From contig CAMUJH010000011.1 in the NCBI GenBank assembly GCA_947089145.1, positions 1 to 64,000 on the forward strand: DNA of 64,000 nt, given 5' to 3'. Under the pieces are notes generated by a model. The model did not search any database and was not told the origin of the DNA. It was given only the letters and a program-made list of their open reading frames with translations. The stretch comes from an uncultured Hungatella sp. Lineage in GTDB: Bacteria; Bacillota; Clostridia; Lachnospirales; Lachnospiraceae. The position numbers and the translations under genes are program-made. Below are positions 1 to 64,000 of the stretch, piece after piece (the stretch's first letter is position 1; every line of letters starts with the position of its first letter).

Positions 1-67
<67 letters not shown>

Positions 68-198
68 AGTACACCCTCCTGTCAACCTATTTAACATTTT
101 TTATTGTCCGCATATTGGAGTTAAAGCCCCTGCCTTCCAGGTGAAACCTTTAGGTCTGCTCTAAACCACAAAGTTTAGGAAAAAAATGCAGAAATGCT

Positions 199-429
199 TT
201 AGTTCAGTATAGTTTCCACAAATTCAGCCATCGCGTCAATTGTCTTAAAGTGAGCTTCAGTAATGTCGTCCGGATTAATGCTGATATGTAATCTGTTAGA
301 TAATTCTGAGACAATTTCCATAATTGTAAATGAATCAATTACTCCTTCATCCAAAAGATTTGGACCATGGTAATCAACAATTTCATCATCAATATCATTC
401 AAAATCTCAATTATCGTTTTCTTAATCAC
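199..429 (-). CDS. Acyl/peptidyl carrier protein (DltC-like)
   Basis: This 76-residue acidic protein has the carrier-protein helix-2 motif G-V-I-D-S-F, with Ser33 as the expected phosphopantetheine site. The D-S-F form resembles D-alanyl carrier proteins (DltC) more than fatty-acid ACPs. It follows the adenylating enzyme encoded at 509-2014, its likely loading partner, so the two may activate an amino or hydroxy acid for transfer to the polysaccharide. No DltB-type membrane acyltransferase is visible. The acyl substrate is unknown. A ribosome site (AGGTAAGAAAAG region) precedes the ATG. Confidence 0.85.
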   Translation of the reverse strand: MIKKTIIEILNDIDDEIVDYHGPNLLDEGVIDSFTIMEIVSELSNRLHISINPDDITEAHFKTIDAMAEFVETILN

Positions 430-508
430 TTTTCTTACCTCCCCAAAAAACTCTAATTAATTATTCGCAGTATACACATAAAATCACTTTCAGCAAAAAG
501 CATACAAT

Positions 509-2014
509 TTAAAGCAGCTTTTTCAATTGTCCTCTGTCAATCTTACCGTTCAAATTCAATGGCATTTCTTTCATTGGAATATATCGGGTCGGAACCATAT
601 ACTTGGGAACCTTCTTGCTTATTTTTTTCCTGATTTCCTTTGAATCAATATCCCCTGTATGAAACAAAACAATCTCCGAGGCTGCAGTGTCATAAATACA
701 GCATACTCTGTCTATCCGATCTATTGCAGACGCCGCTATTTCAATTTCTCCCAATTCTATTCTGTATCCCATGTGCTTAATCTGAAAGTCCTTACGGGAA
801 ACATAAATGATTTCGCCCCGTTCATTGTAATAAACTAAATCGCCAGTCTTATACACCTTTTCTTCATAAAAGTCCTGAAGCGGGTTCTGAATAAAAGCTT
901 CCCTGGTTTTTTCAGGATTCTTATAGTATCCGTAAGCTACTGAAGCCCCTCTGACAATCATTTCTCCCTCTTGTGTACCTATAACCTCCTCTCCATCTTC
1001 ATTAATAATAAAGACGTCCATATTATCACAAGCTCTCCCAATCGGCACAGACTCATCATCCACAATTTCACGATCCAAGATATAATACGTGCAGATATCC
1101 GTTACCTCTGTTGGCCCAAACAGATTAGCATAGAAAGCATCTGGCAAAGCCTTTCTCCACATATTGAGCTGTTTAGCAGGCATCACTTCCCCAGCAAACA
1201 GTACTTTCTTGATGCACTTCAGTTTAGAATTATTAAGTGCATTTATATTCGCTAACTGGCAAAGGGCTGACGGAACCCAATAGATTGTATTAATCTTATT
1301 TTCATCAATGTACGAAATAAGATCTCCCGGTAACGAAAAGAGTTTCTTGGGAATAATCACAAATTTAGCGCCCGTCCTTATTGTCTGAAAAATATCAAGT
1401 ACCGACATACTAAAATAAAAAGGAGTCTGACTTCCAAAAATTGTGGTTTCATCAAAGCCAAATGCCTCCCCGCTCCACTCCATGTAAGTAATAATATTTC
1501 TGTGAGAAATAATCACGCCCTTAGGATCGCCGGTAGAACCGGAGGTAAATAGAATATACAGCACATCTGTATCGACAATTCTGCTTCGAATATTGCGAAT
1601 CAATGAACAATCTGCACTTCCCTGATACACATCTTCAATAAATACAGGTTTGAGGTTTAAATCAAAATTCTGGATATCCTGCTCACGTTTTCTATCAGTG
1701 ATGATCGTATCTGTGTCAAGGATTCTCAGAATCTTTTCTATCCTATCTTGCGGCATGGCGACATCAAGTATTGTATAGAAATTACCGCTGTACGCTACTC
1801 CAAAAATTGAACAGAAGCAGTCTGCATTCTTATCAAGAAAAATAGCTACTGGATTTTTGAATAATCCCTTTTCACATAGTGCGGAACCGATTTTCATTGC
1901 GTTATCTCTTATTGCAGAGAAGGTATATTCCTTATCAGCATCCTTGACGCCGATTTTGTCCGGATACTTATCCGCAGTACTATCAAGATAATCCGTGATT
2001 GTCTTTATGTACAT
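509..2014 (-). CDS. AMP-forming adenylation enzyme (DltA-like amino-acid adenylation domain)
   Basis: About 501 residues of the ANL superfamily. The ATP-binding P-loop L-F-T-S-G-S-T-G-D-P-K-G is near residue 160. Later landmarks are N-L-F-G-P-T-E, Y-K-T-G-D-L and the C-terminal N-L-N-G-K-I-D-R, whose lysine completes adenylation. It should activate a carboxylic acid, perhaps an amino acid, as an adenylate and load the carrier protein encoded at 199-429. I place the start at the second Met (2014), because GGAGGT lies just upstream and overlaps the earlier ATG at 2029, which has no good ribosome site. The gene directly follows the ferredoxin-acyltransferase fusion gene. Confidence 0.88.
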   Translation of the reverse strand: MYIKTITDYLDSTADKYPDKIGVKDADKEYTFSAIRDNAMKIGSALCEKGLFKNPVAIFLDKNADCFCSIFGVAYSGNFYTILDVAMPQDRIEKILRILDTDTIITDRKREQDIQNFDLNLKPVFIEDVYQGSADCSLIRNIRSRIVDTDVLYILFTSGSTGDPKGVIISHRNIITYMEWSGEAFGFDETTIFGSQTPFYFSMSVLDIFQTIRTGAKFVIIPKKLFSLPGDLISYIDENKINTIYWVPSALCQLANINALNNSKLKCIKKVLFAGEVMPAKQLNMWRKALPDAFYANLFGPTEVTDICTYYILDREIVDDESVPIGRACDNMDVFIINEDGEEVIGTQEGEMIVRGASVAYGYYKNPEKTREAFIQNPLQDFYEEKVYKTGDLVYYNERGEIIYVSRKDFQIKHMGYRIELGEIEIAASAIDRIDRVCCIYDTAASEIVLFHTGDIDSKEIRKKISKKVPKYMVPTRYIPMKEMPLNLNGKIDRGQLKKLL

Positions 2015-2029
2015 TCTTACTACCTCCAT

Positions 2030-3775
2030 TTACCACTCAATATTCGTCATCATGACTTTTGCAGGAATCCCTGCAACCATATTCTTGCTTTTCACATTTC
2101 TCGTTACAGTCGAATTGATACTGCACACAGCACCCCGTTCAATGGTAATACCTTTCACAATCGTTACACCGGTGCAAAGCCAGACATGATCCTGAATGAT
2201 CAAAGGTTTCATCCTGGCGTTTCTGTTCAGACCTGTGGAATGGAAATTACTGTCATAAATCACAACATTCCGGCCAAAACCTACATCATTTCCTATTTCA
2301 ATCCTGTTTCCACATACAATAGTCGTACCATAGTTTGAACTAACTTTACCAACCTTTAAATATGCATCGTGATTAATCTCAATGGTGTTATTTGCTGCCA
2401 ATCTACACACGCCATCAACTTCAAAGCATCCTCCGCTAAGTATCTTAAGATAACACTCCTCTCCAGAGTGCTTATGTTTTGGGGAATTCATAAACAAATT
2501 ATCATTTATAATTAGTTTTGCACCTTTATCTAGCTGTATCTTTGATCCAAAGTATGGAAACATAAATTTTAAATGTTTTCTAGTTACTCTCCTGCATAAG
2601 AAATTATAATACAAGAACATGAAAATATTGCATTTTAATAAAGTTCCCAGAATATTCATAAATTTTTTCATTCGAAGAATATTTTTAGAAGCATACTTCT
2701 TTTCCAGCCTGTGAAAAGGCAGCCTATCTAAATCACTAAAAAATCTTTTTGCATTATTACTTGCATTTAACTGATTAAGCAAGGCTCCATTTCCTGATGT
2801 GATCTCATCAATATATCTTTTTTCCAAAACAATTTCATCCTTTATTTCTGAGAACAATCTCCTGCCCTTATCTGATGAAATCATTACGGCAGAGATCCCC
2901 TCTTTAAAATCAGTTTGACTAACCCCTTTTATACCCCAAAAATCTCCAACAGTAATATCTGTATGTCTGGGCAATATCCTATATTTGCAAACATAGCAAG
3001 ATGGCCTTGTATTATTATCTTCAATCTTAAACATTAATTCGTAAGAATCATCAGCTCGATTGATATACTCTTCCTCCCCATTTTCAAATTGAAATAAGGT
3101 TCCAAATTTTGTCCACCCCATTCTCTTATTTTTATATTGAACTGAGCTTATCTTGGATCTATGCTTTGTCTCTAAATATTGTATTCTTTTTTCATGAAAA
3201 ATCTGAGATGTATAACCGCGGCATATATAATCCACACAATATAAGTTATCATAATCTTTATTCAAAAATTTCTTTAGCGCGTCGTTGGTACAGGAGCTTC
3301 CAATAAACAAAACTGTTTTTCCCGCATTAAGAACAGTTTGTACCTTTACATATATATCATTAATTTCCGGCTGAAAATATTTTGTTTGTTTTAACCTCTC
3401 TAAATCATCCAAGGAATTGGTAATAATATATTCTGCATTTCGATAATCATCACACCAAACCACCCCCGCTACATATCCGCCATTCATAATTATGTATTTT
3501 GAAAGTTCATGGCAGATCCCGCCAGAAGTACAGTGTGTCCTAATCTTAGAATCTTTGCTCCAAGCTGCATATACAGTTGGATAGCCGCTATTTTTATTAA
3601 CTGTACTATTAATTGCAGGACACACCTTTTCACAAAGATGGCAATCAATACATTTATCTAGTTTTACTGTGGGATATGTAAATCCCTCTTTTTTTTCCAT
3701 TTCAATTGCTGACTTGGGGCAGATCGCACAGCATGCCTGACATCCGACGCATTTTTCCCTACTTATGTCTATCAT
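2030..3775 (-). CDS. Fusion: ferredoxin/F420-hydrogenase beta-type oxidoreductase with C-terminal hexapeptide acyltransferase
   Basis: A 581-residue protein in three parts. Residues 1-55 carry two 4Fe-4S motifs (C9, C12, C15/C16, C19 and C42, C45, C48, C52). Residues about 65-370 match the coenzyme F420 hydrogenase/dehydrogenase beta-subunit family often found in polysaccharide clusters (T-S-G-G near 85, a later cysteine-rich C-Y-V-C-K-Y). Residues about 400-581 form a left-handed beta-helix acyltransferase (I-G-N-D-V-G-F-G, then G-I-P-A-K-V). The two families usually occur as separate genes. The first may be a flavin/iron-sulfur reductase and the second an O-acetyltransferase; the substrate is unknown. 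The stop codon abuts the next gene. Confidence 0.85.
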   Translation of the reverse strand: MIDISREKCVGCQACCAICPKSAIEMEKKEGFTYPTVKLDKCIDCHLCEKVCPAINSTVNKNSGYPTVYAAWSKDSKIRTHCTSGGICHELSKYIIMNGGYVAGVVWCDDYRNAEYIITNSLDDLERLKQTKYFQPEINDIYVKVQTVLNAGKTVLFIGSSCTNDALKKFLNKDYDNLYCVDYICRGYTSQIFHEKRIQYLETKHRSKISSVQYKNKRMGWTKFGTLFQFENGEEEYINRADDSYELMFKIEDNNTRPSCYVCKYRILPRHTDITVGDFWGIKGVSQTDFKEGISAVMISSDKGRRLFSEIKDEIVLEKRYIDEITSGNGALLNQLNASNNAKRFFSDLDRLPFHRLEKKYASKNILRMKKFMNILGTLLKCNIFMFLYYNFLCRRVTRKHLKFMFPYFGSKIQLDKGAKLIINDNLFMNSPKHKHSGEECYLKILSGGCFEVDGVCRLAANNTIEINHDAYLKVGKVSSNYGTTIVCGNRIEIGNDVGFGRNVVIYDSNFHSTGLNRNARMKPLIIQDHVWLCTGVTIVKGITIERGAVCSINSTVTRNVKSKNMVAGIPAKVMMTNIEW

Positions 3776-3800
3776 GTTACGCCTTTCTCATAAATTCGCC

Positions 3801-5663
3801 TTATATATTATATATAAAATTAGGACAATCATTTATTTTATTATTATTTTTATCAAATGAAAGCCCTTTATCCAATGAATCAATTTTTTTCATATCTTCT
3901 TTACTTATTTCAAAGTCAAAAATCAATAAATTGTCAGCTAAATGTTTTTTTGAGGTAGATGATACAATTGGAATTACACCATTTTGAAGATGCCATCTAT
4001 ATATGATCTGTGCAGCAGACTTTCCGTATTTTTCCATCAATCCAAGGAATATATCTGTCTTTACTATGTCATCTTTCAAATGACCAGTAGGAGTGTGCGC
4101 CATAACAATAATATTGTTCTTATGGCAAAATGAAATCAATTCTTTCTTTGTGTTTAACGGATGTATCTCGATTTGGCATATCATTGGCTTTATATCAACC
4201 GCATCTATTAATTCTCTTAATTCATCAATATCAAAATTACATACGCCGATGGAGCGGGCTCTTCCTTCCTTATATTCATTCTCTATGTCTTTATACATAG
4301 AAACCCAATTTCCCGAGGGAAAATGAAGTAAAAATGCATCAACATACTCTGTATTTAAGTGTCCTAATGATATTAATAAATTATCATGAACCGTATTGGC
4401 ATCCGGATAGCGGATTAAATCAACATCAGACACCTTTGTAATAACAAAGAAATCTTCTCTATGATATTTTCTCAATATTTCACCTATATATCTTTCAGAA
4501 TGGCCATATAGCCGTCCTGTATCAAACATCCTATATCCATATTTAACGGCGCTTTCAAGAGTTCTTTGTATAGTCAAATCATTTTTTAGGAAACGAACCA
4601 TTTTTCGGTATCTAACAGATCTTAGCGCTGCTATTATTACATCCCTACAATACAATGCTTTGTTTCGGTAAAACCGCCTAATGACACCTGTGCCAAATGC
4701 CATAGACGCCATAGTTAACCCATTATATAGTGCAAGCTCATATACATTATTTATCGGAGGATGATTCCCTGTCTCCTGCTCCATTGGTATTCCCTCATCT
4801 TCAAGTAAAGCCATTTGAAGCATCTTATTAAAAACTTCCTTTCCGTTCTCATTTAAGCATATTGGAGTCCTATAATACTTTTCATCCTCCAGTTCTGTAC
4901 CATTCCAGAAATCAATAATCTTAATGCCTTTTTTTCTAATCTTGTCTATATATCTCCATAAACATTCTTCAAGTATTTCCTTGGGCATTATCTCTTTTAA
5001 ATATTTAATAAAAGGCGGTATTACAACAACAGCTGTCAAATGATGCGAATAACAATACTCAAGATCACTTTGGAAAATGTCCCATGATCTAGTTAAAGAC
5101 TCTTTTTGTGTTTCTGTGAGCTTTACTTCCTTTTCCCAGGCAAATTCATGCATCCAATTTGACATAATCCTTTTTGACATGTTTTCAAGCGATTCTGATT
5201 CTCCACTATTTCTTTTTAAAATAATTATATACTTTTTGAGAAAATTTTTTACCTCCTGCTTAATATATCTATTGTCAAGAAGGCCCGGATATCTTTTTAT
5301 CATTCTTGCCTTTTTAGCTGAGTAATTAAGAATTCTCCTTGAATCCAAATAACCGTAATACTTAAAATTATGATAATCTGTAGGGTACTTGTCCACTAGA
5401 AAGGCAAATTCGGAAATACTAAAAAATACAATAGATCCTTCTCTTAAATGTTTCCCATATTGTTCCAACAGCTGATTATCATAATACATGTCCTGAGGTG
5501 ATGATGCAAAATTAAATCCCGTCCCATTCCAATAATGATAATCAAAATTATTTGCATCACAGGTACTTCCAAAATTGGCATAATTCAAGGCCGCCGGAAT
5601 ATTTTTATATCTTTCCCATTCTTGTATCCAATATCTGTATGAATCGGTATTCTTTCCAAACAT
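3801..5663 (-). CDS. Fusion: SGNH-hydrolase-like domain with C-terminal aldo/keto reductase
   Basis: A 620-residue protein. Residues about 1-290 resemble the SGNH/DltD-like proteins of polysaccharide loci (N-Y-A-N-F-G-S-T near 27, N-F-A-S-S-P-Q near 51), but no signal peptide or membrane anchor is visible. Residues about 308-620 are an aldo/keto reductase with the full catalytic tetrad: D381 and Y386 in F-D-T-G-R-L-Y, K410 in I-T-K, H447 in L-L-H-F-P. This domain should reduce an aldehyde or ketone with NAD(P)H in the cytoplasm. The pairing is unusual and may link acyl transfer or removal with reduction. The frame is open throughout, so it is not a visible frameshift join. Confidence 0.82.
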   Translation of the reverse strand: MFGKNTDSYRYWIQEWERYKNIPAALNYANFGSTCDANNFDYHYWNGTGFNFASSPQDMYYDNQLLEQYGKHLREGSIVFFSISEFAFLVDKYPTDYHNFKYYGYLDSRRILNYSAKKARMIKRYPGLLDNRYIKQEVKNFLKKYIIILKRNSGESESLENMSKRIMSNWMHEFAWEKEVKLTETQKESLTRSWDIFQSDLEYCYSHHLTAVVVIPPFIKYLKEIMPKEILEECLWRYIDKIRKKGIKIIDFWNGTELEDEKYYRTPICLNENGKEVFNKMLQMALLEDEGIPMEQETGNHPPINNVYELALYNGLTMASMAFGTGVIRRFYRNKALYCRDVIIAALRSVRYRKMVRFLKNDLTIQRTLESAVKYGYRMFDTGRLYGHSERYIGEILRKYHREDFFVITKVSDVDLIRYPDANTVHDNLLISLGHLNTEYVDAFLLHFPSGNWVSMYKDIENEYKEGRARSIGVCNFDIDELRELIDAVDIKPMICQIEIHPLNTKKELISFCHKNNIIVMAHTPTGHLKDDIVKTDIFLGLMEKYGKSAAQIIYRWHLQNGVIPIVSSTSKKHLADNLLIFDFEISKEDMKKIDSLDKGLSFDKNNNKINDCPNFIYNI

Positions 5664-5718
5664 TTTTATTAACTCCCTTTGGGCATCCTGCGGTCAAAGC
5701 CATAAAGTCAGATAATGC

Positions 5719-7257
5719 CTATCTTTCATTTCTCGGTATCATTCTTTTAATCCTAAATAATATTCTTCTCGTCAAATTTTTTTCTGAATCGTTAAATGCA
5801 AAAAACCACATTGAAAAGAAATAAATTATCAAATATATTAGGCCATATGACGCAAGGTTCAGATAATCAGGCTTAATAACATGCATTCCTGTGATGGTAA
5901 AGCCGTATAAGAAGGGGATACCCAGCCCTGGAACAATTTTGCTAATCTCTATGAGCATCTTTTTAATATTAAGCCCTAATACCCTTTTAAAATATATAGG
6001 TTCCGCTATTAGGCACATACAGATTTCCGCCACAAAAGTCCCAAAGGCTGATCCAATAGCCCCCCATTTAATTGCAAGCGGAATACTCAAAATCCCATTA
6101 ATAATACATATAACAAAGTTAATTATAATCTGTAATTGATGTTTATTCATAGCTCTCGCAATATCCTGTGCAAGCCCCATAGTAAGCGAAGCAGTCACAG
6201 GAGTCATAAGGAAAACACCAACAATAAACGAATCGCCATATTCCTTTCCTGCCCATCTTAATACAAATTGTTTTCCAAAAATAAGAAACGAAGATATAAA
6301 CAACCATATAAAATAAGCAAAAATTCTGCTTGACCTTATGAATAATTCATCCATTCTATCTCTGTCGTTATTTGCCTGAATCTTGTTTATCTGCGCAATA
6401 AACACGTTTGATAAAGCGGCAGAAAACATAAGATAATACCTGTTAAATGTGGAGCCCACTGAATACACAGATATTTCATCCGTTCCATGGGTTCTGGCAA
6501 GTATAAACTTATCTATTTGCCAGTTAATCTGATCCATTAAGCTTTGGAGCACGATAAACCCTGCAAACTGAATAATATTTTTTAATAGTGCAGTATCTGT
6601 TTCTTTTAGGCTGAATTGCACTTTTAGCTTTCTGAAGCAATAGAGCGCATTTAAGAAAAGAGTAGCTGTCGTTGTACCCAGATGCACTGCGATTATAATG
6701 ACGCAATTATATCCTGCAAGCAAAAAAGGAAGGGTTAATACGGGATTTAATATTGCAGCCCCTAAATTTATAATTTTAGCATATATAAACCGTTCATTTG
6801 CAATAATCAGTGAACTGAACACACAGTTTATTACCTGAACGCTAGAATTAAAGGCCAGCAGTTTGAAGCAGGTTTCAACCAAATCATACTCTTCAGGACT
6901 TATTTTACTTCCAAAGATTGCCGGGCTGAATATGCTGACAATCCATCCTCCAAGAAAAGCCACAAAAGCTAGCAATAAAAAAATACGTAAGAATATTTGA
7001 TTCAGGCCTGGAATTTTATTTGGGCTTTTGATCTTTGTTTGTACATAAAATCGAATATATGCCGCATTCGCTCCACTATTCATTAGCGTAAAATATCCAA
7101 TAAACGATGTACATAACGAGTAAACGCCATATTGACTTTGACCTAGTGCTTTCAAAACAACAGGCGTATATATTAAGCCGCTGGCAAACTGTACAATAAT
7201 AACTAAGTATGATACTATCACGCCAACGGACATCTGTTTTTTAGCTTCATTTTCCAT
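5719..7257 (-). CDS. Polysaccharide flippase (Wzx/MATE-like oligosaccharide transporter)
   Basis: A 512-residue integral membrane protein with about 12-14 hydrophobic segments, the usual size and pattern of the Wzx/polysaccharide biosynthesis export family. The N-terminal V-Y-S-L-C-T-S-F-I-G-Y-F region and long alternating hydrophobic helices support this. It should move undecaprenyl-linked repeat units across the membrane, with the polymerase at 8502-9755 joining them outside. The initiating sugar transferase in the same operon agrees with a Wzx/Wzy pathway. Its donor specificity cannot be read from sequence. The ribosome site is weak. Confidence 0.87.
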   Translation of the reverse strand: MENEAKKQMSVGVIVSYLVIIVQFASGLIYTPVVLKALGQSQYGVYSLCTSFIGYFTLMNSGANAAYIRFYVQTKIKSPNKIPGLNQIFLRIFLLLAFVAFLGGWIVSIFSPAIFGSKISPEEYDLVETCFKLLAFNSSVQVINCVFSSLIIANERFIYAKIINLGAAILNPVLTLPFLLAGYNCVIIIAVHLGTTTATLFLNALYCFRKLKVQFSLKETDTALLKNIIQFAGFIVLQSLMDQINWQIDKFILARTHGTDEISVYSVGSTFNRYYLMFSAALSNVFIAQINKIQANNDRDRMDELFIRSSRIFAYFIWLFISSFLIFGKQFVLRWAGKEYGDSFIVGVFLMTPVTASLTMGLAQDIARAMNKHQLQIIINFVICIINGILSIPLAIKWGAIGSAFGTFVAEICMCLIAEPIYFKRVLGLNIKKMLIEISKIVPGLGIPFLYGFTITGMHVIKPDYLNLASYGLIYLIIYFFSMWFFAFNDSEKNLTRRILFRIKRMIPRNER

Positions 7258-7295
7258 AATTCAAACCTGCAGGAGATACTTCTTAGAGTAGATTA

Positions 7296-8459
7296 TTATG
7301 TTAAATTATCAATAAGAAATTTCTTTGAACTCTTAACCATTTTTTCAAAGAACTTTTTATCTGTTTGTATATTCATATCTTTCACTTTATTTAAGTAATC
7401 AATAGTCAGTCTGCTCTTTGTATTACACAATCTGAATTTACAATTCATTAATTCTAGTATACTGCTTATTCTCCCTTCCATCCCAGGATAGTCCTTACGT
7501 GAGAAGGCAAAAAATTTTTTTTCAAAAATTATTGAGAATGCGGTTCCATGAAAACTATCTGTAAAAATGTACTCTGCATCATGTATCAGGGATAAGAAAT
7601 CGTTAGGTGTTGCATCAAACAATTGAGTATCTCCGAATTTAACATCGCATCTCCTATAGTTCATCTTCATATATGGAATCGTAACCAGTCTTAAATTATT
7701 GTCTCTGGCAAACATATCCGCAAGTTTTCTTTCTGTTTCTCCATTACCTAAAAAGTAACCAAAGACGTATTTGCCTAGCCTGCGGCTAATAGTTGAACAT
7801 TCCTTCTCCCACGTTTCTCTTGAAAGCAAAAAAACCGGATCTACAACCCACTCAATAGGTTTTTCTGTTATTGACTTAACAATGGGAATATCATATTTTT
7901 CTCTTACAGAAATCGCCGTGTAGTCACTTAAATATTTTTTTAACGTCTGCTGAACATAGGGATTCTGAATGGTTTCACAGATACTTGCAGCATAGCTAAG
8001 TTTCTTTTTTTCCATTCCATCAACAAACCCCAAAAAATACACGGATGAGAATCGCCGCGGATTCCAAATCTGATCACTTCCAGCAATAAAGCAATCAAAT
8101 TCGTGAACACATTCTTTAATATTACTCTCAGAATAAACAAATTCCGTATGCGGAATCCTATTTCTAAAAAAAAGGCAAATATTTCTCCGTCTACTTCGCA
8201 ATCCACTCATTTTATGAATCCGATTCCGCAATTTAATACAAAAATTTTTAAATTTGTTAGAGAATACGATTACTATTTTTATTGCTTTATTACTGTTTGC
8301 ATAATTCAAATCATTCCTATCACAATATTGATTATATGATATCTGTATAGCATCATATCCGTTGTCGTTTAGGAAAGAACAAAGCCCATATGCTTGAAGC
8401 AGTCCTCCATAATTTGAGGACAGATAATACTGAGTTAAAATCCCAATCCTTTTTTTCAC
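7296..8459 (-). CDS. Polysaccharide pyruvyl transferase family protein
   Basis: A 387-residue protein with hallmarks of the family: N-terminal G-I-L-T-Q-Y, N-Y-G-G-L-L-Q-A-Y, F-I-A-G-S-D-Q-I-W-N near residue 115, and F-T-D-S-F-H-G-T-A-F-S near 300. Members add ketal-linked pyruvate from phosphoenolpyruvate to sugars of exopolysaccharides and wall polymers. This would give the polymer extra negative charge. The start codon is GTG at 8459, preceded by AAAGGAT. It lies between the flippase and polymerase genes, so the acceptor is probably the repeat unit of this locus. Confidence 0.9.
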   Translation of the reverse strand: MKKRIGILTQYYLSSNYGGLLQAYGLCSFLNDNGYDAIQISYNQYCDRNDLNYANSNKAIKIVIVFSNKFKNFCIKLRNRIHKMSGLRSRRRNICLFFRNRIPHTEFVYSESNIKECVHEFDCFIAGSDQIWNPRRFSSVYFLGFVDGMEKKKLSYAASICETIQNPYVQQTLKKYLSDYTAISVREKYDIPIVKSITEKPIEWVVDPVFLLSRETWEKECSTISRRLGKYVFGYFLGNGETERKLADMFARDNNLRLVTIPYMKMNYRRCDVKFGDTQLFDATPNDFLSLIHDAEYIFTDSFHGTAFSIIFEKKFFAFSRKDYPGMEGRISSILELMNCKFRLCNTKSRLTIDYLNKVKDMNIQTDKKFFEKMVKSSKKFLIDNLT

Positions 8460-8501
8460 GCTTTTATCCTTTCATATTAGGCTAAACTAAATTCTATGAT
8501 A

Positions 8502-9755
8502 TTATTTCCCATCCATAACAACTGGGAATAAAAATATACTCATAAATATTATAGGAGAGTAAAATATTGGGTTCATAAACATAAGAAACAAAAAAACCAG
8601 TAATGACAAAAAGAAATATCTTTTCATTAGTTCTAACTTCAAAGCATTATAAACTTCTTTTGTGTAAAAAATAAACATTATTACCATGGGAGTAAAGCCC
8701 ATTATGCCTACGCTTCCAAGCAAATCAAATATTTGTGAATGCTGTCCAATGCCACTTCCTCCGAACAATGGATTATTTAGAAATGTATTAATACTTATAA
8801 AGTATAAATCTAATCTTACTTTAGAGTCTCCATATGCCTTTCCGTCAGCAAACGTTCTATATAAGCCCCATATTCTAGATCTTATTACATTTGTACCCTC
8901 GTACTTTTCTAGGTAATTAAATAGAAATAGCAGGATTTCCGCTATCAATGGAAGCAAAAGTATAAAGAGAAGCATGCCTGCAAAAATCAATAATACAAAT
9001 CTATTTGATTTTGGGGGAGTGATTAAGAGAAACAGCAGGAAAACGATTAAAAAAAGTATCGCAAATGTTATTTGGGCTCCTAATACAAACATGCTTAATA
9101 TCGCTATTATCACTAATAATCCTTTATTTTTTCTTGCCTTGAATTCTGCAGCTATAATAGGGATTAGGAAAACTATGGCATAACACAGCCCCCAAGTAGA
9201 TACATTTTTCAAATATAGCATATGAACAAACTCTTTGGAAAATCCACCATTACTATTTGCCAATGCTCTCACTATTTCCATATTTGGATATTGGTGTATT
9301 GCTATTATTGAAGTAATGGCTGTTATAGTAGATATCACTAATATTGCAGTGGATAATTTCTTTTTTGCAATCCTATCCTCATTTTTCAAATAGTAATATG
9401 CCATAGTCATTATTATCCAGCACTCGGAAGATCTTATCATAAATCTTCTGAATATATAATATTCACCATATGTATTGAAATAGGCAAAAAGATTTATTAC
9501 AACTTCCAATGTCATAGTCACAGCAAAGTGTACCATGAATCTTCCATTTTTCATGGTGCCTAAAAGAAAAAGGGCAAATCCAATAGCAAAAAACCCATAT
9601 CTAATTATAGTAGGAAATGCATCAATTAGTGGTAACAATCCTGATGATAGACATACAATCAGCGTTCCTGAATAAGCGGCTGGATTCTGAACCTTCTTAA
9701 ATGTTAAGACTGATCCTTTTCTTCTATCTGGCTTACTTTGTTTATTAACATCCAT
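8502..9755 (-). CDS. O-antigen polymerase/ligase-like membrane protein (probable Wzy)
   Basis: A 417-residue protein with about ten transmembrane stretches and a large outside loop near residues 270-330 that contains R-S-R-I-W-G-L and N-P-L-F-G-G-S-G-I-G-Q-H-S, typical of O-antigen ligase/polymerase proteins. It should polymerise lipid-linked repeat units at the outer face of the membrane. Such proteins diverge greatly, so the call rests on topology, the N-P-L-F-G-G-G-like motif and position between the flippase and phosphonate genes. Its DNA is strongly AT-rich, like the genes to its left. Confidence 0.82.
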   Translation of the reverse strand: MDVNKQSKPDRRKGSVLTFKKVQNPAAYSGTLIVCLSSGLLPLIDAFPTIIRYGFFAIGFALFLLGTMKNGRFMVHFAVTMTLEVVINLFAYFNTYGEYYIFRRFMIRSSECWIIMTMAYYYLKNEDRIAKKKLSTAILVISTITAITSIIAIHQYPNMEIVRALANSNGGFSKEFVHMLYLKNVSTWGLCYAIVFLIPIIAAEFKARKNKGLLVIIAILSMFVLGAQITFAILFLIVFLLFLLITPPKSNRFVLLIFAGMLLFILLLPLIAEILLFLFNYLEKYEGTNVIRSRIWGLYRTFADGKAYGDSKVRLDLYFISINTFLNNPLFGGSGIGQHSQIFDLLGSVGIMGFTPMVIMFIFYTKEVYNALKLELMKRYFFLSLLVFLFLMFMNPIFYSPIIFMSIFLFPVVMDGK

Positions 9756-9815
9756 TACTAAACATTCCTTATACTATATACTTTGCACATAAATATCTGC
9801 TTTATTGATATAAAC

Positions 9816-10934
9816 TTATTGGTTTAGATATTTAATAAAACTCATCTTATTCTCTAACGCCGTAGTAGTCGGCCGGCCAAGATCATCTCTTGAACCGATA
9901 GAACATTTTACCTCAATAAAAGACAGTTCCCATCTATTCGCTGCCGCTTCCAATTCTCTATCCAGATCTTCGAATCTATCTACACGCACTGCATTCGGAT
10001 AACCGCAAGCATAAGCAATCTTCACCAAATCAACCGCCTCCGCTACGGTGGGCATGCCGCCTACTGTTTCGTGCGCTCCATTATTGATAACCACATGAAT
10101 CAGATTTTTCGGTTTGTTTGCACCTAACACTGCCATAGAACCCATATGCATAAGAACAGCACCATCGCCATCAATACACCATATTTTCTTCTTTGGTTTA
10201 TGGATAGCCACACCCAGGGCGATGGAGGAAGTATGTCCCATGCTTCCCACTGTCAAAAAATCATATTTATGGCTTTGACCATTAGCAGTTCTCGTCTCAA
10301 ACAGCTCACGGCTCGCCTTACCAGTCGTAGATATAATGGGTTCCTCTTTGCTGGCCTTTACAATATGCCGGATAATCTTTTCGCGCAGCATATGACTGCC
10401 ATTCTTATACTCCACCTTGGGAGCATCTGTCAGAGCACCTTTGCGAATAACAAATGCCACATCCTTACCAGATGCAAGTATTCTCCTAAACTCCGCCATC
10501 TTTACGGCAACTTCATCATCCGTAGTGTCTTTACCTATTATAAATGTGGCAATATCCATATCTTCCAACAACTTAACAGTCACTTCGCCTTGATAAATAT
10601 GCTGGGGTTCGTCATTAATGCCAGGTTCACCACGCCAGCCAACAATGAATACAACAGGGATAGCATAAACATTTTCATTCAGCAGACTTGCAACCGGATT
10701 AATAATATTACCTTCCCCGCTATTCTGCATATAAACCACGGGAACTTTGCCAGTTGCCAGATGGTATCCAGCAGCCAAAGCAGTGCAGTTACCCTCGTTG
10801 GCTCCTATGATGTGATGTTTAGGATTGATGCCATATGCAGCCATCAGATAATTGCATAATGCCTTCAATTGGCTGTCCGGTACCCCCGTATAGAAATCAG
10901 AACCAATAATCTCTACAAGCTTTTCTACCTTCAT
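9816..10934 (-). CDS. aepY: Phosphonopyruvate decarboxylase
   Basis: A 372-residue thiamine-diphosphate enzyme. The cofactor motif G-D-G-A ... N-N spans about residues 245-275, the conserved glutamate lies in G-A-N-E-G-N-C-T near 45, and M-Q-N-S-G-E-G near 68 is typical of phosphonopyruvate and sulfopyruvate decarboxylases. It makes phosphonoacetaldehyde from phosphonopyruvate, the irreversible pull on the unfavourable mutase step. Genes for the reductase (10942-12039) and the mutase fusion (12042-14051) lie immediately upstream, forming a compact phosphonate unit. GAGG precedes the ATG. Confidence 0.94.
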   Translation of the reverse strand: MKVEKLVEIIGSDFYTGVPDSQLKALCNYLMAAYGINPKHHIIGANEGNCTALAAGYHLATGKVPVVYMQNSGEGNIINPVASLLNENVYAIPVVFIVGWRGEPGINDEPQHIYQGEVTVKLLEDMDIATFIIGKDTTDDEVAVKMAEFRRILASGKDVAFVIRKGALTDAPKVEYKNGSHMLREKIIRHIVKASKEEPIISTTGKASRELFETRTANGQSHKYDFLTVGSMGHTSSIALGVAIHKPKKKIWCIDGDGAVLMHMGSMAVLGANKPKNLIHVVINNGAHETVGGMPTVAEAVDLVKIAYACGYPNAVRVDRFEDLDRELEAAANRWELSFIEVKCSIGSRDDLGRPTTTALENKMSFIKYLNQ

Positions 10935-10941
10935 AACGCTA

Positions 10942-12039
10942 TTACCTCAAAATTTCATGATATAGAGCATCAATAGCATTTACGTTGAGAGCAATCGGAT
11001 GATTCTTCAGCCGATCCGGATTGACGCTCATTTTCAGTTCTTCGTACTGCTGTGCTGTTGCAGCGGGTATTTCAAGTTCCAATTTATTGAAAATGCTCTT
11101 TAGTTTTTCCGATCCGGATTTCGCATCCTTACAGCCCATAGCCTGACCGAGTTCAGCCAGAGTTTCCTTCAGATACTCTTCCCCTCTTGGATCGATGCAT
11201 TCATCAGTATACTCTGCCATCCATTGGAAAAGCACTCTGTCACACAGGATTGCCGCATGGCCATGAGCTGATTGAAACAAGCCCGTAATCTTGTAACACA
11301 TCGCATGTCCAGCCGTGGTCTGTGTAATATTGATAGCTTTACCCGCAGTGTAGGCAGCCATCAGCATGCCTGCATTACCTTCCTCTGTGTTCGCCAGATA
11401 ACCATCCATATTAACAAGTACACCCTCAATTGCCCTTCTGCTGTATTTTTTGCTCTCTTCTGTGCTGTTCACAGACCAGAAGGATTCAATGGCATGACAG
11501 AGTGCGTCACACATTGTAGATTTCCTCTGATAGAGAGGAAGTGTCTTCAGCGCATTGGGGTCCATTAGAATGGTTCCAGGGATAATGTTCTCGTTTGTAA
11601 TGCTTTGCTTTGTTCCGTTGTAATAGATTACGGCATAGCTGGTAGCTTCACTGCCTGTGCCAGCTGTAGTCGGCATGACTAGAAATGGTATATTGTTGGG
11701 AACAGCCTTTGCCCTAAGCCATGCTCCATCTGCGCCATCACCAGACAGGCTAGAATATAATTTGATACATTTAGCCATATCCATGGCTGATCCGCCTCCA
11801 ACGGCGATGATGCTATCACATTGCTCTTCTCTAAACAGCTTTACACCTTTAACTACGGATTCATACAGTGGATTAGATTGGAAATCAGAGAATTGTACTA
11901 TGGCAGTTTTCACTTCATCCAGTTTCTTAGTAAATTCCTTAAGGAATCTGATAGCGTCATCACAGACAAGAAGAATCTTCTTCTTACCCTCAAGCCACAC
12001 ATCCAGTTCTCTGTAATTGTTCTCAGATGTGATAATCAT
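10942..12039 (-). CDS. Phosphonoacetaldehyde reductase (iron-containing alcohol dehydrogenase family)
   Basis: A 365-residue group III alcohol dehydrogenase: G-G-G-S-A-M-D near residue 81, M-P-T-T-A-G-T-G-S-E near 122, metal-binding D-A-L-C-H-A-I-E near 183 and H-G-H-A-A-I-L near 258. Between phosphonopyruvate decarboxylase and PEP mutase genes, the expected reaction is NAD(P)H reduction of phosphonoacetaldehyde to 2-hydroxyethylphosphonate, as by PhpC and FomC. No 2-aminoethylphosphonate transaminase gene is present, so hydroxyethylphosphonate is the likely end product. Only 2 bases separate it from the mutase gene. Confidence 0.9.
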   Translation of the reverse strand: MIITSENNYRELDVWLEGKKKILLVCDDAIRFLKEFTKKLDEVKTAIVQFSDFQSNPLYESVVKGVKLFREEQCDSIIAVGGGSAMDMAKCIKLYSSLSGDGADGAWLRAKAVPNNIPFLVMPTTAGTGSEATSYAVIYYNGTKQSITNENIIPGTILMDPNALKTLPLYQRKSTMCDALCHAIESFWSVNSTEESKKYSRRAIEGVLVNMDGYLANTEEGNAGMLMAAYTAGKAINITQTTAGHAMCYKITGLFQSAHGHAAILCDRVLFQWMAEYTDECIDPRGEEYLKETLAELGQAMGCKDAKSGSEKLKSIFNKLELEIPAATAQQYEELKMSVNPDRLKNHPIALNVNAIDALYHEILR

Positions 12040-12041
12040 GG

Positions 12042-14051
12042 CTATCCCTCTGCAGGAATCAAGCGAATAATGTCGTTAAACGGCATTAACATTGCATCAC
12101 ACTCTTTTGCCCTATGGTTTTCCAGAATCAGTTGCGCAGCCTTTTGCATAGCTGGTACCTCTGCTCTCATAAGCTGATTAGCATAGATGATAATGTTTGC
12201 ACCGCGATCTTTCCATTCTTCTTCAGTCACAGAATTGAAGGATGTGGGAACCAGTACAATAGGCGTAATCTTGTCTTTCAAGCGGAATTTCTCAAGGAAC
12301 TCTTGAATCTCAGAAGAATCCTTCTTCCGGCTATGGATCATGATTGCATCAGCACCTGCTTCAGCGAAGGCAAAGGCTCTGGTAAGTGCATCCTCCATAC
12401 CTTGCTCAAGGATAAGAGATTCAATCCGCGCACAGATCATAAACTCCTTTGTGCGCTGCGCCTTCTTTCCGGCGCGAATTTTAGCACTGAAGTTTTCGAT
12501 TGTATCCTGCGTCTGCACAACTTCCGTGCCGAATAAACTGTTCTTCTTCAGTCCGGTCTTATCCTCAATAATAACCATGGAAACCCCAAGACGCTCAAGG
12601 GAACGGACAGTATAGACGAAATGCTCAGTCTTTCCGCCAGTATCGCCATCAAAGATGATAGGCTTCGTGGTAACCTCTGTGATATCCTCAATTGTGCGAA
12701 AACGAGAGGTCATATCCACCAGTTCAATATCCGGCTTACCCTTAGCAGTAGAATCGCAGAGAGAAGAAACCCACATCGCATCGAACTGATGAGCACCGCC
12801 ATTCTGATGTACCATTGTATTTTCAACAATCAGACCTGTAAGACCGTCATGTACTTCCATAGCAGTGACAAGTCCTTTAGTCTCTAAAACTCTTTTAAGA
12901 CGGCCTCGGCGAATATCAGGCATGGCAAGATCGCATCTGGTTCTTGCTTGGATATCCTTATACTTATCATCATTGGAATAAGGATATTCTATCAATCTCC
13001 CGCCATAAGATGCGAGGACAGATACAGCCTCATCCCTAATGGGCTTCTGAAATCCAGTACACCAGTCATCGCCATGAACAACGATATCCGGATGATATTT
13101 TTCCAAATTTTCTCTGTAGCTCAGTTTGTTCTGATCCACAACTTTATACACACCCGCCAGGTTCTCAAACATAACTTTGCGTTCTGATGCCGGCACCAGC
13201 GGCAGACGTTTGTATGACATAACTGCTTCATCTGACAGCACGCCGATAATTAACTTACCAAGTTTCTGTGCCTTCTTAATAATAGCAATATGGCCGCTAT
13301 GAATGATGTCCGTTGAAAAGCACATATAGACTATACGGGACTCGATTTCCTTCAGCTTCGCCGAAACAATTGCCAGATCCTCCAGATTATCAATCTCAGA
13401 GCAAAGCAGATTCCGAACATCTAAAGCGTGGATATTCGCAGCACCTTTCAATTCATTCAGAGCGTTTTCAGCATATACTTTGCAGTTGTCTGCTTCACAG
13501 AACTCAATAATCTTATCCAGCCAAATCCTCCAGTCATCCCTTCTGAGGTGATACAGCGCCTGCGCTTCCATGGCATCATTATATATGTCCACACCAACTT
13601 TCATTACCATGCCATCAACGACCTGCGCTTTGAAATCTTTTTTAGGAAGGGGAAGAGTCGAGGATACTGTCATACAGGAGACTAGATTGGCAGCTACTCG
13701 ATCAAAGACCTCATTCTCAAATACCAGGTCACCATGCATAAGGAGGATGTCATCATCAAGATAGTCCTTCGCACAGTAAATGCTGTATATGTAGTTAGTC
13801 TGATCATAAATTGGGTTGTTTACAAATGTAAAGCGGATGGGAAGGTCAAGACTCAGGCAATACTTTACTAAGATCTCATCGTAATAACCTGTGGTCATTA
13901 CCACCTCTTCTATTCCGGCAGCTGCAATCATCCTAAGCTGACGAGACAAAATAGTTTCTTGCGGACTGATCTCTGTCATGCATTTGGGATGTTCAGATGA
14001 TAGTACTCCCATACGAGAGCCAAGTCCAGAATTCAAAATCAATGCTTTCAT
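12042..14051 (-). CDS. Trifunctional fusion: nucleotidyltransferase, cytidylyltransferase-like domain and phosphoenolpyruvate mutase
   Basis: A 669-residue protein. Residues 1-220 are a LicC-like sugar-nucleotidyltransferase fold (L-N-S-G-L-G-S-R-M-G, then H-P-K-C-M). Residues about 240-370 are a TagD-like cytidylyltransferase fold (H-S-G-H near 257), though the usual I-S-T-T motif is not visible. Residues about 385-660 are PEP mutase: F-D-G-D-T-G-G and E-D-K-T-G-L-K-K-N-S, matching the mutase signature EDKx5NS. The mutase makes phosphonopyruvate from PEP; one nucleotidyltransferase domain could activate hydroxyethylphosphonate as a CMP ester for LicD. AAGGAG precedes the ATG. Confidence 0.92.
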   Translation of the reverse strand: MKALILNSGLGSRMGVLSSEHPKCMTEISPQETILSRQLRMIAAAGIEEVVMTTGYYDEILVKYCLSLDLPIRFTFVNNPIYDQTNYIYSIYCAKDYLDDDILLMHGDLVFENEVFDRVAANLVSCMTVSSTLPLPKKDFKAQVVDGMVMKVGVDIYNDAMEAQALYHLRRDDWRIWLDKIIEFCEADNCKVYAENALNELKGAANIHALDVRNLLCSEIDNLEDLAIVSAKLKEIESRIVYMCFSTDIIHSGHIAIIKKAQKLGKLIIGVLSDEAVMSYKRLPLVPASERKVMFENLAGVYKVVDQNKLSYRENLEKYHPDIVVHGDDWCTGFQKPIRDEAVSVLASYGGRLIEYPYSNDDKYKDIQARTRCDLAMPDIRRGRLKRVLETKGLVTAMEVHDGLTGLIVENTMVHQNGGAHQFDAMWVSSLCDSTAKGKPDIELVDMTSRFRTIEDITEVTTKPIIFDGDTGGKTEHFVYTVRSLERLGVSMVIIEDKTGLKKNSLFGTEVVQTQDTIENFSAKIRAGKKAQRTKEFMICARIESLILEQGMEDALTRAFAFAEAGADAIMIHSRKKDSSEIQEFLEKFRLKDKITPIVLVPTSFNSVTEEEWKDRGANIIIYANQLMRAEVPAMQKAAQLILENHRAKECDAMLMPFNDIIRLIPAEG

Positions 14052-14100
14052 TTACTTTCTCCTTCAAGGAAATGATACAGGCCACAAAATCCTGCCATAT

Positions 14101-14859
14101 TCAAAATCTTTCTTTGTGATCTACATTATTATTTTTCGGTGTCATATAATCTCCATATAAATGACTCAGATATTCATGAGTTTTTCCAACTGTAGGGTAT
14201 GAATCTCCTTCAAACTCCACATATGTCTTTGGATAAAGCCACTCCGCCTTTATCATCTCTTTTTTAAGCCCATACACACTATAAAAATTTACATAATATT
14301 TATTGTCTTCTAGTTGCTCGTACTTATGCTCATTTTTTATAATTTGACTTTTAATCCATTCCTTACTAAATAACACAGCCATAATCCTGGCTATCTTCAA
14401 TTTGATCTTTCCTTTCAGATCTTTTATCTCGTGCCTGCTTATATAGTTTACTTTTGCTCGGTAAAGCTTAAACAGAAATAATCGCTTTATCCATTGTACT
14501 TCTCTTAAAAAGGCATTGTCAGATGTCTTAATTAAAGTAAATATATCCACACACTCAATGTCATTATATAAAACCTTTCCATGCGGCCGAGAATAACTGG
14601 AGTTCACGTTCCAATCAACCCACCTATACGGCAGGCTCAAATGCGTGGTTAATAGTTCTGCCACTGCTTCCTTGTCTCTTACAAATATACCTATGTCTAT
14701 ATCATCATCCCAAGGAATCATACCTTTTTCTCTCACGCTCCCAAGACAAGTTCCCGCCAGCAAAAAGTACTCTATCCTGTTATCCTCAAAACACTTTTTA
14801 ATTCGCTTCAATGCTTCAATAGCATGGGATTGATGTTCCTTTAATTCTATATTTCTCAT
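14101..14859 (-). CDS. LicD-family phosphotransferase
   Basis: A 252-residue protein with the LicD/nucleotidyltransferase-fold signature G-T-C-L-G-S-V-R and I-P-W-D-D-D-I-D-I-G near residues 40-57, whose aspartates bind metal. LicD enzymes transfer a phospho-group from a CDP- or CMP-activated donor, phosphocholine in Streptococcus and Haemophilus, to a sugar. Next to a phosphonate pathway and a CMP-transferase-like fusion, the simplest role is attaching hydroxyethylphosphonate to the polysaccharide. It lies just after the mutase gene in the same operon. Donor identity is inference. Confidence 0.9.
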   Translation of the reverse strand: MRNIELKEHQSHAIEALKRIKKCFEDNRIEYFLLAGTCLGSVREKGMIPWDDDIDIGIFVRDKEAVAELLTTHLSLPYRWVDWNVNSSYSRPHGKVLYNDIECVDIFTLIKTSDNAFLREVQWIKRLFLFKLYRAKVNYISRHEIKDLKGKIKLKIARIMAVLFSKEWIKSQIIKNEHKYEQLEDNKYYVNFYSVYGLKKEMIKAEWLYPKTYVEFEGDSYPTVGKTHEYLSHLYGDYMTPKNNNVDHKERF

Positions 14860-14901
14860 ACCTGATATCTTAACCCCCGCAATAATGCATCTAAAGCTAT
14901 C

Positions 14902-15909
14902 TTATACTTCAAATGAGGATTTTTTCGGCAAAATCTTTTCAAATGAATTCTTAATCATCTCTTTTTGCCCTTCAAAATTCTCGATTTCAATAGTTGCATT
15001 TTCATTTATACATAGCATATTAGCTCCATTTGTCTCTATGATTCTTCTGATTTCATCATTATTATTAGACACCACTCTATATATACCTTTTTTAACAGGA
15101 GATAACGGATAAAACTCCCCTGACATAATCTGCCAAAACCTAAAAAGATGCTGATTTACATCTCTATATGTCCTAAACTTATGACTGGATACGGAATCCA
15201 GCAGTTCATATTCTACTTCCCATAGTCTTTCAAATGTACTTTTCAAATATGGATTTGGCAAATGGCTGCCACGCAGGCCAATAAGCCTATTATAATAAAG
15301 GTAGACAAAATTCTGTATTAATCTTTTACCATATTTGGGAGTAAACCATTTCCCCAGATTTTTTTTAATGGAATCTTTTACTATGAAATGATCATTAATT
15401 ACCTCGATATTCGTAACAAAAATATCTGCAGTCGAATATCTATGATCGCTCTCAATTGGACTTAGCAAGGCATAGTCGCACGGAACTCCATTTTTGAAAA
15501 ACAGATCCTTATATAAAAATTTAAGTATAAATGTGTCATCATTAAAATATATAAATCGCTCTGACAATCCATTGATTCTGTGCAGGTTTAATTCTATTGT
15601 ATGTGAACTAAAAGTTGGCAGATATTTATGGGGAATATAATCCTCGTGATTTATAACCTTTAAAGCGGCATTCTTCATATTTAACCAGTCAGGCACATGT
15701 CCCCATGTCACAAAATACACATCGTTGACCCACGGCATAAATGTCTCTATTCCCCTAAATATATACTGTAAATTATCCCAGTCTCTGTAGCGATTTACTG
15801 AATCATCTATATTATCAGAGACTTTTGAATATCTCCTTTTCTCTTTTATCCAATTAGGGTCAGCGCCATTTACCCATGGAATAACCACGTCTATTTTGTC
15901 CTCTTGCAT
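14902..15909 (-). CDS. Stealth-family sugar-phosphate transferase
   Basis: A 335-residue protein with the conserved Stealth regions: N-terminal I-D-V-V-I-P-W-V-N-G near residue 6, D-N-L-Q-Y-I-F-R near 45, the metal-binding Y-F-N-D-D-T-F-I near 120, and a later H-Q-H-like F-R-T-Y-R-D-V-N-Q-H-L-F near 250. Stealth enzymes transfer hexose-1-phosphates from nucleotide sugars, building phosphodiester-linked capsules. With LicD and the phosphonate genes it indicates a polymer rich in phospho-linkages. GAGGGTAGAAA precedes the ATG. Confidence 0.9.
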   Translation of the reverse strand: MQEDKIDVVIPWVNGADPNWIKEKRRYSKVSDNIDDSVNRYRDWDNLQYIFRGIETFMPWVNDVYFVTWGHVPDWLNMKNAALKVINHEDYIPHKYLPTFSSHTIELNLHRINGLSERFIYFNDDTFILKFLYKDLFFKNGVPCDYALLSPIESDHRYSTADIFVTNIEVINDHFIVKDSIKKNLGKWFTPKYGKRLIQNFVYLYYNRLIGLRGSHLPNPYLKSTFERLWEVEYELLDSVSSHKFRTYRDVNQHLFRFWQIMSGEFYPLSPVKKGIYRVVSNNNDEIRRIIETNGANMLCINENATIEIENFEGQKEMIKNSFEKILPKKSSFEV

Positions 15910-15950
15910 TTTCTACCCTCATTATGTTTAGCCTGAAAATATTGTGCTCC

Positions 15951-16529
15951 TTAACCATGTGTATTCATAAACTTCTCCCAGCACCAATTCTCCAATTCTG
16001 TATTTACTTTTTCAGAAACAGGCCTTATTTTCTCGGAATACTCATCTTCATGTTTTCTTTTTTCAAGATATTCTTCGAATGTCTCGATAATTCTTGCTGG
16101 AATGCCAACCACTACGCTATTATCCGGGATATCATGTGCCACAACCGTACCCGCTCCAATAATCACATTCGATCCAATCCTCACATTATAATTGATACTT
16201 GTTCCTGCTCCGATAAAAACATTGTCACCAATCTCTATACAGCCCACTTTTTCATGGTACGGCTTACCCCCCCGTTTTGACAGAACATCCGGCATGTTGT
16301 TCAGCATCTGGTGAGTAATATCATGAGTGTTAAAATGAACATTGGAAGCAATCTGAACATTATTTCCAAGACTAATCAGTTTCGCATAAAGCGGGACTTT
16401 TCTATCCATTACAAGACAGTTATCCCCCATAGAATGAAAGATTTTCTTCTCTTTATAGTATTGTGTTCTCTTAGCGGCACTGAGGATCGTATACAGTTTT
16501 AGCGTCTGCCACATTCTTTGTCCACGCAT
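15951..16529 (-). CDS. Hexapeptide-repeat acyltransferase (left-handed beta-helix)
   Basis: A 192-residue protein with hexapeptide repeats from about residue 60 to 160 (I-G-D-N-V-F-I-G-A-G, I-G-S-N-V-I-I-G-A-G, then D-N-S-V-V-V-G-I-P-A-R-I), the xenobiotic/serine-type acetyltransferase pattern. It probably adds acetyl from acetyl-CoA to a sugar hydroxyl or amine of the locus. It follows the PIG-L deacetylase gene by 3 bases, so the pair may remove one acyl group and install another. The exact acceptor cannot be stated. Confidence 0.88.
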   Translation of the reverse strand: MRGQRMWQTLKLYTILSAAKRTQYYKEKKIFHSMGDNCLVMDRKVPLYAKLISLGNNVQIASNVHFNTHDITHQMLNNMPDVLSKRGGKPYHEKVGCIEIGDNVFIGAGTSINYNVRIGSNVIIGAGTVVAHDIPDNSVVVGIPARIIETFEEYLEKRKHEDEYSEKIRPVSEKVNTELENWCWEKFMNTHG

Positions 16530-16532
16530 ACC

Positions 16533-17222
16533 TTATCTCCTATACTCTCTTACAAGCACAAACGCCTCAGCCGCTCTGGCACCCATTGTGGAACCGCGAA
16601 GCCGGGCTAATGCCTCTGCTGCCTTCAAAGAACGCGGATTCGGAAACTCACAAATCTGTGTGGTAAAACAACTCATTGCCTCCAGCTTTTTATTCAGATA
16701 TGGTTCTATATCAATAAAAGTATTCGGTATAAAGGCATTGGACATATGGGGAATATTCCACTCTGTCTCTGACAGTGTTTCATAGGAATATACATATCTG
16801 ACAGTGCCTTTATACTTTGGCCGCACCGCAACCATCACTGCTTCTGACACAAGTGCATGGTCTCTCTGCATGTCTCCAAAGTGGGGAATAAAGATTACTT
16901 CCGGCATGATCTTTTGTACGACTTCATTTACTTTTCCATTTAGCTCATGCCTCGGAACAGTCTCAAGCATTACTGTTGGGAACTGGAGAAATAACGTCTC
17001 TTTGATTCCTAGCAGCTTATGCGCCTTCATGATATCCGGATATTGAATGTGCGGCCATCCATTTTCCTGTGCAATATTATAGTCACATTCATAGATAGGC
17101 GGAAATCCCTTTGTAACAACACATACATATGCATTGTTACCCTCAGCGATATATCTTGCCATGGTTCCTCCGCATCCCAAAACTTCATCGTCCGGGTGTG
17201 GGGCAAATACCAATACATTCAT
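16533..17222 (-). CDS. PIG-L family zinc-dependent deacetylase
   Basis: A 229-residue protein starting M-N-V-L-V-F-A-P-H-P-D-D-E-V-L-G-C-G-G, the zinc-binding H-P-D-D motif of LmbE/PIG-L N-deacetylases; the third metal ligand is probably H in F-G-D-M-Q-R-D-H near residue 120. Members remove N-acetyl groups from GlcNAc in lipids, bacillithiol precursors or antibiotics. Placed directly after the initiating sugar transferase gene, it may act on an early lipid-linked amino sugar. GGAG precedes the ATG. Confidence 0.92.
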   Translation of the reverse strand: MNVLVFAPHPDDEVLGCGGTMARYIAEGNNAYVCVVTKGFPPIYECDYNIAQENGWPHIQYPDIMKAHKLLGIKETLFLQFPTVMLETVPRHELNGKVNEVVQKIMPEVIFIPHFGDMQRDHALVSEAVMVAVRPKYKGTVRYVYSYETLSETEWNIPHMSNAFIPNTFIDIEPYLNKKLEAMSCFTTQICEFPNPRSLKAAEALARLRGSTMGARAAEAFVLVREYRR

Positions 17223-17228
17223 AATTCA

Positions 17229-17924
17229 TTACTCCAAGCTGTCAAAATGTTTACAGATTCCCAATTCATCTCTGCCTCTGGTCTCATCCAGGTTTTCTCC
17301 ATCAAAAGGCATCCGAGTATCACTGGCGCGATACTCGCTGCCCTTAAAAACTGCCCTTACAATTGCCAATGTCATTCTTACATCAGTAATAAAACTGATA
17401 TGCTCTATATACCAGATGTCATTTTCGAATTGTTCCCGCCATGTCCAAGTTTTGCTGTCAGACTTTGCGATCCGTTCCAGTGTAAGTCCCGGCCGCACAG
17501 CATGACGCATGGCGTGACGAGGAATGTAATACTGCATGTACTCAATTAGGAGCGGCCTTGGCCCAATAATGCTCATGTCGCCTTTTAAGATATTTATGAG
17601 CCCTGGCAACTCATCAATAGATGTCTTTCGAATAAAGCGGCCAAATTTAGTAAGCCTCTTTTCTTCCGGAAGCAGATAGCCATCATCCCCTCTCTCATTT
17701 GTCATGCTGCGGAACTTATACATATTGAAGATTTTTCCATCTTTTCCCGGTCTTTTTGTACAATAAATAATTGGTCTGCCATGAAAAATTAGTTCTGACA
17801 CGCTGATAATTAACATCAGAGGAGAAAGAACCATTAATGCCAAACCGCTGAGAATGACATCCAATAGACGTTTCACCACAACTGAGTAAAATGACTTTTT
17901 TACTTTTGGCAAGCTATTCTCCAT
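17229..17924 (-). CDS. Initiating sugar transferase (undecaprenyl-phosphate phosphoglycosyltransferase)
   Basis: A 231-residue monotopic phosphoglycosyltransferase: one membrane helix (K-R-L-L-D-V-I-L-S-G-L-A-L), then K-F-R-S-M, T-K-F-G-R-F-I-R-K-T-S-I-D-E-L-P and I-G-P-R-P-L. It loads the first sugar-1-phosphate on undecaprenyl phosphate, starting the Wzx/Wzy pathway. Size matches PglC-type enzymes rather than long WbaP forms. With an aminotransferase and NeuD-type acetyltransferases in the operon, the first sugar may be a modified dideoxy amino sugar; this is inference. Confidence 0.94.
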   Translation of the reverse strand: MENSLPKVKKSFYSVVVKRLLDVILSGLALMVLSPLMLIISVSELIFHGRPIIYCTKRPGKDGKIFNMYKFRSMTNERGDDGYLLPEEKRLTKFGRFIRKTSIDELPGLINILKGDMSIIGPRPLLIEYMQYYIPRHAMRHAVRPGLTLERIAKSDSKTWTWREQFENDIWYIEHISFITDVRMTLAIVRAVFKGSEYRASDTRMPFDGENLDETRGRDELGICKHFDSLE

Positions 17925-17942
17925 ACTCTCTGTTCCTTATAC

Positions 17943-18869
17943 TCAAAAAATATCTGAATCCATCATGGTTATATAGGATTTGGTAATATCCAATTTCTGA
18001 TCCCAAACTGTCATGGCAAAGGGATGTTCTCCATAGGTAAAATCGTTCTGTTCAAGAACATGACTGAAATGTTGGGAAGTAAGCCATAGTTTGACTTTCT
18101 TGCACTCCCAATTAAAAGCCGTGTTCATAGCAAACCTAAGCAGTTCTGCCATAACATCATCAGAATCTGCAATAATGTCCACGATCTGAAGCTGCTTAAC
18201 CTCATTTTCCGTATATGTATCTACGACAATGTATCCTTGTTTCTCAAATTCAAAACCTCTGTAATCGTATTCAGGCTTTTGGAAAAATCTCCAATCCATA
18301 AAGTCTTTTCGTCGGGTCTTGATAAATTCATGAGTTTTAGAAAGTTCCCGGCTTATCATCTCATATTCTGAACAGAAGGATCTAAACTCCTGGATCTTGT
18401 CAGATACCTTCATTTTTTGAGCTTTGGCAGTCCAGAAAGCAATATCTCCAGCATATTGGTGGCTAAGATACTTCACGGTAATGCCGTAGGAATGATGATT
18501 TGGAAAGCCGATAATAATATCAACATCCTCATTCTGCTTTGCACATTCGGTAAATAGCTGCAAAGAGCATCCTGGAAAATGTTCATCCGCCATGGTTGTC
18601 CCGCTTACAGCGGAAACCACTTCTTTTCCGTGAAAGAAAGCCGGATGGGGAGTTAAGGCATTATATGCAACCAGCGTGTCTCCTTCCCAGAGCGTAGTTG
18701 CCCGTTCTTTGAGGCAGGGATTGTTTTCCATCTGCCACTTAAGCATCTCAAAAGACACTGTTCTTCCGCCAAAAGCCTGAGAGAACAGCGCCTGTACTTT
18801 TTCAAGTTTATCTTTGGGATATGCTCCGACTTCATATTGAGGAAGTCTTAGCTCTTTTCTATTTCCCAT
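17943..18869 (-). CDS. GNAT-like N-acyltransferase
   Basis: About 308 residues resembling two-lobed GNAT proteins of polysaccharide loci (Q-A-F-G-G near 30, T-L-W-E-G-D-T-L-V-A-Y-N-A near 58, G-T-T-M-A-D-E-H-F-P near 90). It is a candidate for moving the acyl group made by the KAS III/ACP set onto the amino sugar. The start at 18869 is chosen because the upstream in-frame codon is TTG and GAGG sits properly before this ATG. It overlaps or abuts the VOC gene closely. Function is moderately supported, substrate unknown. Confidence 0.75.
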   Translation of the reverse strand: MGNRKELRLPQYEVGAYPKDKLEKVQALFSQAFGGRTVSFEMLKWQMENNPCLKERATTLWEGDTLVAYNALTPHPAFFHGKEVVSAVSGTTMADEHFPGCSLQLFTECAKQNEDVDIIIGFPNHHSYGITVKYLSHQYAGDIAFWTAKAQKMKVSDKIQEFRSFCSEYEMISRELSKTHEFIKTRRKDFMDWRFFQKPEYDYRGFEFEKQGYIVVDTYTENEVKQLQIVDIIADSDDVMAELLRFAMNTAFNWECKKVKLWLTSQHFSHVLEQNDFTYGEHPFAMTVWDQKLDITKSYITMMDSDIF

Positions 18870-18874
18870 ACCTG

Positions 18875-19261
18875 TCAATCCTCAACAATCTCAATTAATC
18901 CAACTGATAACGAATACATAAACACTACTCTCCTGTTGCCAAACCCTATTGCCTGAGCTAGCGGGATTGACACTTTAAATCTGCTTGCTTTCAGCTTTTC
19001 AATATCTGTCTCTATCTCAGCACTTTTATAGCAAATATGATATGGCGTCGGCCCGTTTTTAGACAGATACTTATCAACAGGAGAACTGTTTCCCATTGGT
19101 GCTATCAATTCAACTCGATATCCGTCCATCTCTCCGAAACAGATGTAAATGTTTCTATCCATATCCTTTACAATTGGCTCAAACGTATATCCAAGAGCTT
19201 CCATAGATGTCTTTGCTTTATTAATGTTTTTAACGGCATAGCCGATGTGATCGACTCTCAT
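18875..19261 (-). CDS. VOC-superfamily protein (methylmalonyl-CoA epimerase-like)
   Basis: A 128-residue single-domain vicinal oxygen chelate protein with D-H-I-G-Y-A-V-K-N-I at the N terminus, Y-R-V-E-L-I-A-P near 47, P-Y-H-I-C-Y near 72 and a terminal I-E-I-V-E, giving the usual His/Glu metal ligands. The size and motif spacing resemble methylmalonyl-CoA epimerase, which would fit a methyl-branched acyl pathway, but other VOC roles are possible. Its ATG overlaps the stop of the FkbH gene (ATGA), implying coupled translation. Confidence 0.85.
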   Translation of the reverse strand: MRVDHIGYAVKNINKAKTSMEALGYTFEPIVKDMDRNIYICFGEMDGYRVELIAPMGNSSPVDKYLSKNGPTPYHICYKSAEIETDIEKLKASRFKVSIPLAQAIGFGNRRVVFMYSLSVGLIEIVED

Positions 19262-20916
19262 GCCCAGTCCTCCACTAAGTCTTTAAAGATACCCGTTCCC
19301 GCCGGCAGGGCATCAACAGCAGCCATGTAATCTTTTCTGTCACCGATATTTTCAATTTTGCCTGATACAAGTGTGAATCCAAGCTTATCAAAGAGCTCAA
19401 GTACAGGTGTATTTTTTGCTGTTTTGATGTACACGCCTTTTATGGTTTTCACATCTTTGATTTTAAGAAACCCTCTGACTCTGGCCATAATCTCATCTTC
19501 GGCTTTTCTTCCCATTACGCGGCAAGACATCAGGAACGTATCAATTTCTGCCACATCGCCCTCATACTTTAGAATCATTATGGCTACCAGACCCTGGTCA
19601 CCATATTTATCTGCCATATGAACCGTAATTACATCTCCCAGTTCCGCCAGCTTATGTATTTCCTCCTCTGAGTATCTCTTCGTGGTCACATTGAACTGGT
19701 TGGTCTTATTCGTCAGCTGCGCAACACGTTTTTCTTCCTCGGGCTTCATCCGGTGGATCTCCATGGTCATTTCCAGCTTTTTCAGAAAATCTTCCACAGA
19801 TGCGGCAGCCGTCATCTCTGCCCTCCGCTGAATCTCTGCCCGATACATTGCTGTCTTTTTTCTATCCTCTCCTGTAATTTCCAGGGAAAGAAAATATTCA
19901 TCATATATTTGGGCTATTGTTTCAGGAAGCAATGAAGAATCTTTCGGAAACTCAATCACTGCTACTTCCGGACATTCTGCTTTCATCTGTTCACGTTCTG
20001 CCGGATTATCATCGAGAAATACGAACGAGTCTAAACCAATGTTTAAAGCTTTAGCAAGTTCCCGAATATTAGAACTCTTCGATGACCAGTTTATTGCCTC
20101 TCCTACAAAGTCTTCATGCCTAAGAACCATATCCGGATGATGGAACACCGGTTCAACATCATTTGCATTGTTCTTAGAAAGAATTGCCAGCATAACGCCC
20201 TGGTCTTTCATTTTCTTAAGAAGCCGTTGAGTATCTTTATACCGTGCTCCTTCTTTATTGTTCGCAAGAACGATCCCGTCAACTCCGTCTTCACCTATCA
20301 CGCCGCCCCAGAGGGTATTGTCAAGGTCAACTGCAAGACATTTCTTATGCATGCCTTTCGTTATGCCAACATACCTGACGATCAGATCATTAAGGGCAGA
20401 CAATCCCTTTATGGAATAGGGCATAGAGCCCATATACCACATCTTTGAAGCATAGAAATTATTCCTGCCCATATTGCTTATGAGATCCTTCACAGGCAGA
20501 ATATAAATAGTATTCCCAACCCTATATAGCCTCTCGACTTTCTCAATCAGGTAATTCTCCAAATAGTTATCCAGACGATGTTCAGCTCCATAGCGGCACT
20601 TAACATTGGAGATATCAATTGATGAGATAAAAACAGGAATGCCGGGAATAATGGTACACAAGGCCTGTACGGCTTTGCACCATTGGTCAATAGTTTTCTC
20701 TCCAATTCCTGCATCCTCCCATGTATCTGCATATGCGTTTGCATGAAGCAAAATCACCACTGCCTCCGGCTTGTATTCATATAGGCCAGATGTAGGCATA
20801 ATCACTTCTTGCTGCCAGGTATCAAATCCGGCAGAAAGATAAACCTCGTTGGTTTTCTGAATCATACCCGCAAGCAGGTCAACTGTTACATTTGATAATA
20901 GGGCAAGCCTCATCAT
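19258..20916 (-). CDS. FkbH-like HAD-IIIC family protein
   Basis: A 552-residue protein: N-terminal SGNH-like part (1-180), HAD domain with D-L-D-N-T-L-W-G-G-V at 197-206, then F-L-D-D-N-P-A-E-R-E, and a GNAT-like C-terminal part (about 400-550). FkbH proteins load 1,3-bisphosphoglycerate onto a carrier protein as glyceryl-ACP, as in tetronate and methoxymalonate pathways. Related genes also occur with KAS III and ACP genes in amino-sugar glycan islands. Its partner is probably one of the two adjacent carrier proteins. Whether it is a glyceryl loader here is inference. Confidence 0.9.
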   Translation of the reverse strand: MMRLALLSNVTVDLLAGMIQKTNEVYLSAGFDTWQQEVIMPTSGLYEYKPEAVVILLHANAYADTWEDAGIGEKTIDQWCKAVQALCTIIPGIPVFISSIDISNVKCRYGAEHRLDNYLENYLIEKVERLYRVGNTIYILPVKDLISNMGRNNFYASKMWYMGSMPYSIKGLSALNDLIVRYVGITKGMHKKCLAVDLDNTLWGGVIGEDGVDGIVLANNKEGARYKDTQRLLKKMKDQGVMLAILSKNNANDVEPVFHHPDMVLRHEDFVGEAINWSSKSSNIRELAKALNIGLDSFVFLDDNPAEREQMKAECPEVAVIEFPKDSSLLPETIAQIYDEYFLSLEITGEDRKKTAMYRAEIQRRAEMTAAASVEDFLKKLEMTMEIHRMKPEEEKRVAQLTNKTNQFNVTTKRYSEEEIHKLAELGDVITVHMADKYGDQGLVAIMILKYEGDVAEIDTFLMSCRVMGRKAEDEIMARVRGFLKIKDVKTIKGVYIKTAKNTPVLELFDKLGFTLVSGKIENIGDRKDYMAAVDALPAGTGIFKDLVEDWA

Positions 20917-20929
20917 ATATTCTCCAATC

Positions 20930-21010
20930 GTTCAACTACAGCATTTGCTCATATCTTATGGCATCAAGCACTCCGCTCCCAAGGAGCGTGCAATAGGGCG
21001 TGCCCTTTGG
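20930..21010 (-). other. Intra-operon hairpin pair
   Basis: The 118-base gap between the carrier protein gene and the FkbH gene contains two strong hairpins: CGCTCC-CAA-GGAGCG (20974-20988) and AGGGC-GT-GCCCT (20995-21006). Neither has a following U-run on the minus strand, so they are not ordinary terminators. They may modulate RNA stability, act as a LoaP-sensitive pause, or be a remnant palindromic repeat. Confidence 0.5.
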
Positions 21011-21034
21011 GTATAACTATCTAAGCTGTTATCA

Positions 21035-21250
21035 TTAAGTCTCTATATACTTGTAAAAATCTTTAAGCGTCTTGATACCTGGAATCTCCTCAATTGGAAT
21101 CTCCACATTATATTCCTCTTCGATTTCCATGACCATACGCATATGCATCAGTGAATCCCACTTTTCAATGGTTCCGTAAGCAGTATCTTCGGTCAGTGTC
21201 TCAGGATCAGTTTCCATGACACCTGCGATAAAATTAATAAAATCCTGCAT
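21035..21250 (-). CDS. Acyl carrier protein
   Basis: A 71-residue acidic carrier protein with W-D-S-L-M-H-M; Ser33 is the phosphopantetheine site. The W-D-S-L form is typical of carrier proteins paired with FkbH and discrete KAS III enzymes. It lies between the ketoreductase gene and the FkbH gene, 10 bases after the former, and is a good candidate for the glyceryl or ketoacyl carrier. GAGG precedes the ATG. Confidence 0.92.
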   Translation of the reverse strand: MQDFINFIAGVMETDPETLTEDTAYGTIEKWDSLMHMRMVMEIEEEYNVEIPIEEIPGIKTLKDFYKYIET

Positions 21251-21260
21251 ACTCCATACC

Positions 21261-22001
21261 TCATACTTTCCTCACAGCGTGTCCACCGTCTGCCGTGATA
21301 ATCTGTCCATTAATCCATCGGGCATGTTCTGACAGGAGGAAGCAGATAAGATTCGATGCATCCTCCACCTGGCCAATGCCCAGAGGATAGCTTTCCAACA
21401 GTTTCTGCATTTCTTTGTCTGTAAGCTTATCCATCCACCCTGCTGCCATGGGAGTTTTTATAGGAGCAAAGCAAACCTCATTGATCCGGATTCCTTTTTC
21501 CATCAGTTCTGCTGCGGCCGGAGCAAGATAGCCCTCCATAGCTCCCTTGGCGGCCGCATATGCCGTGTGTCCCATAGCACCCTCATGCGCAGACTGAGAT
21601 GTGATCAAAACAATGCTGGTTTTCTCACCATGATTCTTCTTTTTACTGATGGCCGCTATCATGACCATAGGAACCAATGCATGGATTTTCCAAAGATTCT
21701 CAATATCCTCAATCTTAGCCAGGTGCAAAGGAACCATCTTATCAAATCCAGCACAATGAATAAATCCTCCAATAGGGCCATACTCAGCCACAAGATTTTT
21801 TATCAAATCACCAAGGCTTCCCACGTCCATAAGATCAGCTTCATGCAGCGCCATCTGGCCCGGATATTTATCTGCTGTTTCTTTTATTCCATCTCCAAGA
21901 ATGCGATCAATTCCGATAACTGCAGCTCCCGAAGATAATAATTTTTCTGCTACCGCTTTTCCTATGCCGCCTGATACGCCGGTAATCAATACATTCTTCA
22001 T
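21261..22001 (-). CDS. Short-chain dehydrogenase/reductase (FabG-like ketoreductase)
   Basis: About 246 residues of classical SDR type: T-G-V-S-G-G-I-G near the N terminus for NAD(P), a catalytic serine in L-I-T-S-Q-S, and Y-A-A-A-K as the Tyr/Lys pair, ending with a W-I-N-G-Q-I-I-T-A-D-G-G region typical of FabG. It would reduce the beta-ketoacyl-ACP made by the KAS III enzyme to a 3-hydroxyacyl-ACP. The start is taken at 22001, whose ATG overlaps the stop of the preceding carrier gene (ATGA). Confidence 0.92.
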   Translation of the reverse strand: MKNVLITGVSGGIGKAVAEKLLSSGAAVIGIDRILGDGIKETADKYPGQMALHEADLMDVGSLGDLIKNLVAEYGPIGGFIHCAGFDKMVPLHLAKIEDIENLWKIHALVPMVMIAAISKKKNHGEKTSIVLITSQSAHEGAMGHTAYAAAKGAMEGYLAPAAAELMEKGIRINEVCFAPIKTPMAAGWMDKLTDKEMQKLLESYPLGIGQVEDASNLICFLLSEHARWINGQIITADGGHAVRKV

Positions 22002-22219
22002 TCTTTCACACATTTTTTATACAGGTCTCCAACCGTTTTACACTCCAGGAATTCCTCCACTGGAACCCGGACATTGTACTCATCTTCCATCATAACGATT
22101 AATGAAAACCCCATAAGTGAACTGAAATCCTCAATTTCTTCACGAAAAACGGTATCCATCGTGATATCATCTGGCTCAGTTTCAAAAACCTCGGCTGTCA
22201 ATTCCAAAAACTTTTCCAT
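21998..22219 (-). CDS. Second acyl carrier protein with atypical S-S-L motif
   Basis: A 73-residue acidic protein of carrier-protein fold. Aligned with the neighbouring carrier protein (W-D-S-L-M), it reads F-S-S-L-M: Ser34 aligns with the phosphopantetheine serine but the preceding Asp is replaced by Ser. That Asp usually contacts the phosphopantetheinyl transferase, so loading may need a special partner. It lies between the KAS III and ketoreductase genes and is translationally coupled to the latter. AGGAGAG precedes the ATG. Confidence 0.85.
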   Translation of the reverse strand: MEKFLELTAEVFETEPDDITMDTVFREEIEDFSSLMGFSLIVMMEDEYNVRVPVEEFLECKTVGDLYKKCVKE

Positions 22220-22262
22220 TTCGCATCTCTCCTATTTACTAATCCGTATTTCTGATAACTGC

Positions 22263-23339
22263 TTATTGATTTTTTCCTTTATACTGAAAGAACTTGTAAT
22301 ACGCATTGGGATCTAATGTAATAATCCCTGCGCTTGCTGAAAGCCCGCCGCCAAAACCAGAAATGAGTACACGGTTAGTCTTCTCCTTATCCAGCACCCT
22401 CTCCGCATCAAATGCAATCGTAACCGGAACCGTGGCTGATGCTGAATTGCCCACTGCATCTCCGGACTGCCATGTGCTTTTCTCCCAATCGAATTTCAGC
22501 TTTCTTGCCAGCTTTTTGATCATATACATGTTAGCCTGATGCGGAACAAAGGAATCAATTGTCTTAGCAGACTCTTTCGTTTCACCAAGGAACCTGAGCA
22601 GCCACTTGGATACATCACTGGCAACAAAACGGAAGATTGCAAAGCCATCCATATAAATATCTATGTTTCTTCTTTTTCCGTCATCTTCAAAGTCTCTATA
22701 CTCCAAATCTTCTGCTTTAACAGGGCTTGCAGATCCGGCCGCCGGAATCATCAGGGAGGTTCTGCCTGTACCGTCCGTATAGAATGTGAACATCCACTCA
22801 GTTTCCGTATTATCGAAAGACACGAGAGTAGCAGATCCGGCGTCTGCCATAACAGGCACAGTGGATTTGTCGTATGGGCTCATGTATGCGCTTTGAATAT
22901 CGCCGTCAAGCAGCATCACCTTCTTGCCGCTTGCTTTTGCAAATGTAGAAGCCACATAAAGACCATATGCATAGCCAGAGCATGCCAGACTGATGTCAAA
23001 TGACGGTATCTCTTTGGAAAGCCCTAATTTATCCTGCACAATCCCTGCATTAAACGGCATCAGCTTATCTGGCGTAAAAGTTACGAAGATAACTGCACCT
23101 ATATCCTCTACTGCTGTTTTGGTTCCCTTCATAAGTTTCTCCGCACAGGCAATGCATAGATCCGATGAAGATGTTCCAGGATTCGCAAGATATCTTGTTC
23201 TGATTCCGGTTGACTCCATAATGAGCTTCGCTTCATCGCCATACATTTCGCCAAGCGAGGTCTCATTATCAATTTTGTTTTCCGGTACGCAGGAAACTAC
23301 CCCGTCAATGTGAATACCTCTAATCTTGAATATTTCCAT
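22263..23339 (-). CDS. 3-oxoacyl-ACP synthase III (KAS III/FabH family)
   Basis: A 358-residue thiolase-fold enzyme with Cys120 in S-L-A-C-S-G-Y-A, His in V-P-H-Q-A-N and Asn in V-G-N-S-A-S-A-T, the complete Cys-His-Asn set. It should condense an acyl-CoA primer with malonyl- (or methylmalonyl-) ACP. I choose the internal Met start (23339) because GGGAG lies before it; the longer frame to 23393 overlaps the malonyltransferase gene and has no good ribosome site. Together with the two carrier proteins and the ketoreductase it can form a short 3-hydroxyacyl chain. Confidence 0.93.
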   Translation of the reverse strand: MEIFKIRGIHIDGVVSCVPENKIDNETSLGEMYGDEAKLIMESTGIRTRYLANPGTSSSDLCIACAEKLMKGTKTAVEDIGAVIFVTFTPDKLMPFNAGIVQDKLGLSKEIPSFDISLACSGYAYGLYVASTFAKASGKKVMLLDGDIQSAYMSPYDKSTVPVMADAGSATLVSFDNTETEWMFTFYTDGTGRTSLMIPAAGSASPVKAEDLEYRDFEDDGKRRNIDIYMDGFAIFRFVASDVSKWLLRFLGETKESAKTIDSFVPHQANMYMIKKLARKLKFDWEKSTWQSGDAVGNSASATVPVTIAFDAERVLDKEKTNRVLISGFGGGLSASAGIITLDPNAYYKFFQYKGKNQ

Positions 23340-23371
23340 GTTCTTCTCCCTTTGACCCTTTTCGCATGATT

Positions 23372-24241
23372 TTATATTACTAAACCGACACATTTAGGCC
23401 GGAAGGTTATTGTCTTATTCATCTTCTTCAAAACATCACCATAGCCTACTTCATAAAGTCTTGACACTCCTGCATTTTTCATTGCAAGAATCGTATCGTA
23501 CCATCTTACCTGACCCGTTATCTGGGCTATAAGGTTCGTCTTTATCTCAGCTAGGTCCGTTGTTGGCTTGCCTGTCACATTACATATAACACTGCACACT
23601 GGTTTTTTGAGTTCCGTGTTCTCGATCACTCCCTTCATAATTTCAGCTGCCCTAGCCATCTGAGGGCTATGAAAAGCCGCACTTACACGGAGCTTTTTAA
23701 ATTTCACCCAATCCTTGCCTGCCAGCTTATGACCCACAGCATCCACACCAGCCTCCGTGCCTGATATGACAATTTGTGTTTTCGAGTTCAGGTTCGCCAT
23801 TACAACATCCGAATTCAGGTATTGAATCAATTCTTCCTCCTTAAGTCCCATCACAGCAGCCATTGTGCCTTTTCCGTTCATCTGGCTCATAGCTTCACCG
23901 CGGGCAGACACCAGTTTTAATCCTGTTTCAAAATTAAATACACCGGCTGCAAGCAAGGCATCATATTCACCAAGGCTGTGGCCGGCAACATAATCATAAA
24001 GCAGCCCATCGGACTTAATTTTTTCCAAATACATGGCGGAACAGGTATAGATTGCCGGTTGAGCATACCTTGTATCCGTAAGTTGTTCTTGCGCTCCCTC
24101 AAACATTAGCTTTTTCAGATCGTAGCCAAGCACCTGATTTGCCCTATCCGGCAATACTGCTGCATTTGGCAGCTTCTCATATAATTCTTTGCCCATTCCC
24201 ACAATCTGCGAGCCTTGCCCGGGGAATATTAAACCGTTCAT
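23372..24241 (-). CDS. ACP S-malonyltransferase (FabD family)
   Basis: A 289-residue acyltransferase with G-Q-G-S-Q near the N terminus, catalytic Ser89 in G-H-S-L-G-E-Y, and A-A-F-H-S-P-Q-M holding the active-site His near 193. It loads malonyl or methylmalonyl from CoA onto a carrier protein. As a second FabD-like gene inside a polysaccharide operon it is likely dedicated to the local carrier proteins instead of bulk fatty-acid synthesis. GGAGG precedes the ATG. Confidence 0.93.
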   Translation of the reverse strand: MNGLIFPGQGSQIVGMGKELYEKLPNAAVLPDRANQVLGYDLKKLMFEGAQEQLTDTRYAQPAIYTCSAMYLEKIKSDGLLYDYVAGHSLGEYDALLAAGVFNFETGLKLVSARGEAMSQMNGKGTMAAVMGLKEEELIQYLNSDVVMANLNSKTQIVISGTEAGVDAVGHKLAGKDWVKFKKLRVSAAFHSPQMARAAEIMKGVIENTELKKPVCSVICNVTGKPTTDLAEIKTNLIAQITGQVRWYDTILAMKNAGVSRLYEVGYGDVLKKMNKTITFRPKCVGLVI

Positions 24242-24257
24242 CTAATATCCTCCATTC

Positions 24258-24899
24258 TCATAATCTCAAACTTGTGGCTGGAACTCCCATTACGCTTACA
24301 CCGTCTCTTATATTTCGGATAACTACTGAGCCAGCGCCTACTTTCGAGTAATTACCAATCTTCTTTCCAGGTAAAACAGTAGAATTCGAGCCAAAGTATG
24401 CCCCTTCTCCTATCTGCACATGCCCTGAAATCACAGTACCGGACATAAAAGATGCATAATCTTCAACCTTGCAATCATGGCCAACTGTTGTTCCAAGGTT
24501 CATTATGCATTGATTGCCAACTATGGTATTCACACTTATATTGCAGTTAGCACATATAATGCAGCCATGGCCAAGCCTTGATGCATCAGAAATATTAGCC
24601 GATGGATGGATCAAAGTTTCCCACTGTGAAAAATCAGGAAACATTTCTACAAATTTTTTCCTGAATCTGCTATCTTGTGCCGCAATGACTGCCCATATAT
24701 TATGATTCTCATTTAAAACCATAAGATCCCTAATTGATCCCAAACATTCATATCCGTTATATGACTGTCCTATTTTTTTAGAGTCATCATCAAGGAAGCC
24801 TATCATCTCATATGTCGGATTTTTTTTATTAATATTCTCGATAAGCCAGGCTACTTCTCTCCCAAAATCACCGGCGCATAATATTATAATTTTTTTCAT
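24258..24899 (-). CDS. NeuD/PglD-like sugar O/N-acyltransferase, copy 1
   Basis: A 213-residue protein: a Rossmann-like N-terminal half (I-I-I-L-C-A-G-D-F-G-R-E-V) and a left-handed beta-helix C-terminal half (G-H-G-C-I-I-C-A, V-G-H-D-C-K-V, G-A-Y-F-G-S-N-S-T-V-L-P-G-K-K-I-G). This is the NeuD/PglD layout, which acylates amino sugars, e.g. the C4 amine of a dideoxysugar. It lies beside a second copy encoded at 24927-25571; the pair might use different acyl donors. Confidence 0.9.
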   Translation of the reverse strand: MKKIIILCAGDFGREVAWLIENINKKNPTYEMIGFLDDDSKKIGQSYNGYECLGSIRDLMVLNENHNIWAVIAAQDSRFRKKFVEMFPDFSQWETLIHPSANISDASRLGHGCIICANCNISVNTIVGNQCIMNLGTTVGHDCKVEDYASFMSGTVISGHVQIGEGAYFGSNSTVLPGKKIGNYSKVGAGSVVIRNIRDGVSVMGVPATSLRL

Positions 24900-24926
24900 G
24901 GCGTACCCTGCCGGATGAATGCCGTT

Positions 24927-25571
24927 TTACTTAAACAGTGAAAAGCCACTGCCCTTCTCGCTGACTTCGGCATCATCACAATAGTCTCTGTGTGCTGTTG
25001 CTTCTACTCCAATCTCTACCCTATTTCCAAGCTTCTTATGAGGGTATACTGTACTTCCTGCTCCCAGGAAACATTCATGGCCAATCTCCGCACGCTCCGA
25101 TACGGAAGCACCTGACATAATCGATACATAATTTCCAATCTTGCAATCATTGCAGATCGTTGATTGGATGTAAAAGATATCAAAGTTGCCTAGTTTGGCA
25201 TCCACAGAAATTGTCACCTGTGGGAACACGATGCTCCCCTTACCCACAGGACTCGTTCCGGCAATCACAGCAGTAGGATGGACTATGGATTCCCATGAAT
25301 AAAAATCTTTATGCTCCTCTGTAATCTTCTTTCGGATGCTTCCATCCTGTATAGCGATTACCGCAGCTAATGGAGTTCTCCGGTTAATTTCTTCAAGCTG
25401 AGATGGTTTTCCTAACACCTTATATCCATAAAACTCACCGCCGGCCTTGTCTGCATCATCATCCAGAAACCCAAGGATAAGATAAGTCGGACAATGTTTG
25501 TTGATATCCTCTATCAGCCACACAACCTCTTTGCCCAGATCACCTGCTCCGATTATCACAATATTTTTCAT
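24927..25571 (-). CDS. NeuD/PglD-like sugar O/N-acyltransferase, copy 2
   Basis: A 214-residue paralogue of the neighbouring protein (I-V-I-I-G-A-G-D-L-G-K-E-V-V-W-L-I at the N terminus, then beta-helix repeats with I-S-V-D-A-K-L-G-N and G-A-G-S-T-V-Y-P-H-K-K-L-G). In the position of the catalytic His of PglD this copy reads C-N-D-C where copy 1 has V-G-H-D-C, so it may lack the usual catalytic base or use another mechanism. Likely role: acyl transfer to an amino sugar or acting as a partner of copy 1. Confidence 0.85.
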   Translation of the reverse strand: MKNIVIIGAGDLGKEVVWLIEDINKHCPTYLILGFLDDDADKAGGEFYGYKVLGKPSQLEEINRRTPLAAVIAIQDGSIRKKITEEHKDFYSWESIVHPTAVIAGTSPVGKGSIVFPQVTISVDAKLGNFDIFYIQSTICNDCKIGNYVSIMSGASVSERAEIGHECFLGAGSTVYPHKKLGNRVEIGVEATAHRDYCDDAEVSEKGSGFSLFK

Positions 25572-25620
25572 ACCGCAATTCTCCTTCTACTGCTATGCTC
25601 TTTTCCAACAGAAGAACCTG

Positions 25621-27219
25621 TTACAGCGGAATATTCCCGTGAACATATGACAACTCGCTGCGTTCCTTAGCACTTAGGCTCTCAAACGCAGTTCTTATCT
25701 TTCGTCTGGTTTCTTCCGGACTTATCACTTCATCAATTATTCCGAGTTTCGCAGCAATATACGGAGACATAAATTTATGGTTATATTCGGCAATTTTCTC
25801 TGCCCTGACAGTCTCCTTATTTTTGGCATCCTCAAGCTCATGCTTATACATAATTCCAACTGCACCCTCTGCACCCATAACGGCTATTTCTGCGATAGGC
25901 CAGGCATAAACAATGTCTGCTCCCATCCCTTTGCTGTTCATAGCAATGTATGCCCCGCCATAGGCTTTGCGAAGGATCAAGCTTACCTTTGGAACCGACG
26001 CTTCACAATATGCGTAAAGAAGTTTTGCCCCGCGCCTTATAATACCGCTATGCTCCATTTTACTTCCCGGCATGAAGCCAGGAACATCTATCAGAGTTAA
26101 CAGCGGTATTCCATAACAGTCACAGCATCGAACAAAACGTGCTGCTTTTTCGCCTGAGTCAATATCAAGAGAGCCGCCTAACCAAACCGGATTTGATGCA
26201 ACAATACCCACAACCTCTGAATCTATACGACAGTATCCAATCACAATGCTTCTTCCAAAGTCCTTGTGAATTTCAAAGAAACTGCCTTCATCTACAAATG
26301 TATCAATGACTTTGTGTATATCATATCCCCGTCTCTGGTTGTCTGTAACAATCTCCTGTAACTGATCCGAGCAATCTCTAGCCTTTCCTATTATGCGCAT
26401 TGGTTTTTCCCGATGGTTTTTTGGTAAATAGGATAGGAGTTTCTTAATTCCATCTAAACATTCATATTCAGATGCATAATGAAAATGTGCTACCCCGCTC
26501 ATGGAACTGTGAGCCTCTGCCCCTCCAAGCTCTTCCGTAGTAATATCCTCACCCATTACGGTCTTAACTACAGCCGGACCTGTAAGGAACATCTGGCTGG
26601 TCTTTTCCACCATGAAAACATAGTCACACAATGCAGGACCATAGCATGCACCGCCGGCACAGGGGCCCATAACCACCGCTATCTGCGGAATCTTCCCACT
26701 TGCTCTTGTATGGCGGAGGAACATGTCTCCATAACCATCTAAGCCGCTGATTCCCTCTTCCATACGTGCGCCGCCGGAATCATTCATTGTGATAAACGGC
26801 GCTTTGGACCGGAATGCCATGTCCATTATTCGGACTATTTTTTTGCTGTGGTATTCCCCATATGTACCTCCCATAACTGTAAAATCTTCCGCAGCCACAT
26901 ACACAGGCACGCTGTTAATTGTTCCGAATCCAGTCACAACACCATCGCCTGGAAGCTTCTTTTTATCCATGCCAAAATCCGTAAATCGGGATTCTATAAG
27001 AGATCCGACTTCCTGGAAGGAGCCGGGATCAAACAGATAGTCGATTCGCTCCCATACAGTTAGCTTTCCTTTGCCATGCTGGGCCTGTATTCTCTTTACA
27101 CCGCCACCGGCTTTTGCCTTAGCACGTTTGGAATTTAATTCCTCTATATACTTTTGATTCCACATACAGTCTGCCTTTTCACGCTTACCACCTGTTTTCA
27201 ATTTCCTTTTCTTGTTCAC
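25621..27219 (-). CDS. Acyl-CoA carboxylase carboxyltransferase (PCC/ACC beta type)
   Basis: Up to 532 residues with crotonase-fold carboxyltransferase signatures: N-D-S-G-G-A-R-M-E-E-G, G-P-C-A-G-G-A-C-Y, L-I-D-V-P-G-F-M-P-G and G-G-A-Y-I-A-M. It should transfer carboxyl from biotin to acetyl- or propionyl-CoA, supplying malonyl- or methylmalonyl-CoA to the nearby acyl-building set. No biotin carboxylase or biotin carrier gene is seen here, so it must share them. The start is unsure: a GTG (27219) abuts the upstream stop, while homologues usually begin at the Met at 27165 (M-W-N-Q-K-Y). Confidence 0.92.
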   Translation of the reverse strand: MNKKRKLKTGGKREKADCMWNQKYIEELNSKRAKAKAGGGVKRIQAQHGKGKLTVWERIDYLFDPGSFQEVGSLIESRFTDFGMDKKKLPGDGVVTGFGTINSVPVYVAAEDFTVMGGTYGEYHSKKIVRIMDMAFRSKAPFITMNDSGGARMEEGISGLDGYGDMFLRHTRASGKIPQIAVVMGPCAGGACYGPALCDYVFMVEKTSQMFLTGPAVVKTVMGEDITTEELGGAEAHSSMSGVAHFHYASEYECLDGIKKLLSYLPKNHREKPMRIIGKARDCSDQLQEIVTDNQRRGYDIHKVIDTFVDEGSFFEIHKDFGRSIVIGYCRIDSEVVGIVASNPVWLGGSLDIDSGEKAARFVRCCDCYGIPLLTLIDVPGFMPGSKMEHSGIIRRGAKLLYAYCEASVPKVSLILRKAYGGAYIAMNSKGMGADIVYAWPIAEIAVMGAEGAVGIMYKHELEDAKNKETVRAEKIAEYNHKFMSPYIAAKLGIIDEVISPEETRRKIRTAFESLSAKERSELSYVHGNIPL

Positions 27220-28539
27220 TTAACTGGTTTTGAAGCACCTATGGATAATCTCAATAATCCTGTCCTGCTGTTCTCTGGTCATTTTGTTATCGGATGGCAG
27301 GCACAAACCCCGCCGGAAAATATCAGCACCCACATCCACGGCCCCGGTCTCTTTGATATAAGCATTACTCTGCGCTCTGCCGTTACCATTCCTAGTTATA
27401 AAGGGGTGCATTCTATAAATCGGCTGCATATGCATCGGCTTCCATATCGGCCTTCCCTCAGCATTAAAAGCTGTTAAAGCATCCAATATCTCATGGGGAC
27501 AGCTCTTTCCCGGCTCCGTTTTATACAAATAATCTTGCTCTCCGCAAACACTCATGCACATTGCATCGGTATTTATAATCATGCAAGACACCCAAAAATT
27601 GGGAATACTGTGTTCTTCATCGTATGGATTCATAGAAACCGGTAAATCCTTAAGCCCTTCTTTATACCGCTCGTAAATCGCTTTTTTTGCTTCCAAATGC
27701 TCCTCCAAGTATGGAATTTGGCCACGAACAATGCCAGCTATAATATTGGACATCCGATAGTTGTACCCAATCTCCTCATGCTGATACCATGGAGCGGCCT
27801 CACGGCTCTGTGTAGACCATTTCCGAACCTTGTCCGCATCTTCGCGACTATCCGTTAGAAATATTCCGCCGCTGCTGCCTGTGATAATTTTATTGCCATT
27901 AAATGATATACAGTTGTAGTTCCCAAGCGTTCCGGTCTCTGCCCACCGGCCATTCAGCTTATACTTAGCTCCCAGAGATTCTGCGGCATCTTCCACAATC
28001 AATGCACCGTGTTCATCGGCAATCCTTTTAATCTCTTCCATGCGCCCCGGCGTACCGTAAAGATGCGCTATGATAATCAGGCGCACATCAGGATATAAGT
28101 TGAACGCTTCAGATAATGCCACAGGGTCCATATTCCAAGTCTGATCTTCTGTGTCGATAAACACAGCCTCTCCGTTTTCGTAGGAAACAGGGTTAATGGT
28201 TGCATTGAAGGTCATGTCAGAGCAAAAAACTTTCTTTCCTGTCAATGTACCAGCATTCGGCCGTGCCTGGCCGTAAAGCCGTTCGCCAGCCAGCCTGGCA
28301 GCCATGTGCAATGCAGCGGTGCCGGCAGACAGAGCTACGGCATACCTGCAGTCCATGTACTTTGCCATCAGGTGTTCAACCTCATTGATATTTGCACCGA
28401 TCGTTGAAACCCAGTTAGTCTGGATGGCCTCGTCAACCCATTTCTGCTCATCGCCATGCATAGTGGGACTGGACAGCCACACTTTTGATTCGAACGGTTT
28501 AATTCCTGCAAATCTCGGATCATTTATAAAATCGTACAT
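27220..28539 (-). CDS. DegT/DnrJ/EryC1/StrS-family sugar aminotransferase
   Basis: About 439 residues of PLP-dependent sugar aminotransferase: S-A-G-T-A-A-L-H near 75, V-E-D-A-A-E-S-L-G-A, and F-N-G-N-K-I-I-T-G with the PLP lysine. It converts a nucleotide-linked keto sugar to an amino sugar (PglE/VioA/WbpE type), the probable acceptor for the acyl group made by neighbouring genes. GGAG lies before the ATG at 28539, which I prefer over the ATG at 28575 that overlaps the upstream stop. The 4,6-dehydratase that would supply the keto sugar is not in the window. Confidence 0.92.
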   Translation of the reverse strand: MYDFINDPRFAGIKPFESKVWLSSPTMHGDEQKWVDEAIQTNWVSTIGANINEVEHLMAKYMDCRYAVALSAGTAALHMAARLAGERLYGQARPNAGTLTGKKVFCSDMTFNATINPVSYENGEAVFIDTEDQTWNMDPVALSEAFNLYPDVRLIIIAHLYGTPGRMEEIKRIADEHGALIVEDAAESLGAKYKLNGRWAETGTLGNYNCISFNGNKIITGSSGGIFLTDSREDADKVRKWSTQSREAAPWYQHEEIGYNYRMSNIIAGIVRGQIPYLEEHLEAKKAIYERYKEGLKDLPVSMNPYDEEHSIPNFWVSCMIINTDAMCMSVCGEQDYLYKTEPGKSCPHEILDALTAFNAEGRPIWKPMHMQPIYRMHPFITRNGNGRAQSNAYIKETGAVDVGADIFRRGLCLPSDNKMTREQQDRIIEIIHRCFKTS

Positions 28540-28571
28540 CTCTTTCTCTCCATATGATTTAGATTCGGGAA

Positions 28572-29090
28572 TCATTTCCTAACCATCCCCACCATCTCAA
28601 TCCCCATCTTCAATTCCATCTTTCTTCCCATAAATTCCACCTGAACCACCACTTCCCTTTTATGCAGATTTCTTTTAACTATATCTCCTACATAACCCTT
28701 CAGCGGCCCGTCAAGCACCTCTATCTGCTTCCCTTCCCCTGCCAATACTTTGGACAAAACGGTTTTATGTTCCTGATTTCCAATACTTTCAATTAACTTC
28801 TTTTCTTTTTCACCTAATGCAATAAAATAATCTGTCTCTCTGCCCAACACCTTTGTCAATTTTGGAACCTGTTTCAATTCCTCATACAGTTCCTCCGGTC
28901 TATCCGAAATTACAAATGCATATCCCTGAAACAATACTTCCTCTACCTTATTCCATCTGCCCTCAAATTTCTTCAGTCTTTCCCTCTTCGGAACAAAACA
29001 TTCTTGAATAAGGTCTGGCGTAACCATTCTCCTGATCATATCAGCTGTTTTTTCTTCCTGTCCGCCAAGGGTCTGTATGACATACCACAT
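28572..29090 (-). CDS. loaP: LoaP-like processive antiterminator (NusG family)
   Basis: About 172 residues starting M-W-Y-V-I-Q-T-L-G-G, with an N-terminal NGN domain (F-V-P-K-R-E-R, L-F-Q-G-Y-A-F-V at about 60-70) and a C-terminal KOW segment (G-P-L-K-G-Y-V-G-D-I-V). LoaP proteins are NusG paralogues that let RNA polymerase read through terminators in long polysaccharide and polyketide operons of Firmicutes. The gene lies at the head of a roughly 29-kb operon. I use the ATG at 29090, with GGAG upstream, instead of a GTG at 29123. Confidence 0.88.
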   Translation of the reverse strand: MWYVIQTLGGQEEKTADMIRRMVTPDLIQECFVPKRERLKKFEGRWNKVEEVLFQGYAFVISDRPEELYEELKQVPKLTKVLGRETDYFIALGEKEKKLIESIGNQEHKTVLSKVLAGEGKQIEVLDGPLKGYVGDIVKRNLHKREVVVQVEFMGRKMELKMGIEMVGMVRK

Positions 29091-29177
29091 ATCCGTCTCT
29101 CCACTCTGCCATTTTGAGCCCACAGTGTTTTTCCAAATTCAAGTACCCGTCTCCCATTTTGGGCAGGCTTCGCCATT

Positions 29178-29201
29178 CCGCAGCAATAAACTACACTGCG
29201 G
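29178..29201 (-). promoter_or_regulatory. Candidate leader hairpin between the two NusG-family genes
   Basis: CCGCAG and CTGCGG pair across a 12-base loop on the minus-strand transcript in the 193-base gap between the two antiterminator genes. LoaP is known to recognise an RNA hairpin in the 5' leader of its target operon, and this is a possible site. No U-run follows, so it is not a simple terminator. The rest of the gap holds no gene that I can support. Confidence 0.4.
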
Positions 29202-29315
29202 CTCCGCTCTGCCAATATGACCATGAGAACCCAATTCCTGTGCCAATGCTTCAGCAATTCCATCCTCAATCCTGATTCATTCTTTTATTTCTTCTTTTAT
29301 CTGTTCTCGTTTTCT

Positions 29316-29810
29316 TTATATCTCTTTCTCATAAATCTCCAACCCCACCGTTATCTGCTTTCGGCTTCCGGCAAGAGGAATCTCGATCTCCGCCGTCCTT
29401 TTATGCCGGTCGATTTTCCGTATCAGATATTCCCGGTCTTTCAGCGGCCCGCTAGTTACAACGGTAGCCCCGTTTCTTATAACTCCCCTGGATATTCCAA
29501 TAAGGGTACCATTGTCACACAGTTCCTTTAGATAGGGAATCTCACAGGGTGTCAAGGAGACTTCTCTGTTTTGTTTTGACCTCCCCTGCCGTCCTCCCTT
29601 CATCAGCACATTGGTTCCGGATACAAAAATACAGCCTGGCAAAGCCATCCTTTTCTCCAGATGCCACGTTCCGCCGTAACGCATCATACGCTGATACTGA
29701 AAGCATAGAATCTCTTCTGTTTCCCTCGACTCTACAAGCTCCAGATGTCCATCCAGGTAATCCGTCTCATTTCCCGCCTTACATTTCAGCAGATACCAGA
29801 TTTTCCTCAT
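29316..29810 (-). CDS. NusG-family transcription antiterminator (second LoaP-like paralogue)
   Basis: A 164-residue divergent NusG-type protein: N-terminal R-K-I-W-Y-L-L-K-C-K-A-G-N-E, M-A-L-P-G-C-I-F-V near 58 (NGN domain) and a KOW-like V-V-T-S-G-P-L-K-D-R-E-Y near 118. It is the first gene after the invertible region and lies upstream of a second NusG paralogue, an unusual tandem. It may start antitermination in the leader while the next one sustains it, or the two may act at different sites. AAGGGAG lies immediately before the ATG, closer than usual. Confidence 0.8.
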   Translation of the reverse strand: MRKIWYLLKCKAGNETDYLDGHLELVESRETEEILCFQYQRMMRYGGTWHLEKRMALPGCIFVSGTNVLMKGGRQGRSKQNREVSLTPCEIPYLKELCDNGTLIGISRGVIRNGATVVTSGPLKDREYLIRKIDRHKRTAEIEIPLAGSRKQITVGLEIYEKEI

Positions 29811-29834
29811 CTCCCTTAAAAATTAGTTGTAAAA

Positions 29835-29863
29835 CTGCCGCTTAATTATCAGTTAAGCGACAC
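29835..29863. repeat. Inverted repeat left copy (candidate recombinase site)
   Basis: A dyad of two arms (29835-29845 and 29853-29863, TTAAGCGACAC on the right) around a 7-bp core TTATCAG. The outer arm differs from the ideal at two positions. Bases 29839-29863 are a perfect 25-bp reverse complement of 30044-30068. Two inverted arms around a 6-8-bp asymmetric core is the usual form of a tyrosine-recombinase site. Confidence 0.9.
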
Positions 29864-30043
29864 CTAAATAAAATTATGCGGGTATAATCATCAGAAATTT
29901 TATTAAATTTGTTTTATTTTTGTGAATTATTATGGAATTGCAGAAACAAAATAGCAAATTGCTCCTGTTGACACTGGTCAGAATTAATGATATAATCGAA
30001 CTCGTTATAGAAAATTAGCTTTTTGGGTAATTATAAATGGAAA
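29864..30043. promoter_or_regulatory. Candidate invertible promoter segment (180 bp)
   Basis: AT-rich, no gene, enclosed by the 25-bp inverted repeats. It contains an exact consensus promoter on the plus strand (listed separately) and a weaker minus-strand candidate (TTGCTA 29952-29957, 17 bp, CATAAT 29929-29934). Recombination between the repeats would flip the strong promoter to face the polysaccharide operon, with its start near 29904, about 94 bases before the first gene. The arrangement is seen; that it inverts is inference. Confidence 0.8.
29968..29996 (+). promoter_or_regulatory. Perfect consensus sigma-A promoter, pointing away from the polysaccharide operon
   Basis: TTGACA at 29968-29973, a 17-bp spacer, and TATAAT at 29991-29996, all matching consensus exactly; start expected near 30003. 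In this orientation it reads right, directly into the right inverted repeat, which with its T-run forms a terminator. No plus-strand gene lies close downstream, so its orientation makes sense only as the OFF state of an invertible switch. Confidence 0.85.
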
Positions 30044-30078
30044 GTGTCGCTTAACTGATAATTAAGCGACACTTTTTT
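30044..30078 (+). terminator. Inverted repeat right copy doubling as intrinsic terminator
   Basis: A perfect dyad: GTGTCGCTTAA (30044-30054), core CTGATAA, TTAAGCGACAC (30062-30072), followed by six T residues at 30073-30078. It has both the form of a recombinase site and that of a rho-independent terminator for the rightward transcript. The T-run lies outside the repeat, so it would stay in place after inversion. Confidence 0.85.
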
Positions 30079-30095
30079 GCACTCTGAGCCAAAAA

Positions 30096-30338
30096 TCAAT
30101 TATTACATTTTGGATCGCATCTTCCGATCATGCAGCTATGTTTTTTCGTATCTGCATTATAATTTAACCAGCCGTGCCAGTTCCTTACGTCTGCCTGTTT
30201 TCCCAGCACGCTGTTGGTAAATTGGATCAGCTTCGTTTTGTCTATATAGGTATCAGAACATACTGCAGACTGAAAACCAAAATTCCCGGATCTACAAATT
30301 CCCCCATCCCCAGCCCCTTTTCCTGAATCACATCCTGC
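30096..30338 (-). pseudogene. Remnant open frame of unknown protein
   Basis: After the stop of the GNAT gene, the same frame stays open for 80 codons to a stop at 30096-30098. The last 50 codons read like real protein (Y-I-D-K-T-K-L-I-Q-F-T-N-S-V-L-G-K, then W-H-G-W-L-N-Y and a cysteine-rich end C-M-I-G-R-C-D-P-K-C-N-N), but no start codon or ribosome site exists. It is probably the 3' end of a gene truncated near the invertible region. I do not recognise the family. Confidence 0.45.
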
Positions 30339-30893
30339 TCACAAACAATACCTCTTAACCCCTGCCTGATCGCTCCCATGTTCCCCAATGATCTTTTCCA
30401 TCCAAATCATATTGTACCAGCGGCCAAACTTATATCCGCATTTGTGAAACTCCCCCGCCTTAACAAAGCCAAGATGAGCGTGGAAATCAGCGCTGTTGCC
30501 TGTAAGGTACTCATCATCCCGTTCCGGGCAGCCAATACATGCATAAAGATTAAGGATGCCCATACTGGCCAGAGCGTTTTCCAGCGCTTCATAAAGAATC
30601 CTGCCTAACCCGCATTTCCTTGCATTGTGGTCAAGATAAATGGTCATTTCGCAGGACCAGTCATAGGCAGCCCTGCCCACAAAAGCGCCGGCATACGCAT
30701 ATCCCTCAATGCGCTCATCCTTTACAATAACCAGATAAGGGTATCTCTGGATTGTCTTTTCCATCCGGCCCTTAAATTCATCAAGAGACGGCGTATTGTA
30801 CTCAAATGTGATCGCCGTGTTTTTAACATAGTAATCATAAATTTCCCGGAGGCGCCCGGCATCCTCCATTACAGCATTCCGAACAGTAACCAT
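30339..30893 (-). CDS. GNAT acetyltransferase (phosphinothricin N-acetyltransferase-like)
   Basis: About 184 residues: M-V-T-V-R-N-A-V-M-E-D-A at the N terminus, F-E-Y-N-T-P near 33, G-Y-A-Y-A-G-A-F-V-G-R-A-A-Y-D-W-S near 70, and the acetyl-CoA loop R-K-C-G-L-G-R-I-L-Y near 100, all typical of PAT/YncA-type enzymes. It likely acetylates a small amine such as an amino-acid analogue. The start at 30893 has GAGGAGAAGG just before it; the longer frame to 30983 does not and would overlap the divergent gene region. Confidence 0.9.
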   Translation of the reverse strand: MVTVRNAVMEDAGRLREIYDYYVKNTAITFEYNTPSLDEFKGRMEKTIQRYPYLVIVKDERIEGYAYAGAFVGRAAYDWSCEMTIYLDHNARKCGLGRILYEALENALASMGILNLYACIGCPERDDEYLTGNSADFHAHLGFVKAGEFHKCGYKFGRWYNMIWMEKIIGEHGSDQAGVKRYCL

Positions 30894-31034
30894 AGCCTTC
30901 TCCTCTGCAGACAGCCAAATTAATTTTTCAATTTTCAAATGATTCCGTTTATTTATGCCCATAACTCCTGGCCTTTTTGACATTATACCCTATGCCCGCT
31001 TATTTCACAATCCGCTATTTCTCATTCCTCACCG

Positions 31035-31063
31035 TTTTCATACTGCCAGATCTGTGGTATACT
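31035..31063 (+). promoter_or_regulatory. Promoter for the DHFR-like gene
   Basis: TTTTCA (31035-31040), 17-bp spacer and TATACT (31058-31063), 40 bases before a GGAGGAGG ribosome site. The -10 matches 5 of 6 consensus bases and the -35 matches 4 of 6. Confidence 0.6.
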
Positions 31064-31102
31064 TGGAAAACCAAAGCTTCAGGCAGATGGAGGAGGAATC
31101 AT

Positions 31103-31642
31103 ATGCGGAAAGTCACTTTATATATTGCAGTAAGCCTGGACGGATACATTGCAGACAGGAACGGAGATGTGGACTGGCTAAACGGACAGTGCAGCGATGC
31201 AGAAAATCCAGACACTTATTCCGATTTTGTCAAAAATGTGGATACGGTTATCATGGGGTGGAAAACCTACCGCCAAGTGGCAGAGAAGCTTTCGCCAGAC
31301 AAATGGGTTTATTCTGAATTGACAAGCTATATAATCACTCACAGGGCATTGCCCTCAACGGATAATCTTAAGTTTGTGCAGGACAGTCCCTGCCGGATTG
31401 TTCAAACCCTGAAATCAGTCCCTGGAAAAGGAATATGGATCTGCGGCGGGGCAAGCATTATCCAGCCTTTGGTGCAGGCTCAGTTGATCGATGAATACTA
31501 CATTTCCATCATTCCGACACTTTTAGGCTCCGGCATCCCTCTCTGGGGCAAAACAGAAAAAGAGATAAAGCTTCAGTTGATTCGTACACAGTCCTATAAC
31601 GGGATAACAGAACTTGTTTATACCCGTCGGCAATTGACCTAA
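31103..31642 (+). CDS. Dihydrofolate reductase-family protein (RibD C-terminal type)
   Basis: A 179-residue protein beginning M-R-K-V-T-L-Y-I-A-V-S-L-D-G-Y-I-A, followed by V-I-M-G-W-K-T-Y near 50 and I-W-I-C-G-G-A-S-I near 115, the NADPH-binding pattern of the RibD_C/DHFR-like family. Members are often uncharacterised reductases, not true DHFR. The start is fixed by GGAGGAGGAATCAT before the ATG; the longer upstream frame is not coding. It stands alone on the plus strand and ends before a shared bidirectional terminator. Confidence 0.9.
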   Translation: MRKVTLYIAVSLDGYIADRNGDVDWLNGQCSDAENPDTYSDFVKNVDTVIMGWKTYRQVAEKLSPDKWVYSELTSYIITHRALPSTDNLKFVQDSPCRIVQTLKSVPGKGIWICGGASIIQPLVQAQLIDEYYISIIPTLLGSGIPLWGKTEKEIKLQLIRTQSYNGITELVYTRRQLT

Positions 31643-31672
31643 GTGTCCCCCAGAATTTCAGAAAACGCAGAG

Positions 31673-31730
31673 AAAGAGGCCTGCAAAGAAGCAGATATCC
31701 CTTTCCTCTGCTTCCTCGCAAACCTCTTTT
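31673..31730. terminator. Bidirectional intrinsic terminator between convergent genes
   Basis: Long imperfect stem: AAAGAGG ... CCTCTTT outside, GAAGCAGA ... TCTGCTTC inside, with T-rich sides in both directions. It serves the DHFR-like gene (plus) and the flavin reductase gene (minus). Confidence 0.8.
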
Positions 31731-31750
31731 CCGGCATTTCTAAACGATGC

Positions 31751-33625
31751 TTATTTTAATGCTGCCTCAGCAGCGGCCTTTCCCGCAAACCGTCCCATAG
31801 TTGCGCAGAACTGGATGGAAGTTCCGGAACAGGGGTACGCATGGTACAAAAGCTGGCCATTGGCCACTTCGCCTGCCGCATAGAGCCCTGGGATCGTCTG
31901 CCCGTCAACAGATACCACCTCTCCGTTCATGGTCACTTTCGGGCCGCCAAAGGTTCCCGTCAGACCGGATGTGCCGATCTTTACAGCGTAAAACGGCGCA
32001 GTATTTATGGCATTTAATAATGACACATCCTTTTCCAGCGTGCTCTCCATGCTGCCCTTGTCGCCTCTGGCAGGTTTACCGAACTCCGTGTCATTGCCGC
32101 TTTCGCAGATGGCGTTGTAGGAGTCAATGGTTGCCTTCAGCGTGGAACCGTCCATCTCCAGCTGCTTTGCCAGATCCTCGACAGTATCCGCTTTAAACGC
32201 CGTCCCTGCCTCTACGGCATCCTCCAGCCCCTCAAGAGGGTACTGGGAATCCATGATGCTGTAATAATAGGAATATCCCTCATCAAAATACAGGATCTTG
32301 CTGCGGTTAAACCAGTATGCCGATTCATCGGCGAACCTTTTTCCCGCCGGGGTGACATTGAGAAATACTCCCCCCGGGTCCTGCAGCCCCGTAGGCCCTA
32401 CATCCATAGGATTCACGATAGCCCCGCCGCCAGCCACAATCTCAGCGCCCGCATCTCTGGCCATAACCAGGCCGTCGCCCTGATGGGCCTCTCCTAAAAA
32501 GGTTCCATAGGTTCCGAATGCGGGACAATACTCCTCCACCAGTTTCTGGTCATTGGCAAAACCGCCTGTGGCCAGTATGACGCTCTTGGCAAGAATCTCC
32601 ACCTTTCGCCCCTCATTTTCACAGATAACGCCTTTCACCGCGCCGTCCTCTATGATCAGTTCCGTAGCCGGAGTCTCCAGGCGCACTTCAACTCCCGCCT
32701 TCTCTGCCGCCTCAATCATAGGAAGGATAAATCCGGTTCCGCCCATATCCAAGGTCTTGTGATTCCGCAGAGGATTCTGTCTGGGATCATTATAGGAAAA
32801 CGTAACCTTGCCGAACTCTACGCCCCGCTCCTGCAGCCACTGCACCGTCTCCGGGCCTGCAGCCGCAATGGTCTTCAGCATCTCCCCGTCCACATGCCCC
32901 TCGCCTTTCTCGATCCAGTACTCAACCAGAGCCTCTGGGGAATCCTCAATGCCCTGCTCCTTCTGCATATCCGTTCCCGCTGCCAGCAGCTCCCCGCCGC
33001 AGGTAATGGAAGCGCCTCCAAGGGAAGCCATTTTCTCCACAAGGATCACTTTGGCACTGTTGTCAGCCGCAGACACTGCCGCACTTAACCCTGCCAGTCC
33101 GCCTCCCACTACCACAACATCCGTCTCCAGTTTTTCATCCTCTTTTGCTTCCTTTGCCAGGCTGACAGCCTTCAAGGCTTCCACGTCTGCCCCTGCCTGT
33201 CCCAGCGCATCCGCCGCTGCCGTCAGGATGGCGTTGCTGGTAATGGTAGCTCCAGACACCGCGTCAATTCCAAGGCCCTGGGCTTCCACAATCGCTGCCG
33301 GTATTTTTTCAATAGCAGGATCTGAGATCCCCGCTGTCTCGCTGTGCTCTTTTACTGTCACGGATTGGATGGCATCTTCAGTTACCACCACTTCCACGTT
33401 TACATCGCCGCCCATGCCCTTTGCCGCCGCCATGTAGGTTCCAGGTACAAAAGCGCCGTCCTTTGGCGCCTGGGTTTCCGCCTGGGTGCTTGTCTCTGCT
33501 GCCGTTTCCGCTGCCGTCGTCCCGGCCGCCGTGGTTTCCGGAGCCGCACTGCCGCCGCAGCCTGTAAGGGATGCGCACATTGCCGCCGCCAGCATTGCAC
33601 AATACCATCTCTTCTTGTTTCTCAT
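31751..33625 (-). CDS. Lipoprotein FMN/FAD fumarate-reductase-like flavoprotein
   Basis: About 624 residues. A lipoprotein signal (M-R-N-K-K-R-W ... L-T-G-C) puts it outside the membrane. Next come a low-complexity T/A/E linker, an FMN-binding domain with D-A-V-S-G-A-T near 120-130 (the threonine of S-G-A-T is the usual covalent FMN site) and an FAD-binding reductase domain (V-V-V-V-G-G-G-L-A-G-L near 170; R-F-A-D-E-S-A; final Y-A-A-G-E-V-A-N-G). Such urocanate/fumarate reductase-like proteins act as extracellular electron sinks for enoate substrates. The substrate is unknown. A MerR-type regulator is divergent. Confidence 0.93.
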   Translation of the reverse strand: MRNKKRWYCAMLAAAMCASLTGCGGSAAPETTAAGTTAAETAAETSTQAETQAPKDGAFVPGTYMAAAKGMGGDVNVEVVVTEDAIQSVTVKEHSETAGISDPAIEKIPAAIVEAQGLGIDAVSGATITSNAILTAAADALGQAGADVEALKAVSLAKEAKEDEKLETDVVVVGGGLAGLSAAVSAADNSAKVILVEKMASLGGASITCGGELLAAGTDMQKEQGIEDSPEALVEYWIEKGEGHVDGEMLKTIAAAGPETVQWLQERGVEFGKVTFSYNDPRQNPLRNHKTLDMGGTGFILPMIEAAEKAGVEVRLETPATELIIEDGAVKGVICENEGRKVEILAKSVILATGGFANDQKLVEEYCPAFGTYGTFLGEAHQGDGLVMARDAGAEIVAGGGAIVNPMDVGPTGLQDPGGVFLNVTPAGKRFADESAYWFNRSKILYFDEGYSYYYSIMDSQYPLEGLEDAVEAGTAFKADTVEDLAKQLEMDGSTLKATIDSYNAICESGNDTEFGKPARGDKGSMESTLEKDVSLLNAINTAPFYAVKIGTSGLTGTFGGPKVTMNGEVVSVDGQTIPGLYAAGEVANGQLLYHAYPCSGTSIQFCATMGRFAGKAAAEAALK

Positions 33626-33662
33626 AATGACCTCCTTCTCGTTTCTATTTGCTGTCACATTA

Positions 33663-33718
33663 ATAGTAAACCGTCCTCCAAAGTCACAGTCAAGAAAATA
33701 TTTTTAGGCTATTAGCCT
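33663..33718 (-). promoter_or_regulatory. MerR-type promoter with 19-bp spacer and upstream palindrome
   Basis: On the minus strand TTGACT (33693-33688), a 19-bp spacer and TACTAT (33668-33663). The overlong spacer is the hallmark of promoters activated by MerR-family proteins, one of which is encoded divergently. A 13-bp palindrome AGGCTATTAGCCT lies at 33706-33718, just upstream of the -35. Confidence 0.6.
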
Positions 33719-33814
33719 TTATTCTTCTGCTCTTTTTCATATATTTTTGTGCAATTTATCCTATAATGGAAGAAAAAAACTCCATAACCGTATCCCCGGG
33801 GAATGGTTTTTCTA

Positions 33815-33843
33815 TTGTATCTTCCGACAAACTATGTTATGAT
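33815..33843 (+). promoter_or_regulatory. Promoter for the MerR-family gene
   Basis: TTGTAT (33815-33820), 17-bp spacer, TATGAT (33838-33843), about 60 bases before the start codon. Confidence 0.5.
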
Positions 33844-33904
33844 CAGAAGAATCCCTTATGGAACATATTTAAAAAAAGCTCTGAAAAAGGAAGGTTGACC
33901 AGCT

Positions 33905-34924
33905 ATGAGGATTCGCGAAGTAATGCACGGAACCGGTCTGAGTAAAAAAAGCATCCATCACTACATCCAGGAGGGCCTTCTGAAACCGAAAGCAGATGCC
34001 AACGGTTATTTTGACTTTTCCGAAGATGATCTGGAAAGGCTTATTCTAATCCGCCAGTTGAGAGATCTGGACATTCCTGTAAAAGACATACTCCGGATTC
34101 TTAACCATCCCGAAACCGCCATATTCATCCTGGCTTATCACCGGCGGAAGCTTCGCCGCAGAAAAGAGCTTCTTAAATGGCAGTATGAAAAAATATCCGC
34201 TTTGGAGAAAAAGCTGGTTTCCGTTCCTCCCATGACCCAGCTGGCCTGTATTTATGAAAACCGCCAGGCCTTTTCCTTCCCCCCTGAAGACTCCCTTCCT
34301 ATTGACGACGTTGACGCGGAGATCATTGCCTGCCATTTTTGGGGGAACCGAATGCGCAGCCTGGAATTAACGGAATATCGGAAATATTTGTATGGCCGTC
34401 TCCAGCAGCGCATAATCACTCACCAGACAAAAGAAAACGTCGCGCTGCGCAATTACCTCTGCTCTCTAAAGCCGCCGGAGATTGTATCCGAATATTTTCT
34501 CACCAAAGATCAGCTCTATGAGGAACTTCTCTGTCTGACTCCTGACAGATATCCGGAATATTCGGACAAGATCATTTCCGCCATAGCAGAAAATCTGGGC
34601 AAGCCTGCCTGGATCTTTGCCTGGAAAAAATATTACCACTGTTACCTATACCCCTCATCCGTCTATTATGATGATGAGACAAACATCCAATTATTCAGCG
34701 AGATCTTGCCGGAATATAAAACATACCAGGAAAATGCCAGAGCCTGCTGCAGTTATGTATTTCATCATTTCAATTCCAAATCCGGGGCTGCCTTAAAAGA
34801 CAGCCTGCTGAAAGCATTGGACGGATACATGGATCTAAACTCCAGCCATCATATGATCCTTTTAGGCCTCTACGCATTTAAGCTGCAGAAAACGGATCGG
34901 CGCCATGATTCTTCATCCGCCTGA
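33905..34924 (+). CDS. MerR-family transcriptional regulator
   Basis: A 339-residue protein with an N-terminal MerR winged helix (M-R-I-R-E-V-M-H-G-T-G-L-S-K-K-S-I-H-H-Y then G-Y-F-D-F-S-E-D-D-L and L-R-D-L-D-I-P-V-K-D-I). A long C-terminal part (about 120-339) is of unknown fold and may sense a ligand. It is much longer than simple MerR proteins. It is divergent from the flavin reductase gene, whose promoter has the 19-bp spacer typical of MerR control, so that gene is the likely target. Its 3' end overlaps the MATE gene on the other strand by 47 bases. Confidence 0.88.
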   Translation: MRIREVMHGTGLSKKSIHHYIQEGLLKPKADANGYFDFSEDDLERLILIRQLRDLDIPVKDILRILNHPETAIFILAYHRRKLRRRKELLKWQYEKISALEKKLVSVPPMTQLACIYENRQAFSFPPEDSLPIDDVDAEIIACHFWGNRMRSLELTEYRKYLYGRLQQRIITHQTKENVALRNYLCSLKPPEIVSEYFLTKDQLYEELLCLTPDRYPEYSDKIISAIAENLGKPAWIFAWKKYYHCYLYPSSVYYDDETNIQLFSEILPEYKTYQENARACCSYVFHHFNSKSGAALKDSLLKALDGYMDLNSSHHMILLGLYAFKLQKTDRRHDSSSA

Positions 34925-36239
34925 AGCAGATAACAAAAAACAGAATCCCGTATACAGTGGTAATAGGCGTAGCCAGCCCCATTCCCACAAGGGAAGCGCC
35001 GGGAATCCGGGACATGAGGACGGAAACAGGAATGCGCACGCATAGCGCGGAGGTAACTCCCTGAATCATCACAGGAATGCTTTTTCCGCTTCCATTAAAA
35101 TAGCCGATGCTGCTGAACAGAATACAGGTAAGGATGCAGTCTGCAGAAAATCCCTTCAGGTAATCTGCACTCTGAGCAATAACCTGAGGGTCATGGGTAA
35201 ACGCTGCAGACAAGAAACTTCCCCCGAAAAACCCTGCCAGAAAAATCACCACGCCCACGCTGCATCCCGTGATCATGGCTGTGCGGACGCCCGTCCAGGC
35301 CCGCTGTCTTTTCCCTGCGCCTATATTCTGCGCCACAAAGGCTGAAACGCTCTGCATTACCGAAGACGGAACCAGCATAATGAAAGACACGATCTTGGAA
35401 GCCACGCCATAGCCTGCTGACGGCATCAGCCCCATATGGTTCACAATGGAGTTGACCACCAGAAAGGAAATCTGCACCATAGCCTCCTGCAGCGCAATGG
35501 GCACTCCTATATTCAGTATCCTTTTCAGCTCCCTCTCATAGATCCGGCACTGGGCAAGGGAAAAGCGAATAGGAAGCTTCTGCCTCCGGATAATCGCTGC
35601 CGACAAAACCACGGATACCAGCTGGGCAAACACGGTTGCAAGAGCAGCCCCTGCCACGTCCATCCCAAATCCCCCGATCAAAAGCAGATCTCCTATAATA
35701 TTAACCACGCATGCGATCCCTACAAACAAAAACGGCAGGTTTGCATTTCCCACTCCCCGAAGCACGCCGCTGATCACGTTGTAGGCAATGATCACCACAA
35801 TGCCCGCCGAACAGATCCGGATATAAAGGATGGTTTTGTCCACCGACTGGGACGGCACCTGCAAAAGCGTGACGATCTTTCCGGCAAGCATCTCAAGCAC
35901 CACTGTCGCCCCGATTCCTATGGCGGCAAACAGCAAAATCGTGGTTCCCACTGTATTCCCCGCCTCCTCCGGCTTCTTCTCCCCTATGTGCTGCCCTATG
36001 ACAACCGTGGAACCCATAGCCAGACTGGTAATAATAAAGGTCACCATCTGCATAAAGGAACTTCCTGTTCCTACGGCGGAAATGCTGGCCGCATCCCCGA
36101 ACTGCCCCACCACCATCAGATCCACCGCTCCGTAAGCCGCCTGCAGAATCAGCGCTCCCAGCACCGGAACTGCAAAGCGGATCAAGGACCCGAATACCGG
36201 CCCCTCCACAAACGAAAGTTCTTTCTTCATCTTTTCCAT
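34878..36239 (-). CDS. MATE-family multidrug efflux transporter
   Basis: About 453 residues with some 12 membrane helices in two repeats, starting M-E-K-M-K-K-E-L-S-F-V-E-G-P-V, with G-A-V-D-L-M-V-V-G-Q-F-G near 35 and R-G-V-G-N-A near 165. It exports cationic drugs or metabolites using Na+ or H+. Its gene follows and is probably co-transcribed with a MarR-type repressor gene. The start at 36239 is chosen for its GGAGG, and the longer frame overlaps the repressor gene. Confidence 0.93.
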   Translation of the reverse strand: MEKMKKELSFVEGPVFGSLIRFAVPVLGALILQAAYGAVDLMVVGQFGDAASISAVGTGSSFMQMVTFIITSLAMGSTVVIGQHIGEKKPEEAGNTVGTTILLFAAIGIGATVVLEMLAGKIVTLLQVPSQSVDKTILYIRICSAGIVVIIAYNVISGVLRGVGNANLPFLFVGIACVVNIIGDLLLIGGFGMDVAGAALATVFAQLVSVVLSAAIIRRQKLPIRFSLAQCRIYERELKRILNIGVPIALQEAMVQISFLVVNSIVNHMGLMPSAGYGVASKIVSFIMLVPSSVMQSVSAFVAQNIGAGKRQRAWTGVRTAMITGCSVGVVIFLAGFFGGSFLSAAFTHDPQVIAQSADYLKGFSADCILTCILFSSIGYFNGSGKSIPVMIQGVTSALCVRIPVSVLMSRIPGASLVGMGLATPITTVYGILFFVICFRRMKNHGADPFSAA

Positions 36240-36240
36240 C

Positions 36241-36687
36241 TCACATTTCCTCCTGCCTGCCTGGCATACTGTCATGAAGCTTCTCTATGATTTCCACCGC
36301 TTCCCGGACCTGATCATCCGATATATCCTCTAAATTCTTCACCCAATCCCTGTGAAAATCCCTGACATACTTTTTCACATGGGCAGCCCCCTTATCTGTC
36401 AGCTTTAAAAGGCTTACCCTTTTATCCCCCTTGTCTCCCCGCTTCTCCACCATCCCCATAGCCTCCATCTCCTGTATCAGCTTCGTGATGCTGGGCATTG
36501 TAATATTCATCCTTGTGCTCACGTCACTGACCCGGCACTCCCCCTGCCTGAGGCACGTCTCCTCCACCTGCTCCAGAACATGAATATGGCGGGGCTTCAT
36601 CCCCTTGGGAAGCTCCGGCATTGTCTCCACAATATGCTTTGCCGTAAAGCACACATCCAAAAGACTCTTTAACCCGTTGGCAGTCAT
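36241..36687 (-). CDS. MarR-family transcriptional repressor
   Basis: A 148-residue winged-helix protein: V-S-D-V-S-T-R-M-N-I-T-M-P-S-I-T-K-L-I recognition region near 57-75 and wing K-R-G-D-K-G-D-K-R near 84, the MarR pattern. It most likely represses itself and the MATE pump, with a small aromatic or drug ligand releasing it. A matching palindromic operator overlaps the -10 of its promoter. AAGGAGG precedes the ATG. Confidence 0.92.
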   Translation of the reverse strand: MTANGLKSLLDVCFTAKHIVETMPELPKGMKPRHIHVLEQVEETCLRQGECRVSDVSTRMNITMPSITKLIQEMEAMGMVEKRGDKGDKRVSLLKLTDKGAAHVKKYVRDFHRDWVKNLEDISDDQVREAVEIIEKLHDSMPGRQEEM

Positions 36688-36718
36688 ACGCTCCCGTCCT
36701 CCTTACCCTTGCAATTTA

Positions 36719-36746
36719 TTTACTATTAATAATTACTAATAGTAAA
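36719..36746 (-). promoter_or_regulatory. MarR operator palindrome
   Basis: Perfect 10-bp inverted repeat TTTACTATTA (36719-36728) and TAATAGTAAA (36737-36746) with an 8-bp spacer. It starts at the -10 element of the marR promoter, so a bound repressor would block RNA polymerase. Confidence 0.8.
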
Positions 36747-36773
36747 TATATACTATCTCAGTCCATTTGTCAA
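36745..36773 (-). promoter_or_regulatory. Promoter of marR-MATE operon
   Basis: Minus strand TTGACA (36773-36768), 17-bp spacer, TATATT (36750-36745). The -35 is perfect and the -10 matches 5 of 6. Confidence 0.8.
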
Positions 36774-36787
36774 CCCTGAAACCATAA

Positions 36788-36820
36788 AACCGCCAAGGGG
36801 TCAATCCCACCCAGGCGGTT
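36788..36820 (-). terminator. Terminator of the dipeptide/D-amino-acid operon
   Basis: AACCGCC (36788-36794) pairs with GGCGGTT (36814-36820), and on the minus strand the stem is followed by TTTTAT. It lies after the aldolase gene. Confidence 0.8.
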
Positions 36821-36847
36821 CTACATGTTCCTCTCTTAAATTTCCAT

Positions 36848-37621
36848 TCACCTGCAGACAGCTTCCTCCAGTTCCCGCTTTACCCGGGCACAGGCATCGC
36901 TGAAAATCCCCGTATCCACAGAATATGACAGATACCGGACTCCTGCCCTGCTCCACATCTTCAGCGCCTCTGTACTGTCAGTAAACGTTCCCACCAGAAT
37001 TCCTTTCGCCTTGGCCTTCTCTGCAGCCTTCTCCATCTGACTGATAACAGAGGGATGCCCAATCTGCCCCGGCACTCCCAGACTCTGGGACAGATCATAC
37101 GGTCCCATAAACAAAATATCAATACCCGGGATCTCCAGAATCTCGTCCAGATTCCAGATGGCCTCCTGGCCCTCCAGCTGAATAATCACCAGCGACTGAT
37201 TAGACTCTGCAAAATAGATGTTCCTGTCAAGGGCAGAATAGTGAGCCGCCCTGACAAACCGGCAGATCCCCCTTTGCCCCTGAGGATAAAACTTCGCTCT
37301 CTCCACCACGGCCTTTGCCTCCCCGGCACTGGAAACCTGAGGCACCTGCACTCCTGCCGCCCCAATGTCCAGCACCCGGGAAATATCCTCATAATTGCTG
37401 ACCCGGACAATGGGGAGTATGCCTGCCGCCTGAGCCCCTCGGATATGGTTCTGAAGGCTCTCCAGGCTGGCCGGCCCATGCTCCATGTCAAGAATCACAA
37501 AATCCATCCCTGCATACCCTGCCGCTTCCACAAACGCCGGATCGCAGGTCTTCATAAAAGGCCCCACAACACAGCCCTGCCCGATCTTTTTCCGGAATGT
37601 CGTTATCAGTTCTCTATTCAT
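36848..37621 (-). CDS. HpcH/HpaI-family class II aldolase
   Basis: A 257-residue metal-dependent aldolase: F-V-I-L-D-M-E-H-G-P near 35, I-V-R-V near 70, G-A-A-G-V-Q-V-P-Q-V near 88, I-I-Q-L-E-G and M-G-P-Y-D-L-S near 170. Members cleave 2-keto-3-deoxy acids to pyruvate plus an aldehyde. It is the last gene of a scavenging operon for N-acyl-D-amino acids and peptides, where it may break down the resulting keto acid. Substrate is unknown. Confidence 0.9.
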   Translation of the reverse strand: MNRELITTFRKKIGQGCVVGPFMKTCDPAFVEAAGYAGMDFVILDMEHGPASLESLQNHIRGAQAAGILPIVRVSNYEDISRVLDIGAAGVQVPQVSSAGEAKAVVERAKFYPQGQRGICRFVRAAHYSALDRNIYFAESNQSLVIIQLEGQEAIWNLDEILEIPGIDILFMGPYDLSQSLGVPGQIGHPSVISQMEKAAEKAKAKGILVGTFTDSTEALKMWSRAGVRYLSYSVDTGIFSDACARVKRELEEAVCR

Positions 37622-37631
37622 AGGCTTTCCC

Positions 37632-38609
37632 CTATTCGCAAAAATGGCAGGCTACCTGATGGCCCGGCGCCGCCATCTTCAGGCCCGGCGCCTGCTCTTG
37701 GCAGATATCTTTGCATATAGGACATCTGGGATGAAACACGCAGCCAGACGGCGGCTTCACCGGGGACGGGATCTCTCCTGACAGGGCCATCCTGCTGCGC
37801 GCCTTATCCGGGTTGGGATTGGGGATGGCCGATAACAGGGCCTTTGTATAAAAATGCAGGGGATTTTTGTATATTTCCGTCTTATCCGCAATCTCCACCA
37901 CATGTCCCAGATACATGACGGCAACCCGGTGGCTGATATGACGGACCACGCTTAAGTCATGGGAGATAAATAAATAGGATAAATGATGGGTTTCCTGCAG
38001 CTTCCGCATTAAATTCAATACCTGGGCCCGCACGGATACATCCAGGGCCGATACCGGCTCGTCACAGACGATGAGCTCCGGATTCAGGGCCATGGCCCTG
38101 GCAATGCCGATTCTCTGGCGCTGTCCCCCTGAAAATTCATGGGGAAACCGTTTCATATGGTGTTTTCCCAGCCCCACCTCCCCAAGCAGCTCCTCCACCC
38201 TCTCCCGTCGCTCCTCTTTGGTTCCCATATGGTAGATAACGTAAGGCTCCCCTACGATCTGCTCCACTGTCATTTTAGGATTCAGGGAGGCATAGGGGTC
38301 CTGAAAAACCATCTGCATCTTCTTGCGCATTTCCCGAAGCCTGGCACCCCTCAGTCCCTGAATCGGCTGGCCCCGGAACAGGATCTCTCCCTCTGTGGCG
38401 TCTATGAGACGCAGAATCATCCTTCCCGTTGTGGATTTGCCGCAGCCGCTTTCTCCAACCAGTCCCAGGGTTTCCCCCTCATACAGATCCAGATTCACCC
38501 CGTCCACTGCCTTAACATATCCGGCAGTCCTCTTCAGAATGCCCTTTTTAACGGGAAAATGCTTTTTCAGATTCCTTACCTCCAAAATCTGCTTCTTGTC
38601 TTTATCCAT
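37632..38609 (-). CDS. Oligopeptide/dipeptide ABC transporter ATP-binding protein (OppF/DppF type)
   Basis: A 325-residue ATPase: Walker A G-E-S-G-C-G-K-S-T near 53, signature F-S-G-G-Q-R-Q-R near 159, Walker B L-I-V-C-D-E-P, and the C-terminal oligopeptide extension with C-V-F-H-P-R-C-P, C and C ligands typical of Opp/Dpp ATPases. It powers uptake together with the OppD partner; the genes overlap by 8 bases. Confidence 0.95.
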   Translation of the reverse strand: MDKDKKQILEVRNLKKHFPVKKGILKRTAGYVKAVDGVNLDLYEGETLGLVGESGCGKSTTGRMILRLIDATEGEILFRGQPIQGLRGARLREMRKKMQMVFQDPYASLNPKMTVEQIVGEPYVIYHMGTKEERRERVEELLGEVGLGKHHMKRFPHEFSGGQRQRIGIARAMALNPELIVCDEPVSALDVSVRAQVLNLMRKLQETHHLSYLFISHDLSVVRHISHRVAVMYLGHVVEIADKTEIYKNPLHFYTKALLSAIPNPNPDKARSRMALSGEIPSPVKPPSGCVFHPRCPICKDICQEQAPGLKMAAPGHQVACHFCE

Positions 38610-39603
38610 CTTCCTTCCCCCATTCTTCTGAGCAGCAGAAACATTTCACCGTATGTCCCTCCTGGCCGTAAGTATCCGGCTCCCTCTGCCAGCATATATC
38701 TCTGGCATAATCGCACCGGGGCGCAAACCGGCAGCCTTGATGCAGCCGGCTCAGATCCGGTACCGTGCCGCGGATAATCGGCAGTTCCCCCTGCTCTTCA
38801 TCCAGATTGGGCAAAGATTTCAGAAGCCCTCTGGTATAAGGATGCTTTGGCCTGTAAAACAGCTCCCTCACATCCGTACATTCCACAACAGTGCCCGCGT
38901 ACATTACCATAACTCTCTGGGCCGTCTCCGCAACAACGCCCAAATCATGGGTAATCAGCATCACAGACATTCCCAGCTCGTCTTTCAGCCGGTTAATCAA
39001 GTCCAGAATCTGGGCCTGAATCGTCACATCCAGGGCCGTGGTAGGTTCGTCTGCGATCAAAAGCTTGGGATTGCATGACAATGCCATGGCGATCATGACT
39101 CTCTGCCGCATTCCCCCGGATAATTCATGGGGGTACTGATTCATCCTCTCCCGGGGAGAAGGAATCTCCACCAGCTCTAAAAGCTCTGCAACCCGCCGGT
39201 CAAGTTCCTCCCCCTCCATCTTCCTGTGCAGCTTCAGCGCCTCTTTAATCTGATTCCCAACCGTAAAAAGAGGGTTCAAAGATGTCATAGGCTCCTGAAA
39301 GATCATCGCGATCTCGTTTCCCCGGATTCTGCAGATCTCCTTTTCCGTGCAGTTTAAAAGATTTTTCCCCTGAAACAAAATTTCTCCGGACAAAATTTTC
39401 CCGTTCTGCTTATGTATTAAGCCCAGGATCGACATGGAAGTCACTGACTTTCCGCAGCCGGACTCGCCTACAATAGCAAGGGTTTCCTTTGGATTTACGT
39501 GAAAGCTTACTCCGTCTACAGGCACTACCATGCCGTTATCCGCAGGAAATCCTGTCCTTAAATTTTTTACCTCAAGCAGATAATTTTTTGACTTGTCTTC
39601 CAT
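38602..39603 (-). CDS. Oligopeptide/dipeptide ABC transporter ATP-binding protein (OppD/DppD type)
   Basis: About 333 residues: Walker A G-E-S-G-C-G-K-S, signature L-S-G-G-M-R-Q-R, Walker B L-L-I-A-D-E-P, and the C-terminal cysteine cluster (C-R-F-A-P-R-C, then C). The start is placed at 39603, where AGAGGA has good spacing; longer upstream Mets overlap the permease gene. Confidence 0.95.
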   Translation of the reverse strand: MEDKSKNYLLEVKNLRTGFPADNGMVVPVDGVSFHVNPKETLAIVGESGCGKSVTSMSILGLIHKQNGKILSGEILFQGKNLLNCTEKEICRIRGNEIAMIFQEPMTSLNPLFTVGNQIKEALKLHRKMEGEELDRRVAELLELVEIPSPRERMNQYPHELSGGMRQRVMIAMALSCNPKLLIADEPTTALDVTIQAQILDLINRLKDELGMSVMLITHDLGVVAETAQRVMVMYAGTVVECTDVRELFYRPKHPYTRGLLKSLPNLDEEQGELPIIRGTVPDLSRLHQGCRFAPRCDYARDICWQREPDTYGQEGHTVKCFCCSEEWGKEDG

Positions 39604-39613
39604 TTTCATTCCT

Positions 39614-40555
39614 CTAATATTCAATCCGGGGATCGATATACACATAGATCAAATCCACTAATAAGTTGATAACAATGTAAGATGCCGCTATAAAAAGCAC
39701 GATTCCCTGAATCAGGGGATAGTCCCGGCGCAGAACCGCATTCATCAGAAGCCTTCCGATTCCAGGAAGATTAAATACCATCTCAATGGCAATGGCTCCT
39801 CCCAGCAGCACGGAAAACGTCATCCCCACAACCGTGACCGTGGGCACCATGGCATTTTTCATCACATGCTTCATGACCACTTTGCGGTACAGCACGCCTT
39901 TTGCCATGGCGGTTCTCACGTAATCCTGATCCAGAATCTCCAGCACGCTGGACCGGACCATTCTGGCTATAAATGCGGCCTGGGTAATTCCCAGAGATAC
40001 CGCCGGCAAAAACAGGGAGCGGATACAGCCTGCAGGGTCTTTAAAAAACGGCACATAGCCTCCTATGGGAAAAATCTGATGGTAAACGGCAAAAACAAGT
40101 ATCAGGTTCAATGCCAGCCAGAACTCCGGAATGGAAACTCCGAAAACGGAGAATACCATGGCGGCCTGGTCCAGAGCCTTTCCTCTGTTTACGGCGGACA
40201 GGATACCCAGGGTCACTCCGATGGATGCCGCGATCACCATGGCAAAGATGGTCAAAGCCATGGTCACCCCCAAATGCTCTCCTATGGCCTGGGTTACCGG
40301 CTGATTCAAAAAAATTGATTCTCCCAGATCCCCCCTCAGCAAATTCGAAAACCACTTCCCCATCTGTACCGCTACAGGCTGGTCATACCCCATCTGAGTC
40401 CTAAGTTCTGCTATCTGCTCCACTGTGGCGTCCGGCCCAAGCATAAGGCTGGCCGGATCGCCTGGTGAAAAAAATATCAGCATAAAGACAATGACAGATG
40501 GGATCAGCATGGTGGGAATCAATTGCAGCAGGCGTTTCAGTATATATGCTCCCAT
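39614..40555 (-). CDS. Dipeptide/nickel-type ABC transporter permease (DppB type)
   Basis: A 313-residue membrane protein with six helices and the DppB start M-G-A-Y-I-L-K-R-L-L-Q-L-I-P-T, the R-A-M-A-K-G-type coupling loop (Y-V-R-T-A-M-A-K-G near 215) and a final L-I-Y-V-Y-I-D-P-R-I-E-Y. It pairs with the DppC-type permease encoded at 43868-44695, although the deacylase and binding-protein genes lie between the two. Confidence 0.94.
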   Translation of the reverse strand: MGAYILKRLLQLIPTMLIPSVIVFMLIFFSPGDPASLMLGPDATVEQIAELRTQMGYDQPVAVQMGKWFSNLLRGDLGESIFLNQPVTQAIGEHLGVTMALTIFAMVIAASIGVTLGILSAVNRGKALDQAAMVFSVFGVSIPEFWLALNLILVFAVYHQIFPIGGYVPFFKDPAGCIRSLFLPAVSLGITQAAFIARMVRSSVLEILDQDYVRTAMAKGVLYRKVVMKHVMKNAMVPTVTVVGMTFSVLLGGAIAIEMVFNLPGIGRLLMNAVLRRDYPLIQGIVLFIAASYIVINLLVDLIYVYIDPRIEY

Positions 40556-40578
40556 AAATCATCCTCCATGAATCAGTC

Positions 40579-42240
40579 TTACTTCTCCAGATAACAATTC
40601 CAGAAAAAGGTAAACGGGCCTTCATCAAAATTCTTTAAGTTCTTGCTGCGGGTGGACAGCAGGAAGTAATCCCCGATTTTAATAAACGGCACGTCTCCCC
40701 ACATCCACTTCTCCTGGAACTCATCCCAGATCGCCTGTCTCTTTTCCGGATCTGCTTCCGCGTTCAGCTCCACGATCATCCGATCCTTCTCTTCATTCTC
40801 CCACCATCCCGGCCAGGTGCCGTCCAGATGAGGCAGTACGCCGGGGTCCGGAGTGAAAGTCGTGGCTCCGCTGAATATATTGTAGGCCGAAGGATCATTG
40901 CGCACCTGGGTAATGGTTGCCCAGTCCACAACCTGGACATCCACATTAAATCCTGCCTCTTTCATCTGCTGGGATGCGACTACGGCGATCTTGTACATGT
41001 ACGGATAATCTTTTGTGGTGTACCACACGACAGGTTCCCCATTGTAATCCGTTTCCGCCAGCAGGGCCTTCGCCTTCTCTATGTCATGCTGGTTGTACAT
41101 TTCCTTGCCGCCTTCGCTGTACAAAGGCTGTTCCTGGAACATGGCCGAACAGTCAATCCGGTAAAACAGCTCATTGCCAAAGGCCGCTTTCATGCATTCC
41201 TCCATGTCCAGGCAGGCCAGAAGCGCCTGTCTGGCTTTCACGTCTGTGAAGACGCCTTCTTTTTTGTTCAGAACCATCATAGGCCACCACCAGGGCTTTA
41301 TTACTACGGGCTCGCTGTTAGGGTCCATTTCAACCAGATCATACATGTCCGTGCTGATCTGCTCTCCAAAATGATATTCGCCTGTTGACACTCCGTCTTT
41401 TCTCACTGCATCCTCTGATACCGGGACAAATGTCAGCTGCTGGAAGTTAGCCGTCTTTCTGCCGCCATGGCCGCTTGGCTCCTCTTCCCTTGCGCAGTAT
41501 TCTTCAAACCTTTCCAGTTTCACATACTGGTCCGGCTTGTGTTCTGAAAATTTGTAAGGGCCTGTCCCGATAATATATTCCTCCGGAATTCCCTTTTCCT
41601 CAGCCGCGTCAATGGACTCTTTCGGGTAAATCCCGCCCTGCTGGTTTGGAAACGCCAGAAGCGTCGTCACCACTACAGAGGGCTCTGTCAGATACAGCTC
41701 CACGGTATAAGAATCCGTAACCTCGATTTTATCCAGTATTTTCCCTAATATGGCTCCGTAGCTGGTCTTCTCCACCCATCTCTTCAGTGACGCCTCCACA
41801 TCCTCTGAGGTCATTTCCTTTCCGTTGTGGAATTTAACCCCCTGTCTCAGTTTGATGGTGTAGTGGGTATTGTCCTCTGATACCGTGGTATCCTGGGCAA
41901 GCATTGGCACCGTGTTATAATCCGCGTCAATAGTATACAGTCCCTCAAGAATGTGGTATCCGATCTCCTGGGTAATAAACGCAGATGTCATATGGACGTC
42001 CAGCGTAGCCGGTTCCCCGATAACGGCAACCTTCAATTCCTCCGCCATATTGGCATCTGGCACCTCCTGTGCCTGACTTCCCTGTGTCTGTCCTCCTTCT
42101 GTCTGGCTTTCTCCTGTCCCCTGGCTTATCTCTGTCACTGTCTGGCTTTCCGGGGATGTTGTCTTTCCTCCACCGCTGCATCCGCTTACTGACATTGCGA
42201 TCATGATGGCTGCTAATCCCATAGATAATGCTCGTTTCAT
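40579..42240 (-). CDS. ABC transporter substrate-binding lipoprotein (family 5, peptide/nickel type)
   Basis: About 553 residues. A lipoprotein signal ends in S-V-S-G-C, followed by a Ser/Thr/Gln/Glu-rich linker and an SBP family 5 fold (E-P-A-T-L-D near 75, F-H-N-G-K-E-M-T near 135, Y-I-I-G-T-G-P-Y-K-F near 225). It catches peptides or peptide-like ligands outside the cell for the DppBC-OppDF transporter. The internal start (42240) with GAGGAGG begins exactly at the signal peptide. Confidence 0.94.
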   Translation of the reverse strand: MKRALSMGLAAIMIAMSVSGCSGGGKTTSPESQTVTEISQGTGESQTEGGQTQGSQAQEVPDANMAEELKVAVIGEPATLDVHMTSAFITQEIGYHILEGLYTIDADYNTVPMLAQDTTVSEDNTHYTIKLRQGVKFHNGKEMTSEDVEASLKRWVEKTSYGAILGKILDKIEVTDSYTVELYLTEPSVVVTTLLAFPNQQGGIYPKESIDAAEEKGIPEEYIIGTGPYKFSEHKPDQYVKLERFEEYCAREEEPSGHGGRKTANFQQLTFVPVSEDAVRKDGVSTGEYHFGEQISTDMYDLVEMDPNSEPVVIKPWWWPMMVLNKKEGVFTDVKARQALLACLDMEECMKAAFGNELFYRIDCSAMFQEQPLYSEGGKEMYNQHDIEKAKALLAETDYNGEPVVWYTTKDYPYMYKIAVVASQQMKEAGFNVDVQVVDWATITQVRNDPSAYNIFSGATTFTPDPGVLPHLDGTWPGWWENEEKDRMIVELNAEADPEKRQAIWDEFQEKWMWGDVPFIKIGDYFLLSTRSKNLKNFDEGPFTFFWNCYLEK

Positions 42241-42263
42241 ATCGTTCCTCCTCGTATAATAAA

Positions 42264-43850
42264 TTATCGTTTTCTGATCAGTTTCCCCTGCCCCGCCTTT
42301 GATATTCCTCCTTCCTGCCATGCAGTGCAGCCGTTGACTATAACATGTGAGATCCCTTCCGGAAATTGTCTGGGATCTGTAAAATCCGCTTTATCCCTTA
42401 TGGTTTCCGGATCAAATATGGTCAGATCCGCAAAGTACCCCTCTTTTAACGCGCCTCTCGCCTCCAGGCCAAACCGTCTGGCCGGCTGCAGCGTTATCTT
42501 ATGAATCGCCTGTTCCCAAGTCATCAGTTTCTTCTCCCTGACAAACTCTCTAAGGAATTTGGGGAAGGTTCCGTATAACCTGGGATGGGGAGCTTTTGCG
42601 CCGGGCAGCCCGTCAGAAGCTACGGACACTCCGGGAAACAAAAGGGTCTGTTCCATATCCTCCTGGGCAATATGGTTTAAAAGGATGGATACCTCTCCCT
42701 GTTCCTCCAAAAACAGATCCATAAAAACTTCCGCTTCCTCCATCTGCCGCTCTTTTGCTATCTCCTCTATGGATTTTCCCAGCAGCTTTGTATGTTCCTG
42801 CGTCCCTACAGAAGAAAGAATTACATTTTCCCATCCGCACAGCAGGCTTAAATTGTCCTCTTCGCCCCAGCTTTCCTTTAGGCGCCGTGCAATGTCCTTT
42901 CGTATTTTTTTGTCAGATAGCTGAGCTAACAAAGCTTTTACGCCGTGCCTTAAATACTCCGTAGGGAACAGAATCGCCATGGTGGTGCTTCCCATGGTAT
43001 AAGGGTACATGTCAAAGGACAAGTCAGCACCTCTTTCCAGAAGGCCCCTCAGCCACCCAAGCCTTTTTGCCATGTTCCCCCGGTATTCCTTGCCCACGTT
43101 TTTCAGATGGCTGATCTCTACCGGGACCTGGCATTTCAGGGATAAATTTGCTGCCGCTTCCACCGACTCCAGGAAGCGGTCGGATTCGGACTTCATGTGG
43201 ATGGCGACAATCCCGCCTTTTGCCCCTGTTTCACTGGCAAGCAGTTCCAGTTCCCCCTCAGTGGAATAGCAGCCCGGCGCATACATCAGCCCCAGAGACA
43301 GTCCCAGCGCCCCGGCTTCCATGGCTTCTGCCACATATTGCCGCTCCCGGTTCAGCGCCTCCTTAAGCTCCTGCCCTTCCTCTTTTCTGGCTGACATATA
43401 GACAGCCCCGTGGGGAACCAGGCAGGCCACATTAACAGCCTTTTCTATGCGTTCCATGTGATCCAGATATTCTCCAAAGGTTTCAAACATCAGATCCCTG
43501 GCCTGGCTGCCTAAGATGGGGGCATTGTAAGCCGCCAGATCCTGTCTGCAGTGTTGGGCTGCAGGCGCAGAGCCAAAGCCGCAGTTTCCCGCAATCACCG
43601 TCGTAATCCCCTGCCGCAGTTTGGGCATATTCATGGGGTCTAAGTCAAATACCAGGTCATCATGAGTATGGACGTCAATAAATCCCGGGCTGACAATCTT
43701 TCCTTCTGCGTCAATGGTTATCTTTCCTTCCCCGGAAATGTTCCCGGCAATTTTTACAATTCTCTCGCCCGTAACTGCCAGATCGCCATAATATCCTTTT
43801 TCCCCTGTTCCGTCTATGAGGAACCCGTTTTTAATCAGTAAATCATACAT
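42264..43850 (-). CDS. N-acyl-D-amino-acid deacylase (D-aminoacylase, amidohydrolase)
   Basis: A 528-residue amidohydrolase: V-S-P-G-F-I-D-V-H-T-H-D-D near 54 holds the metal-binding H-x-H, with G-N-C-G-F-G near 95, E-I-S-H-L-K near 240 and a later V-A-S-D-G near 405. It removes acyl groups from N-acyl-D-amino acids. Inside a peptide-uptake operon with a YheO-type regulator gene it suggests use of bacterial D-amino-acid conjugates such as wall fragments. AGGGG precedes the ATG. Confidence 0.93.
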   Translation of the reverse strand: MYDLLIKNGFLIDGTGEKGYYGDLAVTGERIVKIAGNISGEGKITIDAEGKIVSPGFIDVHTHDDLVFDLDPMNMPKLRQGITTVIAGNCGFGSAPAAQHCRQDLAAYNAPILGSQARDLMFETFGEYLDHMERIEKAVNVACLVPHGAVYMSARKEEGQELKEALNRERQYVAEAMEAGALGLSLGLMYAPGCYSTEGELELLASETGAKGGIVAIHMKSESDRFLESVEAAANLSLKCQVPVEISHLKNVGKEYRGNMAKRLGWLRGLLERGADLSFDMYPYTMGSTTMAILFPTEYLRHGVKALLAQLSDKKIRKDIARRLKESWGEEDNLSLLCGWENVILSSVGTQEHTKLLGKSIEEIAKERQMEEAEVFMDLFLEEQGEVSILLNHIAQEDMEQTLLFPGVSVASDGLPGAKAPHPRLYGTFPKFLREFVREKKLMTWEQAIHKITLQPARRFGLEARGALKEGYFADLTIFDPETIRDKADFTDPRQFPEGISHVIVNGCTAWQEGGISKAGQGKLIRKR

Positions 43851-43867
43851 GGTTTAACCCCTTGCAC

Positions 43868-44695
43868 TTATTTTTTCAGCCGCGGATCAAGAAAGTCCCG
43901 CAGTCCGTCTCCAAGCATATTCAGCCCCAGCACTGTAACCATAATGGAAAGTCCGGGGAACAAGGTAAGCCATGGAGCAATCTGCATGTACACCCGCCCT
44001 TCGCTGAGGATGTTCCCCCAGCTTGGAAGCGTTGCCGGAACGCCTACCCCCAGAAAGCTTAAAGCCGCTTCCCCCAAAATGGCATACGAAAAAATAAAAG
44101 ATGCCTGAACCACAATGGGAGAAAAGCAGTTGGGAAGGATGTGGCAGAAAAGTATCCGAATGTCCATGGCGCCCATGGATCTGGCTGCTTCAATGTACTG
44201 GCTCTCCCTGACTGTCAGAATAAAGGATCGCACTACCCGGGCTACCCGGGGCGTATAGACAATCCCTAAAGCTACAATCACATTCACCATGCTGGGTCCC
44301 ATGGCTCCCATCATGGCAATAGCCAGGACAATGCCCGGAAATGCCATCAGCCCGTCCATGATTCTCATAATAACCGAATCCACTTTCGTATAGTATCCCG
44401 CGATCAGGCCGAATATAAGCCCCATTCCCACTGCCGCCACTACAATGAAGAAAGCTACAATCAGGGAATTCCTCGCTCCGTACAAAACTCTTGAAAACAG
44501 ATCCCGTCCAAACTCGTCGGTTCCCATAAGGTGCTGGGAAGAAGGCGCCAGCAATCGGTTGGCCACATTCATCTCGTCGGGAGTAAACCTGGTAAGCAGT
44601 CCGGCGCCCAAAGCTGCGGACAGGATCGCTGTCACCAAAATCAAGCCAATCAATGCAGACTTCCGCTTCAAAAACATTTTTTTCAAATGAACCAT
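43868..44695 (-). CDS. Dipeptide/nickel-type ABC transporter permease (DppC type)
   Basis: About 275 residues with a typical DppC start (K-R-K-S-A-L-I-G-L-I-L), H-L-M-G-T-D-E-F-G-R-D near 55, the E-A-A-R-S-M-G-A coupling loop near 165 and L-N-M-L-G-D-G-L-R-D-F-L-D-P-R at the C terminus. The start at 44695 is preferred, with GAGG eight bases upstream. An in-frame ATG at 44701 overlaps the stop of the threonine-synthase-like gene, so translation is coupled either way. Confidence 0.94.
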   Translation of the reverse strand: MVHLKKMFLKRKSALIGLILVTAILSAALGAGLLTRFTPDEMNVANRLLAPSSQHLMGTDEFGRDLFSRVLYGARNSLIVAFFIVVAAVGMGLIFGLIAGYYTKVDSVIMRIMDGLMAFPGIVLAIAMMGAMGPSMVNVIVALGIVYTPRVARVVRSFILTVRESQYIEAARSMGAMDIRILFCHILPNCFSPIVVQASFIFSYAILGEAALSFLGVGVPATLPSWGNILSEGRVYMQIAPWLTLFPGLSIMVTVLGLNMLGDGLRDFLDPRLKK

Positions 44696-44700
44696 TCCCA

Positions 44701-45927
44701 TCACCTCACTAGCTGGTCTAGCTGGTCCGCACTGTCGATTATCGGCGGCTTCTTTGGCTGCCGCCCGCTGTATTTAAAACCGTGTCCCGTAGTCAGGCTG
44801 ACTGTCAGAGCCCCCTTTTTCAAAAGGCCCTGGTTCCAAAGCTTCTTCACTGCGCCTGCGGATACGGCTCCTGTAGGTTCGCAGTAAAGCCCCAGCTTTG
44901 TCTCGATTGCCTCTGATGCTTCCCAAACCTCTTCTTCCTCCAGGGAAACCATTCTTCCCCCGGTCCTTTTTACGGCTGCCAGAGTCAGTTCTCCGTCCCC
45001 TTCATAGCCGATTAGCGGGTCCGAGATCCCTCCTGCCATGGTCTTTATCTGCTTGTCCCATCCCGTTACCCTGTCCGTGCCGCACGCAAAGGCCTGTGTA
45101 ATCGGTTCGCAGGCTGTTACCTGGACTCCCACCATGGAGGGAAGACGATGAACCAGTCCCATTTCCTTCAGCTCTTCATAGCCTTTCAGGATTCCCACCA
45201 GCAAAGGCCCGGAACCAATGGGAATAAAAATGTAATCCGGGACCCTTCCGCCTAACTGATGATACAGTTCATAAGCCGGCGTTTTATCCCCTTCCACGGT
45301 ATAGGGATTAATAAAGGTTGAAGTCACATTGGCCCATCCGTAGCGCTCTGCACACAGCTTCGCCATGTCAAAAGACCGGCTGTAATTTCCCCTTACGCAG
45401 ATCACCCTGGCGCCGTAGGACTGGGCCTGAATGACCTTGTTGGGATCAGTAGTGTCCGGAACAAACACCACGCAGTCCATGCCCGCCCGGGCTGCATATG
45501 CGGAAGCAGCCGCAGAGGCATTGCCTGAAGATGCCACTACGATCTTCTCAAATCCCTTTTCCTTTGCCACCGATACCCCTACGGACGTAGGCCGATCTTT
45601 AAAAGAGCCTGTGGGACTAAGCATCTCTGCCTTTACCATCATCTCCAGATCACAGCCCCATAAGCGGGCCAGCCGTCCGGCTTCCAGCAGCGGAGTGTCT
45701 CCCTCTCCCAGAGTCACAATGTTCTTTTTATCCTCCATGGGCAAAAGCCCCCGGAATTTCCACATTCCTTCAATGCTGTTATCAGGATTTCCAACAGGAT
45801 TTCGGGAAAATGCCTTTTCGTAATCATATGTGACCTCCAGAATTCCGCCGCAGGCTTCACAGGAATACCGGTTATCCAAAGGATAAACCGCCCCGCATTT
45901 CCTGCAGGTCAGATTCTTTGCATCCAT
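44701..45927 (-). CDS. Threonine synthase-like PLP enzyme with N-terminal zinc ribbon
   Basis: About 408 residues. Residues 7-30 form a zinc ribbon (C-R-K-C ... C-E-A-C-G-G). The PLP lysine is in T-G-S-F-K-D-R near 112, and S-S-G-N-A-S-A-A near 140 plus G-S-G-P-L near 240 bind the cofactor phosphate. This is the layout of threonine synthase-like fold-type II enzymes. In a peptide/D-amino-acid operon next to ridA it may instead be a hydroxy-amino-acid or diamino-acid lyase whose enamine product RidA clears. Start at 45927 chosen for GGAGG. Confidence 0.85.
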   Translation of the reverse strand: MDAKNLTCRKCGAVYPLDNRYSCEACGGILEVTYDYEKAFSRNPVGNPDNSIEGMWKFRGLLPMEDKKNIVTLGEGDTPLLEAGRLARLWGCDLEMMVKAEMLSPTGSFKDRPTSVGVSVAKEKGFEKIVVASSGNASAAASAYAARAGMDCVVFVPDTTDPNKVIQAQSYGARVICVRGNYSRSFDMAKLCAERYGWANVTSTFINPYTVEGDKTPAYELYHQLGGRVPDYIFIPIGSGPLLVGILKGYEELKEMGLVHRLPSMVGVQVTACEPITQAFACGTDRVTGWDKQIKTMAGGISDPLIGYEGDGELTLAAVKRTGGRMVSLEEEEVWEASEAIETKLGLYCEPTGAVSAGAVKKLWNQGLLKKGALTVSLTTGHGFKYSGRQPKKPPIIDSADQLDQLVR

Positions 45928-46026
45928 GATTTCCTCCATTCTGTGCATATTTCACAGCTCAAACAGGTCTTTTTCCTTTTTCTCAGACTCAAAAACAGGG
46001 TATGCCTGATCCTATGTATCCGCCTG

Positions 46027-46494
46027 TCATTCCTTCAGTTCCAGAAGCAGTTCGATCTCTACCGGAATATTCCCCGGAAGCACGTTAACGCCGATGGCTG
46101 ACCGGGCCGGAAGGCCGGCTTCCTCCCCGAACACGTCCAAAATCAGCTTCGATGCCCCGTTGGCAACCATTGGCTGCTGGAAAAAATCGTCTGCGCTGTT
46201 TACAAAAGCCAGCATCTTTACAACTTTTTTGATCCGGTTTAAGTCTCCTAATGCAGCGTGCAGGTTCGACAAAAGATTCAGGGCGCATCTGCGGGCCATC
46301 TCCTGCCCCTCCTCCAATGACAAGTCTTTCCCCACCCTGCCGGTTTTATCCGAAAGGCCTTCTATCACGCCTCCTGTCCCGGAGGTATATACCATCTTCT
46401 CTCCGTAAAACCTAACCGGCGAATAGATCCCCCCTGCCTGCGTGGGCTTGCCCAGTTCCAACCCCAGCTCTCTCATTCTTGCATACACATCCAT
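46027..46494 (-). CDS. RidA/YjgF/L-PSP family imine deaminase
   Basis: A 155-residue protein with RidA landmarks: Y-S-P-V-R-F-Y-G near 25, Y-T-S-G-T-G-G near 36 and a C-terminal G-L-P-A-R-S-A-I-G-V-N-V-L-P-G-N-I-P-V-E-I-E with the conserved Arg. RidA hydrolyses reactive enamine/imine intermediates released by PLP enzymes, which fits the PLP enzyme gene next to it. It is somewhat longer than the usual 125-130 residues and belongs to a divergent subgroup. AGGAGG precedes the ATG. Confidence 0.9.
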   Translation of the reverse strand: MDVYARMRELGLELGKPTQAGGIYSPVRFYGEKMVYTSGTGGVIEGLSDKTGRVGKDLSLEEGQEMARRCALNLLSNLHAALGDLNRIKKVVKMLAFVNSADDFFQQPMVANGASKLILDVFGEEAGLPARSAIGVNVLPGNIPVEIELLLELKE

Positions 46495-46511
46495 AAGCTT
46501 TGCCTCCTTTT

Positions 46512-47168
46512 TTATTCATTGTTTTTGCGTATGGCTTCCAAATAGTTATAAAATGTATACTTGGATATCCCCAGCACTTCGCAGACCTTCTCCCCGGATT
46601 TCGAAATCAGAAACGCTCCCTTTTTATCCAGGAATTCCAGCAGCTGCATCTTATTTTCCTTATTCATCTCACCTGGCTGCCTTCCTACAAACTGAATTCC
46701 CTTCTGAAGCAGATCCTCCAGCAGATCATGCACGTTATCTACAAAAATCTCTTCCGTCTGTTCTTCACTTTCTCCAATATTATAGCGATTATTCTCATGA
46801 AGATAATTTTCAAACCGTATGGATTCCGTAATGTCCACATTGATGCATAGAGAGTACCGCACTTTTCCCTGGCTGTCTTTTAAATAGATAGAAGAAGACC
46901 TTAGAATCTTCCCGTCACGGGTATTGGTAAAATAATTAAATTTATCCCCGTTCTTCACGGTTCCTCGTATAACCTCCAGGCCCAGGTTGCTGCCGCAGTC
47001 TCCCACTCTCCTTCCCGTAATATGTCCGTTCCTGATATCAATAATGGTACTGTCATAGGGCCTGGACAAATCATGAAGCACCACCTCACAATGGCTGCCG
47101 AACTGCTGCTCCAGCAAATCCAATATCTGCTTTAACCACTCTTCCCCAAACTCAAACTTTTCCTCCAT
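46512..47168 (-). CDS. YheO/DauR-type PAS-like transcriptional regulator
   Basis: About 218 residues: an N-terminal YheO-like PAS sensor (C-E-V-V-L-H-D-L-S near 24, I-R-N-G-H-I-T-G-R-R near 45) and a C-terminal helix-turn-helix (S-K-Y-T-F-Y-N-Y-L near 205). The family includes DauR, regulator of D-arginine catabolism. As the first gene of an operon with a D-aminoacylase it probably controls that operon and itself. AAGGAG before 47168 marks the start; the longer frame enters the promoter. Confidence 0.9.
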   Translation of the reverse strand: MEEKFEFGEEWLKQILDLLEQQFGSHCEVVLHDLSRPYDSTIIDIRNGHITGRRVGDCGSNLGLEVIRGTVKNGDKFNYFTNTRDGKILRSSSIYLKDSQGKVRYSLCINVDITESIRFENYLHENNRYNIGESEEQTEEIFVDNVHDLLEDLLQKGIQFVGRQPGEMNKENKMQLLEFLDKKGAFLISKSGEKVCEVLGISKYTFYNYLEAIRKNNE

Positions 47169-47208
47169 AATATCTCCTTGCATGCCTTTGTTATTCTTTT
47201 GTATCTCT

Positions 47209-47240
47209 ATAATACCAAAAAATTTGTTTGTTGTAAATAA
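47209..47240 (-). promoter_or_regulatory. Promoter of the YheO-like regulator operon
   Basis: On the minus strand TTTACA, a 17-bp spacer and TATTAT, just upstream of the regulator gene. The -35 adjoins one copy of the duplicated operator. Confidence 0.7.
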
Positions 47241-47298
47241 CTTTTTGTTAGATTTTTTCGTATTTTCTCCATTTTTCATAACTTTTTGTTAGATTTTT
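47237..47298. promoter_or_regulatory. Duplicated operator: 21-bp direct repeats with TAAC-N5-GTTA dyads
   Basis: The same 21 bases occur at 47237-47257 and 47278-47298, offset by 41 bp (about four helix turns). Each contains the dyad TAAC-TTTTT-GTTA. The promoter-proximal copy adjoins the -35 of the regulator gene. This is the form of an autoregulated two-site operator; the binding protein is inferred to be the YheO-like regulator. Confidence 0.7.
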
Positions 47299-47511
47299 CC
47301 TTTTAATTATTATTTTTGTTCTTTCCTCCTTTCTGATGCACCGAGGCGCTTCCGTCTTCCTGTTCATGTGCGCCCTGATATTCCCCATGGCCCCTTATGA
47401 CGCCGCCCTGAATGGGGCTGCCCTTGCGCCTTCAGGGCGGCATCTTTCATGGGAATCCCTTCAAAGATCTGCCTTCACGCCCAAATGCAAAAAATTATCT
47501 CCGTGCAAAAC
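47299..47511. other. Non-coding stretch with one long hairpin
   Basis: No supported gene. It holds an 11-bp perfect stem, GCCGCCCTGAA (47402-47412) with TTCAGGGCGGC (47431-47441) around an 18-base loop, and a nearby weaker dyad ATCTTT...AAAGAT. With T-rich sequence after it on the plus side it could be a terminator or a remnant small RNA. Confidence 0.5.
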
Positions 47512-47556
47512 AAAAAATGGCACCTGCCCCGGAAACTTCTTCCGCAGCAAATGCCA
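47512..47556 (-). terminator. Intrinsic terminator after the small membrane protein gene
   Basis: Imperfect stem with ends TGGCA ... TGCCA (47518-47556) followed on the minus strand by six T residues (47517-47512). It closes the transcript that carries gerW and the small gene. Confidence 0.8.
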
Positions 47557-47563
47557 CTCTCCC

Positions 47564-47704
47564 CTAACACCGGCAAAACAAATGATATCCCAGCGTCAGC
47601 AATCCGATAATAAAGATCAATAATGCCAATGTTGTAGGAATCAGCACCTTAACGGCCATTCCCACGCCGATGCAGAAAAGCATCAGGCCGCACAGTCGTC
47701 TCAT
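47564..47704 (-). CDS. 46-residue small membrane protein
   Basis: An ATG at 47704 preceded by an AGGGAT ribosome site opens a 46-codon frame ending in TAG at 47564, eight bases before a terminator. It reads M-R-R-L-C-G-L-M-L-F-C-I-G-V-G-M, then a hydrophobic run (L-I-P-T-T-L-A-L-L-I-F-I-I-G-L-L) and ends L-G-Y-H-L-F-C-R-C. Two membrane segments and terminal cysteines resemble short membrane proteins I recall from Clostridia, but I do not know a function. Position between gerW and a terminator supports that it is real. Confidence 0.65.
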   Translation of the reverse strand: MRRLCGLMLFCIGVGMAVKVLIPTTLALLIFIIGLLTLGYHLFCRC

Positions 47705-47762
47705 AGAAATCCCTGCCTTTGTGTACTTGCCTATATTTTATCCTATGCGGCCCCGCTTGTCC

Positions 47763-48194
47763 CTATGCAGGTTCTCTCTCCCCTTCCGCCATTTCCTTAG
47801 CCGTTTTCACTGCCTCCTCTGAAAACTCCTGGCCCACATTTACCTTTCCCCCTGTAAACCGGTTCACAAGATCCGGCACCATGTCAAGCATCTTATTAAC
47901 CGTATTCTGGTTCTTAATATTGACCAGGCGGGTACTGCCGTTCTGAATCACCAGGATCGCGCTGGGACTCAGCTTTGCGCTCATGCCTCCGGCTCCCTTA
48001 TTCTTGGCATTCTCCGCAAAGGTGCCTGCGGCCATGCCGCAGGTAACGTCCATCAGCGGAAGGATAATGGCATCGTCCACGCGGACCGCATCCCCCACCA
48101 CGGTCTTTGTGGCCACCAGATGATCCATCCCCTGAAACAGCGCTTCCACTGCTGACGAAAATCCGCTCTGACCTCCTGTCTTAATCTCTGCCAT
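47763..48194 (-). CDS. gerW: GerW-family sporulation protein (YtfJ)
   Basis: A 143-residue protein with the GerW/YtfJ core: V-V-G-D-A-V-R-V-D-D-A-I-I-L-P-L near 36, G-G-M-S-A-K-L-S-P-S-A-I-L-V near 70 and L-D-M-V-P-D-L-V near 105. GerW is needed for proper spore germination in Bacillus. The gene sits after a DUF2953 gene, the usual pairing in Clostridia, and supports a spore-forming host. Confidence 0.93.
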   Translation of the reverse strand: MAEIKTGGQSGFSSAVEALFQGMDHLVATKTVVGDAVRVDDAIILPLMDVTCGMAAGTFAENAKNKGAGGMSAKLSPSAILVIQNGSTRLVNIKNQNTVNKMLDMVPDLVNRFTGGKVNVGQEFSEEAVKTAKEMAEGEREPA

Positions 48195-48196
48195 GT

Positions 48197-49252
48197 TTAT
48201 TTTCCTCCATTCTTAAGCAGGCTCCATGCCAGCCTTCTGAAATTTTTATTTAATAAAACCCTCAGGCAGCGGGCGGCGATAACTCCTGCCTGAACCCGGC
48301 CCCTCAGGCTGACTCCCATCTCCAAAACGCTTCTGTCAAATACGGGAATGATCTCAAGGCTGTCACCGTACCAAGCGTAGGCCACGCTAAAGGCCTGAAG
48401 CGCTTTTCCTGTAGCTGCCGGATCATCAAACCCAAAGACCGCCCTCCCCCGGATCTTTCTGGGAAGAATATGGCGGATAATCCCTTTTATCTGGCCGATA
48501 ATTATCTTGATGGTCTTTTGGTTCCTTTCATCGTTCCAAAATAAAACGGCTTTTTCCTTATAACCTTTAAGTCTGCTCCAGCTGTTCGTCGCGGATTCCT
48601 TCAGCCTTGCCATGGTTTCCCTCAGTCCCGGGCCGGCACTGCCAGCCTCTCTCTTTTCGGCTTTTCCCCTGCGCCCCTTCTTCCTTTTTCTGTCTCTGCG
48701 CCGCTTTTTCTGTTCATAGTCGCCGGGGTCTTTCTCTTCCTCATGGATATCAGTCCCTGCCCCGCTGTCTTCCCCCTGGTATTCTTCCCGGCTCCCCTCT
48801 TCCTTTGCATTAAGGCGGTTGTCCTCCTGCCCTGGCGCTGTGCCGCCGTTTTCCGGCCCCTGGGGTTCTGTCTCCCATCCGTCTTCCGCCGTTTCCACAA
48901 AGTCTACTGACAGCCCGTCTTCCGCTATCTCTCCCGCTTTCCGGGCATCCTCCCGCAATTCGTCCTTTACATCCTCCAGCGCCTCCCCTGCCCCTTCTGT
49001 CTTATGAAATACCCGCTTCCCCAGCACTTTTACAGCCATGTCAAGCCCGTCCTCATATGTAACCCTCAGCGACAGGGCATGCAGCAGCCAGGTAACCTTT
49101 ATGTTCCCCTGCACCCTGCCATGGTAAGAGCCCGACAGGCCGTATCTGACAGGCACAAAAAGCACCAAAAGAAGGATCGCAAGTACCAGCCCCAGAAGCG
49201 CCAGTATTACAATCCCTATGATCTTCAGTATCATCAATAGAATCGGAAGCAT
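48197..49252 (-). CDS. DUF2953 membrane-anchored protein
   Basis: About 351 residues: one N-terminal membrane helix (L-P-I-L-L-M-I-L-K-I-I-G-I-V-I-L), V-P-V-R-Y near 34, a very charged low-complexity middle (about 100-215, rich in Glu, Gly, Lys and Arg), and a C-terminal DUF2953 part (G-F-D-D-P-A-A-T-G near 280, then I-I-P-V-F-D). It is commonly next to gerW and is linked to sporulation by position. The start at 49252 lies four bases after the upstream stop. Confidence 0.88.
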   Translation of the reverse strand: MLPILLMILKIIGIVILALLGLVLAILLLVLFVPVRYGLSGSYHGRVQGNIKVTWLLHALSLRVTYEDGLDMAVKVLGKRVFHKTEGAGEALEDVKDELREDARKAGEIAEDGLSVDFVETAEDGWETEPQGPENGGTAPGQEDNRLNAKEEGSREEYQGEDSGAGTDIHEEEKDPGDYEQKKRRRDRKRKKGRRGKAEKREAGSAGPGLRETMARLKESATNSWSRLKGYKEKAVLFWNDERNQKTIKIIIGQIKGIIRHILPRKIRGRAVFGFDDPAATGKALQAFSVAYAWYGDSLEIIPVFDRSVLEMGVSLRGRVQAGVIAARCLRVLLNKNFRRLAWSLLKNGGK

Positions 49253-49256
49253 CTGA

Positions 49257-49580
49257 TCACACCCTACTGCCCCTTTCCGCCAGAAATTCATCAAGGCAGA
49301 ATCTGCCTGTCAGCTTATACATTTCGCTTACAATCGTCCCTGCAAGAGTTAAAGCCTCCTGGTATCCTAAAGCGATGCCAAGGATACGAAACTCCTTTTC
49401 CCTGTATTCTCTCAGCAAAAGCATATAGCCGGGATAAATGTCAAGGATATTATTCCCGTTTGAAGGGGGAGTAATCACATAAACCCCAGGACGGTACGTT
49501 TTTTCCCGTATGCTCCTGATAATGGAAGCCCGGTGCCGTTTCGCTTTCTCTCCTACATACAGATGCCTATACCAAAACAT
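49257..49580 (-). CDS. Conserved hypothetical protein
   Basis: A 107-residue protein, not recognised. It begins M-F-W-Y-R-H-L-Y-V-G-E-K-A, has a basic segment, a G-N-N-I-L-D-I-Y-P loop and a final helix (F-C-L-D-E-F-L-A-E-R). AGAGGTAAATAG precedes the ATG, and tight spacing to both neighbours (17 bases upstream, four downstream) supports a true gene of the same operon. Confidence 0.75.
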   Translation of the reverse strand: MFWYRHLYVGEKAKRHRASIIRSIREKTYRPGVYVITPPSNGNNILDIYPGYMLLLREYREKEFRILGIALGYQEALTLAGTIVSEMYKLTGRFCLDEFLAERGSRV

Positions 49581-49597
49581 GCGCTATTTACCTCTGC

Positions 49598-50878
49598 TTA
49601 AGTTAACTCATTCTCCAGCAGTTCCATGGATGCCTCCCGCTCCGCAGCGTCCGTGCAGCTTTCCAGGCTGGTGCAGATGTACTCCTCCACTTCCCGGCTG
49701 TCCCTAAACACAATGGGAAGGCTGGAAATCACTTTGGCCATAACGGCGCGAACCACGGCTTTCTGCATGCCTGTAAACAGGCCCTCCAGCTCTTCACACA
49801 GCTTTTCGCCCTCCCTATTAAGCCACTGTCTGTCCGCCTCCTGATGGCAGGCCTCTCTCGCCTCCGCAGGCATAAAAAGGCTTCCTGACACCAGCCTGTC
49901 CACCTGATCCAGAATCGGGTCCTTCTCTGCGCCTGCCGCCATGACCAGATCAATTACAGATTCCTGGATTCCCTCCATTTCCCGGGGGATCTCGTTGGTG
50001 CCCAGAAGTTCCCCATCCCCCGCCTGCAAGGCGTCCAGAATATTTTCCGTACAGCTCCTGAATTTCATGTCTTCCACGGCGTCCGTGACTTTTTCCCTGT
50101 CCGTCAGGAACAGGACATAGAGGTCATTGGCCATCTGCTGTACTGAGACGTAGTAATCCATCTTTGCAGACAAAAGCCTGGTTCCCTCTCCCAGGGCATT
50201 TGCGCACCTGTCAAAATCCTCCCGCTCCAGATTCCGGTATTGTGCCTGGCAGAGACATTCCAGCTGTTTATACAGCTCTCTCTCCTCTTCCATGCCCTGG
50301 GGCAGTTTCAGCATAACCGAGCTTTTCAGCATGTGCAGGTAGTCCTCAACATTTTCCCTGTTAAGGCCTCCGTAAGAAGAAAGCCGTTCCATGACCATGC
50401 TGTAAAACTTTTTCCTGGTAAACCGTACGGGCAGCTGCGCCGTGATGTCTCTCAGCCTGCCGTTTCTCTCAGCCGGGCTTTCCATGGAAGCCATAGACTC
50501 CACCAGCAAAGACGCCAGCTCTCTTGGGGTATGCCTGGACGGCTTCCCCGCAGCAAACCGCCTTTCCACCCGGTTCAGCACATACTCGTATATCTGAAAA
50601 CAGTCGGAAAATGCCGTCAGAATCTCCACCCTGCCGATAATCCTGTCCCGCAGGCCCTTCAGCCGCTCAAAGGCCTCTTTGGCCCCGTCCTCCTGGCTTT
50701 CTTCCAAAAATCTTCTCATAATCTGCGTCAATTCTTCGCCGAATGCCTTATCTTCCCCGGATACCCATGTCACATTGTCCAGGGATTCCTCATAGTAAAG
50801 CCACAGCTGCAGCACCAGCCTGGCAAAACAGTACCGGTATGACGCCCATATCCGTTTCTTTCTCGTTCTGCTTTCCAA
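49598..50878 (-). CDS. Conserved hypothetical protein, mostly helical
   Basis: A 426-residue protein of no recognised family. It is acidic and probably all-helical (E-E-S-L-D-N, R-R-F-L-E-E-S-Q-E-D and similar), without signal peptide or membrane segments. It starts with TTG at 50878, behind GGGGG six bases away. It lies between cinA and a short hypothetical gene, in line with sporulation-linked genes, but no role is proposed. Confidence 0.8.
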   Translation of the reverse strand: MESRTRKKRIWASYRYCFARLVLQLWLYYEESLDNVTWVSGEDKAFGEELTQIMRRFLEESQEDGAKEAFERLKGLRDRIIGRVEILTAFSDCFQIYEYVLNRVERRFAAGKPSRHTPRELASLLVESMASMESPAERNGRLRDITAQLPVRFTRKKFYSMVMERLSSYGGLNRENVEDYLHMLKSSVMLKLPQGMEEERELYKQLECLCQAQYRNLEREDFDRCANALGEGTRLLSAKMDYYVSVQQMANDLYVLFLTDREKVTDAVEDMKFRSCTENILDALQAGDGELLGTNEIPREMEGIQESVIDLVMAAGAEKDPILDQVDRLVSGSLFMPAEAREACHQEADRQWLNREGEKLCEELEGLFTGMQKAVVRAVMAKVISSLPIVFRDSREVEEYICTSLESCTDAAEREASMELLENELT

Positions 50879-50905
50879 ATCCGTCCCCCTTTAAGATTGT
50901 GAAGA

Positions 50906-52153
50906 TTACTCACAATTCTCTAAAATCGTCCGCCGCACAAGATCCAGCGCCCGCACCACTGCATACTCCCTCACTTTGCTTCGGTTTCCCTTAAACTGGT
51001 ATTTCTCGACTGTCACATTGTCCTTAAAGCAACAGGCCATGTACACCAGTCCCACCGGCTTTTCCTCCGTCCCGCCGTCAGGCCCTGCGATGCCGGTAAC
51101 CGACACGCACACGTCGGAATCCGTGGCAAACGCGCCGCCGATGGCCATCTCCCTGGCAGTCTCCCTGCTGACTGCCCCGTATTTCTTTAAGGTGCCTTTG
51201 CTCACATCCAGATGTTTCCTCTTGGCCTTGTTGGAGTATGTGACAAATCCCTCTTTAAATACATCTGACGCCCCGGCCACATTGACAATGCGCCCGGCTA
51301 TCAGCCCGCCTGTACAGGACTCCGCCGTAGCCACGGTCAGCTCATGCTTCTTTAACAGCCTGACCACAGCCATCTCCAGGGTTTCCTCCTCCCTTATGGA
51401 GTACACTGCCCGGCCCAGCCGCTTCTTAATCTCCTTTACCACCGGCTTAAGAAGCCTTTCCGCAGCCTCGTCGTCCGGCGCGGCTGCGGTCACCCGCACA
51501 TGAACCTCCCCGGTCTTGGCGTATGTGGCGATGGTGGGATTGGTCTGGCTGTCAATCAGATCCAAAAGCTTATCCTCCACCTGGCTCTCGCCCATGCCGC
51601 AGACTTTCACCATTCTGGACACAAGAAATTCCGGCCTGAGCTTTCTAAGATACGGCTCTACCTGGCCGTTAAACAGCGGTATCATCTCACCTGGCGGCCC
51701 CGGAAGAAGAATAAGCCGTTTCCCGTCTTTTTCCATTATCAGCCCGGGGGCCGTCCCGTTGTCATTATCCAGCACCAGGGCGCCCTCTGGAACTATGGCC
51801 TGCTTCCAGTTATTTTCCGGAATCTCTTTATAAATGCTGTTCTTAAAAAATTCCTGAATCCGCTCCCTGGTATGATTGTCCTCCACAAGCCGGCATCCCA
51901 GGGCCTCTGCACACGTTTCTTTGGTCAGGTCATCCTCCGTAGGCCCCAGGCCCCCTGTAAGGATTACCAGATCCGAGCGCCCCGCTGCCGTGTCCACCGC
52001 CTCCTTAAGCCGCTGCCTGTTATCTCCCACCACAGTCTGGTTATACATGGACAGCCCTAAAAGCGCACACTTTTCAGCCAGAAACTGGGCGTTGGTGTTT
52101 ACAATATTCCCAAGGAGAAGCTCTGTCCCCACACTGATCAGTTCCACTACCAT
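50906..52153 (-). CDS. cinA: CinA-family nicotinamide-nucleotide amidohydrolase / ADP-ribose pyrophosphatase
   Basis: A 415-residue protein: N-terminal MoaB-like domain (E-L-I-S-V-G-T-E-L-L-L-G, T-G-G-L-G-P-T-E-D-D near 66) and C-terminal PncC amidohydrolase domain (A-E-S-C-T-G-G-L near 285; G-I-A-G-P-D-G-G-T near 360). It recycles NMN and can hydrolyse ADP-ribose. It follows pgsA by three bases, a normal arrangement in Firmicutes. Confidence 0.96.
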   Translation of the reverse strand: MVVELISVGTELLLGNIVNTNAQFLAEKCALLGLSMYNQTVVGDNRQRLKEAVDTAAGRSDLVILTGGLGPTEDDLTKETCAEALGCRLVEDNHTRERIQEFFKNSIYKEIPENNWKQAIVPEGALVLDNDNGTAPGLIMEKDGKRLILLPGPPGEMIPLFNGQVEPYLRKLRPEFLVSRMVKVCGMGESQVEDKLLDLIDSQTNPTIATYAKTGEVHVRVTAAAPDDEAAERLLKPVVKEIKKRLGRAVYSIREEETLEMAVVRLLKKHELTVATAESCTGGLIAGRIVNVAGASDVFKEGFVTYSNKAKRKHLDVSKGTLKKYGAVSRETAREMAIGGAFATDSDVCVSVTGIAGPDGGTEEKPVGLVYMACCFKDNVTVEKYQFKGNRSKVREYAVVRALDLVRRTILENCE

Positions 52154-52156
52154 TCT

Positions 52157-52702
52157 TTACATACTCCCTTCTGTCAAAACCCTGTGGTTTTTTCTGATGT
52201 AATCAACCAGGGAAATCACGGTCAAAGCCACTGCGATCCAGAGACACAGATCCGTAATCACTGACAGCGCCTGGATCTTCACAATAAGCAGAACCACTGC
52301 AATCATCTGAAATGTTGTCTTAAATTTCCCCCAGTAGCTGGCCGCTATGACCACTCCATTGTCCGAGGCCACCAGCCTGAAGCCGCTGATAATAAACTCC
52401 CGGCTGATAATCACGATTACCATCCACGCCGGTATCTCCCCCAGCTCGATGAGGCAGATCAGGGCGGAGCACACTAAAAGCTTGTCTGCAAGAGGGTCCA
52501 TAAATTTCCCGAAATTCGTAACCAGGTTATATTTTCTGGCTATCTTCCCGTCCAGCATGTCCGTCAGGCTGGCGATTATAAAAATCCCGGCCGCCCCGTA
52601 CCGCAGCGTCATGTTTTCTCCCTGCTGCCACAAGAGGGCCGCCACAAAAAACGGAATTAAAAGCACCCGCAGCACTGTCAGTTTATTTGGCAGATTCATC
52701 AT
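52157..52702 (-). CDS. pgsA: CDP-diacylglycerol-glycerol-3-phosphate 3-phosphatidyltransferase
   Basis: A 181-residue membrane enzyme with the CDP-alcohol phosphotransferase motif D-M-L-D-G-K-I-A-R-K-Y ... F-G-K-F-M-D-P-L-A-D-K near 47-72 (DGx2ARx8Gx3Dx3D). It makes phosphatidylglycerol phosphate, the entry to phosphatidylglycerol and cardiolipin. It overlaps the end of rimO by 20 bases. Confidence 0.96.
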   Translation of the reverse strand: MMNLPNKLTVLRVLLIPFFVAALLWQQGENMTLRYGAAGIFIIASLTDMLDGKIARKYNLVTNFGKFMDPLADKLLVCSALICLIELGEIPAWMVIVIISREFIISGFRLVASDNGVVIAASYWGKFKTTFQMIAVVLLIVKIQALSVITDLCLWIAVALTVISLVDYIRKNHRVLTEGSM

Positions 52703-54020
52703 ATATCTCTCCTATCAAATCATATTCCAGGGCTCCTGTCACCTGAACCCGGACAAAATCACCGGACAAAAGCTCTTCCTGCGTGTTTACAAAAACCAGG
52801 CCGTCTACTCCCGGAGCATCCATATACGTGCGGCCCACATACGCATTTTCGCCGGCCACCTTTCCCTCTATCATGACTTCCAGGACCCGGCCTGTCATGG
52901 ACTCTGACTTTTCCAGGGAAATGTCCTGCTGCAGTTCCATGATCTCGTCCCGCCGCTGCTCCTTCACCTGATCCTCCACCTGATCTTCGAATTCGGCGGC
53001 AGGAGTGTCCTCCTCCTGGGAATAGGCAAATACCCCAAGACGTTCAAACTCCATCTCATTGACAAACTCCATCAGTATCTCATGGTCTTCCTGGGTTTCT
53101 CCCGGGAACCCGGAAATAAGGGTGGTTCTCAGGGCAATGTCCGGGATCTCTCTCCGCAGCATTCCGATAATGGCTTTCAGCTGCCTCTGGTCAGTCCGCC
53201 GCCCCATGCGCTTTAAGATCCTGTCACTGGCGTGCTGGATGGGGATATCCAGATACTTGCACACCTTTTCCTCCGTCTTAATGGCCTCCACAAGTTCCGG
53301 CGTTATTTCCTCCGGGTAACAGTACAGAATCCTGATCCACTGAATCCCCGGAATGAGGCACAGCTGGCGAATCAGTCTGGGCAGCGCCTTCTCCCCGTAC
53401 AGATCCGTGCCGTAAACCGTAGTTTCCTGGGCCACCAGGATCAGCTCCTTTACCCCTGCCTTTGCAAGTTCTTTGGCCTCCTGGACAAGTTCCTCTAAGG
53501 GAACGCTTCGGTAATGTCCCCGGACCTTTGGAATCACACAGTATGTGCAGTGTTTGTCACATCCCTCCGCAATCTTCAAAAACCCATAGTGGCCTCCGGT
53601 TGTTATGATTCTGGAAGCGTTTACCTTAGGCAGACGGTTTACGTCCATAAAGCGCATTTCCTTTTTACCCTCCAGCGCCGCCCGGATCACCTGGGCAATC
53701 TCATCATAGGAAGCCGTTCCCACACAGCCGTCCACCTCGGGAATCTCCTTCCTGATCTCCGCCGCATATCTCTGGGCCAGGCAGCCTGCCACAATAAGGG
53801 CTCTGCACCTTCCCGACTCCTTAAGCTTTGCCATCTCCAGAATCGTATTAATGCTCTCCTCCTTGGCATCGCCGATAAAACAGCAGGTATTGATGACAAT
53901 GATGTCAGCCTCCGCCTCATCGTCGGTAAACCGGTACCCCTCTGCCCTTAAAAGTCCCAGCATCTTCTCCGTATCCACCAGGTTTTTATCGCATCCAAGG
54001 GAAATACAAAGTATATTCAT
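52683..54020 (-). CDS. rimO: Ribosomal protein S12 methylthiotransferase
   Basis: A 445-residue radical-SAM enzyme: UPF0004 domain with S-L-G-C-D-K-N-L-V-D-T near 7 and N-T-C-C-F near 45, radical SAM C-x3-C-x2-C (C-D-K-H-C-T-Y-C near 153), and a C-terminal TRAM domain. It adds a methylthio group to Asp of ribosomal protein S12. The D-K-N-L-V-D-T form distinguishes RimO from MiaB. AAGGAG precedes the ATG. Confidence 0.96.
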   Translation of the reverse strand: MNILCISLGCDKNLVDTEKMLGLLRAEGYRFTDDEAEADIIVINTCCFIGDAKEESINTILEMAKLKESGRCRALIVAGCLAQRYAAEIRKEIPEVDGCVGTASYDEIAQVIRAALEGKKEMRFMDVNRLPKVNASRIITTGGHYGFLKIAEGCDKHCTYCVIPKVRGHYRSVPLEELVQEAKELAKAGVKELILVAQETTVYGTDLYGEKALPRLIRQLCLIPGIQWIRILYCYPEEITPELVEAIKTEEKVCKYLDIPIQHASDRILKRMGRRTDQRQLKAIIGMLRREIPDIALRTTLISGFPGETQEDHEILMEFVNEMEFERLGVFAYSQEEDTPAAEFEDQVEDQVKEQRRDEIMELQQDISLEKSESMTGRVLEVMIEGKVAGENAYVGRTYMDAPGVDGLVFVNTQEELLSGDFVRVQVTGALEYDLIGEIYDESAK

Positions 54021-54069
54021 CGAATCTCCTTATAACCGTAACGCAAATTTTTAAGACACTTTTGCTTGT

Positions 54070-54101
54070 AAGAAAAGCCATCTCCTTTACATCGAGACGG
54101 C
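54070..54101 (-). terminator. Intrinsic terminator or attenuator between rpoZ and rimO
   Basis: GCCGTCTC pairs with GAGATGGC (54101-54077, one G-U pair), followed by TTTTCTT on the minus strand. It may partly separate rpoZ from the downstream genes. Confidence 0.7.
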
Positions 54102-54192
54102 TCCCTTCCTAAAAAAATGTCCCGGCAAATTGGTTCAAGCCTGTCAGAAAGCAGCAAATATCCCGCCAGCTTCTCCAGGACAGACGCAAAAA

Positions 54193-54537
54193 TCATCCTT
54201 CTGTTGTCCCATCCTGCTCATCCAAAGCGTCCCCGCTGCCGTATTCTTCCACACTATCCCCATGTTCCCCTGCACCCGGCAGAACAGGTTCCTCCTCCTC
54301 TAAGTCATCCTCGCTGATGATTTTCACCTTGGACTCGTACAGTTCCTCCACAGCCACGGAGAGAGGCTTTTTATTGTAGGCATGAGGCACCATAGGCTCC
54401 TCCCCCGCAATCAGCTGCCTGGCTCTTTTGGCAGTGGCGATGACAATGGAATAGCGGCTCTGAACCACCGGCTCCTCCCCCGGCTCCACGCCGCTGTTAA
54501 CCGCATTGATCAAATCTGTGTATGACGGATGTAACAT
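54193..54537 (-). CDS. rpoZ: RNA polymerase omega subunit
   Basis: A 114-residue protein: M-L-H-P-S-Y-T-D-L near the start, then R-Y-S-I-V-I-A-T-A-K-R-A-R-Q-L near 29, the omega signature, and K-P-L-S-V-A-V-E-E-L-Y near 58. It assists assembly of the polymerase. It follows gmk by 67 bases and has an acidic tail (E-E-E-E-P) of about 35 residues beyond the usual core. Confidence 0.95.
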   Translation of the reverse strand: MLHPSYTDLINAVNSGVEPGEEPVVQSRYSIVIATAKRARQLIAGEEPMVPHAYNKKPLSVAVEELYESKVKIISEDDLEEEEPVLPGAGEHGDSVEEYGSGDALDEQDGTTEG

Positions 54538-54604
54538 ATCATTTCCTCGCTTTCTAAGATTAGCCTTTTATATACTTTCCAACTGTCTGCGCATCCCTGA
54601 ACCA

Positions 54605-55225
54605 TTATATCTTCTTTAGCTCTGACTTCATCTGCTCAATAAAATCAAGGTTGCCGCTGACCCGCTTATGCTGCATCTGAATAAGCTGATGCATCTCCTC
54701 CACGCACTGCTCCATGTTGTCATTGATTAAAATATAGTCATAGGAAGTGATGCCTGCGGCCTCCTCCGCCGCCCGGTGCAGCCTTTTGTCTATAATCTCC
54801 AGGCTCTCCGTGCCCCGTCCCACAAGCCTGCGCTTCAGTTCGTCTGCGCTGGGGGGCATCACGAATACCAGCAAAGCCTCGGGAAATCTCTCCTTGATCT
54901 TTAGCGCGCCCTGAATCTCTATCTCCAGGACCACGTCCCGCCCGTCCGCCATCTGCTGGAACACATACTGCCTGGGAGTTCCGTAATAATTGTTGACATA
55001 TTGGGCGTATTCAATCAGCTGCTCCTCCTCTATCATCTGCCGGAATTTATCCCTGCTTACGAAAAAGTATTCCCTTCCGTCTTCTTCCCCCTCCCGGGGC
55101 GCCCTGGTAGTGGCGGAGATGGACAGCGCATAGTTGTGGTGCTTCTCCAGCATGGTTTTTATCAGCGTCCCTTTTCCGGCTCCGGAAAAACCGGAAACCA
55201 CGACTAAAATTCCCTGGTCACTCAT
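54605..55225 (-). CDS. gmk: Guanylate kinase
   Basis: A 206-residue kinase: P-loop G-F-S-G-A-G-K-G-T near 13, S-A-T-T-R-A-P-R-E-G-E near 37 and Y-Y-G-T-P near 80, the GMP-binding set. It converts GMP to GDP. It starts 12 bases after yicC; the remA gene often found between them in Firmicutes is absent. AGGAG precedes the ATG. Confidence 0.97.
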   Translation of the reverse strand: MSDQGILVVVSGFSGAGKGTLIKTMLEKHHNYALSISATTRAPREGEEDGREYFFVSRDKFRQMIEEEQLIEYAQYVNNYYGTPRQYVFQQMADGRDVVLEIEIQGALKIKERFPEALLVFVMPPSADELKRRLVGRGTESLEIIDKRLHRAAEEAAGITSYDYILINDNMEQCVEEMHQLIQMQHKRVSGNLDFIEQMKSELKKI

Positions 55226-55237
55226 ATGTGTCAGCTC

Positions 55238-56116
55238 CTACTCGATATTCTGTATCTGTTCCCTGATCTTCTCAATCTCCGTCTTTAAGGCGATGGCCCT
55301 GTCAGAGATCTCCAGGTCATTGGCCTTGGAGAGAATGGTGTTGGCTTCCCGGTTCATCTCCTGGGCCAGAAAATCCAGCTTTCTCCCTACGCCGCCTCCT
55401 GACTTCAGCTCATCGGCCATATGGCTGATGTGGCTTTTCAGCCGGACGATCTCCTCGTCCACGCAGGCCTTGTCGGCAAAAATCGTAACCTCTGTCACAA
55501 TGCGGCTTTCATCAATGGCGCTGTTTCCCAGCAGTTCCTTTACCTTTGCCTCCAGCCTGGCCTGATATTCCGCCACAATGGCAGGCGACCGCTTTTCCAC
55601 GTCCCCTACCAGTTCCTCCATGTGCTTAAGCTTGCCCAGAAGATCCGATTTCAGGTTTTCTCCTTCCCTGGTGCGGCTGTCCACAAACTTCTTAGCCGCT
55701 TCCTCTATGGCTTCAGACAGGATCTTCCACATGGCGTCCTCATCCTCCGGCTCCTGCTCCATGGTCAGAACCTCCGGCATCCTGGCCAGAGTGTACGCCG
55801 TCATATCATTTTCTATGGAAAACCTTCTGCTCATCTGCTCAAAATACCGTACATATTCCCCTGCAAGATTCTCATTGTATTTCAGGCACAGTTTTTCCTT
55901 CGTGTAATCCTCATAGCTGATGAAAATGTCCACTTTCCCCCGCTGAATATAGGTTTTTAACAGGCCCCTGACTCCGGACTCAAAATAATTGAATCTTTTA
56001 GGCATCTTAATGCTCAGATCCAGATACCGGTGGTTCACAGCCTTCATCTCCACCGAAATCTTATGCTGTTCCGTGACGTTCTCGCATCTGCCGAATCCTG
56101 TCATGCTCCTTATCAT
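55238..56116 (-). CDS. yicC: YicC-family endoribonuclease
   Basis: About 292 residues: M-I-R-S-M-T-G-F-G-R at the start, V-N-H-R-Y-L-D-L near 32 and a final E-I-E-K-I-R-E-Q-I-Q-N-I-E, typical of YicC/YloC RNases. The start at 56116 is set by the family N terminus. The promoter's expected start near 56147 lies inside the longer frame reaching 56155, ruling it out. Confidence 0.94.
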   Translation of the reverse strand: MIRSMTGFGRCENVTEQHKISVEMKAVNHRYLDLSIKMPKRFNYFESGVRGLLKTYIQRGKVDIFISYEDYTKEKLCLKYNENLAGEYVRYFEQMSRRFSIENDMTAYTLARMPEVLTMEQEPEDEDAMWKILSEAIEEAAKKFVDSRTREGENLKSDLLGKLKHMEELVGDVEKRSPAIVAEYQARLEAKVKELLGNSAIDESRIVTEVTIFADKACVDEEIVRLKSHISHMADELKSGGGVGRKLDFLAQEMNREANTILSKANDLEISDRAIALKTEIEKIREQIQNIE

Positions 56117-56153
56117 CCGTAAATCAGCCTCTCTTTCGTCATAGATACCATTC

Positions 56154-56182
56154 ATTATAAGTCAAATGGAAATACAAGTCAA
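56154..56182 (-). promoter_or_regulatory. Strong promoter for yicC-gmk-rpoZ
   Basis: Minus strand TTGACT (56182-56177), 17-bp spacer, TATAAT (56159-56154). TTTGACTT occurs twice, once at the -35 and once in the spacer next to the -10. Confidence 0.85.
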
Positions 56183-56211
56183 ACTTTTCTGGAAAAAGTT
56201 TGGAAATCTAA

Positions 56212-57258
56212 TCATGTTTTAATGTATGGGATATCTGATGCCCTGACCTTCTGGGCCAGATATCCCATGTGGTTCTTTTCCAGAAAATACCGAACGCTTT
56301 CGATGACCTTATTCTGCTTCACCCCGGGCCCCACCACAATCTCATGGACAGGCATCTGTTGAAGGGGCCTGCAGTACTTGTCCACCATCTTATACCTTAT
56401 ATAAGGGAGCACGATGCCGCCCCGCTCATGAAACTGAATGTTATATCCATGTTCCCCTTCCGCTTTGACGAAATGTTCCACGATGCGGCATTCCTCCTCG
56501 CCGGCAAACCCCCGGTGCTTAAAAAACGGTATCAGATAGAAAATCATGTCCAGCAAAAACTGGATTCCCACAATCATCCCCCGCTTCCGGTTGCTTTTGC
56601 TTTGGTTTCGGAAGCAGTCCAATCCCAGGTCAATGGTGCTGTCCGCCAGCTCCCGCTTTTTCTCGTCGTCATACAGCACTGTCCAGGGAATAAACCCCTG
56701 CTCATACTTTGGCTGCACATCGTTCTTTCTCCCATTGTATTTTGCCAGCAGCCGGTCATACATCTCGCTGCGGATCAGGCACATGCCGGGAAGAGAGCCG
56801 CATTTTGCGTGGCTGAATCCTATGGCTATGCCGCTGTTTTTCCCATAGCCTCTCCACATCTCCAGGGAATCGGAAGCCTGAGAAAAGCTGAGGGAGAAAA
56901 CGTCCTTGCTGGACGCCGTAAAAAAACCGTCAGCCAACTCATTGTCCAGAGTTTTAATCACCTGCCGCAGAAATTCTCCCTCCCGCCCTGATACGGAAGA
57001 CATTTTCCCCTTCAGCTGCCTCTGAAACAATTCCTTGCCGTGAAGATATTCGGACTTGTCATTCATAAAGGCAATGTGCGACGCCCACAGCTCCTGATTC
57101 TGCATTATGCTGATAAACCCGCTGATATCCGTATAGTGATACACATCCGAAACGCTGATCAGGTTAAACTGATTGATCAGAAGCGAGATTCCGCTTAACG
57201 GATCACCGTTCTCCGCCAGAATGCGGCAGTGTTTCTGATACTCATCCAAAATCGCCAT
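56212..57258 (-). CDS. DUF2971-family protein
   Basis: A 348-residue protein with the DUF2971 pattern Y-H-Y-T-D-I-S-G-F-I-S-I-M near 40, A-F-M-N-D-K-S-E-Y near 63, S-F-S-Q-A-S-D-S-L-E-M-W-R-G-Y-G near 123 and E-E-C-R-I near 254. The family is widespread, its biochemical role is not known, and members are often in accessory or defence-linked loci. It stands alone here between the yicC promoter and a bidirectional terminator. GGGGG precedes the ATG. Confidence 0.88.
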   Translation of the reverse strand: MAILDEYQKHCRILAENGDPLSGISLLINQFNLISVSDVYHYTDISGFISIMQNQELWASHIAFMNDKSEYLHGKELFQRQLKGKMSSVSGREGEFLRQVIKTLDNELADGFFTASSKDVFSLSFSQASDSLEMWRGYGKNSGIAIGFSHAKCGSLPGMCLIRSEMYDRLLAKYNGRKNDVQPKYEQGFIPWTVLYDDEKKRELADSTIDLGLDCFRNQSKSNRKRGMIVGIQFLLDMIFYLIPFFKHRGFAGEEECRIVEHFVKAEGEHGYNIQFHERGGIVLPYIRYKMVDKYCRPLQQMPVHEIVVGPGVKQNKVIESVRYFLEKNHMGYLAQKVRASDIPYIKT

Positions 57259-57322
57259 GTGTCATTCCCCCAGTCAAATTCTATTTCTATTCTATCAAAG
57301 ATAGCCGGAAAATGGAACACGA

Positions 57323-57370
57323 AAAAGGGAAAATGCCATGCAGCTTTTGCAGCTGGGCATTTTCCCTTTT
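57323..57370. terminator. Strong bidirectional terminator after yitT-like gene
   Basis: A 15-bp arm AAAAGGGAAAATGCC (57323-57337) pairs with GGCATTTTCCCTTTT (57356-57370), with an inner CAGC/GCTG extension. Confidence 0.9.
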
Positions 57371-57391
57371 CTTTTATTTGCCTCACATTCT

Positions 57392-58240
57392 TTAATCCAA
57401 AGGCTTCTGGTAAAATGATCCGATAAATGTCTCAGTAGGCATCACGTTCACAATAATCGCCGGATCAATCCCTTTTAAGTGCATCATAATATCATGAACC
57501 TCATAGGTAGAGACAACCGTATGCAGAAGGCTCATCTTCTTTTTGCTGTAGCCGCCGTACCCCTCCACCACGGATACTCCGTGGCGGCAGAAGCTGATGT
57601 ACTCTTTCACCACCTCTTCCGGCTTCTGGGTGGTAATCTGCAGCGTCACCCGTTTAAACCGGTGATAGAAGTTGTCAATGGTCTTAGTGGAAATAAATTG
57701 GAACAGAATGGAATACCCTGCATGCTCCCACCCGAACAAAGCGCCGAAAATGCACAGAAGCCCGCAGTTAAAGATAAACACATACTGCCATATGGACTTG
57801 CCCAGACGGTTCGACACATATAGGGCGATAAAATCCATTCCCGCCGTAGACGCATTGCCCTTCAGCGCTACGGATATGGCAAGGCCATAGAGGAAACCGC
57901 CAAAGCAGATGTTCAAAAGCACGTCGTCAAACAAAGGCTCGCTCTTCAGCACCTGCAAAAAGATACTGGACAGCACCACCTGCAGCATGGAAAAAAGGAC
58001 GAACTTTTTTCCGATATACCGGTAGCAGAATATTGCCACCGGAATGTTAAGGGCCACCATGCCGAACGATGTTGACAGCCGTATGCCTGCCGCTCCCGCG
58101 ATCTTTGACAGGAGGGCGGCAATCCCCGTAAATCCGCTGGGGAGAAGCTGCACCGGTTCCATAAACATGTTCATTGCAAACGCCTGCAGAAGCGCTGACC
58201 CGATTACTGCTGCTGTCATAATAAAATATCTTTTATTCAT
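57392..58240 (-). CDS. YitT-family membrane protein (DUF161/DUF2179)
   Basis: A 282-residue protein with five or six membrane segments in the first 190 residues (G-S-A-L-L-Q-A-F-A-M-N-M-F, L-P-S-G-F-T-G-I-A near 36, G-N-A-S-T-A-G-M-D-F near 130) and a C-terminal DUF2179 domain ending P-T-E-T-F-I-G-S-F. Transport function is suspected but unproven. It is the last gene of the PTS operon or a separate unit, 13 bases after cutC. Confidence 0.92.
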   Translation of the reverse strand: MNKRYFIMTAAVIGSALLQAFAMNMFMEPVQLLPSGFTGIAALLSKIAGAAGIRLSTSFGMVALNIPVAIFCYRYIGKKFVLFSMLQVVLSSIFLQVLKSEPLFDDVLLNICFGGFLYGLAISVALKGNASTAGMDFIALYVSNRLGKSIWQYVFIFNCGLLCIFGALFGWEHAGYSILFQFISTKTIDNFYHRFKRVTLQITTQKPEEVVKEYISFCRHGVSVVEGYGGYSKKKMSLLHTVVSTYEVHDIMMHLKGIDPAIIVNVMPTETFIGSFYQKPLD

Positions 58241-58253
58241 TGCTGATACCTCT

Positions 58254-59000
58254 CTATCCCTCTGCTTTTTCCACCAATTCCCTTACCAGCTGCGCCGAAA
58301 CCGCATCATAGCACATAGCCAGGCTGCCGTCGGCAATGCTGTAAGACACTCCGTTTTTTATGGTAGTAGGATCGTTTCGCCATACCTTGCAGGAGCTGTG
58401 AACCTGGCTGATCCCCGTATATTCCATCAAGTCCCTGGCATTTCCTGCGTTTACCCCGCTGCCTGCCAGAATCTGAATCCGCCCGCCGAATCTTTCCTGG
58501 AGGCTCCGGATCATATCCCGCCCCTCAAAAGCCTTTGGCTTGAGCCCGCTGGTCAGAACCCGGTCCACGCCCATGGCAATCAGCAGTTCCATAGTCTCAA
58601 AAGGATCATTTGCGCAGTCAAAGGCGCGGTGGAACACCGCCTCTTTTCCCTTCCCTTTAATAATGTCCAGAAGCCGTTTGTTTTTTTCCTCGTCCATGGA
58701 GCCGTCCTCCTTCAGGCATCCGAATGCCGCCCCGTCGGCTCCTGCCTCCAGCACCTCTCTGCATTCCCGCTCCATAACGGCAAATTCTTCATCCAGATAG
58801 CAGAATCCTGCTCCCCGGGGCCTCACCATGGAGATAACCTTCAGATCCAGGTTCTCCTTGACCATGGCAACGGTTGCCGCCGTGGGAGTCAGCCCTCCCA
58901 GCATCAGCGCCCCGTTCAGCTCAATCCGCTTTGCCCCGCCCAAAGCCGCCTGTCTCGCATCATAGTAGCTTCCACAGCAGATCTCTACAATTGAACCCAT
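58254..59000 (-). CDS. cutC: CutC family protein
   Basis: A 248-residue TIM-barrel protein: E-I-C-C-G-S-Y-Y-D-A near 5, R-I-E-L-N-G-A-L near 26, G-G-L-T-P-T near 36, R-P-R-G-A-G-F near 60, and H-R-A-F-D near 130. Named for copper homeostasis, but the real enzymatic role in Firmicutes is unclear and it often sits with amino-sugar catabolism genes. Its place after glycosylasparaginase and dipeptidase genes suggests such a role here. Confidence 0.94.
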   Translation of the reverse strand: MGSIVEICCGSYYDARQAALGGAKRIELNGALMLGGLTPTAATVAMVKENLDLKVISMVRPRGAGFCYLDEEFAVMERECREVLEAGADGAAFGCLKEDGSMDEEKNKRLLDIIKGKGKEAVFHRAFDCANDPFETMELLIAMGVDRVLTSGLKPKAFEGRDMIRSLQERFGGRIQILAGSGVNAGNARDLMEYTGISQVHSSCKVWRNDPTTIKNGVSYSIADGSLAMCYDAVSAQLVRELVEKAEG

Positions 59001-59050
59001 GTATTATTCCCTCCATTGCGGCATAAAACGATACCGGAGTTTTTATTTTA

Positions 59051-60151
59051 TCACAAATTTCCCAAACGGTACAGTCCCAGCGCATAAATTTTTGCGTTTT
59101 TTAACAAATCTTCCACGGCCATCCATTCATTAGGGTTATGTCCGATTCCTTTCTGTCCCGGGAAGCTTGGCCCGAAGGGGACAATATTAGGCATGACTTT
59201 TGCATACGTCCCGCCAGTGGTGGTCACAGGGGGGCCGTCGTTTCCGGTCACCCGCTCATAGCACTCTGTCAGGGCCTGCACCATGGGGCTGTTCTTGTCA
59301 AACACCACCGGATTATAATTCTGGGCCAGAACCACTTCCAGCCCGCCGGCTTTCTCCCTGATCCGCTCCATAATCTCTTTAATATCGCGGCCTGCCGGGT
59401 AGCTTAGGGCGGCCTCAAAATAAGGCGTCTCACCGTCCATTGCCAGTTTGTACCCCCGCATCTCCATAATGCCGTACTCTTTATGGGAAAAATCAATGCC
59501 AAGCCTGTCTCCTGTATTTTTGGCTCCGATAAAATACTCTGTAACAAAGGCGAAAAACGGCTTCAGCTCCCTGCCTCTGACCCGGATCACGGCTCTTCCC
59601 CGCTCCGCATACACGACGGGGAATTTGCAGTCCGGCGTAAACCCGTAAACTGGAGGCTTTTCCCTCTCCAGATAGTACTTCAGATCCTCAAAACCTGACT
59701 CCTCGTCACATCCGAAGATGATCCGGATCTTATGCTTCGGCTTAATCCCCAGTTCTTTTAAGGCATAAAGCCCGTAAAGGCAGGTTATGATAGGGCCTTT
59801 ATTGTCCAGGATGCCCCTGCTGTAGATGATCCCGTCCTCCATATACCCGGAAAACGGAGGCTGCTTCCATCCATCACCCACCGGCACCACATCCACATGG
59901 CCCATGGCGCAAACATAGTCATCCCCCTGGCCGTATTCCACGTAGCCGATCTGATTATCCAGGTTCACGCTGCGAAACCCCAGCCGCCGGCCCAGTTCAA
60001 GCGCTTTCTCCAGCGCCGCCTTCACTCCCGGCCCAAACGGGGCTCCCGGCTCTGCCGGCTTTTCCACGCTGTCGATTCTGACCAGCTCTAAGATTCCGTC
60101 AATCATCTGCTTTTCCAGGCTTTCCACCTTGTTAAGAATCTTCTCTTCCAT
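59051..60151 (-). CDS. M20-family dipeptidase (PepV/Sapep-like), short form
   Basis: A 366-residue metallopeptidase with all metal ligands visible: G-H-V-D-V-V-P-V-G near 83, G-I-L-D-N-K-G-P near 115, C-D-E-E-S-G near 149, F-T-P-D-C near 175 and I-G-H-N-P-N-E near 336. PepV relatives are usually near 460-470 residues; the lid domain region (about 190-300) is short here. It should split dipeptides. It follows the glycosylasparaginase gene by 41 bases. Confidence 0.9.
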   Translation of the reverse strand: MEEKILNKVESLEKQMIDGILELVRIDSVEKPAEPGAPFGPGVKAALEKALELGRRLGFRSVNLDNQIGYVEYGQGDDYVCAMGHVDVVPVGDGWKQPPFSGYMEDGIIYSRGILDNKGPIITCLYGLYALKELGIKPKHKIRIIFGCDEESGFEDLKYYLEREKPPVYGFTPDCKFPVVYAERGRAVIRVRGRELKPFFAFVTEYFIGAKNTGDRLGIDFSHKEYGIMEMRGYKLAMDGETPYFEAALSYPAGRDIKEIMERIREKAGGLEVVLAQNYNPVVFDKNSPMVQALTECYERVTGNDGPPVTTTGGTYAKVMPNIVPFGPSFPGQKGIGHNPNEWMAVEDLLKNAKIYALGLYRLGNL

Positions 60152-60192
60152 TATTCATATTCCTTTCCAGAAAGTATCAAGATCAGGGCCTG

Positions 60193-61149
60193 TTACTCTT
60201 CCACCGGCGCCATTCTGGTCTTCATGTAATCATCCATCCACTCTTTGGAAGCTTCCTCAAATGTACAATGGCCGTCTTCCCCTGGTTTTACCAGGTACAC
60301 GGCAGGTTTCCTTCCCTCCGCTGCCACGGCAAATGAAAATCCTTCAATGTTGGTTGCCACGCCCCACTGGCCTTCCTTATTCATGGCGATCAGAGACAGA
60401 TCCCCAGCCTTGCCCCGGCGCTCCTTAAGCTCTGCGTCCAAAAGCCTTACCGCGCGCTCGCACGCCTCCTGAGGATGCAGACCTTCCTTCATAAGCCGCA
60501 CGATCTCATAGGAAATGCAGCCCTTCATCAGATCCTCGCCCAGCCCGGTAGCGCTTGCGCCGCCTACCTTGCTGTCCGCATAAAATCCTGATCCCGCAAT
60601 AGGAGAGTCCCCTACCCGCCCTTTTTTCTTCATAAACAGCCCGCTGGTGGAAGTGGCAGCCGTCACTTTCCCGTCATTGTCAAGGCACACCATCCCTACC
60701 GTATCATGCCCGGAATACGGCTTTAATTCCTGCTGTGCCACTTCTTTTTTCCGCTTCCTGTAGAAGGCCTTCGCCCTGTCAGTCAGCATATTCTTCCGCT
60801 CAAAGCCCTCCTTATGGGCAAATTTTTCCGCCCCTTCGCCGACCAGCACATTGTTTACCGGTTCGCCGCTTAACCGTCTGGCAATGGATACCGGGTTTGC
60901 ATAATCCTTAATCGCGGCAACAGCCCCAATAGACAGGGTATCCCCGTCCATGTAAGCCGCATCCAGCTCCACTTCCATTTCCTCATTGGGAAGCCCGCCG
61001 TATCCCACAGACTTGTAATAAGGAAAATCTTCCACTTCCCGGATAGCCGCCTCAACGGCGTCTCCGGCGTTTCCTCCCTGCTCCAGCATTCCGGCGCCCT
61101 TTGTCACGCCCTCCAGCGCCATTCTCCATGTTGCAATCATTCCCCACAT
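60193..61149 (-). CDS. N4-(beta-N-acetylglucosaminyl)-L-asparaginase (Ntn hydrolase)
   Basis: A 318-residue Ntn hydrolase. The self-cleavage nucleophile is Thr in G-H-D-T-V-G-M-V near 147, followed by A-T-S-T-S-G and G-D-S-P-I-A-G-S-G-F-Y near 181, the glycosylasparaginase/isoaspartyl-type signature. It hydrolyses the amide between GlcNAc and asparagine. Next to a lactose/cellobiose-type PTS it suggests uptake of a GlcNAc-Asn-like glycoamino acid. AAGGAGG precedes the ATG. Confidence 0.9.
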   Translation of the reverse strand: MWGMIATWRMALEGVTKGAGMLEQGGNAGDAVEAAIREVEDFPYYKSVGYGGLPNEEMEVELDAAYMDGDTLSIGAVAAIKDYANPVSIARRLSGEPVNNVLVGEGAEKFAHKEGFERKNMLTDRAKAFYRKRKKEVAQQELKPYSGHDTVGMVCLDNDGKVTAATSTSGLFMKKKGRVGDSPIAGSGFYADSKVGGASATGLGEDLMKGCISYEIVRLMKEGLHPQEACERAVRLLDAELKERRGKAGDLSLIAMNKEGQWGVATNIEGFSFAVAAEGRKPAVYLVKPGEDGHCTFEEASKEWMDDYMKTRMAPVEE

Positions 61150-61197
61150 AGCAGTTTTCCTCCTTTACTTTGAAAGTATTGAATCCTTTATGAATGA

Positions 61198-61722
61198 CTA
61201 GAAACAAACTTCCTGTCTAATCTTTTCCAGATCTCCGCTTTTGTCCGCCATTGCCTTTGCCACGCGGCAGATATTTTTCAGAGAATCATTTAACCCCATG
61301 CCTCCCTTTTTCGGCGTCTTCACAATCATCACCTGATCCTTATACTGGTCGATGACATCGCTGTTTTCCTGGGACATGGCCGCAAACGCCCTGCTCTGGG
61401 TGGTGCTGTTAATGTCAACTGCCACCTTGGCGCACATAGACGCATAATCTGCATAGTTAAACGCAGGCCCGCAGATGACCACATCCGGCTGCAGTTTTTT
61501 CACCATAGCGCACAGTTTCCTGCTGACCTCCTGGGGATTCTCCAGATATGTCCCGTTGCCGCAGCATAAGCACGCCATAACATGGCCGTCTATTTCCTTT
61601 AAAAACGGCTGCATCATCACGGCAGGCCCTACGGCCTCCTTCTTCCCTGTTAGAGGTACCATCCTGTCATCCTTTGTTCCAAGTCCTGACTGAATCTGAT
61701 CAAATATCATTACAATCTTCAT
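61198..61722 (-). CDS. GrdB-related protein (glycine/betaine reductase component B-like), no selenocysteine
   Basis: About 174 residues: M-K-I-V-M-I-F-D-Q-I-Q-S at the start, V-G-P-A-V-M-M-Q-P-F near 47, C-L-C-C-G-N-G-T-Y-L-E-N near 66 and V-V-I-C-G-P-A-F-N-Y-A-D-Y near 103, all in the pattern of the N-terminal region of GrdB proteins. It lacks the C-terminal catalytic selenocysteine part and no UGA is read through. Its role in this operon is unknown. Start at 61722 chosen for GGAGG six bases upstream. Confidence 0.75.
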   Translation of the reverse strand: MKIVMIFDQIQSGLGTKDDRMVPLTGKKEAVGPAVMMQPFLKEIDGHVMACLCCGNGTYLENPQEVSRKLCAMVKKLQPDVVICGPAFNYADYASMCAKVAVDINSTTQSRAFAAMSQENSDVIDQYKDQVMIVKTPKKGGMGLNDSLKNICRVAKAMADKSGDLEKIRQEVCF

Positions 61723-61757
61723 ATTCATCCTCCAAATTTTTATTTTTGCTGCTGCGC

Positions 61758-61798
61758 AAAAAAGCGCATATGCAATCCAGGCTGCACTGCGCTTTTTT
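61758..61798. terminator. Bidirectional intrinsic terminator after PTS EIIC gene
   Basis: AAAAAAGCGCA (61758-61768) pairs with TGCGCTTTTTT (61788-61798). It partly separates the PTS genes from the GrdB-like and hydrolase genes. Confidence 0.85.
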
Positions 61799-61875
61799 GT
61801 CCTCACCAAGCCGTCACAGCCTGCATTGATTCTTTTACAGATTTGCCGCCTTTTCCAAAAAGGCCCGTCTTATTT

Positions 61876-63207
61876 TTACAAGTCATCAAAGGACAAGTCA
61901 TCCAGGGAAATGTCGTCGTCATCCTCCTGCTCCACGGTTTTCGTCTCGTCAGCCAGATACTGCTTATCCATCATCTTAATAAACGGCATGTAAATAAACA
62001 CGCCCAGTATCAGAAGAAGCGCCTGGAGGACGGAACCCTGCCATCCTGTAGCCAAAAATCCGGAAACAATAACCGGCATTGTCCAGGGGATCGCCACGCC
62101 TGTACATAAGGGCACCAGCCCGATGCTCATGCAGAAGTAAGATATAATGATGTTAATGGTAGGCACCAGCATAAAAGGCACCAGCATTAACGGGTTCAGC
62201 AGAATCGGCAGACCGAAGATAATGGGCTCATTAATGCCGAAAATGCCTGGGACAATGGCCAGCTTGCCCAGCTCCTTAACCCGCTTGGAGCGGCAGAACA
62301 GCAGCATGGCAATTAAAAGGGACAGCGTAGATCCGGCCCCGCCGAAGGTGGCGAACAGATCCTGGAACTGCTGGCAGATAATATTTGGCATTGCCTGGCC
62401 TGCCTGCAAAGCAGCCAGATTCTCTGCTGACAGGGTCTGCAGAATGGGGTTAAACACCGCTCCCACCACGGAACCGCCGTTCACTCCGAAGAACCAGAAA
62501 AAGTGGAGGAAAATGTACGCAATAACCATGGCCGGCAGAGTATTTCCCAACTTTAACAGCGGAGTCTGCAAAATAACAAACACAAAGTTAAAGGCATTCT
62601 CAAAAGGAGTCATGGCAAATATCACATTAATCACAAAGAATACCAAAAGGGATACGCCAGCCGGAATCAGGGCTGCGAAGGATTTCTCCACCGTAGGCGG
62701 CACGCCGTCAGGCATTTTAATAACCCATCCCTTTTTATCTACCCATGAGTAAATATGGACTGCCGCAAATGCGCAGATGATGCCCACGAAGATTCCTTTG
62801 GAGCCCACCCATCCTAAGGGGATTCCGCTGACTACCTCGCCGTTAAACAAAATCTCATAAGGCATAATCAAAAACCAGCTTACCAGGGAAATGGCTGCTC
62901 CGAACAGTTTATCTACCTTCATCTGTTCAGCAAAAGAGTAACCGATTCCGATAACCGCCAGAATGGCCATAATGGAAAACGTGGCATCTGTGGGCTTTGA
63001 AAAATAGGAATCCCAGTTTTCCCCGAAAAACCTGGCCCAAAATTCAGTCCATCCCGGAATAGGGAAATTTGCAATAAGCAGGAAAAAGGAACCTACAATC
63101 AAAAGCGGCATGGACAGCAAAAAGCCGTCGCGGATTGCAATAAGATACTTATTTCTTCCGATTTTCTCGGCCAGTGGCATGAAAAATTTCTCTAATTTCT
63201 GTAACAT
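61876..63207 (-). CDS. PTS lactose/cellobiose-family EIIC permease
   Basis: A 443-residue membrane protein with about ten helices, starting M-L-Q-K-L-E-K-F-F-M-P-L-A-E-K-I, with G-I-N-E-P-I-I-F-G near 320 (sugar-binding motif) and a very acidic tail (E-Q-E-D-D-D-D-I-S-L-D-D). It imports a beta-linked sugar such as chitobiose or cellobiose. The sugar cannot be fixed from sequence, but the neighbouring glycosylasparaginase gene points to an N-acetylglucosamine compound. Confidence 0.94.
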   Translation of the reverse strand: MLQKLEKFFMPLAEKIGRNKYLIAIRDGFLLSMPLLIVGSFFLLIANFPIPGWTEFWARFFGENWDSYFSKPTDATFSIMAILAVIGIGYSFAEQMKVDKLFGAAISLVSWFLIMPYEILFNGEVVSGIPLGWVGSKGIFVGIICAFAAVHIYSWVDKKGWVIKMPDGVPPTVEKSFAALIPAGVSLLVFFVINVIFAMTPFENAFNFVFVILQTPLLKLGNTLPAMVIAYIFLHFFWFFGVNGGSVVGAVFNPILQTLSAENLAALQAGQAMPNIICQQFQDLFATFGGAGSTLSLLIAMLLFCRSKRVKELGKLAIVPGIFGINEPIIFGLPILLNPLMLVPFMLVPTINIIISYFCMSIGLVPLCTGVAIPWTMPVIVSGFLATGWQGSVLQALLLILGVFIYMPFIKMMDKQYLADETKTVEQEDDDDISLDDLSFDDL

Positions 63208-63253
63208 AATAAAGCCCCCTAATCAATTTCCTTCGTATTTCCACAAGGTTTCA

Positions 63254-63580
63254 CTATGACTTTTTTGCTTCCTTCATCATTTTTACTGCAGTCTTTAACA
63301 CCTTTTCCCCATCCATCATCCCATAGGCCGTCTGGTCAATAACCGCAATGGGGATTCCTGTAGAACCGTACTGCTTTACCACTTCCTGGTAGCGATGCTT
63401 TACCTGGGGGCCCAAAAGAATCACATCCGGATGCCGCTCTTCAATGATCTGTCCGATTTTCCCGTCAGAAAACGCCTCAACCTCAATGGGCAGTCCATGG
63501 GCCTGAGCCACGCCCTGCATCTTGCTGGCCAGCATGCTGGTGGACATTCCGGCGCTGCAGAATAAATATACTCTCTTCAT
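63254..63580 (-). CDS. PTS lactose/cellobiose-family EIIB
   Basis: A 108-residue protein with the phosphocysteine loop Y-L-F-C-S-A-G-M-S-T-S-M near residue 7 (Cys7) and L-L-G-P-Q-V near 55, the EIIB signature. It passes phosphate from EIIA to the incoming sugar. AAAGGAG precedes the ATG. Confidence 0.95.
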   Translation of the reverse strand: MKRVYLFCSAGMSTSMLASKMQGVAQAHGLPIEVEAFSDGKIGQIIEERHPDVILLGPQVKHRYQEVVKQYGSTGIPIAVIDQTAYGMMDGEKVLKTAVKMMKEAKKS

Positions 63581-63689
63581 AATTTTTTCTCTCCTTTTGC
63601 TTTTTTCCTCTGCGTCCCTGGGCCGCAGCTTTTATGTCTTAACCTTTTTGCTGTCAAACTCCTGTCACTGTCTCTGCCGTTAATTTCCG

Positions 63690-64000
63690 TTACTGACCCA
63701 GTTTCTTCTCCAACGCGTCAATCTGCCTGTAGCTGGCAATCATCTCTTCGGCGATGATCTTAAACCCTTCTGCGCTCATAAGCTGATCCTCTGCATGGAT
63801 CAGAATCAGCGAGCCGCCTACGGGATTGCCCTGGGCTTCCTTCTGCAAAAGTTCAAAATGAGCGTCATGCCCTTTTAAGAACTCCTGCTGCCCCGCTTCC
63901 ATGGATGCCTGAGCCCCCTCAAAGTCCCTTTCTTTGGCTTTGTGAATAGCCTCAATGTAATTGGAACGGGCGGTGCCCACGTTGGAAATAATCTGGAAGC
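63690..64000 (-). CDS. PTS lactose/cellobiose-family EIIA (5' end cut by window edge)
   Basis: The visible 103 residues start inside F-Q-I-I-S-N-V-G-T-A-R-S-N, which matches the N terminus of EIIA proteins, so the start codon lies beyond 64000; the internal GTG at 63980 is not a start. The phosphohistidine is in L-I-L-I-H-A-E-D-Q-L-M near the C terminus. It relays phosphate from HPr to EIIB. Confidence 0.94.
   Translation of the reverse strand, partial: FQIISNVGTARSNYIEAIHKAKERDFEGAQASMEAGQQEFLKGHDAHFELLQKEAQGNPVGGSLILIHAEDQLMSAEGFKIIAEEMIASYRQIDALEKKLGQ

Follow-up and report, generated by a model that had tools for sequence, protein, structure and literature searches.

The window, a 64,000-nucleotide stretch of a contig from an uncultured Hungatella sp., carries on its minus strand a long run of polysaccharide-type genes headed by two genes of the LoaP/NusG family, with a short segment enclosed by an inverted repeat in front of them (Table 1). 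The run encodes an aminotransferase, a sugar transferase, LicD and Stealth proteins, PEP mutase/nucleotidyltransferase, a pyruvyl transferase, a flippase-like protein and others, a gene content that supports the polysaccharide operon proposed in an earlier sequence-only reading of this DNA. Positions 9816-14051 (minus strand) encode a PEP mutase fused to nucleotidyltransferases, a TPP enzyme and an iron alcohol dehydrogenase, and the predicted functions of these genes suggest a phosphonate-decorated polysaccharide. LoaP2 also matched the UpxY model at 64.3 bits, under the cut-off of 100; LoaP1 matched the LoaP model only.

Table 1. Features of the cassette and the adjoining gene run, in window positions.
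Feature	Position	Strand	Description
Polysaccharide-type gene run	509..28575	-	putative operon, from gene direction and spacing
loaP2, LoaP antiterminator	28572..29123	-	NCBIfam LoaP, 146.6 bits, above the cut-off of 125
Conserved structured RNA between loaP1 and loaP2	29141..29275	-	covariation
loaP1, divergent NusG/LoaP paralog, first operon gene	29316..29810	-	NCBIfam LoaP, 97.1 bits, below the cut-off of 125
loaP-proximal recombination arm	29835..29863	.	CTGCCGCTTAA-TTATCAG-TTAAGCGACAC
Invertible segment	29864..30043	.	180 bp; homologous segments occur in opposite orientation
Sigma-70-type promoter, exact	29968..29996	+	TTGACA-17-TATAAT, reads away from operon (OFF)
Outer recombination arm	30044..30072	.	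perfect palindrome GTGTCGCTTAA-CTGATAA-TTAAGCGACAC, then TTTTTT outward

The sequence-only reading had described an invertible promoter caught in the OFF orientation, and its description of the DNA proved accurate. The perfect 25-bp inverted repeat (29839-29863 and 30044-30068, 180 nt between the arms) extends to 33 nt at 94% identity (29831-29863 and 30044-30076), and 500 dinucleotide shuffles of 28801-31000 yielded no perfect repeat at 60-400 nt spacing longer than 14 bp. The promoter between the arms (TTGACA at 29968-29973, TATAAT at 29991-29996) is the only exact consensus promoter with 16-18 nt spacing on either strand of the 64 kb, and it points away from the operon as had been claimed. 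No plus-strand gene stands close downstream of it, again in agreement with that reading: the nearest likely genes, loaP1 and a GNAT gene at 30339-30983, are both on the minus strand, and the plus-strand ORFs near the segment overlap one or the other. Flipping the segment would put the –10 box 100 nt from the annotated ATG at 29810: 47 nt up to the proximal arm, 29 nt of arm and a final 24 nt. Given a transcription start 7 nt past the –10 box, the leader would be ~93 nt, close to the ~94 bases first estimated.

The same reading had named a weaker minus-strand promoter candidate, TTGCTA-17-CATAAT, through which OFF might mean low expression. This sequence exists, with 3 mismatches in 12, but does not stand out from shuffles. 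The best opposite-strand match in the window segment had 2 mismatches, a value that 14 of 100 shuffles also reached. In 31 related segments, the best matches on the opposite strand averaged 3.48 mismatches vs 3.27 in base shuffles, and the main promoter averaged 0.23 mismatches in 12. A weak minus-strand OFF promoter was therefore rejected as no better than shuffles, leaving low expression through a second promoter without support.

Each arm is a palindrome around a spacer of 6-7 nt, with the form GTGTCGCTTAA-N7-TTAAGCGACAC in the outer arm. We scanned 80 loaP loci, kept out of 199 relatives, with a pattern that fixed the spacer at 7 nt, and obtained 51 arm pairs, 9 single arms and 20 loci with none; 19 of the pairs have no orientation call. 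Partners were picked on half-sites alone, and their spacers were identical, in inverted orientation, in all 51. The arms fall into class A, the type in the window (16 pairs, 15 distinct spacers), and class B, TCGTAGAG-N7-CTCTACGA and variants (35 pairs, 23 distinct spacers). A second set of 31 class-A two-arm loci, which overlaps with the 16 pairs of the scan, contained 22 distinct spacers; here spacer mismatch entered the choice of pairs, so the unbiased figure for spacer identity is that of the scan. Thirty-two loci had been entered in this set, and one (L202) was dropped because it had no arm pair passing the regular expression. The cassette on contig C71 of the window's own genome (G000) has a 6-nt spacer, identical in both arms. 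Paired inverted sites, inverted half-sites around a spacer of 6-8 nt and identical partner spacers, the marks of a tyrosine-recombinase inverton, were all found, and the rule of spacer identity fits tyrosine recombination. Some spacers are shared between loci, namely those of C20 and the start of C63, of C2 and the end of C31, and, in genome G402, of C10 and C11, so that exchange between loci is possible.

The two arms differ in the hairpins they can form. The outer half-site of the proximal arm deviates, and a weaker hairpin is thus expected in the ON transcript. In the 31 class-A loci, the outer hairpin read outward had a mean of –18.1 kcal/mol, compared to –11.9 for the proximal hairpin modelled in the ON transcript, and it was the stabler of the two in 31 of 31 (Wilcoxon P ~1e-6). 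The ten bases after the arm contained more T on the outer side in 27 loci, equal numbers in 3 and fewer in 1 (5-8 T after the outer arm vs 0-6 after the proximal arm). As judged from these predicted structures, the outer arm combines a recombination site with a terminator-like hairpin, which suggests that the promoter is insulated by the outer arm when OFF and is not insulated when ON.

A DNA search of the window's own genome with the cassette gave 24 matches, and those of cassette length include C20, C63, C2, C23, C19, C49 and C71. The exact arm palindrome occurred at ten places and the reversed control at zero. Eight of the ten are complete cassettes, all eight OFF; at the ends of C63 and C31 the contig includes the outer arm alone, and C51 carries the loaP side of the C63 end. 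The DNA search matched the cassette in 5 of 26 genus genomes, the window's own included, and the exact long arm pattern, searched across 397 genomes of the family, occurred in the window's genome alone. Arms positioned before loaP1 are conserved across species. Relatives that carry such cassettes include strain 1XD21-70 (class A) and Claveliimonas bilis c-25 (class B).

The inverted arrangement that an invertible promoter predicts was found on looking through related genomes. Among the 31 class-A two-arm loci, the promoter pointed towards loaP1 (ON) in L088 (genome G419) and L091 (G399), and the other 29 were OFF. Two further loci, L202 (class A, outside the 31) and L218 (class B), were also ON, and L165 has an ON arrangement at a contig edge, read from its sequence. 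The 35 class-B pairs comprised 16 OFF, 1 ON and 18 without a call. Alignments of L088 with L009, L091 with L090, and L202 with L217 were collinear outside the segment and inverted inside. The collections hold one genome per species, and both orientations are accordingly seen between homologous loci, which is short of proof for one locus in two strains. The window's own locus was seen OFF, as the sequence-only reading had it, and mixed orientation in this genome is indicated indirectly, by contig ends. The strong dominance of OFF could alternatively mean that flipping is rare.

The contig ends lie where reads of the two orientations would part. Contigs C33 and C49 share an overlap of exactly 55 bp that stops at the proximal arm's inner edge, the point at which the OFF and flipped sequences would diverge. 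C63 starts exactly 55 nt before the base that separates OFF (A) from ON (G, seen in C51), and C31 starts at the corresponding place, with its ON base deduced since no loaP-side partner contig was found. Such ends would be the expected residue of a 55-mer assembly graph, with the k-mer size deduced from the ends, if both orientations had been read. Across the 80 loaP loci, 6 contig ends fell within 400 bp upstream of loaP1 vs 0.9 expected from the next 3.6 kb (P ~0.0003; the 6 include L226, which has no arm), and 2 fell within 400 bp downstream.

We searched for enzymes that might act on these sites. The window's own genome has 18 tyrosine-recombinase family matches, 17 above the cut-off, and three recombinases, all of the tyrosine family, were profiled across genomes. 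The best candidates are encoded at C1:48879-49841 and, by a paralog 67% alike, at C12:2479-3414. Relatives at 65% identity or more (clade A) were present in 8 of 8 genomes with class-A arms, among them the window's own. Of the 21 arm-negative genus genomes one, G400, has such a relative, and of 14 other genomes none does. Proteins 47-64% alike to one from Claveliimonas bilis (clade B) were present in 10 of 11 genomes with class-B arms (that of the query included) and 0 of 12 others, one of which (G435) has a single class-B-like arm. The exceptions in clade B are Drancourtella, at 47%, and Mordavella, which has class-B-like arms and a best recombinase at 34%. The single arm-negative genome with a clade-A recombinase (73% identity) is 73% complete, and its search for arms gave 3 matches vs 4 in the reversed control. 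In a tree of 36 extracted proteins, from which L244 (20 residues, with a stop) was left out, 11 class-A rows, one of them from arm-less G400, joined at 100/100 and 7 class-B rows joined separately at 100/100; other rows from class-B genomes, their best matches to the clade-A query, fell outside both clades. The two arm classes thus likely track two tyrosine-recombinase clades, with exceptions, in a co-occurrence that is confounded by kinship, uses identity thresholds set after seeing the table and draws on a sample including 17 genomes picked from those behind the 80 loaP loci.

The neighbourhoods of the candidate recombinases are common to several species, and no arms were found within their ~1.5 kb flanks. 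The C. bilis recombinase and loaP locus are apparently on one chromosome, at ~1.15 Mb and ~2.22 Mb respectively. Because the candidates are not adjacent to the cassettes, the enzyme would act in trans. Two tyrosine recombinases are encoded in tandem elsewhere in the window's own genome, at C66:4803-6536. We rejected this pair as the invertase, since relatives of its first member at 55% or more occur in 22 of 26 genus genomes, 17 of which are arm-negative; two further matches stood at 31-34%.

Downstream of loaP1, the intergenic RNA was aligned from 26 sequences over 29 pairs, with 97.2% of cells paired. Thirteen pairs changed on both sides vs 5.5 in shuffles, and 0 of 500 shuffles scored as high, a control that leaves relatedness in. 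Taken singly, the window RNA has no folding advantage over its shuffles (z –1.11; 21 of 200 shuffles were as good). Searching the window's own genome with the RNA model returned 8 copies, each by loaP1 and all in the training set, and no further copy. In 67 sources, mostly class-B and arm-less loci, it gave 37 matches at E ≤1 from 36 sources, many of them weak. We examined 33 of these (the 37 minus the window, L078 and two in L215), and 33 of 33 lay just upstream of a loaP gene, 26 of them between two loaP genes. Class-B intergenic stretches could be aligned, at the level of sequence, around common motifs. A known RNA family was rejected, as Rfam gave no match at 29141..29275; its sole hit in 28000-31000, with E allowed up to 5, scored 16 bits and lay elsewhere. 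A UNCG hairpin was likewise rejected as the LoaP target here for lack of conservation: none with a stem of at least 5 was found in the window region, and such hairpins occurred in isolation, at different places, in 4 of 16 loci.

The start of loaP1 is unusual. At the NusG-type start position (ATG TGG TA), 66 arm-bearing loaP1 genes had ATC in 51, ATT in 6 and ATG in 9, and 21 arm-less ones had ATG in 16, GTG in 2 and ATC, ATT and CTG in 1 each; arm labels were set by hand, with single-arm loci, L172 and L178 taken as arm-bearing, L189 (a pair in the spacer scan) and L206, L162 and L238 (single arm-like matches) counted as arm-less, and L226 left out. The ATC/ATT pattern was seen in loaP1 of L160-L236. 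In 18 of the 57 ATC/ATT genes, the stretch back to the upstream stop contains no in-frame ATG, GTG or TTG. A Shine-Dalgarno-like stretch ends 7-9 nt before the ATC/ATT codon in 50 of 57. As a control, 48 of 57 loaP2 genes from these operons carry ATG TGG. Two observations count against an AUC/AUU start: a standard start lies three codons upstream in 29 of 57, and in 6 of the 18 genes without an upstream start one follows 3-4 codons downstream. In the window the upstream start is the one at 29810, which is in contact with the Shine-Dalgarno stretch, and in C71 a stop codon takes its place. The candidate codon in the window is ATC at 29801-29799 (minus strand). loaP1 likely initiates at AUC, and across the loci it may start at AUC or AUU. 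AUU initiation has a precedent in infC.

Taken together, we read 29864-30043 as an inverton, flipped by a tyrosine recombinase encoded elsewhere, that switches the loaP/polysaccharide operon, and we give this explanation as a whole a probability of nearly 0.9. The recombinase (C1:48879-49841 or its C12 paralog) would bind both palindromic arms and exchange strands inside the 7-nt spacer. Because this spacer is asymmetric and is identical, inverted, in both arms, the product would be a flip, and because spacers mostly differ between loci, each cassette would recombine mostly with itself. In the OFF orientation, as here, the promoter would fire outward, and its transcript would probably be stopped at the outer-arm hairpin and T-tract. 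In the ON orientation, transcription would pass through the proximal arm, the weaker of the two hairpins, and continue into loaP1, the RNA element and loaP2 and then the long polysaccharide operon, where LoaP-type antitermination would carry polymerase to the operon end. Catalysis by the candidate recombinases and termination at the outer arm are the predicted steps of this scheme, as are the roles of the two LoaPs and the RNA and a phenotypic switching of the polysaccharide.

The inversion could be real and its catalyst another recombinase, such as XerC/D, a phage-type integrase or a serine invertase. The 18 tyrosine-family matches, from a search confined to that family, include further possible enzymes, and the distance of the candidates from the cassettes also leaves room for them; however, the spacer-identity rule fits tyrosine enzymes, the two arm classes match two recombinase clades, with exceptions, and the wide spread of the first C66 tandem gene into arm-negative genomes speaks against that pair, and so we consider a different catalyst unlikely. 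It is quite improbable, in our judgement, that the arms mainly serve exchange between loci, which would rearrange the chromosome and bring different operons under a promoter, as in Eggerthella lenta, whose loaP-linked capsule clusters are described in the part of PMC13174815 consulted. The shared spacers noted above would allow this, but most spacers differ, and complete cassettes have their inverted partner ~130-200 bp away with the promoter between.

We rejected a fixed promoter that never inverts and makes an RNA of ~75 nt, ending at the outer-arm hairpin and acting on the operon leader. Such an RNA would account for the OFF state of 29 of 31 class-A loci and for a T-tract behind the outer hairpin. 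Against it stand ON copies in at least four genomes and contigs that break at, or 55 nt before, the OFF/ON divergence, and it leaves the identity of inverted spacers (51 of 51) unexplained; we see only a slim chance for it. That a mobile element left the repeat behind as an inert relic seems scarcely credible: elements with integrase or integrase-like genes do lie in or beside two cassettes (described below), but the position before loaP1 is conserved across species, the promoter has kept its near-consensus sequence and the arms are asymmetric.

An inverton under a remote tyrosine recombinase looks like a clostridial counterpart of the Bacteroides capsule switches. In the Mpi and UpxY/UpxZ capsule system of Bacteroides fragilis, several polysaccharide operons per genome lie behind invertible promoters, with the NusG paralog UpxY near the promoter and one master recombinase, Mpi, serving many sites (PMC5903667, PMC7819879 and PMC11892184, in part); RecV and Mpi are treated in the first of these and LoaP and UpxY in the second. 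Mpi is a serine recombinase, whereas the sites and candidates here are of tyrosine type with mostly locus-specific spacers, and the NusG paralogs here are LoaP-type, usually two, with a structured RNA between them, in another phylum. Clostridioides difficile RecV, with its Cdi sites, is a clostridial tyrosine recombinase that inverts several sites (PMC5903667, in part); by the description in that part, its named targets are cwpV and flagella. Passages of PMC11892184 link UpxY genes to invertons in Bacteroidota and report new repeat motifs in Clostridia-like genomes, and some of the repeats here may already be in its supplementary lists.

Bacillus velezensis LoaP is of the same protein family. 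According to the part of PMC12691694 consulted, loaP genes often adjoin secondary-metabolite or polysaccharide operons and a UNCG hairpin recruits LoaP, whereas that hairpin is rare here and not conserved in place, and the RNA found here is larger and different; a term search of the paper's text found nothing on promoter inversion. Closest is the E. lenta preprint (PMC13174815, in part), in which loaP-linked capsule clusters are switched by inversion at short repeats; those inversions span ~2 Mb, at a 16-bp repeat that has no recombinase next to it, in contrast to the 180-bp local cassettes here. One open library, as far as its texts were covered, yielded no paper on loaP-linked promoter cassettes, and these megabase inversions were the nearest case.

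As read from genome sequence, the system would be promoter inversion before NusG-paralog polysaccharide operons, a known kind of switch, here in clostridia and at addressed sites of tyrosine type. We tentatively propose, as one joint claim and with more doubt than confidence, that gut clostridia independently evolved an addressed switchboard in which one or two dedicated tyrosine recombinases per lineage read 7-nt tags and about ten polysaccharide promoters flip independently. Each promoter would feed a module of loaP1 (AUC/AUU start), the new RNA and then loaP2, and the poorly initiated LoaP1 together with the RNA would impose a threshold that limits how many polysaccharides are produced at the same time. 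If true, phase-variable surface polysaccharides governed by a NusG paralog would not be special to Bacteroides and would have a separate origin in gut clostridia, with different recombinase chemistry. The consequences would extend to phage resistance, immune recognition and differences between strains in little-studied gut bacteria, and the system would provide recombinases that seem to use a 7-nt address, along with a new RNA element and a conserved start codon of an unusual kind.

Some loci depart from the usual layout. In G402, class-A arms precede loaP genes ~30% alike to loaP1 (L078 and L080-L083), so that arms and loaP type can be shuffled. Upstream of position 4001 in L162, a loaP1 relative has one imperfect arm-like match and other sequence at the cassette position. 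An element with an integrase-like gene, identified by eye, seems to interrupt one cassette in G402 (L086, 5196-6709; L077, 5392-5700), and the two halves of the cassette keep the same spacer. On C70 of the window's own genome (L020, 10452-11814), past a polysaccharide operon, a tyrosine integrase gene has a half-arm next to it, and this half-arm carries the C49 spacer. We rejected this integrase as the invertase, as it looks like that of a mobile element beside a damaged site; the element may have used a switch site for its insertion.
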